The notes beneath the pieces are model-generated. The model had not been told where the DNA came from, ran no database searches, and saw only the letters and a list, made by a program, of their open reading frames with translations. The position numbers and the translations under genes were made by a program. Positions 1 to 64,000 of a stretch of 64,000 nt of DNA are shown here, in pieces. Source of the stretch: Aridibaculum aurantiacum (GTDB lineage Bacteria > Bacteroidota > Bacteroidia > Chitinophagales > Chitinophagaceae); the NCBI RefSeq assembly GCF_017355875.1, contig NZ_JAFEWC010000001.1, positions 1,116,001 through 1,180,000 of the forward strand, given 5' to 3'. Position 1 is the first letter of the stretch. Every line of letters begins with the position of its first letter.

Positions 1-185
1 TGACACTCCAACTGAAGTGCAAGTTTGAAAGCGCCATATGACACCATGTTTATGTAACACTGGCGGAAGCACATCAAACCAATCTCTTTATCTTTAATCT
101 TCAGCAACAGGTGAAGAATCAGTGGTATCTAAAAATGTTCAACCTTGGCTGCTGTGTTTAATCCTCAATCTCAAAAGTATAACTT

Positions 186-911
186 ATGGACAGGAAAGAC
201 TTCTTAAAGGTTGGTGTGTTAACAAGTGCCGCCACTATAGTTGGAGGAAACACAGCATTTGCCCAGAACCTGGCTAGCAATAACATTGATAAGTTGGTAG
301 ATGGTAATGGAAAGTTTGTGCAGCAACCACTGCCTTATACCGAGAATTTTCTAGAGCCGTATATGGATAGCGAGACATTGCATCTTCATTATACATATCA
401 TCATGGTGGAGCGACAAAGGCTGCGAATACCGACCTGCAAAAGATAAAAGAGGCAATGGACTCCAACAATCTTGAAACGGTTGATTACTGGACAAAGAAG
501 CTCTCTCATCACCTCTCTTCACACATATTGCATTCAATATTTTGGACCAATCTTACCAATAAAAAGACAGCACCTAAGGGGGAATTGCTTAAACGGATTG
601 AGAAGGATTTTGGTAGCTATGATAAACTGAAATCCTATTTAGCTCACATTTCAAAAAGCGTGGACGGTAACGGTTGGGGCATTTTAGGCTACCAGCCTTA
701 CACAGATAAACTAACAATCATGCAATGCGAAAACCATGAGAAGTTGACACAATGGGGAGTGATACCTTTACTAGTGATTGACGTTTGGGAGCATTCGTAT
801 TACTTAAAGTATAAAAACAAACGCGGTGACTTTGTGGATGCATTATTCAACATCATCAATTGGGATAATGCTGCTCAACGTCTTGAGAATGCAATTAAAC
901 TTACCAGGTAA
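186..911 (+). CDS. Exported Fe/Mn-type superoxide dismutase with altered second-shell residues
   Basis: Iron/manganese superoxide dismutase family, 241 aa, predicted to dismutate superoxide outside the cytoplasm. The N-terminus (MDRKDFLKVGVLTSAA, ending near AFAQ at residue 27) is a signal peptide resembling a Tat signal, with RK in place of RR. Family features visible are LPYTENFLEP, the first metal His in LHYTYHH, the second in ILHSIFW, and the Asp/His ligand pair in DVWEHSYYLKY near the C-terminus, so all four metal ligands are present. Two usually conserved residues differ: the gateway Tyr34 position (HHxxY) reads HHGGA, and the NQD motif carrying the active-site Gln reads NHE, giving His. 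Known SOD subfamilies do use His there. A discoidin-like exported protein gene follows 25 bp downstream and is probably co-transcribed. The family call is secure; metal preference and activity cannot be read from sequence. Confidence 0.9.
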   Translation: MDRKDFLKVGVLTSAATIVGGNTAFAQNLASNNIDKLVDGNGKFVQQPLPYTENFLEPYMDSETLHLHYTYHHGGATKAANTDLQKIKEAMDSNNLETVDYWTKKLSHHLSSHILHSIFWTNLTNKKTAPKGELLKRIEKDFGSYDKLKSYLAHISKSVDGNGWGILGYQPYTDKLTIMQCENHEKLTQWGVIPLLVIDVWEHSYYLKYKNKRGDFVDALFNIINWDNAAQRLENAIKLTR

Positions 912-936
912 AAGCAATGCAGCTAAGACCCGCAAA

Positions 937-1668
937 ATGATGACTAAACTTATAACCCTCTTTCTATTCTTGAACCTGTTCCTGTATGCAGCGGGACAGA
1001 CTGCTGTAAAGAGCTACTCGCCTAAACAGATCATAGCCGTTGATGTAAGTTTGAAAGCACAAAAGGAGGTTGAAAGACAACACCAGCTTCTGGCAAAAGA
1101 GAAATTAACTGGCAAAGAGCAAAAAGAGCTTGACCTTCTTCTTGAGAAATATGGAGAGCCTGTTGAAAGTGTTTGGGACGTAATTGAAGGCGGCTGTAGT
1201 TGGTATTGTGGCGGAGGCAATTATAAAGTTGTTGCATCTTCTTCTTTGCCTGACACCCTTGGAATTAGCTATGCTGCAAATAGTGCAAATGATTTAAGTT
1301 ATAAAACAGCGTGGGTTGCTAATAAAGGTGACGCAGGCATAGGGGAATATATTGAGTATTATTTCAAGAACAATAGCCCACGCATAACGCAAATAATTAT
1401 ATCGAATGGCTACATGAAATCAGAAGCTGCATGGAAGAACAATAACAGGGTGAAAAAGTTGAAGTTATTTGTGAATGGCAAAATGCATGGCATTTTGAAT
1501 TTGCAGGACAGTAAGACAGACCAGGTTTTTGAAGTGGGCACTTTAGGACATAATAAAAACCAAACTGACCTGGCTTTACGGTTTGAAATACTTGAAGTTT
1601 ATAAAGGCGATAAATATAATGACACAGCTATAACAGAGATATATTTTGATGGTATAGATGTGCATTAA
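937..1668 (+). CDS. Exported protein with NADase-type glycan-binding (discoidin-like) domain
   Basis: A 243-aa secreted protein. The open frame extends upstream into the SOD gene, but the ATG at 937 (followed by a second ATG) opens a normal signal peptide, MMTKLITLFLFLNLFLYAAGQ, so I place the start there. Residues about 45-75 are charged and helical. The C-terminal 140 residues (from about ISYAANSANDLSYKTAW to the end) have the beta-sandwich signature of the NADase-type glycan-binding or F5/8C-like family: SYKTAWV, GIGEYIEYYF, IIISNGY, KKLKLFVNG and a terminal ITEIYFDG strand. It probably binds a carbohydrate or cell-surface ligand in the periplasm or outside the cell. No catalytic domain is seen. 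The 25-bp spacing suggests co-transcription with the upstream SOD; no functional link is proven. Confidence 0.75.
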   Translation: MMTKLITLFLFLNLFLYAAGQTAVKSYSPKQIIAVDVSLKAQKEVERQHQLLAKEKLTGKEQKELDLLLEKYGEPVESVWDVIEGGCSWYCGGGNYKVVASSSLPDTLGISYAANSANDLSYKTAWVANKGDAGIGEYIEYYFKNNSPRITQIIISNGYMKSEAAWKNNNRVKKLKLFVNGKMHGILNLQDSKTDQVFEVGTLGHNKNQTDLALRFEILEVYKGDKYNDTAITEIYFDGIDVH

Positions 1669-1772
1669 AGAAGGGCTTCTTAAAAATTCATAATTAACTT
1701 TCGCTTATGAAAACTGGTAAAATAGCAGCAGGAATAATAGAAATAAATATTTTCATCTTTTGCAAAAAAACA

Positions 1773-1808
1773 AACGCCGTGGCAGGTGCTGTAACCCGCC
1801 ACGGCGTT
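1773..1808 (-). terminator. Strong hairpin terminator between convergent genes
   Basis: An 11-bp perfect stem (AACGCCGTGGC at 1773-1783 with its complement at 1798-1808) closes a 14-nt loop. Read on the minus strand it is followed by a T-rich run (complement of the A-run at 1764-1770), which fits Rho-independent termination of the barrel gene to its right. It lies between convergent genes and may act on both strands, although the plus side lacks a T-run. Confidence 0.8.
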
Positions 1809-1869
1809 AAAATAAATTGCTTATTGTTTTTAGATCTTTTAGCTTGTTGTGCGTTTTAATTAACTACAA

Positions 1870-2343
1870 CTAGAAATTATATCCAATACGAAGTAGTACT
1901 GCATTAGCAGCGTCTACGGATAAATATTTAATTCCTGCATCAAAGTGTTTACCGAATCCATAACCTACACTTGCAGCATAGGTGAATTCGCCATTGTTCT
2001 GGTTACTGCCTGCCACTTTGTTTGTAAGAAATGAATAACCAAGTTGCGGGTGTAGGTAAATGCCTTTCGCTAAATTGAATTTACCCCCGGCTAATAATGG
2101 AACAAAACTTACATCTTCGCCAACCTTAACTCCAAAATTCTGGTAGCCTGCGCTTGCTGTTAATTTCACAGGCATGCCAACCGGTATTTCCACTTGTCCA
2201 TCTACTCCATAAGATGTTGACAGGTTAGCTTTTGTTCCTGTACCAACGTTAGCACCAATGCCGAATGTTGTACCGCCTGTTGATTGTGCCTGTACGGCTA
2301 CTGCTGAATAAACTAAAGCAGCTACTAATAATACCTTCTTCAT
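1870..2343 (-). CDS. Small outer-membrane beta-barrel protein
   Basis: A 157-aa exported protein. The frame opens at 2385, but the Met at 2343 starts a clean signal peptide (MKKVLLVAALVYSAVAVQAQ), so I use that start. The mature part is rich in alternating hydrophobic and polar strands (FGIGANVGTG, VKLTASAGYQNFGVKVG, FTYAASVGYGFGKHFDAGIKYLS) and ends with LLRIGYNF, whose terminal Phe is the usual outer-membrane barrel insertion signal. About eight strands would fit the OmpW/OmpX-like small-barrel class. The ligand and function are unknown. The gene stands alone and ends at the hairpin at 1773-1808. Confidence 0.7.
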   Translation of the reverse strand: MKKVLLVAALVYSAVAVQAQSTGGTTFGIGANVGTGTKANLSTSYGVDGQVEIPVGMPVKLTASAGYQNFGVKVGEDVSFVPLLAGGKFNLAKGIYLHPQLGYSFLTNKVAGSNQNNGEFTYAASVGYGFGKHFDAGIKYLSVDAANAVLLRIGYNF

Positions 2344-2759
2344 ACTGATTAATTTTCGTTTATAAATTTTCTTCTTGTTATACAAAACAAGTGCCCCGAA
2401 CTCAACGAAAGCAGTATAAGGAATTGAAATTCAGCAGTTATTTCTTCAATTTTACCACTTATTATAAAATTTTTTGTATTTAAAAATTGTAGTGACTATT
2501 CCCCAGCTTTCCCTTAATGTTAAGAGCTTCATAATGAATTGATCTACTTGATGATAGCATCATAAATGCATAGATACCTTGCCACTGCTGTTATAGAAGA
2601 AGATCATTTATAAATTCCTAATTATTTCCTTGCATACTGGTTTAGTAGCGAGCCTTAGTTTGTATCTATGATTAAAAGTCAAAAAAAGAAGTCGCTGAAA
2701 TATATTGGTTCTGATTGCGGATCAGGTTGTATATTAAATCCTGAACCAAAACTACAATC
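2344..2759. other. Intergenic gap between divergent genes
   Basis: 416 bp between the divergent barrel and 162-aa protein genes, AT-rich, so promoters for both must lie here. I found no convincing TAnnTTTG box. The only structure seen is a small hairpin, CTGAT/ATCAG, at 2711-2725 about 35 bp before the 2760 start. No coding region is supported. Confidence 0.5.
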
Positions 2760-3248
2760 ATGAAAAAGATCATGTTGATCATTTGCCTTTTTACTGCTAA
2801 TTATTGTTTCTCGCAACAGCTGCCTGATTATGAAAATGTAAAGATGGAGAAGAAGGCAGATTATGCCGAAGCAGATAAAGTTGCTCTTACCGCAGCCAAT
2901 TTTATATTATCCAATCCGTGTGCTAAAAATGATATCAACAGGTTGAAGTCATTGCAATTCGTGATCAAGTGGATGTCTGGAAGTCCTGATTTCAAATTTT
3001 CAATTGATGAGAGTGCAGTTAAGCTTGCCAGGGGTAATGATGAGTTACTGGCACTTTATATGACTGCTATGTCGAAGTTTGCTTTGAAGAACAGGGACGA
3101 GGCTGGTGATGCCAAAAAGATGAAACTCGCCGCCATAAGAACCTTGATAGCTTATTGTGAAAATGAAACAAATAATATGAAGATGAGTAGGGAGCTGCGA
3201 AAGCTATCTGAGGCGAATAAGAACGGTTCTTTAGAGAGTGTGCTATGA
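2760..3248 (+). CDS. Hypothetical exported helical protein
   Basis: A 162-aa protein with a clear signal peptide (MKKIMLIICLFTANYCFSQ). I do not recognise a family. The mature chain is charged and predicted mainly helical, with three Cys residues in total (the first in the signal sequence, then SNPCAKND and AYCENETN). That leaves a pair that could form a disulfide in the periplasm. It appears monocistronic: the gap to the next gene is 159 bp and the upstream gene is divergent. The start is unambiguous because the signal peptide begins directly at the ATG. Confidence 0.6.
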   Translation: MKKIMLIICLFTANYCFSQQLPDYENVKMEKKADYAEADKVALTAANFILSNPCAKNDINRLKSLQFVIKWMSGSPDFKFSIDESAVKLARGNDELLALYMTAMSKFALKNRDEAGDAKKMKLAAIRTLIAYCENETNNMKMSRELRKLSEANKNGSLESVL

Positions 3249-3407
3249 GCTTGGTGCTTGTTTATTCCAAAACAGTTATTGTAATGACTTCGCAAAGGGT
3301 TTTGTGTCAAAGATTTCTCGTCAATTGCAATTGTACTATGCTTAGAGTAACCTATTGGCTTGTCCTCATATGGCTTTATTACAATCTGCACATTTAAAAA
3401 AGACATC

Positions 3408-3881
3408 ATGGTTAACAACCAATTAAGCAGGAGAAGGGTAATGCAGTTATTAGCTGCTACAATGGTAGGCAGTGCCGCCGTTCCACTTAATTCTTTTTCT
3501 CAATTTGTAAAAGAGGAAGAGCAAACTGGTAACCTTAAGCCTGTGTACATTCCACCTGGTAAAGGAAAGAAAGGAAAGATTGCTGTTAATGAGATCACCT
3601 TCAAACTAGGTAAAGAACAAACAGCAGGAAACCTGGGCTCTGTCGAAACAACATTATTTCCCGGCTACCTGGGAGCAGTGCCACATATGCATCAAGGCTT
3701 CGATGAAGTATGCCGTGTGCTGGAAGGAACATTGACAATAATGGTAGGTGAAGAAATTTTTACAGTAGAAGCTGGTGGCTGGCATCTGCGTCCACGAGGT
3801 ATGGTACATAGCTTTTGGAACAGTGGAAAGGTGCCGGCGAAATTCATTGAATTATACCTGCCTGGCGGACATGAAGAATAG
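3408..3881 (+). CDS. Tat-like exported cupin-domain protein, frame interrupted by TAG
   Basis: A 157-aa single-domain cupin. The frame opens upstream, but the ATG at 3408 begins a Tat-type signal (SRRRVMQLLAATMVGSAA, ending near NSFSQ), so it is preferred. The cupin core is clear: PHMHQGFDEVCRVLEGTLTIMVG, with His ligands and Glu, then GGWHLRPRGMVHSFWN with the second-motif His. Such cupins bind a metal and may act as small dioxygenases or isomerases, or simply bind ligand. After ELYLPGGHEE the frame meets TAG at 3879-3881 and continues in phase for 46 codons to 4022. That extension (ELTDLF...PKPGEVNALAKKHDIEF) resembles the C-terminal tail of full-length cupins of this kind. The gene may therefore be a nonsense-mutated allele, a readthrough gene or a sequencing error. 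Confidence 0.8.
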   Translation: MVNNQLSRRRVMQLLAATMVGSAAVPLNSFSQFVKEEEQTGNLKPVYIPPGKGKKGKIAVNEITFKLGKEQTAGNLGSVETTLFPGYLGAVPHMHQGFDEVCRVLEGTLTIMVGEEIFTVEAGGWHLRPRGMVHSFWNSGKVPAKFIELYLPGGHEE

Positions 3882-4022
3882 ATGCAGGAACTCACCGATC
3901 TGTTTATTAATGGAAGAACGCCTAAACCCGGAGAAGTGAATGCGCTTGCTAAAAAACATGACATAGAGTTCTTCTGGGATCAGTTAGCTCCACTACTTCA
4001 AAGGCACAATTTGCGCTTATAA
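3882..4022 (+). CDS. 46-codon in-frame continuation of the cupin after an amber codon
   Basis: Begins with an ATG immediately after the cupin stop (TAGATG), in the same frame, and encodes 46 residues: MQELTDLFINGRTPKPGEVN, then ALAKKHDIEFFWDQLAPLLQ, then RHNLRL. The charged helix, the GxTPxPxEVNALAKKHDIEF block and the length match, from memory, the C-terminal tail of 150-200-residue cupins (helix, then PPDPxxLxALAxxYGIE). The simplest reading is that this is the displaced tail of the upstream gene, split by one nonsense codon. It could be translated separately by termination-reinitiation at TAGATG, or as part of one protein by amber readthrough. No ribosome binding site of its own is apparent. 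Confidence 0.5.
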   Translation: MQELTDLFINGRTPKPGEVNALAKKHDIEFFWDQLAPLLQRHNLRL

Positions 4023-4099
4023 GATGGGTTTCTGTTATATAGGTTTTGTAGGTTGGAAATTTCCTGCGGCCTGAACAACACCCTTACAAACTTCAATAG

Positions 4100-4849
4100 A
4101 TGATTGGAATACTAGTTCAACTTGCCATCTCCTGGTTGATCGCCTGGTTGTATGAAAAAAATGATTTGAGGGTGTTAGGCTTTTATCCAACCAAAGCAAG
4201 AATAAAAGATTTTCTGGTTTTCTTTCTTATAACCTCCGTTTGCTGCTCAAGTGGTTTCTTCTTAAAGATGGCTTTCTCGGATCTCCGGTACGAATTAAAT
4301 CCTAATGTAAGTCTTGGGTTGATTGCGCAAAGTCTTTGGTGGAATGTAAGGTCTGTTCTTTTTGAGGAATTAATTTTCAGAGGGGTTCTTTTTTACATTT
4401 TGATCAAAAAGATAGGTGGTACAAAAGCCTTGGTTTGTTCCTCAGTGGCTTTCGGTATTTATCATTGGTTTTCTTTTGGCATCATAGGCAACGTTTCTCA
4501 GATGGTCTTTGTTTTTTTGCTTACCGGAACCATGGGTTTGCTTTTTGGTTACGGTTACTTGAAAACACTGTCACTGTATATACCTGTTGCCATTCATCTT
4601 GGCTGGAACCTTACACAGGGACTTATATTCTCCGATGGACCTCTCGGTGCAGGAATATTGATACCTACAGTTGCAGAAGGATTTAGAACTGGTTCTTATT
4701 TAGTATTTATTGTGGTGTTTTTGTTCCCTATGCTAAGCACACTCCTTATAAATACAATCTTGGTAAAGCAAAAGAGACAGGTTGATTTTCCATTTCCTAA
4801 AGGTCAGCATGCGACACCGGGTTTTGGCGGTGCAGCCGATACGCTATAG
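4100..4849 (+). CDS. CPBP family intramembrane glutamic-type protease
   Basis: A 249-aa polytopic membrane protein of the CPBP (CAAX protease and bacteriocin-processing, Abi) family. The three conserved motifs are visible: EExxxR in FEELIFRG (residues about 92-99), FxxxH in FGIYHWFSFG, and HxxxN in HLGWNLTQ. The rest is predicted to form about seven transmembrane helices. In bacteria these proteins are thought to cleave or process membrane-anchored peptides; the substrate here is unknown. The last 25 residues (QKRQVDFPFPKGQHATPGFG) form a hydrophilic cytoplasmic tail. The ATG at 4100 directly begins the first helix. The gene has 77 bp before it and 124 bp after it and shows no obvious operon partner. 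Confidence 0.9.
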   Translation: MIGILVQLAISWLIAWLYEKNDLRVLGFYPTKARIKDFLVFFLITSVCCSSGFFLKMAFSDLRYELNPNVSLGLIAQSLWWNVRSVLFEELIFRGVLFYILIKKIGGTKALVCSSVAFGIYHWFSFGIIGNVSQMVFVFLLTGTMGLLFGYGYLKTLSLYIPVAIHLGWNLTQGLIFSDGPLGAGILIPTVAEGFRTGSYLVFIVVFLFPMLSTLLINTILVKQKRQVDFPFPKGQHATPGFGGAADTL

Positions 4850-4973
4850 TCTCATTGCAAGAATTTCTGTACTCAATCAACGTACTGCAGGATAATATTT
4901 GAATTGCTGTAATTATTATCTGGTTGCAGGAACGGAAGATTTAGCCGTTATTTAAAGTGGTAAATATATTCAT

Positions 4974-6329
4974 ATGCAATATTTAAAATCAAGCCTTTTT
5001 CTCATTCTATTCATAGGTATTAATCTTTTTATTTGCGCTCAGGCAAATAATGGTTTTGTTACGTATGCTCAGAAAGAGATACTGCTTCAAAATGCGCGCA
5101 TTATTGATGTTGAAAAAGAAACTGTTTTGGAAGGATACTCCATCCTGTTAGCAAATGGCAAAATTACCCGTATTGATAAAGCAGGAAATCTGAAAGTTCC
5201 TAATGGTGTTACTGTAGTGGACATGACAGGTAAAACGATCCTGCCGGGATTGGTAATGCTTCACGAGCACATGAACTATTTTTCTGGGCAGGCTGTATGG
5301 GATCATCACCCTGTAAGTTTCCCAAAACTTTATCTTGCTGCTGGCGTCACTACCATACGTACCGCAGGTGCCGAAAACCCGATGTATGATCTGAACCTGA
5401 AAAGGCGTATTGATAATGGCCTGGCTGTTGGTCCACGAATGTTTGTTACCGGACCGATGTTTAATGATAGTTCAGGAGGATTTTTAGGCGACTTCGTCAT
5501 CACTACTTATGAGCAAGCCCGTAAAGCAACAGCCTTTTGGGCTGATATGGGTTGTACTTCTTTTAAGGTTTATTCAGATATAAGTCGTGACGCACTGAGA
5601 GGCGTTATTGATGAAGCTCATGCACGAGGGCTGATGGTTACCGGGCACTTAGGTAAAATGTCTTGTACCGAAGCCGCTAACTTTGGCATTGACAATATTG
5701 AGCATGGGTTTGTATCCTGCTCATCAGAACTTCAATTTGCATTTGATTCCATCTGGACGATTAACCCCAATGATAAAAAGGTACACGACCTTGTTGATCT
5801 TTTTGTCAAGAAAAAAGTTGTACTAACGGTGACGCCTTTTTCTGACAGTGACTTCAGTGATACAGCAACAATGGCATTTCTAAGCCTGGATGAGAAGGAG
5901 CGTATCAGGAGTTTCATAAAAGATAAACCTCCGTTCGTTCCTAAAGAAGTAAATGAGCGGCAATTGCGACCGCTGGAGAAAAGCTTTGCAGCAAAAGGCG
6001 GCCAAATTGTTCTTGGTGCCGATGCGGCCGATTTTGGTGTCATTCCAGGATTTCAAAATCACAACGTGCTGATCAGTATGGTCAAGAGTGGTTGGAGCCC
6101 AATAAACGTTTTTAAAATGGCAACTATTGATGGTGCAAGATTTCTAAGGGTGGATAAAGAATTAGGCAGTATTGCGGTGGGTAAAGCAGCAGATCTTTTC
6201 ATCATCTCCGGGAAGCCTGACCAGGTAATTGAAGACATAAAAAATGTTGAGACTGTTTTTAGAAATGGAATTGGCTACAACTCAAAGGCGCTGCGTGACC
6301 AGGTAAGAGGGCTGGTTGGCAGGCATTGA
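4974..6329 (+). CDS. Exported metal-dependent amidohydrolase (imidazolonepropionase/prolidase-like)
   Basis: A 451-aa amidohydrolase-superfamily enzyme with an N-terminal signal peptide (cleavage near FICAQ). A beta-sandwich opens the mature chain (LLQNARIIDVEKETVLEG), followed by the TIM barrel. Metal-site residues visible are the HxH of MLHEHM, the Lys bridge in FKVYSD, His in VTGHLG, His in NIEHGF, and the catalytic Asp in LGADAADF. The C-terminal KMATIDGARFL and GSIAVGKAADLFI are standard for the family. It probably hydrolyses a cyclic amide or peptide-like substrate in the periplasm; the substrate is not readable. The gene is flanked by 120-170 bp gaps and appears monocistronic. Confidence 0.88.
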   Translation: MQYLKSSLFLILFIGINLFICAQANNGFVTYAQKEILLQNARIIDVEKETVLEGYSILLANGKITRIDKAGNLKVPNGVTVVDMTGKTILPGLVMLHEHMNYFSGQAVWDHHPVSFPKLYLAAGVTTIRTAGAENPMYDLNLKRRIDNGLAVGPRMFVTGPMFNDSSGGFLGDFVITTYEQARKATAFWADMGCTSFKVYSDISRDALRGVIDEAHARGLMVTGHLGKMSCTEAANFGIDNIEHGFVSCSSELQFAFDSIWTINPNDKKVHDLVDLFVKKKVVLTVTPFSDSDFSDTATMAFLSLDEKERIRSFIKDKPPFVPKEVNERQLRPLEKSFAAKGGQIVLGADAADFGVIPGFQNHNVLISMVKSGWSPINVFKMATIDGARFLRVDKELGSIAVGKAADLFIISGKPDQVIEDIKNVETVFRNGIGYNSKALRDQVRGLVGRH

Positions 6330-6384
6330 GGGAGGGATATCTACCCGTTCATTTTTCCGCTTATCCTTCTATTTCTCCCATTGT

Positions 6385-6415
6385 TACTATGCAATGTACT
6401 ATGTGATGCATAGTA
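6385..6415. repeat. Perfect 9-bp inverted repeat before the ABC exporter operon
   Basis: TACTATGCA (6385-6393) and TGCATAGTA (6407-6415) form a 9-bp perfect stem with a 13-nt spacer, 86 bp before the ABC exporter start. There is no T-run on the plus strand, so it is not a typical terminator. It could be a regulator-binding palindrome or a weak structural terminator of the amidohydrolase gene. Function is not shown. Confidence 0.35.
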
Positions 6416-6500
6416 GCATAACTTGATGGTGTCACAGGAGCTGCAATGCCTAGTAAGTGCACTGGTAGCTTACCTGTTTACTTAACTAAACCTTCAGTTT

Positions 6501-7415
6501 ATGAATGCACCACTCGTTATTAAAACTACCGGGCTATCGTACCAGTATTCCAAAGAAGTAAAAACGCTTTTTGATATAAACCTGCAGGTAGAGCGGGGGA
6601 GTATCTATGGCTTTCTCGGCCCCAACGGTTCGGGTAAAACAACTACACTGAGCCTGCTGCTTGGCTTACTGAATAATCAGCAAGGAGACATTGAAATATT
6701 TGGTCAGCACCTGCATGCCAATCGCACAGATATCCTGCAGAAGATAGGCTCGCTGATAGAAGCGCCGTCGCTGTATGGTCACCTTACCGCACGGGAGAAC
6801 CTGGAAGTATACCGGCAAGTATATGGAGCGTCCAAGTCTAAAGTAGATGAGGTTTTAAAAATTGTAGGTCTTACAGACACCGGTAAAAAGCTTGCTAAGA
6901 AGTTTTCGCTAGGTATGAAACAGCGTTTGTCCATTGCCCTTGCGTTGCTGCCCAGCCCCGAGCTATTGGTATTGGATGAACCCTCTAACGGGCTTGATCC
7001 TGCCGGTATTATTGAGCTGCGGGAACTGATAAAGGAACTAAACAAGACCTACGGGATGACCATCCTTGTTTCGAGCCACCTGTTGGCAGAGGTAGAAAAA
7101 ATGGTAACACATGTAGGCATTATCCTGAAAGGTAGAATGCTGTTCCAGGGTTCGCTTGCCGAACTTCATTCGTTTCAGCAACGGGGATCAAGACTCTTGG
7201 TAAAGACCTCCGACAATGCCGTTGCCTGTGGGTTGCTGCAGGAGCATGAACCGGAGCTGCTGGATGAAGCCGTGTCAGTGTTATACACCAGCCCTGCGCA
7301 GGTTGCCGCTATCAACAGAACGCTTACCAGCAACCAGCTGGATGTGTACCTCCTGTCTCCCAAAGAGAATAACCTTGAACAACTATTTATTGACCTTACA
7401 ACTGTGCAATCATGA
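6501..7415 (+). CDS. ABC transporter ATP-binding protein (bacitracin/antibiotic-export type)
   Basis: A 304-aa nucleotide-binding subunit. Walker A is GPNGSGKTT (about residues 40-48), the signature is FSLGMKQRLSIA, Walker B is LLVLDEP with downstream SNGLDP, and the switch His is in LVSSHLL. The C-terminal extension of about 80 residues is typical of exporters of the BcrA/CcmA-like group. It couples ATP hydrolysis to export with the permease encoded next, with which it overlaps by 4 bp (ATGA at 7412-7415), a sign of translational coupling. The substrate is unknown; candidates in this family are peptides, lantibiotics and lipids. A 9-bp palindrome at 6385-6415 lies upstream. Confidence 0.92.
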   Translation: MNAPLVIKTTGLSYQYSKEVKTLFDINLQVERGSIYGFLGPNGSGKTTTLSLLLGLLNNQQGDIEIFGQHLHANRTDILQKIGSLIEAPSLYGHLTARENLEVYRQVYGASKSKVDEVLKIVGLTDTGKKLAKKFSLGMKQRLSIALALLPSPELLVLDEPSNGLDPAGIIELRELIKELNKTYGMTILVSSHLLAEVEKMVTHVGIILKGRMLFQGSLAELHSFQQRGSRLLVKTSDNAVACGLLQEHEPELLDEAVSVLYTSPAQVAAINRTLTSNQLDVYLLSPKENNLEQLFIDLTTVQS

Positions 7416-8182
7416 ACCTCCTCGTATCTCTTCGCTCCGAAATGCTTAAGACAAAAAGAACCGCAGCATTTTATTTTACACTTTTCGGCGCTGGTGTCGT
7501 TCCCTTCATCCTTTTATTAAATATTACATTTGATGATGACGCAATGGACGCAACCCGTAATGATCCACTCAATGGAATTTTCAAGCTGGTTGCTGAAATG
7601 AACGCGCTGGTCATCTTCCCTATGTTTGTGGTATTGATATGTACGCTGTTGCCGCAGATAGAGTTTAGAAACAACACCTGGAAACAGGTGCTGACATCGC
7701 CACAAACCAAAGCAAACGTATTCATGGCAAAGCTGTTGAATGTACAATTGCTGGTAGTGTTATTCCTGGTGGCTACACACGTTTTTACCTCAGTTGTACT
7801 CATTGCATCTACTTTTATCAAACCCGATTTAAACCTGGTAAATCAATCATTTAACGGGTACGTTGTACTCGTACGGGCGTTGAATACTTATGTTACTGCA
7901 CTGGCAATTTTTGGTATACAGTTTTGGTTAGGTTTACGACTTAAAAATTTTATTATCCCAATTGCTATTGGTCTTGCATGTTGGCTGGCGGGAATGCTGA
8001 TGGTGCTTGAGTACAAGTCAAGTTTTGCAACCTACTTTCCGTATAGCTTCAATGTGTTTTCCATTTCGCCCAAACATGTACACCTGCTTAACCAGGTAGA
8101 GTGGAATTCATTTATGTATGCCATTATCTTCCTGGTGTTGGGTTTCCTTGATTTTAGAAGAAGGAGGATGAGTGGGATTTAA
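7412..8182 (+). CDS. ABC-2 type permease partner
   Basis: A 256-aa membrane protein with six predicted transmembrane helices: after FYFTLFGAGVVPFILLLN, at MNALVIFPMFVVLICTL, around LNVQLLVVLFLVATHVF, then the NTYVTALAIFGIQFWLGL, PIAIGLACWLAGMLMVL and FMYAIIFLVLGFLDF helices. The short EIEFRNNTWKQVLTSPQTK coupling-helix region is a hallmark of ABC-2/BcrB-like permeases. It pairs with the ATPase encoded immediately upstream (ATGA overlap) to form an exporter. The tail RRRRMSG is basic and cytoplasmic. The substrate is unknown. Confidence 0.87.
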   Translation: MNLLVSLRSEMLKTKRTAAFYFTLFGAGVVPFILLLNITFDDDAMDATRNDPLNGIFKLVAEMNALVIFPMFVVLICTLLPQIEFRNNTWKQVLTSPQTKANVFMAKLLNVQLLVVLFLVATHVFTSVVLIASTFIKPDLNLVNQSFNGYVVLVRALNTYVTALAIFGIQFWLGLRLKNFIIPIAIGLACWLAGMLMVLEYKSSFATYFPYSFNVFSISPKHVHLLNQVEWNSFMYAIIFLVLGFLDFRRRRMSGI

Positions 8183-8319
8183 CTTATAGCTCTGTAAATG
8201 AACCAGAAACAACTACTCTACAGTTCTATTTACTTTAAGAAGAAAGTATTGTCATGCTGGTGATTCCTCTTGTAAAACCAATGCTTCATAAACATGCTCA
8301 ACTTAGGGCGCCTTTGTAA

Positions 8320-8817
8320 ATGACACTCCGTAAAACCGTAAAAATTGTTTTGGCACTGCTTGTTATTTTAGCACTCGCAGTTGGATTAACTTCCATCAAT
8401 CATCCCATCATATTAAAATGGCTAACAGGTTCTGCTAAACACCACGGTGCACCCATGTCAGCAACTGTTTATACAAATGGCAAAGTGAATGACCACATCA
8501 AAGTATTTTATACGGACGAGGCCAAAAGTTATTTAGTAAGCCTGGCTGAATATGACAATGCGGGGAAGTTGGAGTTTATGAATATTAACCTGGATGAAAA
8601 ATGGATCGGCAGACCCGCTGCAATGTCTAGTAGAGACTATGACCTGATTGCCGGGCATCTATTTCAAAGCGAAACTGGTGGAAAATTTTCTCCTTTTCAG
8701 GATGACATAAAAGGCTTCAACTTTGACCCCCAACTTTCATTTGAAGGCAAGCAGATCAAGTTTAACATGCCGCCAAACAATTTGCAGATTGACAGCGTGA
8801 GAATTATTTTGCCTTAG
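8320..8817 (+). CDS. Hypothetical membrane-anchored or exported protein
   Basis: A 165-aa protein with one hydrophobic N-terminal segment (VKIVLALLVILALAVGLTS), which is either an uncleaved anchor or a signal peptide. The remainder is predicted as a soluble alpha/beta domain with no motif I recognise. It ends IDSVRIILP. The gap to the preceding exporter operon is 137 bp, so it is probably its own transcript; the following gene starts 83 bp later on the same strand. No function is proposed. Confidence 0.6.
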   Translation: MTLRKTVKIVLALLVILALAVGLTSINHPIILKWLTGSAKHHGAPMSATVYTNGKVNDHIKVFYTDEAKSYLVSLAEYDNAGKLEFMNINLDEKWIGRPAAMSSRDYDLIAGHLFQSETGGKFSPFQDDIKGFNFDPQLSFEGKQIKFNMPPNNLQIDSVRIILP

Positions 8818-8900
8818 CTACGCATCGTGCATGGATATATGAAGATCGAGCGGCAAATACTTTGGCCAAAAAAAGTTTCAATCACAAAATACAATATCAA

Positions 8901-9446
8901 ATGAGCAGGAAATTGGTTCTGTACATAGCCATGAGCCTGGATGGTTTCATAGCTAAAAAGGACGACAACATTGATTTTCTATCTATGGTAGAAACACCCA
9001 ACGAAGATTTTGGTTATGCCGACTTCATGCAGAACATAGACACCGTAATATGGGGCAGGAAGACATTTGACAAAGTGCTTACGTTTGGCAATGGTGTTCC
9101 GCACCAGGACAAGAAGGTTTATGTTATTTCAAGAACGAAGACAGGCAAGGTAGAACATGCAGAATTTGCCAACAATGTAGTAGCGTTAGTGCAGGCTTTG
9201 AAAGAGCAACCTGGCAAAGATATCTACTGTGATGGCGGTGCTGAAATTGTTTACGAACTAATGAACCATCAATTGTTCGACAGGCTGATCGTTAGTATCA
9301 TTCCTCATTTTCTTGGAGATGGTATCCGGTTATTCAAAGAAGATAATAAAGAACAGAAACTGCATTTTAAAAGAAGCATAAGCTATCCATCAGGACTTGT
9401 GCAGCTTTGGTATGATGTGGTGAAGAGCGAGCCTGCTAAATCTTAA
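8901..9446 (+). CDS. Dihydrofolate reductase / RibD C-terminal family protein
   Basis: A 181-aa reductase of the RibD C-terminal/DHFR-like family. The frame can start at a TTG at 8862, but the ATG at 8901 begins exactly at the first core strand (MSRKLVLYIAMSLDGFIA), so I use it. Family marks are the SLDGFIA motif, the WGRKTFDKV helix (NADPH-binding region), KVYVISRT, and CDGGAEIVYELMN, where DGG is the usual cofactor loop. Members act as small NADPH-dependent reductases of uncertain substrate and are common singletons in Bacteroidota. Whether this one reduces dihydrofolate cannot be judged; it lacks the full set of true FolA motifs. Confidence 0.85.
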   Translation: MSRKLVLYIAMSLDGFIAKKDDNIDFLSMVETPNEDFGYADFMQNIDTVIWGRKTFDKVLTFGNGVPHQDKKVYVISRTKTGKVEHAEFANNVVALVQALKEQPGKDIYCDGGAEIVYELMNHQLFDRLIVSIIPHFLGDGIRLFKEDNKEQKLHFKRSISYPSGLVQLWYDVVKSEPAKS

Positions 9447-9551
9447 TCCTGCGATGCCTGTATCTCGTAATTCCACTGTCACAGCCGTTCATTTAATTTG
9501 ACTCATATCATTCACTTTCTTCATTATATTCAAACCCTAATCATCATCTTC

Positions 9552-12500
9552 ATGAATATTTTTCGCTATTGCTTTTTTACCTGTTCATTGTTTTTATTAG
9601 CTACAACATTACCAGCACAAAATACAAGTGACACCCGATTGTTATGGCAGCCAACCATCAGTAAAGATCATATCGCTTTTATTTATGCCGAAGACCTTTG
9701 GGTTGCCAATTTAGACGGTTCTTATCCACGACGCATAACGGTGAGTGAAGGAGCGGAGTCTAATCCTGTTTTTTCTCCCGATGGAAGCATCATTGCCTTC
9801 ACTGGCCAGTACGATGGAAATACAGATGTGTTCGTGGTACCTGCCGCTGGGGGTGTTCCTAAAAGGCTTACGTGGCACCCGGGTGCAGACCTTGTCAGAG
9901 ACTTTTCTCCTGATGGTAAAAAGATATTGTTTGCTTCGCAGCGTAATAGTTTTACCAACCGCTACCACCAATTATTTACTGTAGACATAGCTACCGGTGC
10001 TGAACAACAACTGCCAATACCAAATGCCTTTTGGGCCTCTTATAGCCCTGATGGAAATAGTATAGCGTACACTACCATAGCCGATAGGTTTGAGCAGTGG
10101 AAGAACTATAGGGGAGGAACCATGAGCCGCATCTGGCTATACGATACTAAAAGTCACAACGTAACAGAAATACCAAAACCTAAAACTGGCAGCAATGATT
10201 CTAAACCGGTTTGGAAAGGTAACAAGGTGTATTTCCGCAGCGACCGCGATGGTGAGTTTAACCTCTATAGTTATGATCCTGCAACCAAGGCTGTGCAATC
10301 GCATACTAAGTTCAACGACTTCCCGGTATCAAGTTTAGAAGGTACTGCTGGTAAGATAATTTTTTCGCAGGCTGGATACCTGCATGTATTCAATACAGCC
10401 ACTAACAATACTGCTAAGATTAAAGTAGGTATTGCAGCAGATCTGCTAGATCATAGACCACGTTTTGTAAAAGGCGACCAATACATAAGAGGTGGACATA
10501 TATCTCCATCAGGTGCAAGAGTGGTGATGGATTATCGTGGTGATATCATTACGCTGCCTGCACAAAAAGGTGATGTACTTAACCTGACAAATACACCAGG
10601 TGTGCATGAAAAAGAACCTGTCTGGTCGCCTAATGGCAGGTACATAGCTTACCTGAGTGATGCTACAGGCGAATACAATTTGTATATACACAACCAGGAT
10701 GGCAGTGGGCAGCCGCAAATGATCAAATTGAATGGCTCAGGTTTTTATGCGCATCTCAGCTGGTCTCCTGATAGCAAAAGGATAGCTTATGTAGATAATG
10801 CGCGTAGGTTATATGTAGCTGATATTGCTTCGGGTAAATCCACCAAAATAGCGGAAGATGCAAATTACATCCCGGGGCCATTTAGAAACCTGTTTGGCAG
10901 CTGGTCGCACGATGGCAATTTTATTTCCTACACCACCATTGCCGAAACCAATTTTGAAAGGGCATGGGTGTATTCTATTTCAGAAAATAAATCGTATGCA
11001 GTTACAGATGCTATGTCTAATGTAACTGAGCCCACGTTTGATCCTTCGGGTAAATATTTATATGTGCTGGCCAGTACCGATGCAGGTCCGGTGGTAAACT
11101 GGTTCGACCAGTCGGCGCAGGATATGGAAGCTACCAATTCCATTTATCTCATTACACTTCAAAAGCAGGTAAAATCTCCTTTTGCCAAAGAGAATGAAGT
11201 GGAAGAAATAAAAGATACAGCAAGTAGTAAAGCACCATACAAAGCAGACTCCAATAGCACGAAGCTGAAGATTGACTGGGACGGCATTCAAAACAGGATC
11301 ATCCCACTGCCATTGTCTAAGGGTCGCTATAAGTCGCTGTCAGTGGTGAAAGAAGGTGAGCTATTCTATCTTTCTGAAGCGCCGCATGGTGCTACACCTA
11401 CTATGTTGCACATGTATAGTTTTAAGAAGAGAAAAGAAGAACCACTGATGCCTGCAGATGGATACATCATTGCAGCCAAAGGCGAAAAAACAGTTTATGT
11501 TACTAAGGGTAAATGGGGCATTGCATCTACCGGTCAAAAACCAGGGCCGGATGCAATGATCAATACAGCGGCTATACAAGTTAAGATCTCGCCTAAAGAA
11601 GAATGGCCTAACATATTCAATGAAGCATGGCGCGTTAACCGCGATTATTTTTACGACCCAAATATGCATGGTGCTAATTGGGCAGCCATGAAGAAAAAGT
11701 ACGAGGCGCTGTTACCTGATGTAGCCAGCACCAACGACCTGTATCGCATTATGCAATGGATGTTTAGCGAGCTCTCTGTTGGTCACCACAGGTTTGCTGC
11801 TACAGGCGACAGGCGTTCTAATCCAGACATTGTTCCCGGTGGTTTATTGGGTGCAGATTATGAAGTAAAGAACAATCGATATAGAATTACAAAAATCTAT
11901 GGCGGTCTCAACTGGACGCCGAACCTGCGTTCGCCGCTTACAGAGCCAGGCGTAAATGTGCAGGTAGGAGATTATATCATGGCAGTGAATGGAGCCGAAG
12001 TAACTGCTGATAAGAACTTCTATAGCTACTTTGAAAATACAGCTGAAAAGATTGTTACACTTACCATAGCATCTACGCCTGAAGGAGCTAATAAACGTAC
12101 GGTAAAAGTGGTACCGGTAGCCAACGAGGTTGCGCTGCGTAATCGTGATTGGGTAGAAGGAAATATGCGTAAAGTAACGGAGGCAACCAATGGGCAGGTA
12201 GCATATGTGTACGTGCCTAATACCACTGCAGAAGGTCATGAATATTTTAAACGCTATTTCTTTCCGCAGGCCAATAGGGCAGGGATCATAGTGGACGAAA
12301 GATTTAATGGTGGTGGCCAATTAGCAGATTACTACATAGACCTGTTAAAGCGCCCTGCACAGTCTTATTGGAAATACCGCCATGGCAAAGACCAGAAAGC
12401 GCCCAATGCATCTATACAAGGTCCTAAAGTGATGATCATAGATGAAACAGCAGGGTCGGGAGGCGATTACCTTCCTTACCTTTTCAGGCAGGCAAAGCTG

Positions 12501-12797
12501 GGAACGCTGGTAGGTAAAACTACCTGGGGTGGATTGGTAGGTATATTAGGTTATCCTGAATTTATAGATGGAGGTGAGGTAACAGCACCTAACCTTGCCT
12601 TTTTTGATGAGAATGGTTTTGGAATAGAGAATGTAGGTACACCACCAGATGTAGAAGTAGAGCAGTGGCCATCGCAGGTGATAAAAGGACAAGATCCACA
12701 ATTAGAAAAAGCTATTCAAATTGTAATGGAGGAGCTAAAAAAGAACCCGCCTAAGAAAGCGCCTTCACCAAAATTTCCGGTAAGGGTAAGGCAGTAA
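9552..12797 (+). CDS. Exported tricorn-type S41 serine protease
   Basis: A 1081-aa exported protease. The frame reaches back to a TTG at 9498, but the ATG at 9552 starts the signal peptide (MNIFRYCFFTCSLFLLATTL, then PAQ). The first 650 residues are TolB/WD40-like beta-propeller blades with repeated SPDGxxIAF or SPNGRYIAYLS motifs, as in archaeal tricorn. Next come the C1 helical domain, with the catalytic-region His in SELSVGHHRF, a PDZ-like domain (VQVGDYIMAVNG), and the S41 core with the nucleophile Ser in TAGSGGDYLPY and a likely Glu in FGIENVGTPPDVEVEQWP. It degrades peptides in the periplasm. It ends in a lysine-rich tail and is followed by a hairpin terminator. Confidence 0.92.
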   Translation: MNIFRYCFFTCSLFLLATTLPAQNTSDTRLLWQPTISKDHIAFIYAEDLWVANLDGSYPRRITVSEGAESNPVFSPDGSIIAFTGQYDGNTDVFVVPAAGGVPKRLTWHPGADLVRDFSPDGKKILFASQRNSFTNRYHQLFTVDIATGAEQQLPIPNAFWASYSPDGNSIAYTTIADRFEQWKNYRGGTMSRIWLYDTKSHNVTEIPKPKTGSNDSKPVWKGNKVYFRSDRDGEFNLYSYDPATKAVQSHTKFNDFPVSSLEGTAGKIIFSQAGYLHVFNTATNNTAKIKVGIAADLLDHRPRFVKGDQYIRGGHISPSGARVVMDYRGDIITLPAQKGDVLNLTNTPGVHEKEPVWSPNGRYIAYLSDATGEYNLYIHNQDGSGQPQMIKLNGSGFYAHLSWSPDSKRIAYVDNARRLYVADIASGKSTKIAEDANYIPGPFRNLFGSWSHDGNFISYTTIAETNFERAWVYSISENKSYAVTDAMSNVTEPTFDPSGKYLYVLASTDAGPVVNWFDQSAQDMEATNSIYLITLQKQVKSPFAKENEVEEIKDTASSKAPYKADSNSTKLKIDWDGIQNRIIPLPLSKGRYKSLSVVKEGELFYLSEAPHGATPTMLHMYSFKKRKEEPLMPADGYIIAAKGEKTVYVTKGKWGIASTGQKPGPDAMINTAAIQVKISPKEEWPNIFNEAWRVNRDYFYDPNMHGANWAAMKKKYEALLPDVASTNDLYRIMQWMFSELSVGHHRFAATGDRRSNPDIVPGGLLGADYEVKNNRYRITKIYGGLNWTPNLRSPLTEPGVNVQVGDYIMAVNGAEVTADKNFYSYFENTAEKIVTLTIASTPEGANKRTVKVVPVANEVALRNRDWVEGNMRKVTEATNGQVAYVYVPNTTAEGHEYFKRYFFPQANRAGIIVDERFNGGGQLADYYIDLLKRPAQSYWKYRHGKDQKAPNASIQGPKVMIIDETAGSGGDYLPYLFRQAKLGTLVGKTTWGGLVGILGYPEFIDGGEVTAPNLAFFDENGFGIENVGTPPDVEVEQWPSQVIKGQDPQLEKAIQIVMEELKKNPPKKAPSPKFPVRVRQ

Positions 12798-12833
12798 AAT
12801 ATTTCTGTTTTAAAATGAACGATAACTACAATG

Positions 12834-12858
12834 AAATCCGCTTACGGCGGATTTTGTT
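12834..12858 (+). terminator. Hairpin terminator of the tricorn protease gene
   Basis: AAATCCGC (12834-12841) pairs with GCGGATTT (12847-12854) around the loop TTACG and is followed by a T-rich tail (TGTTGTTT). It lies 37 bp past the stop codon. It is a moderate Rho-independent terminator. Confidence 0.7.
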
Positions 12859-13245
12859 GTTTCTAAAAATTTATACAACCGCGGTAACGGAAGAATATAA
12901 GTTGGGATGCAGTGGCAACAGGTGGTGGTTGTACATGTGTAGTGCGCATGCCTGGTCACCAATTCTTTTTAAACAGGAGCAGGAAGAAAATGCCATTTTC
13001 TGACTTTTGCCTATATCTTAGCCACCGCTGCTACCTCACAAATGCATTTTCCCAAAAAAAAATTCTGCTCCCAAAAGCAGAAACAGACGTTCCTTTTTTG
13101 AATTTCCTTCCCAGTCTGAAACTTTTTTCTTTTAGGGCAATTTAAGGGGCAAATCTGCCGTTAATTGGTAATACTTTCTGTGCACCAGGTTGTTTTCCAA
13201 CACTTATTGGGGACAAATGCTGTGTACTTAAAGCATCCAAATATC
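12859..13245. other. Intergenic gap upstream of the giant gene
   Basis: About 390 bp between the tricorn terminator and the first ATG of a possible 69-codon frame. Short frames exist here, but none has a credible start, composition or homology. It holds a minus-strand terminator-like hairpin (see 13054-13082). Promoters for the giant gene should lie in this stretch; no clear TAnnTTTG box was seen. Confidence 0.5.
13054..13082 (-). terminator. Minus-strand hairpin with long T-run, orphan
   Basis: TTCTGCT (13063-13069) pairs with AGCAGAA (13076-13082) around a 6-nt loop. On the minus strand it is followed by nine T residues (complement of the A-run 13054-13062). No minus-strand gene precedes it in that orientation, so it may protect the region from antisense transcription out of the giant gene, or it may be fortuitous. 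Confidence 0.4.
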
Positions 13246-13455
13246 ATGAAGAAACCAAAAGAAGTGGCTTTACTACTGCTTTATACAGGTGCGTTGTCAC
13301 CTGTATTTCCCGTTTACATACCTGCCGTTCTTGCAGGTTTCCTCATCATTTTCCTGTTGTTGATTTCCTGTAACCGTCTAAGTGCCGCGCTCCGCCAGCA
13401 ACCCACTGGTACGCCAGCGTGTGTAGTTACACCCCTAAAATGGAAACTGGTATGA
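13246..13455 (+). CDS. Possible 69-aa membrane peptide overlapping the giant gene start
   Basis: ATG at 13246 opens a frame of 69 codons ([20 protein letters not shown]...) with a strongly hydrophobic middle ([17 protein letters not shown]), so it could be a small membrane protein. Its stop TGA overlaps the preferred giant-gene ATG as ATGA (13452-13455), an arrangement that usually couples translation of two genes. Against it are its short length and a tail ([20 protein letters not shown]) that is unlike a folded domain. It may be a leader peptide, a real small gene or chance. Confidence 0.3.
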
Positions 13456-16400
13456 GAAAAACTTTAGCTTGTTTTAATCACGTTACTCTTGCTGCTGGTG
13501 GTATAGCGCCATCTAATCGCAATAGCAAGAGGGACGTGCTCATAATGATCATGGCACTGGTGCTTCTTAGCGTCAACGGCTTTGCGCAGTTAGGCCAGTA
13601 CCAGTTTAACAGTGTCACATCAAAGTGTCCAAACACTGCGAACACGGTTACAACGCAGCCGGCTAATGCTAATTTTAGTCCCTTTACCAGTTCGGGTGTT
13701 ACTTGTTCGGGTTCGCTTTCCTATTATATTTCGAGTAAATGGAATGTCATTCCAGGACTGGATGTAAATCGCTACCACCAGTTTTCTATTACACCAGATG
13801 TTGATCACCTGCTGACGCTTTCTTCCATTACGTTTAGCCATGCAATGTCTGATAAAGTGATCAATGCACAGTCATGGGCAATTCGTTCAAGCTTAGACAA
13901 TTTTACAACTAACCTATCTTCAGGATCTGTCAACAATACGCTGCAGAATGTGGCGGTAACCCTTCCTGCAGCCAGCTTCACCAACATCGGTGCAGTTACT
14001 TTTCGTTTATACTTTTATAACCCGGAAGCAAATAGTACAGAGTGGATAAATGAAGATGTAACAGTTTTTGGTACTGTGATACCACCACCTGCTACGCCGC
14101 CTAATCCTCTTTCTAATTCTCCGCAATGCGCGCCACCTGGCGTGACTTTGTCATTTAATGGAACACCGCCTGCAGGAGTTTCCTGGTTTTGGCAAACCGC
14201 TGCAACAGGAACTTCCACTACCAGTTCTGCATCTACTTATGTTGCTAGTGCCAGTGGTACCTATTACTTAAGAGCAAGGAATAACTCTACACTTCAATGG
14301 AGTAGTGGTGCAGGAAGTTCAACTGTAACAATAACACCCAATGTGGGTGTTCCTGTGTTTACGGCAGGCGCTTCTTCAAGCCGATGCCAGGCAGCTGGTA
14401 CTGTTAATTACCCGGCTACTGCTACCAACACAACTGGTATTACCTACAGCCTGGATGCTGCAAGTTTATCAGCAGGCAACACTCTCAACAGTGCTACCGG
14501 TGCTGTCACTTTTGTATCTACATGGTCAGGTTCATCTGTTATTACTGCAAGTGCTGCAGGATGTAATGGTCCGGCTACAGCAACCCATACAGTTACTACC
14601 AATCCACTGGTGGCTGTGCCTGTATTCACTAGCGGCGCCAATTCTACCAGGTGCCAGGGAGCAGGAACAGTTACCTATGCAGCTACTGCCGCAAACAGTA
14701 CAGGCATCAGTTATTCTCTTGATGCTTCAAGTGTATCTGCAGGTAACACTATTAATACCACAACAGGTGCGGTAAGTTTTGTTGCCGGATGGACTGGTAC
14801 AAGCACCGTGACAGCAACTGCCACAGGATGTGCCGGCCCAAGAACTGCTCAACATACCATAACCACCACGCCTACAGTAGGGCAACCTGTGTTCGCAATG
14901 GGAGTTGGCAGCAACCGTTGCGAGGGAGCAGAAACAATTACCTATACTGCTACGTCTACCAATACAACCGGTATCACTTATAGCCTGAATGCTGCTGCTT
15001 TGTCTGGTGGCAATACCATCAATTTAGCAACAGGAGCGGTTACTTATGTAGCAGGGTGGAGTGGTACTGCCATCATCACAGCGAGTGCTGCAGGATGTAA
15101 TGGCCCGGTAACTGCCACCCATACTGTACAGGTTGCTGCATTTGTAGGTACGCCTGTATTTGATCCTAATGCTTCGGCTCAAAGATGCCAGGGTGCCGGA
15201 TCTGTTACTTACACAGCAACAGCCACCAATAGTACCAATATTGTTTACAGCCTTGATGCTGCCAGCAGTGCGGGTGGTAATACCATAGATGCTGCTACAG
15301 GTACAGTTACCTATGTAGCATCATGGACGGGTAATGTAACTATAACAGCTGTGGCTTATGGCTGTAACAGTAGTGCTACTGAAACCTATACAGTAGGTGT
15401 ATTTGCTACAACTCCAGAGATCACCACACCAGTATTTGCATTAGGTGCTAATTCTTCTACGTGCCAGGCTTCTCCTAATAACACCTTTACAGCTACATCT
15501 GATTATGCTGCTATTCTGCAGTATAGTTTAGATGCTGCAAGTTTATCAGCTGGTAATACCATCAACCCAAATACGGGTGAGGTGGATTATGCAGATGGTT
15601 GGAGTGGAACTACCCTTGTGACTGCAAGGGCCGAAGGTTGCGGTGGACCAAAATACGGCACCCATAGTGTTACTGTAATTCCTAATGTAGGCACACCTGT
15701 ATTTGCTGCAGGAGCCGCTTCTACAAGGTGTCGTGGGGCAGCAACAGTAACTTATACTGCCAGCGCTACCAATACTACAGGAATAACTTACGCATTGGAT
15801 GGAGCCAGCTTGTCTGCCGGTAATACAATTGATGCATCTACAGGCGCTGTTTCTTTTGCAGAAGCCTGGTTTGGAACGTCAGTAGTTACGGCAACAGCAG
15901 CTGGTTGTAATGGTCCAAGCACGGCTAACCATACTATCACCATTACTGATTATGTAACTACGCCCGTTTTTGATGCAGGTGGTGTTGGTACAAGATGCCA
16001 GGGTGCCGGAACTGCTACTTATACTGCAACCGCCTCTAATACAACTGGTATTACCTATAGCATAGATGCAGCAAGCATAGCTGGTGGCAACACCATCAAT
16101 AGCTCTACAGGCATTGTAACTTTTGTTGCAGGATGGAGTGGTACAACTACCATTACTGCAAGTGCTGCAGGATGTAGTGGTCCGAGAACTGCTACTACTA
16201 CAGTAACTACAACACCCACCGTAGGTACGCCTGTATTTGCGCAAGGCCCTACATCTAGCCGATGCCAGGCTGCAGGAACAGTAACATATACTGCCACTGC
16301 TACTACCACAACAGGAATAACATATTCATTGGATGCAGCCAGCATTTCATCAGGTGTAACCATTGATGCTGCTACAGGCGCGGTTACTTACCCAGCAGGA

Positions 16401-19400
16401 TGGGCGGGAAATACAGTAATAACAGCATCGGCCGCAGGTTGTAACGGACCAGTAAATGCTAGCCACACTGCTACTACAAATCCTCCTGTATCTGCTCCCG
16501 TTTTTGCTTTAGGAAATGAATATTCTCACTGCCAGGGATTGGCATCTGATACATATACGGCTACTGCTACAGCAACTACTGGTATCACCTATTCTTTGGA
16601 CGCAGCGAGCCTCGCAGGTGGTAACACAATCAATGCTACTACCGGTGTTGTAACTTTTGCTTCAACATATACAGGTACAACAACATTAACAGCCAGCGCA
16701 GCCGGTTGTTATGGACCGCAGATAACTGATATTACAATCACAGTTATACCTTCTGTTACAACGCCTGTATTTGCTTCTGGCGCTTCATCTACACGCTGCC
16801 AGGGAGCAGGAACAGTAACATACACTGCTAGTGCCGATCATACAACCGGTATCACTTACAGTTTAGATGCTTCAAGTATCGCCGGTGGAAATACTATTGA
16901 TGCTTCAACTGGTGTAGTAACATACGCCGCAGGATGGACTGGAACTAGTACCATTACTGCAAGTGCAGATGGCTGTAACGGCCCCCGTACCGCCACACAT
17001 ACAGTAACAGTTACTCCTACTGTTGGAACTCCTGTTTTCAGTATGGGTGCTACTTCTACACGTTGCCAGGCTGCAGGAACAGTAACTTATACTGCCACTG
17101 CTTCCAATACCACGGGCATTACCTATGCTTTGGATGCTGCCAGTGTAGCTGCAGGAAATTCAATTGATGCATCAACGGGTGCAGTTACCTATGTTAGTAC
17201 CTGGAGTGGTACAAGTATAGTAACAGCAACTGCCGCAGGATGTAATGGACCGGCAACTGCCACTCACACTGTAACAATAACTGCTGTGGTTGGTACACCT
17301 GTTTTTGCTAATGGTACCACCAGCGAAAGATGCCAGGGCGCTGGTACTGTAACTTATACAGCATCTGCTGCAAACACTACTGGTATTACCTACAGCCTGG
17401 ATGCAGCAAGTGTGTCTGCTGGTAACATCATCAATTCATCTACCGGTACAGTTACTTTTGTGGTAGGATGGAGCGGAACCTCTACTATAACAGCTAGTGC
17501 TGCAGGATGTAGTGGTCCAAGAGTGGCAAGCCATATAGTTACTGTAACACCAACAGTTGGTACGCCTGTGTTTACAATGGGCGCTTCTTCCAATCGCTGC
17601 CAGGCTGCAGGAAGTGTTACTTATGCTGCATCTGCTACCAGTACAACAGGTACAACTTATTCTCTTGATGCAACCAGCACAAGTGCAGGAATTACCATCA
17701 ACCCTTCAACAGGGGAAGTTACTTATACAGCAGGTTGGACAGGAACCACAACCATCACTGCCAGTGCTGCAGGATGTAATGGCCCTGGTACTGCTACACA
17801 TACGGTTACCACCAATGCACCTGTTTCTACGCCTGTATTTAGCAGTGGCGCTTCTTCTACGCGCTGCCAGGGTGCAGGAACAGTAACTTATACTGCTACA
17901 GCTACCGCTACTACAGGTATCACCTATACATTAGATGCAGCCAGCATTTCAGCCGGAAATGCAATTAACAGCACTACGGGTGCAGTAACTTATGTGGCAG
18001 GTTGGAGTGGTGCTTCCACTATCACGGCAAGTGCTGCAGGATGTTATGGACCACAGGTTGCTCAACATACAGTTACCATTACACCTACAGTGGGTACACC
18101 TGTATTTGCAATGGGTGCTACCTCTACAAGATGCCAGGGCGCAGGTACGGTTACTTACACTGCTTCTGCTACCAACACTACCGGTATTACCTATAGTTTG
18201 AATGCTGCTGCAGTTACTGGTGGTTGCACCATTAATGCAACTACTGGTGTGGTTACTTATGCAGCAGCATGGACCGGCAGCACTATCATCACTGCCAGTG
18301 CAGCAGGTTGTAACGGGCCGGTAACAGCTACTCATACGGTTACCATTACACCTACAGTAGGTACACCTGTTTTTTCAATAGGCGCAACCTCAAGCCGCTG
18401 CCAGGCTGCTACAACAGTTACTTACACAGCTACTGCTACCAATACCACCGGAATTACCTACAGCCTCGATGCTACCAGCCTTGCAGGTGGAAATACCATC
18501 GATGCGGCTACTGGTGCAGTTACTTATATTTCGAGCTGGTACGGTACATCAGTAATTACAGCTACTGCTGCGGGTTGTAATGGACCTTCCAGCGCCAGCC
18601 ATACAGTTACCACTAATCAACCTGTTACTGTTCCTGTGTTCGCCAGTGGCGCAACCACAGAACGATGCCAGGGTGCAGGTGTTGTTACCTATACTGCTTC
18701 AGCCAATCATACTACAGGAATTACCTACTCATTGGATGCTGCAAGCATCAGTGGTGGTAATGCGATTAATGCATCTACCGGTGCAGTCAGTTATTCAGCT
18801 ACCTGGAGTGGCACTACTATAATTACTGCAAGTGCTGCTGGTTGTGCTGGTCCGCTAACGGCGCAGCATACAGTAACGGTAACGCCAACTGTTGGAACAC
18901 CTGTATTTGCTATGGGTGCAGCCTCGGCACGTTGCCAGGCTGCAGCAACAATTACTTATACGGCTACAGCTACCACTACCACTGGTATTACTTATAGCTT
19001 AGATGCTACAAGCTTAGCTGCTGGTAATACTATTAATGCAGCTACAGGTGCGGTTACATTCACCGCTGGTTGGAATGGTGTATCAGTTATCACTGCAAGT
19101 GCTGCAGGTTGTAATGGTCCTGCTACTGCTTCACATACCGTTACCACTAATGGTCTCGTTGGCCAGCCAGTATTTGAATCAGGCGAAAGTTCCATTCGTT
19201 GTGCTGCCGCTGCCAACGTTTTCTACCGTGCCAATGCAGTCAACTCCACCAGCGTTACCTATTCGCTGGATGCTGCAAGTATAGCAGCAGGTTTATCCAT
19301 CAACCAGGGAAATGGTAGAATAAGTTATCCTTCAACATTTACCGGCACCGTTTTGATAACTGCAACGGCTGAAGGTTGTAGTGGTCCTACAACAGCTGTT

Positions 19401-22400
19401 CACAGGGCTACAACGTATGGTACACTTGGCGCAACGTCTTTTGCTATGGGTGGAACTTCTACGCGCTGCCAGGGTGCAGGAACTGTAACGTACACAGCCA
19501 ATGCAGCTGAAGCTGTTTCCATCAGCTATAGTCTGAACGCTGCTGCTGTTACCGCAGGTAATTCAATTAATAGCGCTACTGGTGCTGTAACATATGTAGC
19601 AGGCTGGACAGGAAGTACAGTGATCACTGCTACAGCAACAGGATGTAGTGGTACAACTACTACAGCCAATCATACAGTTACCATCACACCTACGGTAGGT
19701 ACGCCTGTCTTTACATTAGGTGCTACCAGCACCCGATGCCAGGCTGCAGGAACCGTTACTTATACTGCTTCTGCTACCAATACCACTGGTATCACCTATA
19801 CGCTTGATGCGGCAAGTATTTCTGCAGGTAATACAATAGTAGCCTCAACAGGTGCAGTTACTTATGCAGCAGGATGGAGTGGAACAACAACCATAACTGC
19901 AAGTGCTGCAGGTTGTAACGGACCTGCTACATCAACACATACTGTTACCATAACACCTGTAGTTACTACACCTGTATTTGCTATGGGCGGTACGTCTACA
20001 CGTTGCCAGGGTGCAGGTACGGTTACATATACTGCAACAGCAAACAATACAACCGGCATCACCTATAGCTTAGATGCTGCCAGTGTATCTGCAGGTAATA
20101 CAATAGTTGCTTCAACAGGAGCTGTTACCTACGCAGCAGGTTGGAGTGGTACAACAACGATCACTGCAAGTGCCGCAGGTTGTAGCGGTCCACGCACGGC
20201 CATTCATACAGTAACCGTTACACCAACAGTTGGTGCACCTGTGTTTACAGCAGGAGCAAGTTCAACTCGTTGTCGTGGTGCGGGCACTACTACTTATGCT
20301 GCTACTGCTACAAATAGTACAGGAATTACCTATAGCCTTGATGCAGGAAGTATCAGTGGCGGTCTAACAATAGACGCAAATACCGGTGCTGTAACTTTTA
20401 CAGCAGGATGGATGGGTACTACAACTGTTACCGCAAGTGCTACAGGTTGTAATGGACCACGTACCTCTACTCATACCATTACTACTAATGGTGCAGTTAC
20501 CTCACCCGTTTTTGCAATGGGTGCCACCAGCACACGTTGCCAGGGCGCAGGTAGTATTACTTATTCAGCTACTGCTACTAACACTACCGGAATTACCTAC
20601 AGCCTGGATGCAGCAAGTATAGCCGGTGGAAATACAATTGTTTCATCTACCGGTGCAGTTACTTATGCAGCTGGATGGAGTGGCACTACCACGATCACAG
20701 CTAGTGCAGCAGGATGTTTTGGTCCTGTAACTGCTGACCACGTAGTAACAGTAACACCGACTGTTGGTACACCTGTATTTGCTGCAGGTGCTTCGTCTAC
20801 GCGTTGCCAGGGAGCAAATACTGCTACTTATACTGCCACTGCAACTAACAGTACCGGCATTACCTACAGCCTGGATGCTGCCAGCACCACTGCAGGCAAT
20901 ACTATCAACAGTTCTACAGGTGCTATCACCTTTGTAGCTGGTTGGGTAGGAACATCTACTGTTACTGCCAGTGCAGCTGGTTGTAATGGCCCACGTACAG
21001 CAACGCATACAATTACTACTACTGCTTCAGTAGCTACTCCTGTATTTGCTATGGGTGCAACATCTACCCGCTGCCAGGGTGCAAATACAGTTACTTATGC
21101 TGCCACAGCTGCTAACAGTACCAGCATTGTCTACAGCCTCGATGCTGCCAGCATCGCAGCCGGAAATACCATCAATTCAGCTACCGGTGCAGTTACTTAT
21201 GTAGCTGCTTATACCGGTACATCCATCATTACAGCTACAGCTAATGGTTGTAATGGTCCAACCACGGCTTCACACACAGTAACAAGTACACTTTCTGTTA
21301 CCACACCTGTATTTGCCAGCGGCGCATCCTCTACAAGATGCCAGGGTGCGGCAACGGTAACTTATGCTGCTTCTGCCAACAATACAACCGGTATCACTTA
21401 CTCGCTGGATGCAGCAAGTATAACGGGCGGCAACACCATCAACACAACAACCGGTGCAGTAACCTATGCAGCAGGCTGGAGTGGAACTACCATCATCACA
21501 GCCAGTGCGGCGGGATGTAATGGTCCTGCTACTGCTACTCATACCGTGACAGTAACTGCTACTGTAGGTGCTCCTGTATTTGCAATGGGCACATCATCTA
21601 ATAAGTGCCAGGGTGCAGAAACAGTGACATATACAGCTACAGCTACTACCTCTACCGGTATCAGCTATAGCCTGGATAATATGAGTTTGCTCGCAGGAAA
21701 TACTATTAATTCTGCAACGGGTGCAGTAACGTATACTGCATTGTGGAATGGTACTTCTACCATTACAGCTACAGCTACAGGATGTAATGGCCCAAGATCA
21801 TCTACCCATACTGTTACTGTTTCAGCTTATGTAGGTAGCCCGATTTTCTTAGCCGGCGAAACATCTACACGCTGCCAGGGCGCAGGTACTGTTACCTATA
21901 CAGCTACAGCTACCAGTACTACAGGTGTTACATACAGTCTTGATGGTGCAAGTTTAGCCGGAGGTAATACTATTAATTCATCAACCGGTGCTGTAACCTT
22001 CACTGCAGGCTGGTCAGGAACTAGCGTGATCACAGCAAGTGCTGCTGGTTGTGCCGGACCTACCACCGCTTCACATACGGTAACTATCACACCTACTGTA
22101 GGTACACCTGTATTTGCATCGGGTAGCATTTCTACCAGGTGCCAGGGTGCAGGTACAATTACTTATTCTGCTTCTGCTACCAATTCTACTGGTATCACTT
22201 ATTCAATAGATGGTACAAGTGCGGCTGCAGGTAATACTATCAATTCGAGCACAGGTGCAGTTACCTATGTTTCTACTTACAGCGGTACTTTAATAATAAC
22301 AGCAAGTGCTGCTGGTTGTAACGGCCCACGTACTGCTACACATACGGTTACAATTACACCAACTGTAGGTACACCGGTATTTGCTGCAGGCACTACATCT

Positions 22401-25400
22401 ACACGATGCCAGGCTGCAGGTACTGTAACTTATACTGCTACTGCTACCAGCAATACAGGCATTTCTTACAGCCTGGATGCAGCCAGTTTAGCAGCGGGTA
22501 ATACAATCAATAACAATACAGGTGCGGTAACATTTACTGCAGCATGGACAGGAGCGTCAACCATTACGGCTACAGCTACTGGTTGTAACGGCCCTTCTGC
22601 CTCTAGCCATACCGTTACCACTACACCATTAGTAGGTACACCTGTTTTTGCATTGGGTGCTACATCAGATCGTTGCCAGGGAGCCGGTACAGCTACATTT
22701 ACTGCTACGGCTACCAATGCTACTGGTATAACTTATAGCCTGGATGGTACAAGTGCGGCTGCAGGTAATACCATTAATACTTCTACAGGTGTAGTAACAT
22801 TTATAGCAGGGTGGAGTGGTAATTCAACCATTACTGCAACTGCATCAGGATGTGGTGGTACACGTTCAGCAACGCATGTAGTTACTACCATTGCTACTGT
22901 AGGTACGCCGATATTTTCGATGGGTGCAAGCTCTACCCGCTGCCAGGGTGGAAACAGTGTTACTTATTCTGCAACAGCAACCACTACTACAGGTATTACC
23001 TATTCATTGGATGGTGCAAGCTTGTCAGGCGGTAATACTATTAATGCTGCTACGGGTGAAGTAACTTATTCAGCTAATTGGAGCGGTACTACTACCATTA
23101 CAGCAAGTGCTGCCGGTTGTAATGGTCCAAGAACAGCCACTCATACTGTGACCGTAACACCTACTGTAGGTACTCCTACATGGACTAATGGAGATGTTAC
23201 ACATCGTTGTGCTGCTGCGCAAAACAACCAGAACTTTTCGGCAACATCTACCAGCTCTACCGGTATGAGTTATAGTTTAGATGCTACAAGTCTTGCAGGT
23301 GGTGTAACCTTAAATACATCTAACGGAAGGATAAGTTTTCCTGCATCCTGGATAGGAACTTCTTACCTGACCGCAACAGCAACAGGATGTAACGGACCCG
23401 TATCAGCAGTGCATACCATCATCACTTATGGTACCATGACTGCTCCTGTATTTGCTATGGGAACTAGTTCCACCCGTTGCTCTGGTGCAGGTACGGTTAC
23501 TTATACAGCAACAGCAGCACAATCTGTTTCTATATCTTATAGCTTAAATGCTGCGGCTCTTACTGCAGGTAACACCATCAATTCATCTACAGGTGAAGTT
23601 ACTTATGTAGCCGGTTGGATAGGAACTACAGTAATAACTGCAACCGCTACAAGTTGTAGTAATGCTACACTTTCATCTTCTCATACTGTAACCATCACAC
23701 CAATGGTTAGTGCTCCTGTGTTTGCCTCTGGAGCATCCTCTACACGATGCCAGGGCGCGGGAACAGTTACTTATTCCGCAACTGCTGCTAACAGTACCAG
23801 CATTACCTACGCATTAGATGCAGCTAGCCTTGCAGGTGGAAACACCATCAACTCAGCTACAGGTGCTGTAACCTTTGCTGCAGGATGGGCGGGTAATAGT
23901 ACCATCACTGCAACAGCCTCTGGTTGTGGTGCTACTGCATCTTCTGCACATACTGTGGTAACTACTCCTACAGTGGGTACACCTGTATTTGCTTCAGGTG
24001 CTTCTTCTACACGGTGCCAGGGCACTGGTACAGTAACTTATACAGCCACAGCTACTAATACTACAGGAATTACATACGCATTAGACGCAGCAAGCATTTC
24101 AGGCGGCAATACAATCAATACTACTACAGGTGCTGTAACATATGCAGCAGGGTGGAGTGGTACTACAACAATCACTGCAAGTGCAGCTGGTTGTAATGGT
24201 CCCCGTACAGCTAGCCATGTAGTAACGGTAACACCAACAGTGGGTGTGCCTGTGTTTACAGCAGGCGCTATTTCTAGCAGGTGTAATGGAGCGGGCACAG
24301 TAGTATATTCTGCAACTGCAACCAATAGCACAGGTATTACATACTCGCTTGATGTTGCAAGTAGTGCTGCGGGTAATACCATAGATGCTTCTACAGGACA
24401 AGTAACCTATGCAGCGGGATGGAGTGGTACTACAACCATCACAGCAAGTGCTGCGGGATGTAATGGTCCACGCACAGCTACACATACAGTTACTGTTAAT
24501 GGTTCAGTTACTACGCCTGTATTCACTTCAGGAGCTTCATCTACGCGGTGCCAGGGTGCTACAACAGTTACTTATACTGCTAATGCTCTCAACACTACCG
24601 GAATAACTTATTCTTTGGATGCTGCAAGCATCAGCGGCGGCAATACCATTAATACAGCAACAGGAGCAGTGACTTTTGCTACAGGCTGGACAGGAACAAG
24701 TACCATTACAGCAAGTGCTGCCGGTTGTTCAGGTCCAAGAACCTCAACACATACTGTTACCACAACGCCTACTGTTGGCACACCTGTGTTTACAATGGGT
24801 GCATCATCTACGCGCTGCCAGGGCACAGCAACAGTAACCTATGCCGCTACCGCTACCAACACTACCGGCATTACGTATAGCCTTGATGCAGCGAGCATCT
24901 CAGGCGGCAACAGTATCAATGCTGTTACAGGTGCAGTAACTTATGTAGGAAGCTGGACAGGAACATCTACAATCACTGCAAGTGCTGCCGGTTGTAACGG
25001 ACCTGTTACTGCAACACATACAGTGACCATCAATCCTCCTGTAGGTACACCTGTCTTTGCAATGGGTGCATCATCTACACGCTGCCAGGGAGCTAACAGT
25101 ATTACTTATACAGCAACCGCTCCTTATGCTGCTACTATTTCATATTCCTTGAACAATGGTCCTTTGAATAATGGAGTTACCATCAATGCTGCAACAGGTG
25201 AAGTAACTTTCCCTGCAACATGGACAGGCAATGCAGTTGTTACGGTTACTGTTACAGGATGTGGTACTACCAGGACAACCAATCACACTGTAACAACTAC
25301 TCCTTATGTAGGAACACCTGTTTTTGCAGCAGGCGCTACTTCTAATCGTTGCCAGGGAGCAGGTACAGTTACTTATACTGCCTCTGCTACCAATACTACC

Positions 25401-28400
25401 AGTATCACTTACAGCCTGGATGCTGCAAGTATAGCTGGTGGTAATACTATTAATAGTGCTACAGGAGCTGTTACTTATACAGCAGCCTGGAGTGGTACAA
25501 CTGTAATCACAGCAAGTGCTGCAGGTTGTAGTGGCCCACGTACCAGCACCCATACCGTAATCATTAATCCTACTGTTGGAACACCTGTATTCGCATTGGG
25601 CGCATCTTCTATTCGTTGCCAGGCAAACCAAGTAGTAACTTATAGTGCAACTGCCACCAATTCTACCAGCATTACTTACAGTTTGGACGCAGCGAGTCTT
25701 GCAGCAGGATTAACTATCAATAGCTCTACAGGAGCAGTTACTTTCATAGCCAGTTATGTAGGAACATCAACTATAACAGCTACTGCCAATGGTTGTAATG
25801 GTCCTGCCAGTGCCAACCATAATGTAACCGTGTACGGACCGGTAGGAACGCCTGTTTTCTCAAGTGGTGCTTCTAGCGTAAGATGCCAGGGTGCAGAAAT
25901 AATATCTTATGCTGCTTCTGCTACCAATGCATGGGGTGGTATAACCTATTCGATTGATGCTGCAAGTGCGGCTGCGGGTAATACCATCAATGCCACTACA
26001 GGTGCCTTGACTTACGATCCTTCATGGAATGGAACAACCATTGTGACAGCATCGGCTGCAGGATGTAATGGTCCTGCTACTGCTACGCATACAATATCTA
26101 TAACACCTACCGTTGGTACACCAGTGTTTGCTAATGGAGAAACATCTATACGTTGCCAGGGTGCAGCTACTATTCAATATACTGCAACAGCTACCAACAG
26201 CACAGGTATCACTTATACGCTTGATCCTACCAGTATAACAGCGGGTAACACCATTAACTCAGGTACAGGTAGGGTAACTTTTGTAGCTGGCTGGGCTGGT
26301 ACTTCGGTAGTAACGGCAAGTGCTTCAGGATGTAATGGTCCTTCTACGGCTGCGCATTCAGTTACTGTTACACCTACTGTTGGTTTCCCTGTGTTTGCAT
26401 TGGGTACATCGTCTACAAGGTGCCAGGGAGCAGGTGTGGCAACTTATTCTGCAACAGCTACCGATGCTACTGGAATGACCTATAGCCTGGATGCTACAAG
26501 TACCGCTGCAGGTAATACCATTGATGCAGCAACAGGACAAATAACTTTCATTGCATCATGGACAGGTACTTCTACTGTTACAGCAACTGCTACAGGATGT
26601 AATGGACCAAGAAGCTCTACTCATACACTCAATACAACTCCTTCGGTTTCTAATCCTGTATTTGTTGCAGGACCAACATCCAGCCGCTGCCAGGGTGCAG
26701 GAACAGTGACAATAACTGCCACAGCTAACAACAGTACCAGCGTAAGCTATAGCTTGGATGCAGCAAGTGTATCAGCTGGAAATACCATCAATGCATCTAC
26801 CGGTGAAATAACATTCGTTTCTACCTGGACAGGCAATACTATAGTGACTGCAACTGCGCAAGGTTGTAATGGACCAGCAACTGCAGACCATATATTGGTT
26901 ACCAATCCGCCAGTAGGAACACCTGTGTTTGCTATGGGTAGTAATTCTGGTCGATGCAGGGGAGCAGCTACCATAACATATTCTGCATCGGCTACAGCTA
27001 TGTCAGGTATATCATACAGTCTTGATGGAACCAGCCTGGTAGCAGGAAACACAATTAATTCAACTACAGGTACAGTAACATGGGTTGCTGGCTGGACGGG
27101 TACTTCAACCATTACCGCAAGTGCTGCAGGATGTTCTGGACCAAGATCAGCAACGCATATTGTGATGACAACCGGTCCTGTTTCTACTCCTGTTTTTTCA
27201 GCTGGCGCTACTTCTACTCGTTGCCAGGCAGCCGGTACTGTTACTTATACTGCTACTGCCACCAATACTTCAGGTATTACTTATAGTCTTGATGGTGCAA
27301 GCTTAGCAGCAGGCAATACCATTGTCGCTTCTACAGGTGCAGTTACCTATGCTGCAGGATGGAACGGAACAACAATTATCACTGCAAGTGCCGCTGGTTG
27401 CGAAGGCCCGAGAACAGCTACACATACTGTAACAGTAACAGCCAATGTGGGTGTGCCGGTATTTGCAAGAGGTACAAGTTCTACGCGTTGCCAGGCAGGT
27501 GGTACAGTTAGTTATTCAGCAACTGCCACTTCTTCTACAGGCATCAGTTATTCGTTGGATAATACAAGTATTGCAGGAGGAAACTCTATCAATTCAGCAA
27601 CTGGTGTAGTAACTTTTTCAGCTGGCTGGACTGGTACTTCTGTAATCACGGCTACAGCTTCCGGATGTGGAGGACCTACAACTTCTACTCATACCGTTAT
27701 TACATTACAAACCGTTACTGCGCCCATCTTTGCTCTTGGTGCTACTTCTGAAAGATGCCAGGGTGCAGGTACAGTAACCTATACTGCATCCGCTAATCAT
27801 TCTACAGGAATCACATATAGCATAAACGCAGCTGCCACATCAGCGGGTAATACCATAGATCCAACTACTGGTGTATTGACCTATGCTGCAGGATGGATTG
27901 GTGACATCATCATTACAGCTTCTGCTGCTGGTTGTAACGGACCTGCGCTATCATCGCACACGGCTACTACTCGTGGTGCAGTAGGTACACCTGTATTTTC
28001 AATGGGTACTAGTTCTACACGTTGCCAGGGAGGAGGTGTATTTAACTATACAGTGAATGCACCTTATAGTACCGGGCTTTCTTTCTCATTAGATGCAATT
28101 AGCTTAACCGCTGGAAATACGATCAATGCTGCTACTGGTTCCATCTCCTTTGTTCCTCAATGGAGTGGTACTTCTACCATTACTGTTACAGCCAGTGGAT
28201 GTAGCGGACCGGTTTCAGCTACACATGACCTTACTACCATTGCTACAGTAGGTCTGGTTACTTTCAACCAAGGTCCTACATCAACACGTTGCCCTGGCGC
28301 AGGTACGGTAAGCTATGCAGCTACAGCAAGTAGTTCTAATGGCATTTCATACGCATTAGATAACGAAAGTTTGGCTGGCGGAGTGACAATCAATCCGGCA

Positions 28401-31400
28401 ACAGGTGTGGTAACTTATCCTGCTGAATGGTTTGGTACTTCTATTGTTACTGCCATTGCATCAGGATGTAATGGACCTTCAGTTGGTACACATACTGTAA
28501 CTACGTATGGTATATTGGGCAATCCTTCATTCTCCTTCGGACCTACATCTACCAGGTGTCGTGGAGTTGGTACGGTAGCATATATTGCTTCTGCACCTAA
28601 TAACTTTGGCCTGGTGTATAGCCTGGACGCAGCAAGCCTTGCGGCTGGTAATAGCATTAATAGTGCTACTGGTGCTGTTAGCTTTGTTTTAGGCTGGAGT
28701 GGTACTTCAGTGATAACGGTAACAGCAATGGGATGTCCTGGTAACCGCACTGCCACACACACAGTAACTACTACACCAAACACGTGTGCGGTAACGATGA
28801 TTGCGAACACTACGGTGAAAACAATTCCTAAAGGATCTATTCTTGTAAATACAGGTATTGTACCGCAAACAGGTGCCAATGCATTGAAGCCTTATGGTCT
28901 TGTGCACGAACTGCTGCGAAATAACATCCCGGTAGAGTGGGTATACAACCAGTCGAAGATCAAAGATGGGGTTGACCTGGTGCACAATAACGTGGTGTAC
29001 AGGGCAGGTGTTTTCATCATCAATGAAGAATTCCTGGCGCCAAATATCATGGCCATCATCAACAACTGGGCGAGCCAGGGTGTTATCATCAATACTGCGG
29101 TAAGCGATTTCAATGTAGAAGTAATTCACACACTGAAGACAGCGCCAACATGGATGATAGATGAATCTCAAACTATCATTGGCAGAAAATATTTCGAATT
29201 CTCGGGCATTCCAAACTCAGCCTGGACAGGAATAGCTCCGGCTAATCTTAATAACTGTCATGACATTTTTGTGCTGCCACATGCTGATGCATCGTGGGAG
29301 AGACACCAGAACATGTATTACTGGAACGAGACCTACAAAGGAAACATCTGGGTAGGTTGTTATGCAGCTTCAGGGCTGGAGAACTTGTACGGACCTGACA
29401 GGAACGATCCTACCAAGACCATCAAGATGAACTTCCTGATGAAGGATGGCCCGGCGCTTGGACAAGTAGCTGTACCATTTACCAGACATCAGAATGCGTC
29501 TCCGCCATTCCAGTACAACTATTCTGGTTTCCCTATCATGCAGTTCATGGGTAAAACAGATAATGCGCATATGAATGGTCCGCAGACCATCTACCTGCCT
29601 CACAAGCAGGGCGGGTGGAGACCATCTACATTTATAGGTGTATACGACCCTACGCAGAAGAACATACCACAGATAAGTAATGGTGAAGCTGCAGCAATTG
29701 CCTTTGGTCGTGCATTTGGCGATGACCAGCGTGGTTGGGTAATGTATACTTCAGGTCACCATATAGCCAATGGTACCACACCAGAGGAAGTAGCGGCAAC
29801 AAGGTCGTTCCTGAACTTTAGCTTCTTTAGCTTACGCGAAAAGAAACCTTCGGTAATGGCAGGTGGTATACAGTCAAGTGTGTTCTCAGGGCAGGTAATG
29901 TCGTTAACAGCATTCGCCTCATCGCAGGATATCAATCCAACCTTTACCTACCAATGGGTATCATCGTGCGGAGGTAGTTTCTCTGATCCAACCGGGTCTA
30001 CTACAACCTTCAATGCACCAAGTGTAACAACAGAAACAAGGTGCCTGATCACTTGTATCATTACTGATAACTGTGGCAGGAAAGCATTTGATACAAGAGG
30101 TATCACTTTGTATCCAAATCCACGTCCACCAGTGTGTGCGCCGGATGTAGCAGTTCTTCCGAATTGCGACGGAAGCACCACGCTGAATGTACTGGCAAAT
30201 GATTCTGATCCTGATGGTGGTGCACTGTCGGTGATGTTGATAGGAAATGGCAGCCAGGGAACCTTTGTGAACAATGGTGATGGTACGGTAACGTATACAC
30301 CACATGGAGCTTTCACTGGTTCTGACCAGATATCTTATAGAGTAACAAATCCTAACGGTTTGAGCTGTACCAGCACCATCACCGTTACAATGAATAATAT
30401 AGATGCTTATGGATGTCGCCCGCATGAGTTCTATACAGTAGTAGGAACCATTAACGCCATGCGTGCAACACCAGTAGGAAACAACCTGGCAGTTAACATG
30501 CCGGCATCGCTCGGCGACCCGGATGGTATACCAGGTGATGGAACAACCTATACAACCTTTGGCAATAGAAACAATGTGGTCAATTATACATTGTCGCAGG
30601 TTATTCCTGCTACAGATACCTTATGGTTTTATGTAGATGGAACTACAGGTGGACAGTTTACTGTAAGTCGTAGTACAGACAGTATTAACTGGACAAACCC
30701 TGTGACTTATACGGTTAATGCTGCTGATGATTTTCTTGAAGCAAGAGCGAAGGCTTATATAGTAACTGCGGGTGTAAGGTGGGTCAAAGTAACAATTCCT
30801 GCCACAACGGTTCAGATAGATGCGATGCAATACAATCTACGTAGTTGTGTGAGTGCAAACCCTGTAGCGGATCACGATGAAGTAGCTACATTGGAAGATG
30901 TACCTGTAACTATAGAGGTGGATGCGAACGATTATGACCCGCAGGGTAAGGAGCTTTATGTTACCAGTATAGTTGAACAACCACTTGTAGGCAAGGTTTC
31001 CATTAACCTTGATAATACCATAACCTACCTGAACCTGAAAGACCAGATTGGTAGCGGTGTTGACTCATTTACATACCGGATTTGTAATAGTGCAGGACTA
31101 TGTGCTAATGCTACCGTGGTAGTGAGAATAGCTGCCGATGGTTGCGGACCTGGTGCATACAAACCTGTTACGTATTCTACTTATACCATTGCGCTAAACC
31201 CCGTAATGGATACTTACCTGAACAATGATGGTAACAGGGGAACCTCTAACTCTATCATAGTTAAAGGAAGAAACGGATCAATCCACAGGGGCTTGTTGCA
31301 GTTCAATATGGCGGGCATACCAGCCAATGCAATTGTTGACCAGGCGGTGCTCAGGCTCTACCAAACAGCAGGACCAACCAGTGAGGCGGTAAAAATACAC

Positions 31401-34400
31401 CGCGTTACCAGACAGTGGAATGAAACATCGGCCACGTGGAGTGCTGCTACAGCAACCACCAACTGGACTACTGCGGGTGGTGACTTCAACAGTACCATTG
31501 TGGCATCGAACTACTTGTATGGTAATAACCCTGCTTACAAGAATTTCAACATCAGGTCGGTGGTGCAGGATTGGGTTACTGGTAACTTCGCTAATTATGG
31601 TGTAATGCTTACAAGGAACCCTGAAGGTTCGGGTACTAAAGAATTCATCTTTAACTCAAGAGAGGCAGGTTCTAACAGGCCGATGCTACTGATCAGTTAC
31701 AGGGTGCCGCTGGCATGTACAGCTATACCTGCTTATGCACCGCTGGCTATGCCTGATACAACCACCACCAATTCTGTTACACCAGTTACCATACGTGTTA
31801 CTCAGAATGACTATGACTATAACAATACAGGTCTTTCGGTAGAACTAATGACAACCACAACTAGCCATGGTGGTACCTTAACAAAGTCGGGCAACTCGGT
31901 AATCTATACGCCGCCGGCAACCAATCCTGCTTTCAACGGAGTAGATACTTTCTGCTACAGGGTAAGCAGTGGTAACCTGTGGGATACATCAAGAGTATTC
32001 ATCAATGTGCTGAATGCGAAGCCACGTGCGGTAGCAGATAGTTTTGCAATCCTGTCAAACACCGTTTCTACACCTTCATCTTTCTCTGGTGGAAACATAC
32101 GTGTAAATGATAGCGATCCGGAAGCTTCTACACTATCACTACCTGTGATTGTGAAGACACCGAAGAATGGTGTAGCTACCATTTCGGCAACCGGTACTTT
32201 GTCTTATACACCAAACGTGAACTTCATTGGCCGCGACACAGTGTGGTATTCGATTACAGAGAACACAGCTACCAGTTGTTCGTTGCTGAAGGATACTGCA
32301 ATGGTGATCATGATTGTGAACAACAGGCCACCGGTTTCTACAGCAGATAGCTATACCATTAATGCATGTGAGGCTACAGAGATCAGCCCGCTGCTAAATG
32401 ATATGGATCCTGAATTTGGTGTGCTGCGTATAGAGATTGTTACACAACCATCAACAGGTGTGGCGGAATTGACGAACAATAATTCGCAGATACTTTATAT
32501 ACCACCGGCAGGAGTTAATAACGCAGTTACCTCATTTACCTATAGAGCTTGTGATAATCAAAATCCATCGCTTTGTGGTAACACGGTCACAGTCTCTCTT
32601 ACCATTCGACCTATGCCAACCGTGAACAATGCACCGGTTACGGTAAGAGATACGTTCAGAACGGATATGGGTGCGCTGCTGTACGCGGATGTACTGACAA
32701 ATGACTCAGATCCTGATGGCCATGAATTTAAACTGCCGGTAGATGTGGTAACACAGCCGGTACATGGTACAGTAGTGCCAATGGAAAATGGTTTGATGTT
32801 GTACACACCAAACCCTACTTACTACGGTATCGATAGTTTCCAGTACCGGATCACAGACAGTATCATAACGCTGAATGGCTGTCCGCCACCAGCATCATTA
32901 AGTGCTACTGAATGGGCTATCATCATTGTACAGGATGCACCGATTGCTACCTGGGAACGAGTGGCTACTGGCAGGGGAGTACCAGTTATTATCAATGTAT
33001 TGGACAATGATATTTTTGGCGCACACGGTCCAAGAACAGGAAGGATTGCAATAGCAATGTCACCATCAAGGGGTGCAAGTGAAGTGCTCAACAACGGATC
33101 ATCTACCCAGGCTGGAAATACAATACGTTATACACCTCAAAACGGTTTCTCTGGGTTGGATTCACTCATTTACCTGATATGCGATAACAAGAATACCTGT
33201 GACACCGCGATAGTATATATATGGGTAGGTGCAGACTCTGATAGCGATGGCGTGCCTGACGAGATAGATATAGATGATGACAATGACGGTATACCGGATT
33301 ATGTAGAGGTTTGCGGGGCAGGTGCTACCGGCTTCTCGTGTACGCCAAATGGCTCAGATCCTTCTGCGGATGATGATGGAGATGGTGTCATCAATTACAA
33401 AGACGCCAAGTGGTGTGTACTGAATTCAGCAGGCACATGTGCCTTCCTGGATACTGATGGAGATGGTGTACCAGATTACCTGGATAAGGATAGTGACAAT
33501 GATGGTATACCAGATGTTATAGAGGCGTTGGGTGTAGATGCAAATGGTGATGGTATCATTGACAACTTCTGCGATAGGGATGGCGATGGTTTATCAGATA
33601 ATGTAGATGCCAATCTTTCTGGCGCAGCCAACAGTGGCCAGGGATTAGGAGCACCTGATTTTGATAACGATGGTATACCTAACTCTAAAGATTTGGATAG
33701 TGATAATGATGGTATTCCAGACATTGTAGAAGCTTACGCTATTGATGCCAACAATGATGGCAGGGTAGACAATTTTGTAGATAATGATGGAGACGGTTGG
33801 AGTAACCAGTATGACGGCGATGCCAACGGAGACTTTATTGTAGAAAACCTGCAAGGTGTACTTATTCTTACAGCACCGCAAGACTATGGAGGAGACTGCA
33901 TGCTACCGCTGAATGGAAGAGCTACCTGTTATACACTTAGAGGAAATGCAGATAATCATGGATATCCAAACTTCATAGACTTGGATAGTGATGGAGATGG
34001 CATAACAGATGCAACAGAAAGTGGCATTACCGCAACCAGCTACAACCGTGGAATGGTTACCGGCTGTACGCTGGCGAATGGATGGTGTTCTTCAGTACGT
34101 GCATTAAATTTTTTATTGCTCAGGAACACCGACACACATGGCAGACCAGATGTGTATGATATAGACTCAGACAATGACGGTATAACCGATAATGTGGAAG
34201 CACAACCAACCAGCAGTTATATAGTTCCTACAGATGTGGACACGGATGGTGATGGGCTGGTGAATGTATACGACTTCTTCAACGGCATTGGTGGAAACGG
34301 ATTGACACCGTATGATCATGATGCTGATGGTGTGCCTGATTACCGTGATACAGATACGGATAATGATGGAGCACCTGATAGGAATGAAGGCGACATGCGT

Positions 34401-35198
34401 TTCTTGACATTTGCTCAAACCACCATTAACTCAGACACTGACCTGGATGGTGATGGACTGATGGATTGTTTCGATATCCACGACCTGCGAGCAGCCAGGT
34501 GCGGCACTACATTTATGAATGTGGGTATGAGTAATATGGGTCCTACAGGTAACTACGATGGACCTTCGCCTGGCGGTTCTACCATTCAGCTGGTAAAATC
34601 AGTAAGTACTGCAGCGGACCGTGATTGGAGGAACTCTACTACGTTACCGTTAAACATCATTAGTTTCAATGGTAAGCTGGTAAGTAATGTGGCTAACCTG
34701 GTTTGGAAAGTAGAAAACGAGCAGGAAGTAGATAAGTATATAGTGGAGCGTAGCAGCGATGGAGTGAACTTTGGTGCAGAAGGTATTCGCTTGTCCAACA
34801 ATAGCAATACAGCTACCTACACCTTTGCCGATGACCTGTCACTATACGTACACAACGTAGTGTACTACCGCATTCGCCAGGTTAATAAGGATGGCCAGTA
34901 TTTCCATACGAAAACAATCATGTTCAGCTTTAGCAAAGACATTGCTTTGGTTGCTACAGTATATCCAAACCCGGTAATAGATAAGCTAACAGTTACTATT
35001 CCATCATTGTCACCTCAGCAAGGCACTATAGTGATAGCAGATGCTTCAGGTAAAACAGTAATGATGAAAAAGGTGGAACTGGAAAAAGGCGAAAATAGGA
35101 TATTGATGGAAGGGGTGGAAAGACTTTCGAAAGGCGTTTACCTGGTGCAGGTACGAACAGCAGAGATCAGTTCGAACATCAAGGTAGTAAAGCAGTAG
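13452..35198 (+). CDS. Giant T9SS-secreted repeat protein, 54 tandem Ig-like units, adhesin-like
   Basis: About 7,248 aa. ATG at 13452 is preferred; ATG 13440 and GTG 13419 are alternatives. Residues 1-46 form a long-n-region signal peptide ending VNGFAQ. A jelly-roll-like domain (47-210) and one Ig-like domain (213-297) follow. Residues 298-5110 are 54 units of about 89 aa, each with VGTPVF...[14 protein letters not shown], then [23 protein letters not shown], then [16 protein letters not shown]; they resemble He_PIG/cadherin-like folds, with a conserved Cys pair. Next come an unrecognised domain (5111-5467), PKD/cadherin-like domains, a DNRLRE domain (5908-6085), more cadherin-like domains with NDSDPDG motifs, thrombospondin type 3 calcium repeats (6594-7003) and a type A T9SS sorting domain (VYPNPV near 7170 to the end). 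It is presumably displayed on the surface as an adhesin or matrix protein. The partner is unknown. Confidence 0.9.
14343..28781 (+). repeat. Tandem array of 54 in-frame coding units of about 267 bp
   Basis: Counted by the RCQ-type Cys and the GCNG-type Cys in each unit, there are 54 units (14,439 bp, mostly 89 codons, few indels). Units differ mainly in the linker (TPT, NPP, YGT, NGx, TAx) and at positions 6-10. Many near-identical protein units (for example 21, 22 and 24) differ at numerous synonymous sites, so the array is not a recent expansion but is held at the protein level. Units 19-20 and 34-35 share private variants. Confidence 0.9.
28782..29850 (+). other. Unrecognised 360-residue domain inside the giant protein
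   Basis: Between the 54-unit array and the cadherin-like region lies a non-repetitive globular stretch containing [41 protein letters not shown], the [12 protein letters not shown] strand, [36 protein letters not shown], a [11 protein letters not shown] block, [18 protein letters not shown] and [17 protein letters not shown]. The alternating strand and helix look like an alpha/beta fold with conserved His, Cys and Asp residues. I suspect relatives in other large Bacteroidota surface proteins, but I cannot name a family. The region could be a catalytic domain rather than a stalk. Confidence 0.5.
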
Positions 35199-35220
35199 GA
35201 TTTGTTTGATTTCCTATAAA

Positions 35221-35248
35221 AAGGCTGGGGTTCGTCCCCGGCTTTTTT
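35221..35248 (+). terminator. Terminator of the giant gene
   Basis: A 10-bp stem with two G-U pairs (AAGGCTGGGG with CCCCGGCTTT) closes around TTCGT and is followed by TTTTTT. It starts 23 bp after the stop codon. It is a strong Rho-independent terminator that separates the giant gene from the downstream PAP2 gene. Confidence 0.9.
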
Positions 35249-35286
35249 CTTTACCGGATGCTGCTGCGGCACAACTTTAGTACAAC

Positions 35287-36237
35287 ATGAACAATATATT
35301 TCCAATGAAAAATTCAATTAAAACACTTATTGTGGCTACTGTATTTTGTATACAGGCCAATGCTCAACAACCAGATAGTAGCCTTACAGGTACTACGGTA
35401 AATTCCAATGTAGTCGTAGATACTATGTTGCCTACCCAGGTGGTAAGGGTAAAAAATCTAAAATTTAAAGAAACTACATCATCACCTTACAAGCTAAATT
35501 GGAAAGCTGATGTACCCATAATAGCAGGTGGTATAGGCTTGACTGCTTTGGGTGTAAAAAGAATAGCGGACCGAAGAGACCTGACACCTGCAGAACTTGC
35601 CCAGAAAACCGCCGATAATGTTCCCTGGTTCGATCGGCATAGTGCCGGGTGGTTTGATAAGCGTGCTGATGATATCAGCTATCCGCCGTTCCAGGCTTCA
35701 TTTGCGATGCCGCTTTTAGTAGGGGTATTAAATAAAAACATGAGGCAGGACTATGGCAAGTTGATGGTAATGTACCTGGAAACGATGGCCATTACCGGCG
35801 CATTGTTTACCAATACAGCTTCCATAGCAGGACGTGCCAGGCCATTTGTATATACCGATAAAAATGGTAATGCAGCTCCCGAGGTAGACGAAGCTTATAG
35901 AAGAAGTGGAAATAACCAGCGCTCATTTTATGCAGGACATACTGCTGCAACTGCTGCTGCAACGTTCTTCACTGCAAAAACCTTCAGCGATCTGAATCCA
36001 AATTCAAAGGCTCGTGTGTATGTTTGGATAGGGGCTGCTGCTGTACCTGCTTTTGTTGGTTATATGAGGCACAAAGCAGGCATGCATTTCTTAAGTGATA
36101 ATATTATAGGTTATGCAGTTGGCGCTGCCACAGGTATTCTTGTTCCGCATTTCCATAAAGTAAAAGTGAAGAACTTGTCAGTGACACCGCAAGCAGGAGG
36201 GAGGTACAACGGGCTGCTGGTAAGGTATAAGTTGTAA
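35287..36237 (+). CDS. PAP2-family phosphatase-like exported protein
   Basis: A 316-aa protein of the type 2 phosphatidic acid phosphatase family. It has an N-terminal signal peptide (SIKTLIVATVFCIQANAQ; a Met at 35305 is an alternative start). Catalytic motif 2 appears as SFYAGHTAATAAATFF (active-site His), and motif 3 as RHKAGMHFLSDNIIG (Arg, His, Asp). Motif 1, normally KX6RP, reads ASIAGRARPFVY, so the Lys position is Ala while RP is kept. Related Bacteroidota proteins carry hydrophobic segments and a periplasmic active site and may dephosphorylate lipids, undecaprenyl pyrophosphate or lipid A. The missing Lys may alter activity. The gene is bounded by terminators on both sides, so it is its own unit. 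Confidence 0.8.
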   Translation: MNNIFPMKNSIKTLIVATVFCIQANAQQPDSSLTGTTVNSNVVVDTMLPTQVVRVKNLKFKETTSSPYKLNWKADVPIIAGGIGLTALGVKRIADRRDLTPAELAQKTADNVPWFDRHSAGWFDKRADDISYPPFQASFAMPLLVGVLNKNMRQDYGKLMVMYLETMAITGALFTNTASIAGRARPFVYTDKNGNAAPEVDEAYRRSGNNQRSFYAGHTAATAAATFFTAKTFSDLNPNSKARVYVWIGAAAVPAFVGYMRHKAGMHFLSDNIIGYAVGAATGILVPHFHKVKVKNLSVTPQAGGRYNGLLVRYKL

Positions 36238-36262
36238 GGATACGGTTCAAATGATAAGTACC

Positions 36263-36288
36263 GCCGGGCCACAATGCCCGGCTTTTTT
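36263..36288 (+). terminator. Terminator after the PAP2 gene
   Basis: GCCGGGC (36263-36269) pairs with GCCCGGC (36276-36282) around CACAAT, followed by TTTTTT. It is a strong Rho-independent terminator 25 bp after the stop. Confidence 0.92.
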
Positions 36289-36554
36289 TATGCGATCATA
36301 TAAACTTGCAGCAGGATTATGTTAGGGATAAAGGTTCGCCTGTATGACCGTCCAAGTAGAACAATTTTTCTCAACATATGTAATCTTACTTTCCTAGTTG
36401 GATAGGAGGCAAGAAGGCAAGTTGCCGAATAAGCAGGTTGCTATAGAAAGTGAGGCTTGCAATTTGACCATGCTATCTAAACTGCCTGCAGTTTTTATAG
36501 TTGGTGAGGCTTCAATATTCTAAACAAGAGAAGGATAGGAAAAAAGAGTGTTAC
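36289..36554. other. Intergenic gap, nothing recognised
   Basis: About 270 bp between two terminators facing one another. No open frame with a credible start and no RNA gene was recognised. It is probably spacer. Confidence 0.5.
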
Positions 36555-36590
36555 AATAAAAAAGAGCTACAGCATTGGCTATAGCTCTTT
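36555..36590 (-). terminator. Terminator of the 174-aa membrane protein gene
   Basis: AAAGAGCTA (36561-36569) pairs with TAGCTCTTT (36582-36590), with an internal C/A mismatch and AGC/GCT closing the loop ATTG. On the minus strand the stem is followed by a run of T residues (complement of the A-run at 36558-36563). Confidence 0.8.
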
Positions 36591-36612
36591 ATTTATATTG
36601 AGAAGAAACTTC

Positions 36613-37137
36613 TTAGCTCCTTAAGTTGGTATCCACTTTTACCTGCGATATCACTTTCTCTTTCGTTTGATTTTTCTTGGTAGTATATGCCATGAATATT
36701 GCTACTGCCGATCCTGCGCTTACATTACCAATAATGGCTGTCAGGTATACAAACAGTACCAATCCATCGGTTTTTCCATCGTCGGCATGAGCTGGCGTAT
36801 TCTCCATTACTTGTTCTGCGGGGCCAGCACTTACAATACCTGTAGGAAACATCATCAATACAATAAATGCAATAATGCAGGAAAGTATAACACCACCTAC
36901 AGTAACTATGTGTCCTGCAGTAAGCAGCAAGTTAGTATTGGGATTTTCATTCTTACGACTGGTGAATAACAACATGTATATGATAATACCTATCATGAAC
37001 AGGAAATTGCCCACGAATAGCCACCATGTATCCTGGTAATTTGCGCTGTATATGAAGTAGGTCATAGGGATGGCAAAGCCTACGGCGCATAGCAGTGAAA
37101 ATAGCAGTACGGTTGATAGTTTGATTTTTTGAAACAT
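36613..37137 (-). CDS. Small polytopic membrane protein, unknown
   Basis: A 174-aa protein. Its predicted transmembrane segments are LSTVLLFSLLCAVGFAIPMT, WWLFVGNFLFMIGIIIYMLL, then IVTVGGVILSCIIAFIVLMM and LVLFVYLTAIIGNVSAGSAV, with a soluble AGPAEQVMENTPAHADDGKT loop between the last two. No recognised family. It lies alone between a terminator and a long non-coding stretch. The short basic C-terminus (KKNQTKEKVISQVKV) is cytoplasmic if the N-terminus is inside. Confidence 0.6.
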   Translation of the reverse strand: MFQKIKLSTVLLFSLLCAVGFAIPMTYFIYSANYQDTWWLFVGNFLFMIGIIIYMLLFTSRKNENPNTNLLLTAGHIVTVGGVILSCIIAFIVLMMFPTGIVSAGPAEQVMENTPAHADDGKTDGLVLFVYLTAIIGNVSAGSAVAIFMAYTTKKNQTKEKVISQVKVDTNLRS

Positions 37138-37567
37138 AACGCTTTCTTTTGATGATAGAACTTCATGTTCATGTATAAAAACATCATTCCATAGGAGATG
37201 GATATAGATTTGGGAATAGACTATTTTTTTTCTGGAGCGGTATGTTTATCTACATGATTTCCCCTCTGATAGTGCGGTAGCAGGTATTCTAAGGTAAAAA
37301 TCTTGATGTGCCTGTAATATTTGATAAATCTCTTCCTGGCTCTAAATGATTGAAGCCAAACCAGTTACCCGTGATAATGTTGAAATATTTCAACACCACG
37401 TGCTTTTTTGTTTAAAAGATCATACCATCAATAGCAATAAGTTGAAACCATATCCGTTATACAAGCAGTTTTTGTTGCAAATTCCATTGAAACCCCTGCA
37501 ATGGATTCATTGCTTGATTAGGATCATTTATGAACCCCGAATGAACATGATCAGGAAATGATTAATG

Positions 37568-37590
37568 CTCCCGGATCACCCGGGAGTATT
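37568..37590 (+). terminator. Orphan terminator 1
   Basis: CTCCCGG (37568-37574) pairs with CCGGGAG (37580-37586) around ATCAC and is followed by TATTTTATTT. No recognised gene ends here apart from a doubtful 71-codon frame, so it implies a short transcript. Confidence 0.75.
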
Positions 37591-37775
37591 TTATTTATAC
37601 AGCACGACATATTATTTAGAGGGTTACACAATATTTTTTTCAATGCTTCGTTTTAGTGGGGAGGTTTTTAAACCTTACTTCAATCCAATATTTGCAAGAC
37701 CATTCAATTATTTGATCCAGGTATATCTATGAAGAACCAACGAAATAGACCCTGATCGAATGTTGAATAAGACGA

Positions 37776-37803
37776 GCCTCCTGTTTTTCCAGGAGGCTTT
37801 TTT
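37776..37803 (+). terminator. Orphan terminator 2
   Basis: GCCTCCTG (37776-37783) pairs with CAGGAGGC (37790-37797) around a T-rich loop and is followed by a run of T residues. No gene precedes it, only the tiny ORF ending at 37755. It is a strong Rho-independent terminator. Confidence 0.85.
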
Positions 37804-38052
37804 ATTATATAATTTCCAATTCTCCTTTTATTTAGTCCGATAGGAGCTTATCTTAGCCCTCAACAAGTAGCTGATTTTAACTTTGTTGCAACTAAATCGA
37901 AATTTGCCACATCTCTACATGTTAACCAACCTCAACCCTTGAAAAGCAGGAGTATATCTGGTGCTTTTTAGGAGCCACTAGAAGAACCACCCTCCAAATT
38001 TTCTGGACATTGGCCACAAGGGCTTGTTATAATTACATTTCAATTTGATCTT

Positions 38053-41000
38053 ATGAGTAATTCTACATGTAAAAATTTATTGCGACTATCATCAGTTGCT
38101 TCCTGGCGAAAAACGGGAGGTTGGGGCCTGTTGCTGTTCGCCCTGTTTCAGTTGATGTCTTTGGGAGTGCAGGCGCAAACCTATAATTGTCCTACTTCAG
38201 GTACTACTACTGGTGGACATAAGGTTGTGTTTAACGGCGTTACTTATGCCGGCAGTGGTTCAAATACCACTTCACAATTCTCTTATACAATAACTTCAGG
38301 TTATTCACCTAGCATTAGTCATTTCAAATTTGGTACAGAAGGTTGTACTAACTGTTTTGATGATGCTTCCGATTTTGCCGGAACAACAGGTGGAACTCCA
38401 TCATATGGAACTGATCCCCATACCAAGCTTTGTGGAATAAAATTCGATAATGGTATTAATGGAGGAAGCAGCAAAACTGTTACTTTCAAACTTAAAGGAT
38501 ATTATAGTGTTGGTACTATAAAATTCGCAGTTAAAGCAGGACAAAACGTAGAATACGTCGATATATGCGGTCCTATTTGTTCAACTCCGCCTCCTGTTAA
38601 TAACTCAAGCATTGGCGACTTTGTTTGGAACGATCTAAATAAAAACGGGAAACAGGATGCAGGTGAGCCTGGCATAGCTAATGCTACGGTAACGCTTACA
38701 CTTCCCGGCGGATTAACAAGGAATACGACAACCAACAATGATGGCTTCTATCAGTTTACTGGACTAAGTTCCGGAACATACCGCGTTACCTTTAGCACTC
38801 CTGCTGGTTTCACACCTTCACCTTCTAACGTAGGCGATGATACAAAAGATAGCGATCCGGTAAATGGCAGTGTATCTGTAACACTAAATAGTAACAACCA
38901 AGTTAACAATACTATAGACGCTGGTTTTTATCAAAGCACGCCAACAGGCACAGGCAAGATTGGTGATTTTGTTTGGAATGACCTGGATAAAGATGGTATC
39001 CAGGACAATGGTGAGCCTGGAATAAGCGGGGTAACTGTTACCTTAACAGGAAATGGCCTTACGCTTACCACCACTACTGATGGTAACGGTAAATATCAAT
39101 TCAATAACCTTCCTGCCGGGCAGTATACTATTACATTTACTACTCCTTCCGGCTTAACTCCTTCTCCTGCTAAACAAGGAGGAAATGATGCTAAGGATAG
39201 CGACCCTTCTGGTGGAAGTGTAATTATAAACCTTGCTGCTGGTCAAACCAATAATAATATTGATGCTGGCTTCTATGATGCAAGCACACCAGGCTCAGGT
39301 AAGATTGGAAACTTTGTATGGAATGATTTAAATAAGAACGGTATCCAGGATGCTGGAGAACAAGGTATTTCGAACGTTACAGTTACACTTACTTCAGCAA
39401 GTGGAGCGCCTACGACTACCACTACAAATGCAAATGGATACTACCAGTTTGTTGGCTTAAACAGCGGCAATTATACAATTACTTTCACTACCCCTAATGG
39501 TTTTACGCCTACTGTGTCTAATGCAGGTAGTAATGATGAAGTGGATAGCGACCCAACCAATGGTTCAGTTACAGTTAACCTGGCCAATGGTCAAATAGAT
39601 AATTCAATCGATGCTGGATTTTATACTACATCTACTTCTAATGGTGTTTGTCCTCCAAATTCAGTAGTTGGAGAAGGATTTGAAAACGGATCATTTTCTG
39701 GTGGTGCATCAGATCTTCATCATGGGCTTCCAAGGAATGGCTCTTACCAGGTGGTACAAAACGTCAACCAACTTGGTGGCGGTGGTTACCTAAATATTAC
39801 ACCAAGAAACGGTAATTTTTTCCTTGCTGCACATACCAGCAATGATGTGAATGACAAGGTGTGGTATCAAACAGTGAATGTTGCACCGAATACAGAATAT
39901 ACCTTCTGCTTTGCAGCTACTTTGCTTAAAAACTTGGGAGGTGGAGCAAACTACCAACTGGGTCTTTATGTAAATGGTCAATCAATAGGACAGGGCAGGG
40001 TAACGTTCGACTGGACACAGATATGCGGTACTTATAAAACTGGTCCTGGTCAAACATCACTTGAACTTTCTATTCGCGATCCAAAGAAGGGTTTGTTCTT
40101 TGTGGCGATTGATGATATATGCTTCTCGCCATCTACACCTGCAGGTAATCTAACATTAGGTAATCTGGTATGGAACGACCGTGATGGCGATGGTAAAAGA
40201 GATTCTAATGAGCCAGGAATAGCCGGAGCTACTATTAGCCTTTATACTGATAACGATGGTGACGACTTACCTGACGGGGCAGCTATCAGAACTACCACAA
40301 CAGATGAAAATGGTAATTATGTATTTACAGGTTTACACCCAGGTAGGTATATAGCTTCAATGCCTATCCTTCCTGGGTATTCCCGGAGTCCCAACAATAC
40401 CACTGGTGGTACTGTAGATACTCCAAAACCTGGCTGCTGCAGTTTAGATCCTGATGCTGATGAGGACAATGATAATAACCTGGTAAGGCTGGTTGGATCA
40501 AACGGGCCGGGAGGTGTTTTATACACCAAAGCAATTACCCTAAGTCAAGGTGGCGAACCAACCAATGATGGTGATGATGCCAATGGTAATCTTACACTGG
40601 ATTTGGCACAGTGTGGTAATGCATATTTAGGAGATTTTGTTTGGAATGATCAAAATGGAAATGGTATACAGGATCCAGGAGAGCCAGGAATAAATGGGGT
40701 GAAGGTAATTTTAACCTTTCAGGATGGGACCATTGATGAAAGATACACCCACAGGTACCATCAGACTAACAATCAAAACGCTCCCCAATATAATGGATAC
40801 TATGATTTCCCTAGCCTTGGACCAGGTACCTATACAATAACATTTGAAACACCTGCCGGCTACACGCCTAGCCCTGCTAATCAAGGGGGTAATGATGCAA
40901 AAGACAGTGATCCAATTAATGGGTCTGTACAGGTGACTGTTGTTGCTGACCAGAGTGATTTCACCATAGATGCTGGATTTATATCTACCACCCAACCAGC

Positions 41001-43659
41001 GCAAACATTCACATTAGGAAATCTTGTGTGGAACGATTACGATGGTGATGGTCAAAAAGACGACAATGAATATGGTATTCCAAATTATCCTGTTCGTTTG
41101 TACAGGGACACGAATGGAGATAACCTGCCAGATGGAGAACCAGTTGCTGAAACCATTACAGATGCACAAGGTTTCTACCAGTTCAATTATCTGAGTGCTG
41201 GTGATTACATAGTTAATATTCCAATATTAAAAGGGTATATAAAAAGTGGAACTCGTTCAACCAGCTTTGATCCTAATAATAATTTAGACAATGATAATAA
41301 TGCAGTAAATGTCATTGGTGATAATGCTGAAGGAGGTGAGTTATTTAGTAATGCTATCACATTGGAACCAGGTCAGGAACCAGAAGGGGGTGGTTATGTG
41401 AATAATACTCTAGATATGGCTGTGTGTGGGTTGTACTGGATAGGCAACTTTGTATGGAATGACTTAAATGGCAATGGTATACAAGAACCAGGTGAAAAGG
41501 GGATCAATGGTGTAACAGTTGAAATACGCTTCTCAGATGGAACAACGGGTAAGACGACAACTCATACATACCATGATCCGCGTAATCCTTCTGTGGATAA
41601 TGACGGTTATTATGATTTTAAAAATCTTGGCCCAGGAACGTTCGTAATTATATTCCCAACTTCTGTAAACGGGATGAATCTTACTACGCCAAATTCTGGC
41701 AGTGATGATAAAGTAGACAGTGATCCTTCACAAGCAACTGGTGAAGTAACAGTTGTACTTGTAGATAAGAGTGATCATGATGTGGATGCCGGTTATTCAA
41801 ATGGCACACCACCGCCACCTCCATCCAACCCATGTCCTGAAACAACAAATGCCGAAGGTAATTATGGTGGCTTTGAACTTGGCTACAATAGTTTCGGAGC
41901 GGGTAAAGCGCAGACACAATATTCTAGAGGTATGCCAAGAAATGGTGCTTACGAGATTGTGAAGAAAGCAAGTGATGCCGGCGGAGGCGGTTACCGGAGC
42001 CTGGGCCCACAGTCAGGATCGTATTTCATGCTAAGCCATACCAGGACTTCAAGCAATAATAAGATCTGGTATAAAGATGTATATGTGGTAGAAGGTCAAA
42101 AGTATTCTTTCTGTGCATGGATTGCTAATGCTAAAGCAGAACCTACACAAGGGTTCAGAATAGACCTGATTGTTGACGGTACATCAATAGAAAACGGCGT
42201 GGCAGTATACAATTGGTCACAGGTATGTGGTACCTATACTGCTACAAAAACCGGTAATGTAACCTTCGAAATCAGAGACCTAGATGCACACACTGGACCA
42301 AGCCACTTCCTGGGATTAGATGGTATTTGCATAGGCCCGGATAATACGGTTAGTCGTACAGCCAATCCTACTACACCTGCCAATACTGGTTTTGGTGAAG
42401 AACTTACTGAGAACTGTAATTTAAAAGTTACACTAGCACCAACCGATCCACTATGTAAGGGTCATGTAACTGGTAAAATCAAAACAACCGTTACTGGCAA
42501 CACTGGTGCTCTTACCTATACCTGGAGCAATGGCTCTACAGGTGCTAACCTGGTGAATGTGGGAGCAGGTAGCTATTATGTGAAGGTTAAGGATAAGGAA
42601 ACCGGCTGCGAGGTTACTTCTGATGCAGTGGAACTTACTGATGCAAGTAAAATGGTGGTAACACTTTCCAGCCCTGAAGTAAATGGATACAATGTTCTTT
42701 GCACCAATGGTAACAACGGTAGTATAGAGCTTAAAGTAACTGGTGGAAAAGGCGCTTATAGCTACACCTGGAACAACGGTGCTACTACAGCCAATTTAAC
42801 CAACGTGGTGGCTGGTAAATACACAGTGGTTGTAAAAGATGAATCACAGTGTCCTGCACAAGCTTCCATTGTACTAAAAGAGCCTAAGAATGGCTTATTG
42901 GTAGAGCCAACTGTAAAAGCAGTTGATTGTAACAATCCATCAGGTTCAGTTGCTTTGCGTGTAACTGGCGGTGCAGCTCCTTATACTTATACCTGGAGCA
43001 ACGGTGCTACTTCTCAGAATCTTGATAAAGTAGCAGCGGGCAATTATACTGTAACTGTGAAAGATGCAGTAGGATGTGAAGTATCTAAAACCATCCAGGT
43101 GAAAAATAACCAACTGCAACTGCAGGTGAATGCTGACAGGAACACGCTGGTAGCAGGTTCTGGTATCACTTCTAATATTCTGAAAGCAGAAGCTAACGGT
43201 GGAACAGGAGATTATACCTACACCTGGAGCACCAGCGAAACGTTGAAAACTGTTGGTAAAAACAAAGCAACTGTTAATCCTACAGCTACTACAGATTATA
43301 CTGTAACAGTTAAAGACGGCGCAGGATGTACAGCAACAGCTAACGTAGCAGTAAAAGTGGTGAATGAGGTGTTGGCAGCTAAGCCGGTTGTTACACCAAC
43401 CATTACTGTAGAAGGTATCAAGGTTTCTCCTAATCCTACCAAAGGCATCTTCAATCTTGTGTTGAATGGCCTGGCTACCGGTAAAGCAGAAATAAGAATA
43501 CTGGATGCAAATGGTAAAGAAGTAGCAAACCAGCAGGTAAACATTACCGGCGACATGCAAACTGTTCCATTCAATCTGGTAGGATTACCAAGAGGAATCT
43601 ATTTCGTAGATGTTGTTTCTTCTACCGGAAAGTTCAAAGAGAAGGTAATCATTAAATAA
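38053..43659 (+). CDS. Large T9SS-secreted protein with SdrD_B, lectin-like and SprB repeats
   Basis: 1,868 aa. The signal peptide (WGLLLFALFQLMSLGVQAQ) ends near residue 42. After an N-terminal domain there are seven SdrD_B units (IGDFVWNDLNxNGxQD.GEPGI, starting near residues 187, 303, 418, 700, 857, 985 and 1128), whose Asn/Asp-rich turns bind calcium. Two homologous beta-sandwich modules (about 533-697 and 1259-1432) share GLPRNGxY or GMPRNGAYE, GGGGY, and QICGTY or QVCGTY. Three SprB repeats (1456-1685, YTWSNGxT and GxYxVxVKD) and a PKD-like unit precede a T9SS type A sorting domain (VSPNPTKG to KVIIK). SprB repeats are known from gliding-motility adhesins. It is probably surface-exposed and involved in attachment. 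It ends 24 bp before a strong terminator. Confidence 0.9.
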   Translation: MSNSTCKNLLRLSSVASWRKTGGWGLLLFALFQLMSLGVQAQTYNCPTSGTTTGGHKVVFNGVTYAGSGSNTTSQFSYTITSGYSPSISHFKFGTEGCTNCFDDASDFAGTTGGTPSYGTDPHTKLCGIKFDNGINGGSSKTVTFKLKGYYSVGTIKFAVKAGQNVEYVDICGPICSTPPPVNNSSIGDFVWNDLNKNGKQDAGEPGIANATVTLTLPGGLTRNTTTNNDGFYQFTGLSSGTYRVTFSTPAGFTPSPSNVGDDTKDSDPVNGSVSVTLNSNNQVNNTIDAGFYQSTPTGTGKIGDFVWNDLDKDGIQDNGEPGISGVTVTLTGNGLTLTTTTDGNGKYQFNNLPAGQYTITFTTPSGLTPSPAKQGGNDAKDSDPSGGSVIINLAAGQTNNNIDAGFYDASTPGSGKIGNFVWNDLNKNGIQDAGEQGISNVTVTLTSASGAPTTTTTNANGYYQFVGLNSGNYTITFTTPNGFTPTVSNAGSNDEVDSDPTNGSVTVNLANGQIDNSIDAGFYTTSTSNGVCPPNSVVGEGFENGSFSGGASDLHHGLPRNGSYQVVQNVNQLGGGGYLNITPRNGNFFLAAHTSNDVNDKVWYQTVNVAPNTEYTFCFAATLLKNLGGGANYQLGLYVNGQSIGQGRVTFDWTQICGTYKTGPGQTSLELSIRDPKKGLFFVAIDDICFSPSTPAGNLTLGNLVWNDRDGDGKRDSNEPGIAGATISLYTDNDGDDLPDGAAIRTTTTDENGNYVFTGLHPGRYIASMPILPGYSRSPNNTTGGTVDTPKPGCCSLDPDADEDNDNNLVRLVGSNGPGGVLYTKAITLSQGGEPTNDGDDANGNLTLDLAQCGNAYLGDFVWNDQNGNGIQDPGEPGINGVKVILTFQDGTIDERYTHRYHQTNNQNAPQYNGYYDFPSLGPGTYTITFETPAGYTPSPANQGGNDAKDSDPINGSVQVTVVADQSDFTIDAGFISTTQPAQTFTLGNLVWNDYDGDGQKDDNEYGIPNYPVRLYRDTNGDNLPDGEPVAETITDAQGFYQFNYLSAGDYIVNIPILKGYIKSGTRSTSFDPNNNLDNDNNAVNVIGDNAEGGELFSNAITLEPGQEPEGGGYVNNTLDMAVCGLYWIGNFVWNDLNGNGIQEPGEKGINGVTVEIRFSDGTTGKTTTHTYHDPRNPSVDNDGYYDFKNLGPGTFVIIFPTSVNGMNLTTPNSGSDDKVDSDPSQATGEVTVVLVDKSDHDVDAGYSNGTPPPPPSNPCPETTNAEGNYGGFELGYNSFGAGKAQTQYSRGMPRNGAYEIVKKASDAGGGGYRSLGPQSGSYFMLSHTRTSSNNKIWYKDVYVVEGQKYSFCAWIANAKAEPTQGFRIDLIVDGTSIENGVAVYNWSQVCGTYTATKTGNVTFEIRDLDAHTGPSHFLGLDGICIGPDNTVSRTANPTTPANTGFGEELTENCNLKVTLAPTDPLCKGHVTGKIKTTVTGNTGALTYTWSNGSTGANLVNVGAGSYYVKVKDKETGCEVTSDAVELTDASKMVVTLSSPEVNGYNVLCTNGNNGSIELKVTGGKGAYSYTWNNGATTANLTNVVAGKYTVVVKDESQCPAQASIVLKEPKNGLLVEPTVKAVDCNNPSGSVALRVTGGAAPYTYTWSNGATSQNLDKVAAGNYTVTVKDAVGCEVSKTIQVKNNQLQLQVNADRNTLVAGSGITSNILKAEANGGTGDYTYTWSTSETLKTVGKNKATVNPTATTDYTVTVKDGAGCTATANVAVKVVNEVLAAKPVVTPTITVEGIKVSPNPTKGIFNLVLNGLATGKAEIRILDANGKEVANQQVNITGDMQTVPFNLVGLPRGIYFVDVVSSTGKFKEKVIIK

Positions 43660-43683
43660 CACTTTACTTAAGTGTATAAACTG

Positions 43684-43714
43684 ACAGCTCCCCATTGTTG
43701 GGGAGCTGTTTTTT
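43684..43714 (+). terminator. Terminator of the SprB/SdrD_B protein gene
   Basis: ACAGCTCCCC (43684-43693) pairs perfectly with GGGGAGCTGT (43700-43709) around ATTGTT, followed by TTTTT. It is a strong Rho-independent terminator. Confidence 0.95.
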
Positions 43715-43818
43715 ATTTAGGAGAAGTAAGTTGGCCAATTGGTAGAACGAACTCCAGTATTAGTTCTAAAATATCATCTGGTTTCTTTCCTGGTGGAATA
43801 AAGTTTTCCCTTACGCCA

Positions 43819-44550
43819 TCAACTATTGTTTTTCATACAACCCACAATAATAGCTGTGGCTACAGCAGCATTCAATGATTCGGCGCCACCTATTCTTGGT
43901 ATAGTTACAGGGTGTGTAATGAATGACTTCAACTCTTCGCTGATGCCTTTGCCTTCATTTCCTATTACCAGGATTCCTTCTTCTACTTTTCTGGAGCTAT
44001 AAATATTTTCTCCTTCAAGTAGTGCTCCATACACAGGGACAGTAGCTTCCGAAAGCCACTGGCTCGTGTTTCCGTACCAAACATTTACCCTGCAAAGGCT
44101 ACCCATGGTTGCCTGTACTACTTTTGGATTATACAGTTCTACACAATCTATGGTGCAGACAATTTGGTTAATACCAAACCAATCAGCGATCCTGATGATA
44201 GTGCCCATATTTCCCGGATCCTGGATGGCATCTAGCACGATGGACATCTTCCCATCAGCATTCGGAGATTGATCCGCTGCTTTCTGTTTTACCAGCAACA
44301 ATACCTGGTTTGCCTTGCTCAGGTTAGATAGCTTCTGCAATTCATCTTCAGATACCTCGGTTACAGGAAAAGAAAATGATTCATGCTTTTGCAGGTACTT
44401 ATTGGTAGCGAAGATCTTTAACACCTCAAAGTCACTGTTCAGTATCTCCTCGGCTAGCTTCGGGCCTTCTGCTATAAAGGCTTGCGCCTCGTCACGCTGT
44501 TTTTTGTGGCCTAAAGATTGAATATATTTGAGCTCATTTTTACTCAGCAT
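43819..44550 (-). CDS. TrmH/SpoU-family RNA 2'-O-methyltransferase
   Basis: A 243-aa SPOUT methyltransferase. The N-terminal region (LGHKKQRDEAQAFIAEGPKL) is the substrate-binding domain of the RlmB/TrmH-like group. The trefoil-knot motifs are LDAIQDPGNMGTIIRIADW (motif 1), VIGNEGKGIS (motif 2, SAM-binding) and IPRIGGAESLNAAVATAII (motif 3). It probably transfers a methyl group from S-adenosylmethionine to a ribose 2'-OH of rRNA or tRNA; the exact nucleotide is unknown. Its start codon is only 8 bp from the start of the divergent tamL-like gene, so the two promoters must overlap the neighbouring coding regions. Confidence 0.9.
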   Translation of the reverse strand: MLSKNELKYIQSLGHKKQRDEAQAFIAEGPKLAEEILNSDFEVLKIFATNKYLQKHESFSFPVTEVSEDELQKLSNLSKANQVLLLVKQKAADQSPNADGKMSIVLDAIQDPGNMGTIIRIADWFGINQIVCTIDCVELYNPKVVQATMGSLCRVNVWYGNTSQWLSEATVPVYGALLEGENIYSSRKVEEGILVIGNEGKGISEELKSFITHPVTIPRIGGAESLNAAVATAIIVGCMKNNS

Positions 44551-44558
44551 TGTAGATC

Positions 44559-46940
44559 ATGTTTCAGACGTACCGGAAGGCAAACCTTTATATTTTCTTT
44601 TTATCTGTGGTATTAGCCTTTGCCTCCTGTACAGTTGTAAAAAATTATCCGCCTAATACTCCTTTTGTTTTCGACAACGAAATTAAGCTTGAAGGTGATG
44701 TATCCAAAGATGAAATGAGAAGGATACAGGCTGAGTTGTATAACTATTGGGATGATAGCCTGAAGCCACGCCGCGTTGGGCAGTTCGGAGTTCGTACCAT
44801 TGTTCGCAACCCACCGCGGTTTGATACTTCCTATATCAACCCGAGCATCACCTTTATGCGTTCTTACCTGCAGTCGCAGGGATTTTATAATTCGATAGTA
44901 GAACCTATACTGCCACACGAAATAGATACTGTAGGCGACCAATTGCGTGCAACAGTGCGTATGGCTGTTAACCTCGAAAAAAACCTTCGTATTTCGTCCT
45001 TTACTTTCGATAGTATTCAGCATGATGACCTGCGGGTGCTGGCGAAACAAGATTCTTCTAAAACCCTGCTGAGAGAGAGAAAGCCGTTCAATAAACAACT
45101 GATATCCGGCGAACTGGACAGGCTTGTGAACTTGTACAGGAACAATGGTTACCTGCGTATGAACAGGGAAAATCTATATGCTGAAGTGGATACAACTGAG
45201 GTTGGTTTACTCGACATCACCCTGGATCCATTTGAACAAGCAAGAAGAATAGCCGAGGCAACACAGAGACGTTTGGCCGATCCTACCATTGATGTAGCTA
45301 TACGATCTCGTCCTTCCAACGATACCAATGCTTTTACGCAGTTCTATGTTGGTCGCATCTACCTGTATCCTGAAACAGAAAAAACTGAGATCGTAGATTC
45401 TCTTATTGGAAAAACCTTTCCCCAGGAAATAAATGCAAGACAGTATACCCTAAAGCAACATGTAGGGCTGGTAAAGCTAAGGCCATTGCGTGAGCATACC
45501 TACCTGCGCGAAGGAACGCTGTATGACCAGAGCATGTACTTTAAAACCATCAATGCATATTCGAGCCTGGGGCCATGGAACCAGGTAGATGTGCGGCCGG
45601 TGATACGTGTGGATACAGTGCCAATAGTGGATTTTCATTTTTTTCTGACACCTGCGCCTAAATACTCTTTTGGTACCGACCTGGAAGTAAGTCGGAACAC
45701 CAATAGTATTATTACAGGGAACTTGCTGGGTGTTGCCAATGTCATCACCTTCAGGCGAAGGAATGTAGCAAAGCAGGCAATACAAGCCAGCACCACGCTT
45801 CGAAATGGTATAGAACTTGGCTTGAATGACTCTGTTTCGGTTTTACAAACTTTCCAGTCAAGCATTACACAAACCTTCAGTTTTCCACGCTTCATTACTC
45901 CATTTAGAATTCGCGGTGAAAAGTCACTAGATGACTATAGAACGCTATTAAGTTTAAATGCCTCTTATACCGACAGGCGTAATTTCTTCAAACTAAGTTC
46001 TGCTGTACTTTCTTTTGGTTATGAATGGAAAAGAAAAAATCATGCATGGATCTACCGGCCATTAAATGTGGAATTGTATAGCCTGGATACATTGGCTGGA
46101 TTGCGTTCGGCATTTGTCAACAACCCGTTTTTGCGTAATGCATTCAACACCGGTTATGTTATCAGCCAAACGTTATCGTACAGCTATACCTACCCGGGAA
46201 ACAGGGCGGGTGTTACCAACTTCCTTCGTATTTCAGGCGAGGAGGCCGGTGCTATTTCTGGCAGGTTTCCGGGTTTGCGCGACAAGATCTATCAATACAT
46301 TAAAGGCGAGGCGGAATTCAGGAAGTTGATCAGCTACCGCAGAACTGGCCTTGCATTCAGGTTTTTTGGTGGTGTTGGCTACAACTATAGCAACGACCCG
46401 GTGCTGGGACGATCGCTGCCGTTTTTTAAACAATATATAGCTGGCGGGCCAAACAGCATGCGGGCATGGAATATCAGGCAACTGGGACTGGGCTCTTCTT
46501 TGTTGAGTGATACTTCTTCTGTTTTCAGGGACAGGTTTGGAGATGTGCAGCTGGAGACGAATATAGAATATCGTTACCCATTTTTTACCATCGGATCTAT
46601 AAATGTCAACAGTGCTGTTTTTGCAGATATAGGTAATCTTTGGAACCTGAAGAACCCTCGGAACAATCCAGACTCAGCCAGCGTTTTACGCTTCGATCGC
46701 TTTTTCAGAGACCTTGCTATTGGTGTAGGAACAGGATTACGATTCGATATCAGCTCAATAATGATCAGGCTTGATTTTGCTTATAAAGTGAAAGATCCGG
46801 CACGCGAAAAAAACAATGGATGGATGAGCATCAAAGATTTCTCCTGGACGAATGATGAATACAACATTGTAGATGCGAATGGCAGAAGGATCAGGCGAAA
46901 CAATTATGCTTTCCAGTTAGGTATTGGCCTTCCATTCTAA
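44559..46940 (+). CDS. TamL-like lipoprotein of the BamA/Omp85 family
   Basis: A 793-aa Omp85-family protein. The N-terminus (LYIFFLSVVLAFASC) ends in a lipobox-like Cys at about residue 24. That is the hallmark of TamL, the Bacteroidota lipoprotein relative of TamA/BamA. The next 300 residues are POTRA-like (for example MRRIQAELYNYW, LLDITLDP, KLRPLREHTYLREGTLYDQ). The C-terminal half is a surface-antigen/D15 beta-barrel, with strands such as FGTDLEVSRNTNSIITGNLLG and RFRDLAIGVGTGLRF. It has the usual aromatic end, NNYAFQLGIGLPF. It probably assembles outer-membrane proteins or cell-envelope components. Start codons of this gene and the methyltransferase are 8 bp apart. Confidence 0.87.
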   Translation: MFQTYRKANLYIFFLSVVLAFASCTVVKNYPPNTPFVFDNEIKLEGDVSKDEMRRIQAELYNYWDDSLKPRRVGQFGVRTIVRNPPRFDTSYINPSITFMRSYLQSQGFYNSIVEPILPHEIDTVGDQLRATVRMAVNLEKNLRISSFTFDSIQHDDLRVLAKQDSSKTLLRERKPFNKQLISGELDRLVNLYRNNGYLRMNRENLYAEVDTTEVGLLDITLDPFEQARRIAEATQRRLADPTIDVAIRSRPSNDTNAFTQFYVGRIYLYPETEKTEIVDSLIGKTFPQEINARQYTLKQHVGLVKLRPLREHTYLREGTLYDQSMYFKTINAYSSLGPWNQVDVRPVIRVDTVPIVDFHFFLTPAPKYSFGTDLEVSRNTNSIITGNLLGVANVITFRRRNVAKQAIQASTTLRNGIELGLNDSVSVLQTFQSSITQTFSFPRFITPFRIRGEKSLDDYRTLLSLNASYTDRRNFFKLSSAVLSFGYEWKRKNHAWIYRPLNVELYSLDTLAGLRSAFVNNPFLRNAFNTGYVISQTLSYSYTYPGNRAGVTNFLRISGEEAGAISGRFPGLRDKIYQYIKGEAEFRKLISYRRTGLAFRFFGGVGYNYSNDPVLGRSLPFFKQYIAGGPNSMRAWNIRQLGLGSSLLSDTSSVFRDRFGDVQLETNIEYRYPFFTIGSINVNSAVFADIGNLWNLKNPRNNPDSASVLRFDRFFRDLAIGVGTGLRFDISSIMIRLDFAYKVKDPAREKNNGWMSIKDFSWTNDEYNIVDANGRRIRRNNYAFQLGIGLPF

Positions 46941-46947
46941 GGAATTA

Positions 46948-47628
46948 CTATTCAGCTTTCAGCTCCTCTACCAGCTTTTCCATTTGAGGTGCATCGTTTA
47001 CATGGAATTCTCCAATGCGTGTGCGGCGTAGGCTGCTTAAGTAAGCACCACATCCCAATTGTTTACCAAAATCATGTGCTAAACTGCGGATATAAGTGCC
47101 GGTACTGCAAACCACTTTAAAGTGCACGATGGGAAGCTCGATCATGTCGATACTGAAATGATGTATGGTGATTGTACGTGGATCCAATTCTACTTCAATA
47201 CCTTTTCGCGCCAGCAGGTATACAGGCTTTCCTTCTTTTTTTATTGCAGAATGAATGGGCGGTACCTGCTGTATCTGCCCCATAAAATTTTCTGTGGCAG
47301 TATGAATAACATCATTGGTGATGCCATCAAGGCTACGATGTTCTATAGGGTCACTTTCCAGGTCGTAAGTAGGAGTGGAGGCGCCAAGGGTAAAGGTGCC
47401 GGTATATTCCTTTTCCATACCCATGTACTCGTTTATCTTCTTGGTGTATTTGCCGGTGCAAACAATTAGCAGGCCGGTAGCAAGTGGATCAAGTGTACCT
47501 GCATGCCCTACTTTTTTAATCCTGATGGTATTCCTGATCTTCCGCACCACATCAAATGATGTCCATTCCAGGGGTTTATCTACCAGCATTACCTGCCCTA
47601 GCTCATACTTGTTCAGCACCTTTTCCAT
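46948..47628 (-). CDS. truB: tRNA pseudouridine(55) synthase TruB
   Basis: A 226-aa pseudouridine synthase that makes Psi55 in the T-loop of tRNAs. The frame is open to 47853, but the Met at 47628 matches the start of the family ([20 protein letters not shown]). The upstream residues (AIHSCNANVYLQSPLL...) are not TruB-like. The catalytic Asp lies in [14 protein letters not shown] and the [13 protein letters not shown] motif is present, followed by the [10 protein letters not shown] and SALEKEGK-type motif region ([12 protein letters not shown]). A TACTTTTG promoter box on the minus strand sits at 47633-47640, directly before the start. It lies downstream of xerD on the same strand. Confidence 0.95.
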
Positions 47629-47632
47629 CGGG

Positions 47633-47640
47633 CAAAAGTA
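47633..47640 (-). promoter_or_regulatory. TAnnTTTG -7 box of truB, very close to the ATG
   Basis: The minus strand reads TACTTTTG, matching the Bacteroidota -7 consensus, only 4 nt upstream of the truB ATG, which implies a very short or absent leader. No -33 TTG is evident at the expected distance. Confidence 0.45.
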
Positions 47641-47722
47641 GGGGATTGGCTTTTGATTGTCGATTAGCAGTGGTGACTGCAGGTAGACATTTGCATTACA
47701 GGAGTGTATTGCTGATGGCGTA

Positions 47723-48622
47723 CTACTGGAAAGCAGGATGAAACTGCTGGAGGGTACTTCGTAGAAAATCCCTGTCGAGGTGCGTGTAGATTTCAGTGGT
47801 GGTAATGCTTTCGTGGCCCAGCATTTCCTGCACCGCACGCAGGTCGGCGCCACCTTCTACTAAATGTGTAGCAAAGGAATGGCGAAACGTGTGGGGCGAA
47901 ATGGTCTTGTTGATCTTGGCCTTTTGCGCCAGCTCTTTAATGATGTAAAAGATCATGACACGAGAGATCTTTCCACCGCGTTTGTTCAGGAAGAGAACAT
48001 CATCGCAACCCTTAGCTCTGGGTTGATGCACCCGCACCGTATCCTTGTAAAGCTTTATACACTTAATGGCTTCACTGCCTATAGGAACCAAACGTTCTTT
48101 ATTGCCTTTGCCAATTACTCTTATAAAACCAACATCAAGATACAGGCAGCTCAACTGCAGGTTTACCAACTCAGTTACCCGCAGGCCACAGCTATACAAA
48201 GTTTCTAAAATGGCTTTATTGCGTGTGCCTTCAGGTTTACTAAGATCCAACTGGCCTATGATGCTTTCTATCTCTTCGAAAGAAAGTGTGTCAGGAAGCT
48301 TGCGCTGCAGCTTTGGTCCTTCCAACAGTGTTGTTGGGTCATTGGTGACGATATTTTCTGTTAGGCAATATTTAAAAAACCCTTTGATGCCAGAGATGAT
48401 ACGTGCCTGCGATGCTGGTGTCATACCAAGTTCGGCTACCCATTTTACAAATTGTTGTAGCGTCTTAAGATCAATATCCGCAGGAGAAGCTTTGTCACCT
48501 GTAAGTAGCAAGAAAGAAGTTAACTTATCCACATCGCGCAGGTATGCCTCAACTGAATGATCGCTCAGCGATTTTTCCAGTTGCAGGTAGGCTTTATATC
48601 CATTTTTGTATGACGTCCACAT
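47723..48622 (-). CDS. xerD: Tyrosine recombinase XerD-like
   Basis: A 299-aa site-specific recombinase of the XerC/XerD family, resolving chromosome dimers at dif. The N-terminal SAM-like DNA-binding domain (residues about 1-95) is followed by the catalytic domain with the complete RKHRHY set: Arg in SCGLRVTEL, Lys in GKGNKERLVP, His-x-x-Arg in HTFRHSFATH, His in MLGHESITTT and Tyr in EIYTH. The length and the ATG at 48622 agree with the family, and a GAAGGAG sequence sits about 10 nt upstream. It precedes truB on the same strand, although truB may have its own promoter. XerD is preferred over XerC because of the close overall resemblance. Confidence 0.88.
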   Translation of the reverse strand: MWTSYKNGYKAYLQLEKSLSDHSVEAYLRDVDKLTSFLLLTGDKASPADIDLKTLQQFVKWVAELGMTPASQARIISGIKGFFKYCLTENIVTNDPTTLLEGPKLQRKLPDTLSFEEIESIIGQLDLSKPEGTRNKAILETLYSCGLRVTELVNLQLSCLYLDVGFIRVIGKGNKERLVPIGSEAIKCIKLYKDTVRVHQPRAKGCDDVLFLNKRGGKISRVMIFYIIKELAQKAKINKTISPHTFRHSFATHLVEGGADLRAVQEMLGHESITTTEIYTHLDRDFLRSTLQQFHPAFQ

Positions 48623-48706
48623 GGGCTTCTGCTCCTTCTAAATTTTCTTTGGCTGCTACGTGCAACATAGCACGTATTTGCTACATTCGGCTATACAATC
48701 TTCTAC

Positions 48707-49210
48707 ATGCTGCCTGTCAACCTCCGTTCCTTTCGCACCAAAGTTCGCCACCACAAACAAGCTATGATCAACTTCCTGCAGAAGCTGGAACAGCAGCCGC
48801 CAAAAAACCTTGATAAACTAGCTGAGGAAATAGCTCCTGCTGTATGGAAAGCTACCGACTGCCTTACCTGTGCTAACTGCTGCAAAAGGATGAGCCCGAC
48901 ATTCACAGCGAAGGATATAAAAAGGATAGCGGCTTATGTAGGTATGACGCCAAAGGAATTTAAAGCTAAATGGCTGTGGGTGCCACCGGATGATAAGGAT
49001 TGGTTGAACCGCAATCAGCCTTGCCAGTTCCTGGATGTGCGTACGAATTTGTGCAGCATCTATGAAGTGCGTCCTGCTGATTGTGCAGGTTTTCCGCACC
49101 TCACCAAAAAGAAAATGGTGGAATACATCCATGTTCACCAGCAAAATATTACCTATTGCCCTGCCACTTATATGATGGTAGAAAAGCTGATGGTAAGGGT
49201 GGCGCTGTAA
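48707..49210 (+). CDS. YkgJ-family cysteine-cluster protein
   Basis: A 167-aa protein. Cys residues cluster in the pattern CLTCANCCKRM (near residues 53-60) and, after LNRNQPCQF, in LCSIYEVRPADCAGFPHL. This is typical of the YkgJ family, thought to bind a metal ion or an iron-sulfur cluster. No catalytic function is established. It is divergent from xerD (85 bp apart) and ends exactly where the convergent YraN gene ends, with the two stop codons adjoining at 49210/49211. Confidence 0.85.
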   Translation: MLPVNLRSFRTKVRHHKQAMINFLQKLEQQPPKNLDKLAEEIAPAVWKATDCLTCANCCKRMSPTFTAKDIKRIAAYVGMTPKEFKAKWLWVPPDDKDWLNRNQPCQFLDVRTNLCSIYEVRPADCAGFPHLTKKKMVEYIHVHQQNITYCPATYMMVEKLMVRVAL

Positions 49211-49573
49211 TTACAGGTAAACATCCTGGTTGAACCAATAATCAATTTGTTCACCCTTTACAAGGATGGCCAGCACATCAAATTGTATCCATTTCCACCC
49301 GGGGTTTAAAAATTGGTATTGTTCGGCTGCGTCTTTCAGGTTTTTAAATTTTTGCCTGGTGATGCTATCCTCAGGATTGCCATAACGGGTGCTGCGGCGG
49401 GTTTTTACTTCAATGAAATGAAGTGTATCTCCTTTCTCCGCTATCAGGTCAACCTCCCAGTGACGGAAACGCCAGTTTGTTTCGCGGATCAGGAAACCTT
49501 TTGCAGTCAGCCATTCTGCAGCCAGTTTTTCACCTTCTATACCAGTATCGTTATGATCGGCCATGTTGTTCAA
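49211..49573 (-). CDS. YraN family endonuclease-like protein (UPF0102)
   Basis: A 120-aa protein of the YraN/UPF0102 family, which has a restriction-endonuclease-like fold. The conserved GIEGEKLAAEWL start and the nuclease-like motif EVDLIAEKGDTLHFIEVKTRRS (Asp, then Glu-x-Lys) are present. Its role is unproven in the family, but a DNA-processing function is inferred. Met at 49564 (MADHND) is an alternative start. It converges with the YkgJ gene and is followed upstream by the divergent manA. Confidence 0.85.
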   Translation of the reverse strand: MNNMADHNDTGIEGEKLAAEWLTAKGFLIRETNWRFRHWEVDLIAEKGDTLHFIEVKTRRSTRYGNPEDSITRQKFKNLKDAAEQYQFLNPGWKWIQFDVLAILVKGEQIDYWFNQDVYL

Positions 49574-49616
49574 CTTTTACATGCAGCTACGGCGGCTTTT
49601 TATGGCTGCCTCTTTG

Positions 49617-49624
49617 TATGTTTG
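49617..49624 (+). promoter_or_regulatory. TAnnTTTG -7 box upstream of manA
   Basis: TATGTTTG matches the Bacteroidota -7 consensus, 22 nt before the manA TTG start. No clear TTG is seen at the -33 distance. Confidence 0.45.
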
Positions 49625-49646
49625 AATATTAAAAAACAAACTGCTT

Positions 49647-50840
49647 TTGAAAGACCAAATTTTTAAGATCAATGGTGCTGTTCAGCACTATGCGTGGGGA
49701 GGATTTGACTTTATTCCGTCGTTGCTACGCATGGCAAGGAAAGAACAAAAACCATATGCAGAATACTGGCTGGGCGCTCATCCTTCTGCGCCTTCAGATG
49801 TAGAATTGCCAGATGGAACCAGCATTTTCTTGAATGCTGCTATCAAACAACTTCCTTTCAAATATATAGGTGAGAAAGTGTACGAACGCTTTGGTGAACT
49901 GCCTTACCTGCTAAAGGTGCTGGATGTGCGCGAAATGCTTTCCATACAGGTGCATCCTACAAGAGAGGAAGCAATTAAAGGTTTTGAAAAAGAAGAAGCT
50001 GCAGGAATACCTATTGATGCGCCACATCGTAATTATAAGGATAGAAATCACAAGCCGGAGGTGATGATTGCGCTAAGTGATTTTTGGTTGTTACACGGCT
50101 TCAAACCTGCTGATGAACTGGTGGCTACCTTACAACAAGTGCCTTCATTCAAAGAGCTTGTGGCAGTGTTTGAGAAGGAAGGCTATTTCGGACTGTACAA
50201 GCATGTAATGGAAATGCCGCAAGATGCCGCAGATGCTATGCTTGGTCCTGTAGTAAAAGAAGCCTTAGCCGGCACACCGCCTAAAAATGATCCTGCTTAT
50301 TGGGTAGCTAAATTGTACAATGGAAATGCACCAGTTGACGGTTTCGACAGAGGCATATTTTCCATCTACTTTTTCAATATTGTACAGCTGCATAAAGGGC
50401 AGGCAATTTTTCAGCAGGCAGGTGTGCCACATGCCTACCTGGAGGGGCAGAACGTGGAGCTGATGGCCAATAGCGACAACGTGCTACGCGGAGGACTGAC
50501 ACCTAAACATGTGGATGTGCCCGAGTTGCTAAAGCAAACCACTTTTGAACCCATACATCCTTATGTGCAGGGAGGCGTAGTAAAAGAAGGTGGAGAAAGA
50601 ATATTTGATTGTCCGGTGGAAGATTTTGGCATCAGCATGTTTTCTTTAGAAAATGGTAAAGCATATACTGCTACTGCATTTTCAGCTGAGATATTTTTGA
50701 TAACTCAAGGAAGTGTGAGCGTAGGTGAGCAGCAATTTTCTGCAGGAGAGGCCTTTCTTGTTGCAGCTGAAACGGAGTATACCATAGTAGCAAACGAGGA
50801 CACAGAAGCTTATAAGGCGTTTGTGCCAAAACTGGCTTAG
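49647..50840 (+). CDS. manA: Class I mannose-6-phosphate isomerase, TTG start
   Basis: A 397-aa zinc phosphomannose isomerase interconverting mannose-6-phosphate and fructose-6-phosphate, for GDP-mannose and surface-polysaccharide synthesis or mannose use. Family motifs: VQHYAWGG near residue 12, the zinc-site region QVHPTREEA and HKPEV, and QQAGVPHAYLEGQNVELMANSDNVLRGGLTPKH. The gene must start at the TTG at 49647, because no in-frame ATG occurs before the AMARK region and the family N-terminus (KDQIFKINGAVQHYAWGG) would be lost otherwise. An A-rich leader and a TATGTTTG -7 box at 49617-49624 precede it. It is alone between divergent and convergent neighbours. Confidence 0.93.
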   Translation: MKDQIFKINGAVQHYAWGGFDFIPSLLRMARKEQKPYAEYWLGAHPSAPSDVELPDGTSIFLNAAIKQLPFKYIGEKVYERFGELPYLLKVLDVREMLSIQVHPTREEAIKGFEKEEAAGIPIDAPHRNYKDRNHKPEVMIALSDFWLLHGFKPADELVATLQQVPSFKELVAVFEKEGYFGLYKHVMEMPQDAADAMLGPVVKEALAGTPPKNDPAYWVAKLYNGNAPVDGFDRGIFSIYFFNIVQLHKGQAIFQQAGVPHAYLEGQNVELMANSDNVLRGGLTPKHVDVPELLKQTTFEPIHPYVQGGVVKEGGERIFDCPVEDFGISMFSLENGKAYTATAFSAEIFLITQGSVSVGEQQFSAGEAFLVAAETEYTIVANEDTEAYKAFVPKLA

Positions 50841-50888
50841 CAGGTTAAGTAAAAGGTGCAGAAGCATTATCTATAATAATTTTTCAGC

Positions 50889-50896
50889 TATTTTTG
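50889..50896 (+). promoter_or_regulatory. TAnnTTTG -7 box of the DUF6580-type gene
   Basis: TATTTTTG ends 16 nt before the ATG at 50913. It matches the Bacteroidota -7 consensus; the -33 TTG is not evident. Confidence 0.45.
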
Positions 50897-50912
50897 CCGC
50901 TCAACTAAATAA

Positions 50913-51491
50913 ATGATGAACAATCAGAGCAAGACTTCCATACTTTCTATAGCGGTTCTAATACTATTTGCAGCCGCTACCAGGTTGTTTCCACACTATC
51001 CAAACTTTACAGCTATTGGTGCTATGGCTATCTTTGGAGGAGCTGTTATAAAAGATAAAAAACTAGCTTTTTTACTTCCTCTTGGTGCATTGTTCTTGTC
51101 TGATGTTTGCCTGCAGTTGTTTGGTATTACACAAGGCTTCTATAGCGGGCAGTTGTTTGTGTATGCTGCATTTGTACTTATCACTGCGCTTGCTACTTTC
51201 ATCCGCAAGCCTGGTTTTGCAAACATCACTTTAGCTGCAGTTTGGTCAGGACTTATATTCTTCATTATCTCCAACGTGGGTGTGTGGATCATGAGCGATG
51301 GTATCATTTATCCTAAAACAATGTCTGGTTTAGCTGCTTGTTTTGCTGCTGCACTACCTTTTTACAAGAACGAATTCTTTGGAAACTTTTTGCTGAATGG
51401 CATCTATGGCAATATGTTCTTTAGTGCATTATTATTTGGCGCCTACTTCCTGGTTCAGAGATCAAGGAAATCGGCAACTGCCGTAGCTTAA
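50913..51491 (+). CDS. DUF6580-like putative membrane transport component
   Basis: A 192-aa membrane protein with about five transmembrane segments. It carries the ATRLFPHYPNFTAIGAMAIFGG and LPLGALFLSDVCLQ motifs that I associate with DUF6580, whose members resemble the substrate-binding S component of energy-coupling transporters. The substrate is unknown. Further segments are FVYAAFVLITALATF, FFIISNVGVWIM and FGNFLLNGIYGNMFFSALL. It is the only gene between manA and the convergent terminator at 51515-51541. The TATTTTTG box at 50889 is a likely promoter. Confidence 0.75.
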   Translation: MMNNQSKTSILSIAVLILFAAATRLFPHYPNFTAIGAMAIFGGAVIKDKKLAFLLPLGALFLSDVCLQLFGITQGFYSGQLFVYAAFVLITALATFIRKPGFANITLAAVWSGLIFFIISNVGVWIMSDGIIYPKTMSGLAACFAAALPFYKNEFFGNFLLNGIYGNMFFSALLFGAYFLVQRSRKSATAVA

Positions 51492-51514
51492 GCTATTTCT
51501 ATATAAAATTTTAG

Positions 51515-51541
51515 AACCTGTGTGAAAGCACAGGTTTTTTA
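51515..51541 (+). terminator. Terminator between convergent genes
   Basis: AACCTGTG (51515-51522) pairs with CACAGGTT (51529-51536) around TGAAAG, followed by TTTTATT. It ends at the stop codon of the minus-strand gene, and the mirror side carries an A/T-rich sequence, so it may serve both genes. Confidence 0.9.
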
Positions 51542-52186
51542 TTGGAGAGAAGCGAACCAGTAATCATTGTGCTGCTGCGTACCTGTTACTATTACTTGTA
51601 TGGGAGATTTGAATAAACTACAATTGGTGACCAGCGTGTGAAACTCGCCATTTTCACCGCATGGATCTATTCCTTTTTCTTCCAGTTCCTGCACCAGTTG
51701 AGGTGTAAGGATTTTACCTAAATATGCTTCGCCCATAGTCTTGTTACAGCTAACGATCATGGTTTCTAAGCCGCCTTCTAGCATCTGCAAAACCAACGCC
51801 TTTCGCTCCATTTTCCAAAGTGGTAACCGTGCAGATAATCCAGCTTGCTGGCATACCATTTCCTCCCAATCGCGGTGCGCTTGCAGGTCAATATCTCCAA
51901 ATACAGCATGATCCAATTTGTACTCGTTCTTCAGGTAAGTAAGTGCATTGATGAAGTTGGGCTGGTAGTCGCTCCAGCTACTGCTTACCAGGTGAAGCGG
52001 CAGGCCAATGGCTTCAGCCTGTTTTTTTAGAATGGCTATAGGTATGCCATGGCTGCGGGAAATTTGCCCTTCCTCGTTCAGCACATTTACAAGCACCGCG
52101 GGCTGCAGTCCTTGTTCAATAGCAAGAATGGTGGCAAAGCAACTGTCTTTACCACCACTCCAACTAACTACAAAGCGATTGTGCAT
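51539..52186 (-). CDS. Dph6-related ATP pyrophosphatase (diphthine-ammonia ligase fold)
   Basis: A 215-aa adenine nucleotide alpha-hydrolase (PP-loop) protein. The N-terminus has the SGGKDS PP-loop (VVSWSGGKDSCFA) and the C-terminus has the conserved GENGEFHTLV motif. In eukaryotes and archaea Dph6 amidates diphthine; bacteria lack diphthamide, so the bacterial homologue acts on an unknown carboxylate substrate using ATP. It is last in an operon with phzF and rnhA (10 bp after rnhA). The family call is good; the reaction is not known. Confidence 0.85.
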   Translation of the reverse strand: MHNRFVVSWSGGKDSCFATILAIEQGLQPAVLVNVLNEEGQISRSHGIPIAILKKQAEAIGLPLHLVSSSWSDYQPNFINALTYLKNEYKLDHAVFGDIDLQAHRDWEEMVCQQAGLSARLPLWKMERKALVLQMLEGGLETMIVSCNKTMGEAYLGKILTPQLVQELEEKGIDPCGENGEFHTLVTNCSLFKSPIQVIVTGTQQHNDYWFASLQ

Positions 52187-52196
52187 GTAAATGATC

Positions 52197-52682
52197 CTAG
52201 CTTCTTTGAGATTTTAATTCCTGTTCGTAGCCTGTATCTATAAGATGGTTACCTCCATCCGCGGCTTGTGTAGCCAACTCATCACAGCGGTTGTTATATG
52301 GATTATTTGCGTGACCCTTTACCCACTTGAATTGGATATTGTAATCTTTAGACAGTTTGTAGAACCGTGTCCAAAGGTCTTTGTTCTTCTTGCCACCTTT
52401 GAAATCTGTACGAATCCAGTTGTTCAGCCAGCCTTCTGATACTGCCTTTACCACGTACTGGCTGTCGGTGAAAATCGTTAGCGGGATGTTCTTTTTATTC
52501 AGTGATTCAAGTGCTACGATCACCGCCATTAGCTCCATGCGATTGTTGGTGGTAAGGCGGTAACCTGCAGATAATTCTTTTCTCTTATCTCCCCACATTA
52601 AGATGGCGCCATAGCCACCAGGCCCGGGGTTGCCGCGGCTCGATCCATCTGTATATATGATCAGTTGATGTCCGTTACTCAT
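52197..52682 (-). CDS. rnhA: Ribonuclease HI
   Basis: A 161-aa RNase HI that cleaves RNA in RNA-DNA hybrids. The N-terminal IYTDGSSRGNPGPGGYGAIL contains the first catalytic Asp; RMELMAVIVALE has the Glu, TDSQYVV the second Asp, and CDELATQAADGG the final Asp. KGHANNPYNNRCD is the conserved His-loop. It sits in an operon between phzF (1 bp away) and the Dph6-like gene (10 bp), probably only for shared transcription. Confidence 0.96.
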   Translation of the reverse strand: MSNGHQLIIYTDGSSRGNPGPGGYGAILMWGDKRKELSAGYRLTTNNRMELMAVIVALESLNKKNIPLTIFTDSQYVVKAVSEGWLNNWIRTDFKGGKKNKDLWTRFYKLSKDYNIQFKWVKGHANNPYNNRCDELATQAADGGNHLIDTGYEQELKSQRS

Positions 52683-52683
52683 G

Positions 52684-53463
52684 TTATAAATAATATTCTC
52701 CCTTCATGTACAAAACGGTGTGTCCACCAATGATCACCCTGTCGCCCCTGTCTTCACAAAACAGCTGACCTTCCCTTGCGGAAAGTTGCCTTGCCATCAT
52801 CTTGTCTTTACCAAACTCCTGCGCCCAATAAGGGATGAGGGAGCAATGAGCAGAGCCTGTAACAGGATCTTCACCAATAACAGAATTTGGAACAAAGAAC
52901 CGCGAAACAAAATCAGCTTCGCGTCCCGGTGCTGTTACAATAATGCCTACCACATCCAACTTATTCAGGTGCGAAAAATTTGGAACCAGGTTACGCACAT
53001 ATTTTTCATCATCGTACACCAAAAAGTAATCGCGTGACTTCAGCACTTTCGTTGGGGCAATATCAAAACCATCTAACAACGCTGAAGGTGCTTCTGCAGG
53101 TTTAGGCATTCTTGATGGAAAGTTTAATTGTATAACATCGTCCATTTTATGGACTTCTAAAATGCCGCTCTGGCTGCTGAAGCGAATAACATCTGATGTA
53201 TGTGGTGTATGATGAAAAATGACATGTGCAGTGGCTAGCGTAGCATGTCCACAGAGGTCTATTTCCATCTCAGGCGTAAACCACCTGATATGATATTCGT
53301 GACCAGTCTTTAAAAAAAATGCTGTTTCACTCAGGTTGTTCTCAGCAGCAAGACGCTGCATTACATGGTCAGGTAGCCAGTTCTCCAGTGGGCAAACCGC
53401 AGCAGGGTTGCCACCAAAGATGGATGATGTAAAAGCATCTACCTGGTAAATCTCGTTTGGCAT
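52684..53463 (-). CDS. PhzF family isomerase
   Basis: A 259-aa PhzF-family protein. The frame can begin at 53484, but the Met at 53463 matches the family N-terminus (MPNEIYQVDAFTSSIFGGNPA). Both halves of the two-fold symmetric diaminopimelate epimerase-like fold are visible: NNLSETAFF (the catalytic Glu region), IDLCGHATLATAHV, and DPVTGSAHCSLIPYW. Family members isomerise small molecules, as in phenazine synthesis, but most Bacteroidota copies lack a known substrate, and no phenazine genes are present here. It leads the operon phzF-rnhA-dph6-like. A TAATTTTG box at 53496-53503 could be its promoter. Confidence 0.88.
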   Translation of the reverse strand: MPNEIYQVDAFTSSIFGGNPAAVCPLENWLPDHVMQRLAAENNLSETAFFLKTGHEYHIRWFTPEMEIDLCGHATLATAHVIFHHTPHTSDVIRFSSQSGILEVHKMDDVIQLNFPSRMPKPAEAPSALLDGFDIAPTKVLKSRDYFLVYDDEKYVRNLVPNFSHLNKLDVVGIIVTAPGREADFVSRFFVPNSVIGEDPVTGSAHCSLIPYWAQEFGKDKMMARQLSAREGQLFCEDRGDRVIIGGHTVLYMKGEYYL

Positions 53464-53495
53464 ATTTATTAATTCTAAAGTCAAAAATCAAAAGT

Positions 53496-53503
53496 CAAAA
53501 TTA
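53496..53503 (-). promoter_or_regulatory. TAnnTTTG -7 box before phzF operon
   Basis: The minus strand reads TAATTTTG, 32 nt before the phzF start. It matches the Bacteroidota -7 element. No TTG at the expected spacing was found. Confidence 0.35.
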
Positions 53504-53533
53504 AATGTGATCCAACGTTAAAGCCGGGGCTTC

Positions 53534-54259
53534 TTAGTGTACCTGGTCAGGAAAGTATTTTAGAGGGAACTCCATCACCAGGTTGCAGTCGGGGTGAAGG
53601 TACAGGTTGTCTATCGTCATGATCTTTCTTTCAGCAATTTGTTTATCCGTAGCATTCACTTTGGCAAAAAAATGAACCACCATCTTTTGCATTTGCTTCG
53701 GGATGTTTGCCTGCCTGAACTGCAGCCTTTTGCCGGTAGCTGTTTCCAAAGCTTTAGATATCATTTCAGAGCAATACATCTTATCATCATCAGTGATATC
53801 GTAAACGGCATCAAAACGAACATCAGCATTCTTATATTTATCAATCGTAGTAGCCAATGCTGCTTTTTCTGCCGCTGATAAATTGTACCGGTATAAAGCA
53901 CATTTTATATGCTTTGCCGCGTTGATGAATGAATCAATCGGAATGTATTGAATGGTATCTGCGCCCTTTTGTTCAGGAGCTATATGGGCTACATAGATTT
54001 TGTTCTCCTTCGTTACCACAATGCCTGTATGCGAGTAAGAGTGATCTTTTTCGTTGATGTACCGTACCCTGTCACTTATCAGGTCGTCATTTAGCCTCAC
54101 CAACAGGTCGCCAGGTTGCGCAGCTGCCTTCAGTTGTTGAATGTTTTGCTGTACCCGCTGCTCTGCACTTTGCTCCAATGCAGGCTGCGTAGTGCTTGCT
54201 GACTGGCAGGCAGTGAACCCTATCATCCATACCGCGGCTACTATTGCTGTTATCTTCAT
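53534..54259 (-). CDS. YiiX/YebB-like NlpC/P60-fold lipoprotein
   Basis: A 241-aa lipoprotein (lipobox in WMIGFTACQS, Cys at residue 18) with the YiiX/YebB-like fold. PGDLLVRLND, SYSHTGIVV (the catalytic His region) and KMYCSEMISKAL (the Cys nucleophile motif) fit a permuted NlpC/P60 cysteine hydrolase. It likely acts in the periplasm on a lipid or peptidoglycan-related substrate; the family is poorly characterised. The gene is 70 bp from phzF upstream and 74 bp from the anchor-J gene downstream, each with its own signals. Confidence 0.85.
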   Translation of the reverse strand: MKITAIVAAVWMIGFTACQSASTTQPALEQSAEQRVQQNIQQLKAAAQPGDLLVRLNDDLISDRVRYINEKDHSYSHTGIVVTKENKIYVAHIAPEQKGADTIQYIPIDSFINAAKHIKCALYRYNLSAAEKAALATTIDKYKNADVRFDAVYDITDDDKMYCSEMISKALETATGKRLQFRQANIPKQMQKMVVHFFAKVNATDKQIAERKIMTIDNLYLHPDCNLVMEFPLKYFPDQVH

Positions 54260-54280
54260 ACTCTATGTGTGGCGGGTAAA

Positions 54281-54312
54281 AATAAAAAGGCTGCCGGTAG
54301 TTACGGCAGCCT
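54281..54312 (-). terminator. Terminator of the choice-of-anchor J gene pair
   Basis: AGGCTGCCG (54288-54296) pairs with CGGCAGCCT (54304-54312); on the minus strand a T-rich run follows (complement of the A-run at 54281-54288). It lies just past the stop of the 273-aa lipoprotein gene. Confidence 0.85.
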
Positions 54313-54333
54313 CTCTAAACTATTTTATTTTAC

Positions 54334-55155
54334 TTATTGACGAACGAAAGCCAGGCTATCTACACCAACCACACTAGGATAGTTGTCGCCACTGGTTCCA
54401 CCAAACAAACCTGCATCTGTACTCATGTAGCGGAAAGCAAAACGGCCGTTGGTAACAGCTCCACCAGGCACACCAGCTAAAGTGATGGTATACTTGGTCC
54501 ACTGCTGCGGGTAACCAGGCACAGCAGGTGTATTGCCTGTTGCATCATTGTTTAAATAGTTGCTGTTGATGTCGAGCAGGTTTACGCTAAAGCTGCCGGT
54601 AGAGGTGTGGGTATTGCCCACATTTGCTGATCCGTCAGTGAAGTTGGCACGTACCTGCATGCGGTCTCTTGTGTATACGCTATAGTCCTGGTCGTTTACT
54701 GCACGGGTATAAAAAATGATTTGGTCGCCATTCTTCATAGGAAGTACTGGTGAGATCAACCACGCACTGATGTTGGCATTACCTGAAATATCGTTTGCAG
54801 CAGAAGCATCGCAACTTACAAAGTCGTTAGGCGTTTTGCTTGCTGAATAAGCTGGAAAACCAATATAAGGTACGGGTGCAAGGAACTTGAATTGAACACC
54901 TGTAGCAGCTTCGTAGCGTCCTTGTCTCCAACCTGTCTGTCCAATAGGGCTGCTGTTGTTTCTAAAAATCCATCCTTTGGCAGCAAGATTTCCCACTGTA
55001 TCAAATTCCTCTACAAAAGATGCAGAAGTAGCAGGTGGAAATACGGGCGTAAGATTGCGCGTGGTGGGTGCTGTTTCTTTTTTGCAAGAAGCAACTACCA
55101 TGGTTATGGACACCAAAGAAGCAATAGCGTATATAAGTGGTTTTGAAGTTTTCAT
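54334..55155 (-). CDS. Choice-of-anchor J domain lipoprotein, copy 2
   Basis: A 273-aa lipoprotein (lipobox in SITMVVASCKK). The mature part matches the choice-of-anchor J domain: SASFVEEFDTVGNLAAKGWI, then WRQGRYEA, ISAWLISPVLPMKNGDQIIF and YTRAVNDQDYSVYTRDRMQV. These are beta-sandwich adhesin or carbohydrate-binding-like modules. It is a diverged paralogue of the gene at 55167, with the same domain order, so this is a tandem duplication. The terminator downstream is at 54281-54312. The ligand is unknown. Confidence 0.88.
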   Translation of the reverse strand: MKTSKPLIYAIASLVSITMVVASCKKETAPTTRNLTPVFPPATSASFVEEFDTVGNLAAKGWIFRNNSSPIGQTGWRQGRYEAATGVQFKFLAPVPYIGFPAYSASKTPNDFVSCDASAANDISGNANISAWLISPVLPMKNGDQIIFYTRAVNDQDYSVYTRDRMQVRANFTDGSANVGNTHTSTGSFSVNLLDINSNYLNNDATGNTPAVPGYPQQWTKYTITLAGVPGGAVTNGRFAFRYMSTDAGLFGGTSGDNYPSVVGVDSLAFVRQ

Positions 55156-55166
55156 TCTTTCGTTTT

Positions 55167-55901
55167 TTAGCGTCCTACACTTTGATAAGTTACATAATCA
55201 ATGCCTACACCTGAACCTAATCCGTTCCAGCCACCACCTTCAATAAAGTACCTGAAGGCATAGCGACCGCGAACAGGCTTACTCAAACCATACACAGTGG
55301 CTTCAAAGCGTGTCCAATTAGCTGGATAAGCCTTGGTGGATGGAGTAACTATACTACTGAACTCGTATGTCGGGTTGATGTCAAGCAAGGGAGTATCAAA
55401 ATCACCTGCATCCGAACCACTACCTACATTCAATCCTTCGTTGTGAAGGTTGAGCCTTACCTGCAGCCTGTTGCCATAATCTGTAGAGTCGCCGGCACCA
55501 TCATCGTATTGAAGGGCACGGGTGTAAAAAATGATCTTATCGCCGTTTTGAAAAGTAACTGGAGGAGATATCAACCAATTGCTGATGATACCTGCAGCAG
55601 CCGATGTAGAAGTATAATCTGCGCCTATAAAACCTGCGTAAGTGCCGTTAGAAGAAAAAGGAGAAAACCAAGGCATCACTTCACCACCTTGCTGCCAGAT
55701 GTTAGATCCTTTAGGGGTGCTGGCATTGGTAATCATCCACCCGCGTGAAAGTGAAGCGGCAACTGTATCAAATTCTTCGATATGCGATTGATCAGCAACG
55801 GGAGGCGGGACGGTTAGATACCGGTCGTCTACGCAACTGGTAAATAATAGTGAAGGAATACCAACCAACAATAAGATGTTAGGTAAAAGTCTTTTTCTCA
55901 T
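55167..55901 (-). CDS. Choice-of-anchor J domain lipoprotein, copy 1
   Basis: A 244-aa lipoprotein (lipobox in LVGIPSLLFTSCVDD). The domain matches the copy downstream: HIEEFDTVAASLSRGWMITN, WQQGGEVMPW, IISNWLISPPVTFQNGDKI and FYTRALQYDDGAGDSTDYGN, then RLQVRLNL. An 11-bp gap to the next gene points to co-transcription. The pair may form two variants of a surface-exposed binding lipoprotein. Confidence 0.88.
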   Translation of the reverse strand: MRKRLLPNILLLVGIPSLLFTSCVDDRYLTVPPPVADQSHIEEFDTVAASLSRGWMITNASTPKGSNIWQQGGEVMPWFSPFSSNGTYAGFIGADYTSTSAAAGIISNWLISPPVTFQNGDKIIFYTRALQYDDGAGDSTDYGNRLQVRLNLHNEGLNVGSGSDAGDFDTPLLDINPTYEFSSIVTPSTKAYPANWTRFEATVYGLSKPVRGRYAFRYFIEGGGWNGLGSGVGIDYVTYQSVGR

Positions 55902-56049
55902 ACAGTTATATTCTAGTTAGGCTTTGCAGGTGATGAAACCGGGGTGAAATTACTTCTTTTTGCCAAATACAAAAATTTCCTAAAACGTGCCTGCATAACA
56001 GCTTCATTGCCCTGTTGATTTTTTGTTTTTGCTCCTTTCCTATAAAAGA

Positions 56050-56082
56050 AAAAAGAGGTTATTCAAACAGAATAACCTCTTT
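56050..56082 (-). terminator. Terminator of the acyl-CoA carboxylase beta gene
   Basis: A 13-bp perfect stem, AAAGAGGTTATTC (56052-56064) with its complement (56070-56082), loop AAACA. On the minus strand the stem is followed by T-rich sequence. It lies 23 bp past the stop codon at 56105. Confidence 0.92.
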
Positions 56083-56104
56083 CGTATACTTGAATAATTT
56101 CTTA

Positions 56105-57733
56105 CTATACCTGGAAAACACCCACTTTCAGCTCAGGAATAACAGGATTATGATTAGCGGCTTCAATGCCCACAGAAATCACTTTTCTTGTTTCTGCAGG
56201 ATCAATAATAGCATCTACCCACAAACGTGCTGCAGCATACAATGCATTGGTTTGTTTTTCGTAGCGGCTTTTTAGTTCATTAAGTAATTTTTGTTCATCC
56301 TCCGGAGAAACTACTTCGCCCTTTGCTTTCATACCTGCAACCTGTATTTGCAACATAGTTTTAGCTGCTTGCTCACCACCCATCACCGCTATTTTAGCCG
56401 AAGGCCATGCATAGATAAATCTAGGATCGTAGGCTTTGCCACACATAGCATAGTTGCCGGCGCCATAGCTATTACCTACAATGATGGTGATCTTTGGAAC
56501 GACAGAATTCGCAACTGCATTCACCAGTTTAGCTCCGTCTTTTATTATACCTGCATGTTCGCTGCGGCTACCTACCATGAAACCAGTCACATCCTGCAGG
56601 AACACCAGCGGTATCTTTTTCTGGTTGCAATTCATAATGAAACGGGCTGCTTTGTCTGCACTATCGTTGTAGATAACGCCACCCATTTGCAGTTCGCCTT
56701 TTTTATTTTTTGTTACCAGCCTTTGATTGGCTACTATGCCTACTGCCCATCCATCGATGCGTGCATAACCACACAGTATGGTCTTTCCATAATCTTCTTT
56801 AAACTGGTCAAACTCGCTGTTGTCTACTATCCGCTCTATCACCTCCAGCATGTCGTAGGGCTTTAGATTACCTACCGGTAAAATGCCATAGATCTCTTCC
56901 GGGTTTTTCTTAGGTGGAGCAGGTGTAGCACGATCAAAACCTGCAGTAGGATTATGTCCGATTTTGCTTACGATCCTCTTTACCTGGTCAAGGCATTCTT
57001 CCTCTGTTTGAAATTTATAGTCAGCTATACCGCTTATCTCTGTATGTGTGGCAGCACCTCCTAATGTCTCTACATCTATGTCTTCGCCTACAGCTGCTTT
57101 TACCAGGTAAGGTCCGGCAAGAAAAATGCTGCCATTGCCTTCTACCATCAGCGTTTCATCGCTCATGATGGGCAGGTAGGCACCACCGGCTACACATGCG
57201 CCCATTACAGCAGCTATTTGTGTAATGCCCATTGCGCTGATGCGTGCATTGTTGCGAAAAATTCTACCAAAATGTTCTTTGTCGGGAAATATCTCATCCT
57301 GCATGGGAAGAAAAACGCCGGCACTGTCTACCAGGTAAATGATAGGCAGGTTGTTCTCCATTGCGATCTCCTGCATGCGCAGGTTCTTTTTGCCGGTAAT
57401 TGGAAACCAGGCGCCTGCCTTTACCGTTTGATCGTTCGCCACCACCACGCATTGGCGGTTGCTGATATAGCCTATACCTGCCACTGTTCCGCCGGCAGGA
57501 CAGCCTCCTTGTTCTTCATACATTTCGTGCCCTGCAAAACCACCTATTTCAGTGAACGTGGTCCCTTTGTCGAGTAGGTATTCTATGCGTTGGCGGGCTG
57601 TTAGTTTGTTCTTTTCTTTTTGCTTCTCTATGGCTTTTTTGCCGCCACCCAGTTTTATTTTTTCAAACTGCTGGCGGAGTTGGCTCACGCTCATTTTCAT
57701 GGCGTCTTCGTTCTTATTGAATTCCAAATTCAT
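56105..57733 (-). CDS. Acyl-CoA carboxylase beta subunit (carboxyltransferase; methylcrotonyl-CoA-like)
   Basis: A 542-aa biotin-dependent carboxyltransferase beta subunit of the propionyl/methylcrotonyl-CoA carboxylase group. It joins carboxybiotin to an acyl-CoA, in leucine or odd-chain catabolism. The signature blocks are EQGGCPAGGTVAGIG, IYLVDSAGVFLPMQDEIFPD, ARISAMGITQIAAVMGACVA, SIFLAGPYLVKAAVGEDIDV and GRSEHAGIIKDGAKLV, with the C-terminal INVGNSYGAGNYAMCG-type motif. The text most resembles methylcrotonyl-CoA carboxylase beta (mccB), though the exact substrate is not proven. No biotin carboxylase gene is present in this window. A TATCTTTG promoter with a TTG 18 nt further upstream lies directly before it. 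Confidence 0.92.
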   Translation of the reverse strand: MNLEFNKNEDAMKMSVSQLRQQFEKIKLGGGKKAIEKQKEKNKLTARQRIEYLLDKGTTFTEIGGFAGHEMYEEQGGCPAGGTVAGIGYISNRQCVVVANDQTVKAGAWFPITGKKNLRMQEIAMENNLPIIYLVDSAGVFLPMQDEIFPDKEHFGRIFRNNARISAMGITQIAAVMGACVAGGAYLPIMSDETLMVEGNGSIFLAGPYLVKAAVGEDIDVETLGGAATHTEISGIADYKFQTEEECLDQVKRIVSKIGHNPTAGFDRATPAPPKKNPEEIYGILPVGNLKPYDMLEVIERIVDNSEFDQFKEDYGKTILCGYARIDGWAVGIVANQRLVTKNKKGELQMGGVIYNDSADKAARFIMNCNQKKIPLVFLQDVTGFMVGSRSEHAGIIKDGAKLVNAVANSVVPKITIIVGNSYGAGNYAMCGKAYDPRFIYAWPSAKIAVMGGEQAAKTMLQIQVAGMKAKGEVVSPEDEQKLLNELKSRYEKQTNALYAAARLWVDAIIDPAETRKVISVGIEAANHNPVIPELKVGVFQV

Positions 57734-57753
57734 AGTGCTGTTTCGTTAGGAAA

Positions 57754-57782
57754 CAAAGATAGGGGAGTGCAAGTGTGCTCAA
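57754..57782 (-). promoter_or_regulatory. Complete Bacteroidota promoter before the carboxylase gene
   Basis: The minus strand carries TTG (57782-57780), an 18-nt spacer and TATCTTTG (57761-57754), which together match the Bacteroidota consensus TTG-N(17-23)-TAnnTTTG. The carboxylase ATG (57733) follows 20 nt after the -7 box. Confidence 0.65.
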
Positions 57783-57831
57783 TCAATAATGTAGAAGGTG
57801 TGCTGGAGGCACGCGTGGTTCGGGAGAAGAA

Positions 57832-57860
57832 ACAAAAAAGCAACAGGTAGAACTGTTGCC
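57832..57860 (-). terminator. Terminator of the small acidic gene pair
   Basis: GCAACAG (57840-57846) pairs with CTGTTGC (57853-57859); on the minus strand it runs into six T residues (complement of AAAAAA at 57834-57839). It lies 28 bp past the stop of the 64-aa acidic protein. Confidence 0.8.
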
Positions 57861-57888
57861 TAAGTAAGGTGTTGCAAAAAGTTGCTGA

Positions 57889-58083
57889 TTATATCAAAGC
57901 CGTGTCTTCGCCTAGTCTTGCACTTTCTTCTTCATCCAGATCATCGTTGGGACTAGATGCTGTGAATTCTGCATCTTCTTCCATGTCTTTATCTGCCTGT
58001 TCATGTGCCTGCTCTATCACGTCTTTATTTGTAGGTTCCTGGTTCTGCTGTTGTTGCTCTTCTTTGGGTGTATTGTCTTGCAT
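57889..58083 (-). CDS. Small acidic protein, unknown (pair member B)
   Basis: A 64-aa hydrophilic protein (start at Met 58083, MQDNTPKEE...). It is strongly acidic, with many Glu/Asp/Gln residues (KEEQQQQNQ, KDMEEDAEF, EEESARLGED) and no hydrophobic segment, so it is probably disordered. It shares VIEQ and EFT patterns with the neighbour at 58111. Both are similarly small and cytosolic. A real gene is plausible because a terminator follows and the composition is coherent. Function unknown. Confidence 0.55.
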   Translation of the reverse strand: MQDNTPKEEQQQQNQEPTNKDVIEQAHEQADKDMEEDAEFTASSPNDDLDEEESARLGEDTALI

Positions 58084-58110
58084 GTTTTTCGTTTTAAAGT
58101 TTATTATCAA

Positions 58111-58311
58111 TTACCGGTCGTTGGAGATGCTTTTTGGTGTGCCGGGAGTTGTATTCTCCTCCATATCGCCCGGGCTTGCGCCACTTAACTTTGAAGCATC
58201 ACTATGTGTGAATTCTCCAGCTTCTTGCTCAATCACTTCATTGGCAAGATCTCCTTTGCTGTCTGTATCGGAGATGTTTTGAGAATCCTGTTTATTGCTA
58301 TCCGTACTCAT
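58111..58311 (-). CDS. Small acidic protein, unknown (pair member A)
   Basis: A 66-aa, highly charged, Ser/Asp/Glu-rich protein (MSTDSNKQDSQNISDTDS..., NEVIEQEAGEFTHSD). It has no signal peptide, no hydrophobic stretch and no recognised domain, and shares short VIEQ and EFT motifs with the gene that follows 27 bp later. The two are probably one small transcription unit. Function unknown. Confidence 0.5.
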   Translation of the reverse strand: MSTDSNKQDSQNISDTDSKGDLANEVIEQEAGEFTHSDASKLSGASPGDMEENTTPGTPKSISNDR

Positions 58312-58409
58312 GCTTATTTATTTCTATAGAAGGGTAAAATCTTGTGCCAGCGTATAAGTAACCCAGCATATTAAGCTGCTGGTAAAGCAGAAACTATCGG
58401 TGTATCTTC

Positions 58410-58417
58410 TACATTTG
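58410..58417 (+). promoter_or_regulatory. TAnnTTTG -7 box of the YdeI-like gene
   Basis: TACATTTG lies 9 nt before the ATG at 58427. It matches the Bacteroidota -7 box; no -33 TTG is seen. Confidence 0.4.
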
Positions 58418-58426
58418 AAGCAACAA

Positions 58427-58936
58427 ATGCTTATGATCAAATACAGTACTGAAATAAAGAAGTTTGACAAGCAAGGCGAGAAGACAGGATGGACATATGT
58501 AGATGTGCCGGCAGAGCTAGCTGAACAGCTAAAGCCAGGAAATAAAAAATCATTTCGCGTAAAAGGAAAACTAGACCACCATCCTATAGAAGGGGTGGCG
58601 CTGCTGCCAATGGGTGGAGGAGATTTCATTATTCCGTTGAATGGCGAAATGCGCAAGGCAATAGGTAAAACGAAAGGAGCCATTTTACAACTGCAACTGC
58701 AGTTGGACGAGAAGGAATACCAATTGTGCCCGGACCTGCTGTTGTGCCTGCAGGATGAACCAGCGGCCTTGGAAAACTTCAATAAGCTGCCGCCATCGCA
58801 CCGCAAGTATTATAGCAAATGGATTGAAAGCGCCAGAACTGAACCTACAAAAGCCAAACGTATTGCGCAAGCAGTAAATGCACTGGCAAAAAGCATTGGC
58901 TATGGAGAGATGTTGAAAGAGGCTGGTTCCAAGTAA
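58427..58936 (+). CDS. DUF1905 / YdeI-like protein
   Basis: A 169-aa cytosolic protein. The frame starts upstream at a GTG (58400), but Met 58427 (or 58433) precedes the first domain strand (MIKYSTEIKKF), which I prefer. The N-terminal half fits DUF1905 (GWTYVDVPAELAEQLKPGNK and SFRVKGKLDHHPIEGVALLP). The C-terminal half resembles the YdeI/OmpD-associated helical domain (LPPSHRKYYSKWIESARTEP, TKAKRIAQAVNALAKS). Function is poorly known. It converges with rsmG (39 bp apart). Confidence 0.8.
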   Translation: MLMIKYSTEIKKFDKQGEKTGWTYVDVPAELAEQLKPGNKKSFRVKGKLDHHPIEGVALLPMGGGDFIIPLNGEMRKAIGKTKGAILQLQLQLDEKEYQLCPDLLLCLQDEPAALENFNKLPPSHRKYYSKWIESARTEPTKAKRIAQAVNALAKSIGYGEMLKEAGSK

Positions 58937-58975
58937 GCGGTATGAAAAGTAAACGGCGCAAAGCGTTCTCATCTG

Positions 58976-59599
58976 CTACTTAGTTACATGCAATAAATAT
59001 TTTTCAGCGAAATATTCTTCCTGGAAAACTTCCTGGATAGAAACCATGTTTGGACGCAGCCCGCTTTCTGAAATCTCCTGCCCAAGCTCTCCACCTTTTA
59101 AGCAGATCAGTCCATTGGCCAGCTCATGATCAAAGCCTTTTTTTATAAGAGGCTTGCCCCAATACCAAAGATCTTTTAGAGGTGCTACTGCACGGGAAAC
59201 AACAAACTGGAACTGGCGGTTCTTAATCTCTTCAGCGCGGGTATGTTGGGTAGTAATGTTTGGTAGATCAATGGCTTCTTTTACGCCTTCAATAACCTTA
59301 AGTTTTTTCCCAACGCTATCTACCAAATGAAACTCTACTTCAGGAAAGAAAATGGCTAAAGGCACACCTGGAAACCCACCACCAGTACCAATATCAATAA
59401 CCTGGGTGCCGGGATTAAAACTTACAACAGTCGCTATAGTAAGTGAATGTAATACGTGCTTCAGGTACAAACTGTCAATGTCTTTCCGCGAGATCACGTT
59501 GATCTTCTCATTCCAGTCTTTGTACAATTCTTCCAGCGCTGCAAATTGTTGCAACTGCTTTTCAGTAAAATCTGAGAAATATTTAAGTAAAACTTCCAT
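58976..59599 (-). CDS. rsmG: 16S rRNA (guanine-527-N7)-methyltransferase RsmG
   Basis: A 207-aa Rossmann-type SAM methyltransferase (GidB/RsmG) that makes m7G527 in 16S rRNA. The motif I SAM-binding loop is VIDIGTGGGFPGVPLAI, with WNEKINVISRKDIDSLYLKH before it. The substrate-binding VSRAVAPLKDL motif lies in the middle. Length fits the family. It is single-copy, convergent with the YdeI-like gene and followed upstream by the same-strand glycosyltransferase gene with a 73-bp gap. Confidence 0.95.
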   Translation of the reverse strand: MEVLLKYFSDFTEKQLQQFAALEELYKDWNEKINVISRKDIDSLYLKHVLHSLTIATVVSFNPGTQVIDIGTGGGFPGVPLAIFFPEVEFHLVDSVGKKLKVIEGVKEAIDLPNITTQHTRAEEIKNRQFQFVVSRAVAPLKDLWYWGKPLIKKGFDHELANGLICLKGGELGQEISESGLRPNMVSIQEVFQEEYFAEKYLLHVTK

Positions 59600-59672
59600 T
59601 TATAAAATTACCAGTTGACTAAAATTACCGACACCTAATTTATTCTGCTAATGAAAAAGAGTGAGTAAAAAA

Positions 59673-60797
59673 CTAATTCCAACTCTTCTTCGGTTTTTTG
59701 AATAATGCCGGCAGGAACAGCAGGTAGTGGAGGCACATCCAGAAATCGAAGAACAGGAACAAAGGGAACAGGTCAGCTTCGTTCAGTTTTTTCATGCTTT
59801 TGTAATACACGAAGGCTTGCACGATCCATTTTACAACAACGATCGACAACACAATCCACCAGTTGAAGAATATAGCTGCCACAATAGCCAGCGGCAGTAC
59901 CAGGAACTGTGTGGCGCTATAGATCAAAAGCAAGAATTTGTGCTTACCGCGGTAATACTTTGCTGTAGTATAATGCCTGTACTTCTGGTTCAGCCAGTCG
60001 CCCCATGTTTTTTTTGGTTGGCTTAATGTGTGTGCTTCCGGGTCTAAAACAATAGCAGTATTATTTTTATTTGCCACCTGGTTGATGAACAAATCATCAT
60101 CTCCACCTGGAATTTTGTTGATGCTGCTAAAGCCTTTGTTGCGAAGGAAAACATCGCGCTTGTAGCTCAGGTTGCGACCAACACCCATATAGGGCATGCC
60201 GGCAAGGGCATAGCTGAAATATTGAAGCGCAGAATGAAATGTTTCAAACCGGATGATCTTGTTAAGCAGACCTTTCGCCTTGTGGTATGCCCCATAACCT
60301 AAAACGATCTCTATGCCTTCATCATATCCATCCTGCATTTTTTCGATCCAATATTCACTTGCAGGAACACAGTCAGCATCGGTAAGCAACAAAGTCTCAT
60401 ACTTCGCGCTTTTAATGCCCATGCTCAGCGGGAACTTTTTTCCTGCTATCATTTTAGCTTCCTGGGTCAGTTCTACAGGGTTCAGATGTTTAAAGGTCTT
60501 CTTCAGTTCGTCTATCAGGTATTTGGTATCATCCTGCGAGTTGTGGTTTACCAGTATCACCTCGTGTGTAGTACGGTATTGCTGTACCAGCACCCCCGGC
60601 AGGTTTTTAATAATATTTCCTGCTTCATCACGGGCACAAATAACAACCGAAACAGGTTGTTGCTGGTTTTGAAGTTTAGGTTTTGATGTATAGAAAGCAA
60701 GACGGCTAAAGATGCCGGTAAAGTAACAGATCTGGATGAGGGTGGTAATACAAAAGAGGATAAAGACCGCTTCCTCCCAATAGTTCAATAAGTCCAT
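59673..60797 (-). CDS. Family 2 glycosyltransferase, membrane-anchored
   Basis: A 374-aa glycosyltransferase of family GT2. An N-terminal helix (VFILFCITTLIQICYFTGIF) anchors it. The GT-A domain shows VSVVICARDEAGNI (donor start), LLTDADCVP (DxD motif), PGGDDDLFINQV (acceptor/catalytic acidic region) and QKYRHYTTAKYYRG. Three more transmembrane segments follow (FLVLPLAIVAAIFFNWW..., IVQAFVYYKS, LFLFFDFWMCLHYLLFL). It resembles processive or lipid-linked GT2 enzymes. The sugar and acceptor are unknown. The TATTTTTG box on the minus strand just before the ATG may be its promoter. Confidence 0.88.
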   Translation of the reverse strand: MDLLNYWEEAVFILFCITTLIQICYFTGIFSRLAFYTSKPKLQNQQQPVSVVICARDEAGNIIKNLPGVLVQQYRTTHEVILVNHNSQDDTKYLIDELKKTFKHLNPVELTQEAKMIAGKKFPLSMGIKSAKYETLLLTDADCVPASEYWIEKMQDGYDEGIEIVLGYGAYHKAKGLLNKIIRFETFHSALQYFSYALAGMPYMGVGRNLSYKRDVFLRNKGFSSINKIPGGDDDLFINQVANKNNTAIVLDPEAHTLSQPKKTWGDWLNQKYRHYTTAKYYRGKHKFLLLIYSATQFLVLPLAIVAAIFFNWWIVLSIVVVKWIVQAFVYYKSMKKLNEADLFPLFLFFDFWMCLHYLLFLPALFKKPKKSWN

Positions 60798-60801
60798 CCG
60801 A

Positions 60802-60809
60802 CAAAAATA
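60802..60809 (-). promoter_or_regulatory. TAnnTTTG -7 box immediately before the glycosyltransferase ATG
   Basis: The minus strand reads TATTTTTG at 60809-60802, ending 4 nt before the ATG (60797). If used, the transcript would be essentially leaderless. Confidence 0.4.
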
Positions 60810-61032
60810 GGTGTTGGTTGGATGAAAGGAATAGTAGATGTGTGTTTGTGGAAAAGTAGGAGGAGGTTTATTGTAGGTGGTTAGGCTTTAGCTGATAGGC
60901 TGTAGTTGTAAATTGGTAGATGGTGAATGTTTTGATGCAGGAAGTTATTCTTGATTTCAAATAACTGAAGCCTAAAGTTTAATGACTATTTCCTTTTCAA
61001 TGGCGTGATTTTGTTGTCCTTCTAACGCTTGT

Positions 61033-62592
61033 ATGATGAAAAAAATCTTCCTTCCGCTTTGGCTGTTGCTAACCGTGCAGGTAAATGCACAGCTGACACA
61101 ATCGCCCACACCTGACCAACTGTGGGGTAAACTTTTCACTGATGTTCAATTGAAACGCGTACTGCACGACAACAAAACATTTGTTGATGCAGTACCTAAA
61201 CTTTCTCCGGATAGTATACTGAACCTGTATAACCGCCTGCCAGTGAAGGACAGTAGTAGCTTGTCAGATTTTGTGCATGCGTATTTCATTTTACCTGAAC
61301 ATGCTGAAGTGGCTACACCCAAACAGGCTACAGATCTGAAAGATCATTTACAAAAACATTGGAACAACCTGGTACGCCAGGCAGACAAAAAGCAGCACTA
61401 CAATTCGCTGCTTCCGCTGCCTTACCCCTACGTGGTGCCGGGTGGTCGTTTCAGAGAAATATACTACTGGGACAGCTACTTCACTATGTTGGGGCTGGCC
61501 GCTTCAAACCGTTACGACCTGGTGGAGCACATGCTTAACAATTTCTCCTACTTGGTGAAGACCTATGGCCACATTCCCAATGGCAATCGCAACTACTATC
61601 TCAGCCGGTCGCAGCCACCATACTTTGCGCTGATGGTGCAACTGCTGGCTCAGAAGAAAGGCAGCAGCATCTACAGACGTTATTTGCCTGCACTACAAAA
61701 AGAGTATGACTATTGGATGGAAGGAGAAGATATTATAAAGCCGGGAGAGCTATATAAAAGGATCATGAAGATGCAGGACGGGACGGTTCTCAACCGCTAC
61801 TTCGACGACAGTACCATTCCTCGCCAGGAATCTTATTACGAGGATGTGCAGACAGGACTGGCATACAAACATAAAGATGGCGCTGTATACCGGCACCTGC
61901 GGGCAGCTGCCGAAAGCGGCTGGGATTTTAGCAGCCGTTGGTTTGCAGATACGTTCAATCTTACTTCCATTGAAACCACCAATATTCTTCCTGTTGACCT
62001 CAACTGCCTGCTATATACATATGAGCAAATTCTCGCTACCGCTTATGCTTCGCAAAGGCAAAACAGCAAAAGCAGGCAGTACAGCCAGCGGGCGCAGAAA
62101 AGGAAAGAAGCCATCAACCGGCTGTTCTGGAGCGAGGAAAAGCAGTACTACTTTGACTACCACACCGGCAGCGGCACCCATACTGATCGTTGGTCCCTGG
62201 CAGGGGTGATGCCTCTTTTTGTACAGGCAGCCACTCAACAGCAAGCAGCCGCAGTTACTGATCATGTGCGCAGCAGGTTTTTGAAGCCCGGAGGCGTTGT
62301 AACAACTACTTATAAAACCGGCGAGCAATGGGATGCACCTAATGGCTGGCCGCCGTTGCAGTACGTTACTGTGAAAGGCTTGACGAATTACAAGCACAAT
62401 AGCCTGGCGGATACCATTGCCCGCAGGTGGATGAAGATAAATGAAGATGTATACCAGCGTACCGGCAAAATGATGGAGAAATATGATGTAGAGGTGATAG
62501 GATTAGAAGGAGGCGGAGGTGAATATCCTACGCAAGATGGCTTTGGATGGACCAATGGTGTATACCTGGAGTTCAGGCGGATGTTCAAGTAA
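61033..62592 (+). CDS. treA: Periplasmic trehalase (GH37)
   Basis: A 519-aa trehalase that hydrolyses trehalose to two glucose molecules. A signal peptide (KIFLPLWLLLTVQVNAQ) places it in the periplasm. The family signatures are PGGRFREIYYWDSYFTMLGL (signature 1) and QWDAPNGWPPLQYVTVKGL (signature 2), with the catalytic-region Asp in ESGWDFSSRWF and the conserved EGGGGEYPTQDGFGWTNGVY near the end, where the catalytic Glu lies. It is monocistronic. The symbol treA is used for the exported enzyme by analogy with the enterobacterial gene. Confidence 0.94.
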   Translation: MMKKIFLPLWLLLTVQVNAQLTQSPTPDQLWGKLFTDVQLKRVLHDNKTFVDAVPKLSPDSILNLYNRLPVKDSSSLSDFVHAYFILPEHAEVATPKQATDLKDHLQKHWNNLVRQADKKQHYNSLLPLPYPYVVPGGRFREIYYWDSYFTMLGLAASNRYDLVEHMLNNFSYLVKTYGHIPNGNRNYYLSRSQPPYFALMVQLLAQKKGSSIYRRYLPALQKEYDYWMEGEDIIKPGELYKRIMKMQDGTVLNRYFDDSTIPRQESYYEDVQTGLAYKHKDGAVYRHLRAAAESGWDFSSRWFADTFNLTSIETTNILPVDLNCLLYTYEQILATAYASQRQNSKSRQYSQRAQKRKEAINRLFWSEEKQYYFDYHTGSGTHTDRWSLAGVMPLFVQAATQQQAAAVTDHVRSRFLKPGGVVTTTYKTGEQWDAPNGWPPLQYVTVKGLTNYKHNSLADTIARRWMKINEDVYQRTGKMMEKYDVEVIGLEGGGGEYPTQDGFGWTNGVYLEFRRMFK

Positions 62593-62683
62593 GAAATGGA
62601 GGATCTGATATATAATAGCTGGAATAGGAATAGCCTGATAGCTGCTAATGGTTATTATGTAAAGGCTAATCATCAACTACCAG

Positions 62684-62691
62684 TACTTTTG
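62684..62691 (+). promoter_or_regulatory. TAnnTTTG -7 box of cvfB
   Basis: TACTTTTG lies 21 nt before the ATG at 62713. It matches the Bacteroidota -7 consensus; no clear -33 TTG is visible. Confidence 0.45.
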
Positions 62692-62712
62692 CAAACACAC
62701 AAATAATTGAAA

Positions 62713-63546
62713 ATGGTTAATGTAGGGCAATACAATACGCTTAAGGTGCTACGCACGGTTGATTTTGGAGTTTACCTGGATGATGGTGCTGAAGGTATTC
62801 TTTTACCTAAACGTTTTGTACCTGATGGATTGCAAGTGGATGATGAACTGCGTGTTTTCATTTACCACGACAGCGAAAGCAGGTTGATTGCCACAACAGA
62901 AGAACCTAAAGGTGTGGTAGGTGATATTGTAAAACTTCGGGCAGTGACTGTTACAAAAGAAGGAGCTTTCCTTGACTGGGGCTTGATGAAGGATATTTTT
63001 GTACCCAAGAGTAAGCAGCAAAACTACATGCGTGAAGGAGCTGAATACCTGGTAAAGATTTACCTGGATGAACAAACAGGACGCGTAGCTGCTACTGAAA
63101 AATTTGACTACGAATTGAGTAATGATGAGCTTACCGTAAAGGAGATGGATGAAGTGGACCTGGTAGTATACCGTCGTACAGATATTGGTTACGTGGTTAT
63201 CATCAATAACAAGCATACAGGCGTACTGCACGAAAATGAAATTTACAGGAACATTACTGTGGGCGACAGGATGAAGGGATTTATAAAAACAATTCGTGAA
63301 GAAAATAAGATAGACGTAGTGGTGGGTAAAGCAGGGTATGGAAGGGTAGAAGGTGAAGCAGAAAAAATTCTTCGCTTGTTGAAGGAGAACGATGGCTACC
63401 TGCCTTACCACGATAAATCTGCACCGGAAGAAATTTACGATTTCTTTGGCATGAGTAAGAAGTCTTTTAAAATGGCAACAGGGAGTTTATACAAGCAGAA
63501 GAAGATCGAGTTCACCAAAACTGGTATCAAATTATTAGAGGAATAA
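62713..63546 (+). CDS. cvfB: CvfB-like S1 RNA-binding protein
   Basis: A 277-aa RNA-binding protein. The frame can start at TTG 62707, but the ATG at 62713 is preferred, with the family N-terminus MVNVGQYNTLKVLRTVDFGV. The chain has tandem S1-type OB-folds (VDFGVYLDDGAEGILLPKRF; then AFLDWGLMKDIFVPKSKQ; and a third with TDIGYVVIINNKHTGVLHEN) and a winged-helix C-terminus (YDFFGMSKKSFKMATGSLYK). CvfB homologues regulate virulence-associated gene expression and bind RNA; its role here is inferred only. Confidence 0.9.
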   Translation: MVNVGQYNTLKVLRTVDFGVYLDDGAEGILLPKRFVPDGLQVDDELRVFIYHDSESRLIATTEEPKGVVGDIVKLRAVTVTKEGAFLDWGLMKDIFVPKSKQQNYMREGAEYLVKIYLDEQTGRVAATEKFDYELSNDELTVKEMDEVDLVVYRRTDIGYVVIINNKHTGVLHENEIYRNITVGDRMKGFIKTIREENKIDVVVGKAGYGRVEGEAEKILRLLKENDGYLPYHDKSAPEEIYDFFGMSKKSFKMATGSLYKQKKIEFTKTGIKLLEE

Positions 63547-63612
63547 AGGCTGGCTGTTGATTGCGCTCCTCCCGTTTCCTTAGTCTGTATATATTGCACC
63601 ATTATTCATGCT

Positions 63613-64000
63613 ATGATCTATTCCTCAGAACAGCTGCCTGCAACTGTAGTGGCTCTTAAAAAAACAAGGCCCATTATTAAGTGGACAGGTGGCAAGTATG
63701 ATGAATATGCAGAGTTCTCCCGCTTTATTCCATCGTTCAAAAATTACTATGAACCCTTCTTTGGTGGTGGGGGTGTTTTCTTTGCTGCAAGGCCACAAGG
63801 GAAAGCATTTTTAAACGATAAAAGCAAGGACCTGTTTGCTTTCTACTCGCTTATCCATTCTTCGCTTTTAAAAAAGCATTTACTGAAATATGCTGATGCA
63901 TGGGATGAAGCGAAAGTGCTGACAATGGCATGTACTAGTAAACTGCTCCCGATTTTTGTGAAGTTCATTAAAGGGGCTTACCAGCTGGAACAACTGCAGT
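63613..64000 (+). CDS. Dam-type DNA adenine methylase, truncated at window edge
   Basis: The first 129 codons of a gene that continues beyond the window. The N-terminus MIYSSEQLPATVVALKKTRP leads into IIKWTGGKYDEYAEFSRFIP, then YYEPFFGGGGVFFAA (the FxGxG SAM-binding motif I with the preceding Glu-Pro) and FLNDKSKDLFAFYSLIH (the N-D-x-N-like motif after the first strands). This is the N-terminal pattern of the D12-class adenine methylases (Dam/DpnM). It starts 66 bp after cvfB. Its catalytic DPPY motif should lie outside this window. It may be an orphan methylase or the start of a restriction-modification or defence locus. Confidence 0.8.
   Translation, partial: MIYSSEQLPATVVALKKTRPIIKWTGGKYDEYAEFSRFIPSFKNYYEPFFGGGGVFFAARPQGKAFLNDKSKDLFAFYSLIHSSLLKKHLLKYADAWDEAKVLTMACTSKLLPIFVKFIKGAYQLEQLQ

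Follow-up and report, generated by a model that had tools for sequence, protein, structure and literature searches.

A giant surface protein of Aridibaculum aurantiacum with 54 Ig-like units, probably a stalk joined in frame to a complete T9SS protein

Giant fibrillar surface proteins are already known as a kind. Fibrillar adhesins are described by a long rod-like repetitive region, an adhesive region and a cell-surface anchor (PMC9210967). Published accounts give SprB of F. johnsoniae a mass of 669 kDa and 6,497 residues (PMC9950754), assign 37 stalk domains to LapA (PMC7616799), and link length variation in Periscope proteins to the high DNA identity of their repeats (PMC8201768). The giant protein described here is a variant of this kind.

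The window, a 64,000-nucleotide stretch of the A. aurantiacum genome, contains a gene at 13452..35198 on the + strand, as are its parts described below and the downstream PAP2 gene, which encodes 7,248 amino acids (728 kDa) from the ATG at 13452. GTG 13419 and ATG 13440 are alternative starts in the same open frame to 35198. The sequence-only reading had proposed a single uninterrupted frame of about 7,248 codons, and this was borne out, as the frame contains neither an internal stop nor an N. With an open frame of 7,274 aa, it is the largest T9SS-domain frame in the genome, the next of the 79 matches having 4,920. Concern about a frameshift or stop within the repeat array is largely answered by the assembly, in which the frame is open and every 31-mer of the array occurs once. 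Because no 31-mer is repeated, the array should neither collapse nor expand in assembly; with the best pair of units at 75% DNA identity and silent sites near saturation, an assembly artefact is unlikely. A PAP2-family gene (35287..36237) lies 88 bp downstream. Comparison of 26 window genes with 11 stretches of the related genomes G001, G006 and G008 revealed no common chromosomal site of the array genes, the sole match being the PAP2 gene, in G008. We found no publication describing the giant protein in the open-licence literature.

The C-terminus carries a T9SS type A sorting domain (34959..35174), which scored 40.2 bits with PF18962 (cut-off 27) and 38.5 bits with TIGR04183 (cut-off 23), so that the sorting domain noted earlier stands above two curated cut-offs. 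Homologues of SprA (2,476 bits, cut-off 200) and of the PorU sortase (1,368 bits, cut-off 420) were detected in the same genome, and together with the sorting domain they support the predicted surface display through T9SS. At the other end, a putative signal peptide was assigned by eye to residues 1-46 (13452..13589), where a long n-region precedes a hydrophobic segment (residues 29-46) ending in FAQ; a later start codon is possible. It is followed by an N-terminal module (13590..14342) composed of a domain of unknown family (residues ~47-220) and one Ig-like stretch (~221-297). This module is present in one copy in 5 of the 10 genomes of the genus, the same five that have unit matches, and is 45-54% identical to its versions in the four congeners. 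Searches with five members gave a best Pfam E of 0.019, with no known adhesive domain recognised, and no similar PDB sequence at E <= 1.

The array (14343..28781) is made up of 54 tandem units, most of them 89 residues long, with a few of 90 and one of 92. The exact count given by the sequence-only reading was confirmed by a motif scan, which found 52 anchors, two of them covering double units, and by a genome-wide profile search, which returned 54 matches, every one inside the giant frame. The units are on average 61% identical in protein and 62.8% in DNA, far beyond chance, and the most similar pair reaches 75.3% DNA identity. Adjacent units share a mean protein identity of 60%, exceeding 50% in 44 of the 53 neighbour pairs. 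Neighbours were slightly less alike in protein than under chance order, not clearly so (6% of permutations were as low). Codon identity at same-residue sites among units was 0.453, versus 0.389 expected from codon usage, with silent sites near saturation. The idea that the units actively avoid DNA identity was not supported, since codon identity lies above and not below expectation, and age alone is enough to account for the low DNA identity. DNA identity slightly below chance was seen solely at some far lags (33, 40).

An AlphaFold2 model of two units was confident (pLDDT 97.1) and adopted an Ig/cadherin-like sandwich, with cadherin EC pairs as fold matches (E 4.8e-9). The modelled fold thus supports the description of the units as Ig-like, and identifies it, at the level of the prediction, as Ig/cadherin-like. 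By sequence, Pfam and NCBIfam do not clearly claim the unit. Searched singly, the 54 units gave best E values of 7.6e-5 (DUF2460, 18 members) and 1.2e-4 (He_PIG, 4 members), estimated at ~23 bits against cut-offs of 30.4 and 24. Of nine six-unit stretches, the one of units 31-36 reached 30.8 bits in sum against the DUF2460 cut-off of 30.4, without any single stretch being significant; the remaining eight fell below every Pfam cut-off, and none matched an NCBIfam family above its cut-off.

The region after the array had been read as a mosaic C-terminus, which proved to be the wrong picture. Residues 5112-7248 of the giant protein align end to end (2,159 columns, 54.5% identity) with p2168, a T9SS protein that is complete in itself and stands alone elsewhere in the genome. 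The shared part starts with an uncharacterised domain of ~355 residues (UD; 28782..29846), which also follows the putative signal peptide at the start of p2168. This conserved domain directly after the array had escaped the earlier reading. Farther on are seven cadherin-like/Big_9 stretches (30126..33302, end approximate) flanking a CBM96/DNRLRE domain (31191..31697). The cadherin-like and DNRLRE assignments held up above curated cut-offs; no PKD family was matched after the array, where one had been proposed. Asp-rich thrombospondin-3-like repeats (33303..34635, boundaries approximate) are visible in the sequence, as had been suggested, and were matched by the sub-threshold NCBIfam model NF047638 alone. 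Identity between the C-terminal part and p2168 at 4-fold sites is 0.22-0.44; since these sites are saturated, the date of joining is not derivable.

We examined the UD family further. In 11 of its 14 full-length copies, as judged by eye, the domain comes directly after a signal-like segment at the N-terminus. The alignment and tree comprised 14 of 23 rows, with nine partial matches (L022-L030) left out, and placed the UD domains of the giant protein and p2168 as sisters (support 97/97). Across the family sample, 15 of 101 genera have UD proteins when partial matches are counted; in the phylum sample, one of 395 genomes does, the window's own, with up to four best candidates scored per genome. 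UD and the unit occur together in the window's own genome alone among the matches listed (unit search with up to 18 best candidates per genome, E <= 1e-10). A single window sequence used as query against genome contigs found one relative, L031, and no UD was found in viral contigs. No Pfam family matched UD better than E 0.09, and no PDB sequence matched it. Residues C193, H167 and H326 are invariant, and the motif around them had raised the idea of a ThuA/GATase-like or caspase-like domain. The ThuA/GATase-like assignment was rejected at an hhalign probability of 0.2% against 12 ThuA sequences, those with a usable frame among 25 loci. An internal repeat within UD was likewise unsupported (hhalign 0.2%). 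A two-row structure model of UD was poor (pLDDT 42), and its fold search, with no match at E 0.001, was uninformative.

The N-terminal module and array were also found in four congeners (G001, G005, G006 and G008), where they stand on a base of another type. Their unit numbers are 29, 17, at least 17 and at least 7, versus 54 in the giant protein, the two lower bounds coming from arrays broken at contig ends. The part after the array starts like another stand-alone protein, p2908, matching it from p2908 residue 40-45 with 30-31% identity over 503-510 columns. Residues ~530-2230 of p2908 are unmatched by the congener base except for one 111-column piece in G006. "p2908 type" is therefore a looser term than "p2168 type", since the match is confined to start and end. 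All base parts are related to one another over their last ~630 residues, where the giant protein is 66% identical to p2168 and 48-55% to the congeners, whereas the region from the array to these residues is wholly different in G000, the giant's genome, versus the four congeners. Because the same N-terminal module and units occur with two base types, two different surface proteins appear to have been joined to a stalk module that brings its own signal peptide. In G006, units five apart show high DNA identity (pairs 2/7, 96%; 5/10, 90%; 4/9, 81%), with pair 3/8 at just 61%, and in G001 pair 5/10 reaches 94%; the congener arrays grew partly in five-unit blocks. The unit comparisons and a tree of 124 units left out seven unit matches in other genes (two in G001, two in G006 and three in G005).

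The C-terminal part is thus colinear with p2168, four congeners have the N-terminal module and units on another base, and the array is old. We consider it likely that the giant protein is a T9SS-exported, outer-membrane-anchored fibrous protein that arose when a stalk module was fused, in frame, to a complete T9SS surface protein of the p2168 type at the point where the mature protein begins. The stalk module would consist of the signal peptide, the N-terminal domain, one Ig-like stretch and the array. Of joining and loss, joining is the likelier direction. The opposite order, in which full-length array-bearing proteins came first and p2168 and p2908 later lost the stalk instead of donating bases, would fit the relatedness of the last ~630 residues, which are hence common to all bases; it is nevertheless unlikely given the spread of UD over 15 of 101 genera (partial matches counted), its pairing with the unit in the window's genome alone among the matches listed, and the wholly different base before those residues in G000 versus the four congeners. 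That assembly has spuriously linked two genes that are separate in the cell, as the presence of the combination in one genome among those searched might suggest, is the least probable reading, since the frame runs through the joint without a stop, the joint falls at a domain boundary and the array offers no long repeat that could mislead an assembler. Nor is the C-terminal part a copy of the p2168 locus, as the two are just 54% identical.

Unit number varies in the genus (54, 29 and 17, besides two arrays that contig ends interrupt; one genome per species), and the five-apart copies in G006 and G001 are recent. Both would be expected of a "Periscope" stalk, which lengthens and shortens as near-identical repeats recombine, a reading we find quite improbable for an array whose best pair is 75.3% identical in DNA and which lacks a repeated 31-mer, given that the Periscope report connects variation in length with repeats of high DNA identity (PMC8201768). 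A role as an SprB-like gliding adhesin is very improbable. The giant protein shares with SprB its phylum, T9SS and a similar size, but it carries a type A sorting domain and matched none of the SprB repeat families, and a separate protein with SprB repeats is encoded at 38053-43659. Among the Pfam matches listed, PF13573 (SprB repeats) appears neither in the N-terminal module nor in the nine six-unit stretches of the array nor in the part after it.

In the arrangement we propose, the C-terminus would be anchored at the outer membrane, the p2168-like part would lie near the membrane, and the N-terminal domain at the tip would be the likely contact site. Ig/cadherin domains measure about 4 nm per unit, which would make the array a rod some 200 nm long. 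That the protein adheres to a surface or to other cells is a weaker suggestion, as is the matrix formation also raised by the sequence-only reading. More speculatively, the Ig array together with the tip domain and signal peptide might constitute a mobile 5' "stalk cassette" that can be fused in frame to the mature starts of various T9SS proteins, lifting a new tip away from the cell and leaving the old protein at the base. The array would keep its protein unit while losing DNA identity, so that length is held and not switched, and UD would be a new family whose invariant Cys and His residues are maybe catalytic. On the proposed joining, the gene clearly illustrates that a giant bacterial gene can arise by placing a ready-made stalk before a ready-made surface protein, not just by growth of a single gene, here with two different partners inside one genus. 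The array stands in contrast to recombination-driven variation of stalk length, its adjacent units being 60% identical in protein yet without a common 31-mer in DNA. The unit and UD are two families that Pfam does not clearly cover, and their alignments are ready for curation.

Among the proteins compared, p2168 is colinear with residues 5112-7248 but has its own signal-like segment right before UD and lacks the stalk. The array proteins of G001, G005, G006 and G008 share the N-terminal module and unit family, but have arrays of 29 and 17 units or split arrays and, but for the last ~630 residues, another base. LapA and the Marinomonas ice-binding protein are exported by type I secretion, and thus differ from the giant protein in export and anchoring. 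They resemble it in using many ~100-residue stalk domains as an extension module (PMC7616799). Periscope proteins likewise have a long stalk of like domains that projects an N-terminal domain, with unit number differing among relatives, but their repeats are highly alike in DNA, whereas those of the giant protein average 62.8% and reach at most 75.3% (PMC8201768). SprB is also a giant repetitive surface protein of Bacteroidota (PMC9950754); the giant protein differs in having a sorting domain of type A and in its repeat units. Giant1-5 of Apilactobacillus kunkeei are described as extracellular proteins of 3,000-8,000 residues with tens of imperfect repeats, but belong to a lactic acid bacterium and have other domains and repeat types (PMC12863079). 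With a long repetitive region of 54 units, probably rod-shaped to judge from the two-unit model, and a predicted surface anchor in its T9SS type A domain, the giant protein resembles the fibrillar adhesins as outlined in their survey (PMC9210967).

Translation of the giant gene (13452-35198, + strand) from ATG 13452 ran uninterrupted to the stop at 35198 and gave 7,248 residues with a mass of 728 kDa, bearing out the single open frame claimed from the sequence alone; GTG 13419 and ATG 13440 are possible alternative starts. The claimed 54 units of 89 residues (rarely 90 or 92) were also recovered, as a whole-genome search with the unit profile returned 54 matches, every one in this frame. By motif scan, which gave 52 anchors, two of them each spanning double units, and by unit profile, the array was placed at residues 298-5110 (14343-28781, + strand). 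It follows an N-terminal module (putative signal peptide, N-terminal domain and one Ig-like stretch; with the array, the stalk module) and precedes a base ending in a type A T9SS sorting domain. The contig measures 2.8 Mb and the genome 4.86 Mb.

In pairwise comparison, the units showed a mean protein identity of 61.3% (range 33-85%) and a mean DNA identity of 62.8% (best pair, 75.3%). No repeated 31-mer was found in the array, and at same-residue sites the same codon was used in 45.3% of cases versus 38.9% expected from codon usage alone, indicating that silent sites are near saturation. Because no 31-mer occurs twice and silent sites are nearly saturated, the array should neither collapse nor expand in assembly; the doubt about its length, for which the sequence-only reading had wanted long reads, is thus mostly answered by unit divergence, without reads. 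Judged from this silent-site divergence, the array is old. Unit similarity was flat across lags of 1-24 units and slightly lower at some lags above 25. Neighbouring units had a mean protein identity of 60.4%, and 44 of 53 neighbours exceeded 50%, above the <50% that PMC8201768 describes as usual for adjacent domains.

The array contained only 2 lysines in 4,813 residues, versus 53 in the 2,138 residues that follow, an extreme depletion; lysine made up 0.3-0.9% of the arrays in related species. Two cysteines were invariant in 54/54 units, and their position suggests a disulfide. Despite silent-site saturation, the first was encoded by TGC in 48/54 units and the second by TGT in 52/54, and the congener arrays leaned the same way at both. 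In 16 other window-gene stretches with the same next base, TGC:TGT stood at 6:8 when C followed and at 7:18 when A followed; next-base context may account for part of the bias at the second cysteine, not the first.

Placement of the unit in Pfam was not clear. Searches with the 54 single units gave best E values of 7.6e-5 for DUF2460 (18 members) and 1.2e-4 for He_PIG, a putative Ig domain (4 members). Units 31-36 reached a summed 30.8 bits for DUF2460 (cut-off, 30.4) with no single stretch significant, the other eight of nine six-unit stretches stayed below every Pfam cut-off, and NCBIfam gave nothing above a cut-off on unit stretches. With the window's 53 overlapping unit pairs as input, AlphaFold2 gave a two-unit model (mean pLDDT 97.1, pTM 0.80) that matched cadherin EC pairs in Foldseek (best E 4.8e-9, TM 0.65 by query) and also titin Ig pairs. 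Prolines at the unit borders (consensus TP.VGTP) would fit a stiff rod; proline-containing linkers are named in the Periscope paper (PMC8201768) as a likely contributor to elongation.

The part behind the array is, by its alignment, one complete protein. Residues 5112-7248 were 54.5% identical over 2,159 columns to p2168, a stand-alone 2,168-residue T9SS frame about 72 kb away in the window's own genome (contig 1, 1050583-1057086), whose N-terminus consists of a signal-like segment with UD, the ~355-residue domain that directly follows the giant's array, immediately behind. Identity was 43-56% across UD, the cadherin-like and the CBM96 region, 69-81% in the Asp-rich repeats and lower again in the sorting domain, and 4-fold sites were saturated along the whole length (0.22-0.44). 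Tree building with 14 UD domains paired the giant with p2168 as sisters (97/97), the giant having the longest end branch (0.92). Judged by eye, 11 of these 14 proteins carry UD immediately after a signal-like N-terminal segment, and UD is internal in the giant, L020 and L021. Pfam gave a best E of only 0.09 on the 14 domains, and their profile matched no PDB sequence. UD occurred in 18 of 294 family genomes (full length in 11, partial match only in 7). None of the nine congeneric genomes had it, and among 395 genomes sampled across the phylum only that of the window did (at most four best candidates per genome scored). The third UD protein of this genome, L053 (contig 1, ~563-571 kb), is a 1,727-residue frame ending inside PKD-like repeats; similar repeats continue for at least 908 residues in another frame, and the break may be a frameshift, a pseudogene or a sequencing error.

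With one genome per species, the N-terminal module was present in five of ten genomes of the genus, one copy each, and the same five had unit matches. The arrays comprised 29 units in G008 (6,336-residue frame) and 17 in G006 (4,192 residues); those of G001 (10 + 7 units) and G005 (4 + 3) were split at contig ends and are lower bounds. G001, G005 and G006 each had a few units in one further gene. The n-region before the signal-peptide core appeared long by eye (~28 to 60 residues) in all five array proteins, for which a later true start seems an alternative. In all four congeners, the last ~630 residues were 48-55% identical to the giant's, and BLASTP found the residues between these and the array unrelated to the giant's. 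The congener bases instead resembled p2908, a 2,908-residue stand-alone T9SS frame of the window's genome: their start aligned from residue 40-45 of p2908, immediately after its signal-like segment, at 30-31% over 503-510 columns, and their end at 47-49% over 679-715 columns (G006, G005, G001) or, in G008, at 50% over 559 and 42% over 593 columns. Between these ends, p2908 aligned only in a single 111-column segment with G006; the congener bases are therefore related to it more loosely than the giant is to p2168. The p2908 and p2168 frames are 3 kb apart, separated by a single 873-residue frame, and this stretch (contig 1, 1050583-1068845; L098, L099) houses stand-alone relatives of both base types.

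These matches indicate that the stalk module occupies the T9SS signal-peptide position on two different protein types. Unit and UD occurred together only in the window's genome of 294, among the matches listed (best 18 or fewer candidates per genome scored). We therefore consider it likely that the giant is a T9SS-exported fibrous surface protein in which the stalk module was joined in frame to a p2168-type protein. That the direction was joining is suggested by this distribution. Our confidence in the overall reading is slightly reduced because the congener bases match p2908 only at its two ends.

Congener arrays grew in part through blocks of five units. Units 2/7, 5/10 and 4/9 of G006 were 96%, 90% and 81% identical in DNA, yet 3/8 only 61%; units 5/10 of G001 reached 94%, and G006 units 11-17 corresponded individually to units 1-7 on the second piece of G001 (79-85%). 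Similarity at multiples of five units was raised in G008 (z 4.0 DNA, 5.1 protein) and G006 (3.9, 3.4). The signal was weak in the window's array (protein z 3.0, P 0.003; DNA z 1.5, P 0.08, with period 12 higher at z 2.4) and, with 12 periods tried per test, alone borderline. In a 124-unit tree, giant pairs 19/34, 20/35 and 23/38 (support 90, 90, 84) point to an old 15-unit duplication in this gene, and cross-species clades such as G000_16 with G008_06, G006_06 and G001a_06 (support 92) suggest that some unit types are older than the species. Species labels changed 49 times versus a mean of 62 and minimum of 56 in 200 shuffles, indicating partly shared ancestry and partly within-lineage growth.

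The giant is preceded by a Tricorn-like protease gene (PD40, PDZ, S41; 9498-12797) and followed by a PAP2-family gene (35287-36237), which has a homologue (59% identical) about 8 kb away from the G008 giant, and by a second large T9SS surface protein of 1,868 residues with SdrD_B-like domains and SprB repeats (38053-43659). The giant's sorting domain scored above two curated cut-offs, and SprA and PorU homologues are present in the genome. Ig and cadherin domains are ~4 nm long, and the giant's rod would measure roughly 200 nm. The C-terminus would be held at the outer membrane, type A cargo being attached covalently to anionic LPS (PMC9143113); UD, the cadherin-like, CBM96/DNRLRE and Asp-rich regions would lie near the cell, and the array would lift the N-terminal domain outward. 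That this tip adheres, or that the CBM96-like domain binds carbohydrate, is a reasonable guess at most.

Giant fibrillar surface proteins are a known class, including SprB (669 kDa, 6,497 residues; PMC9950754), LapA with 37 units (PMC7616799) and the Apilactobacillus giants of 3,000-8,000 residues (PMC12863079). The giant differs from SprB in both repeat type and sorting type, and its units fall short of the DNA identity that marks Periscope proteins. Two features seem to be new: a single stalk module preceding either of two T9SS proteins in one genus, and two domain families lacking clear Pfam coverage.
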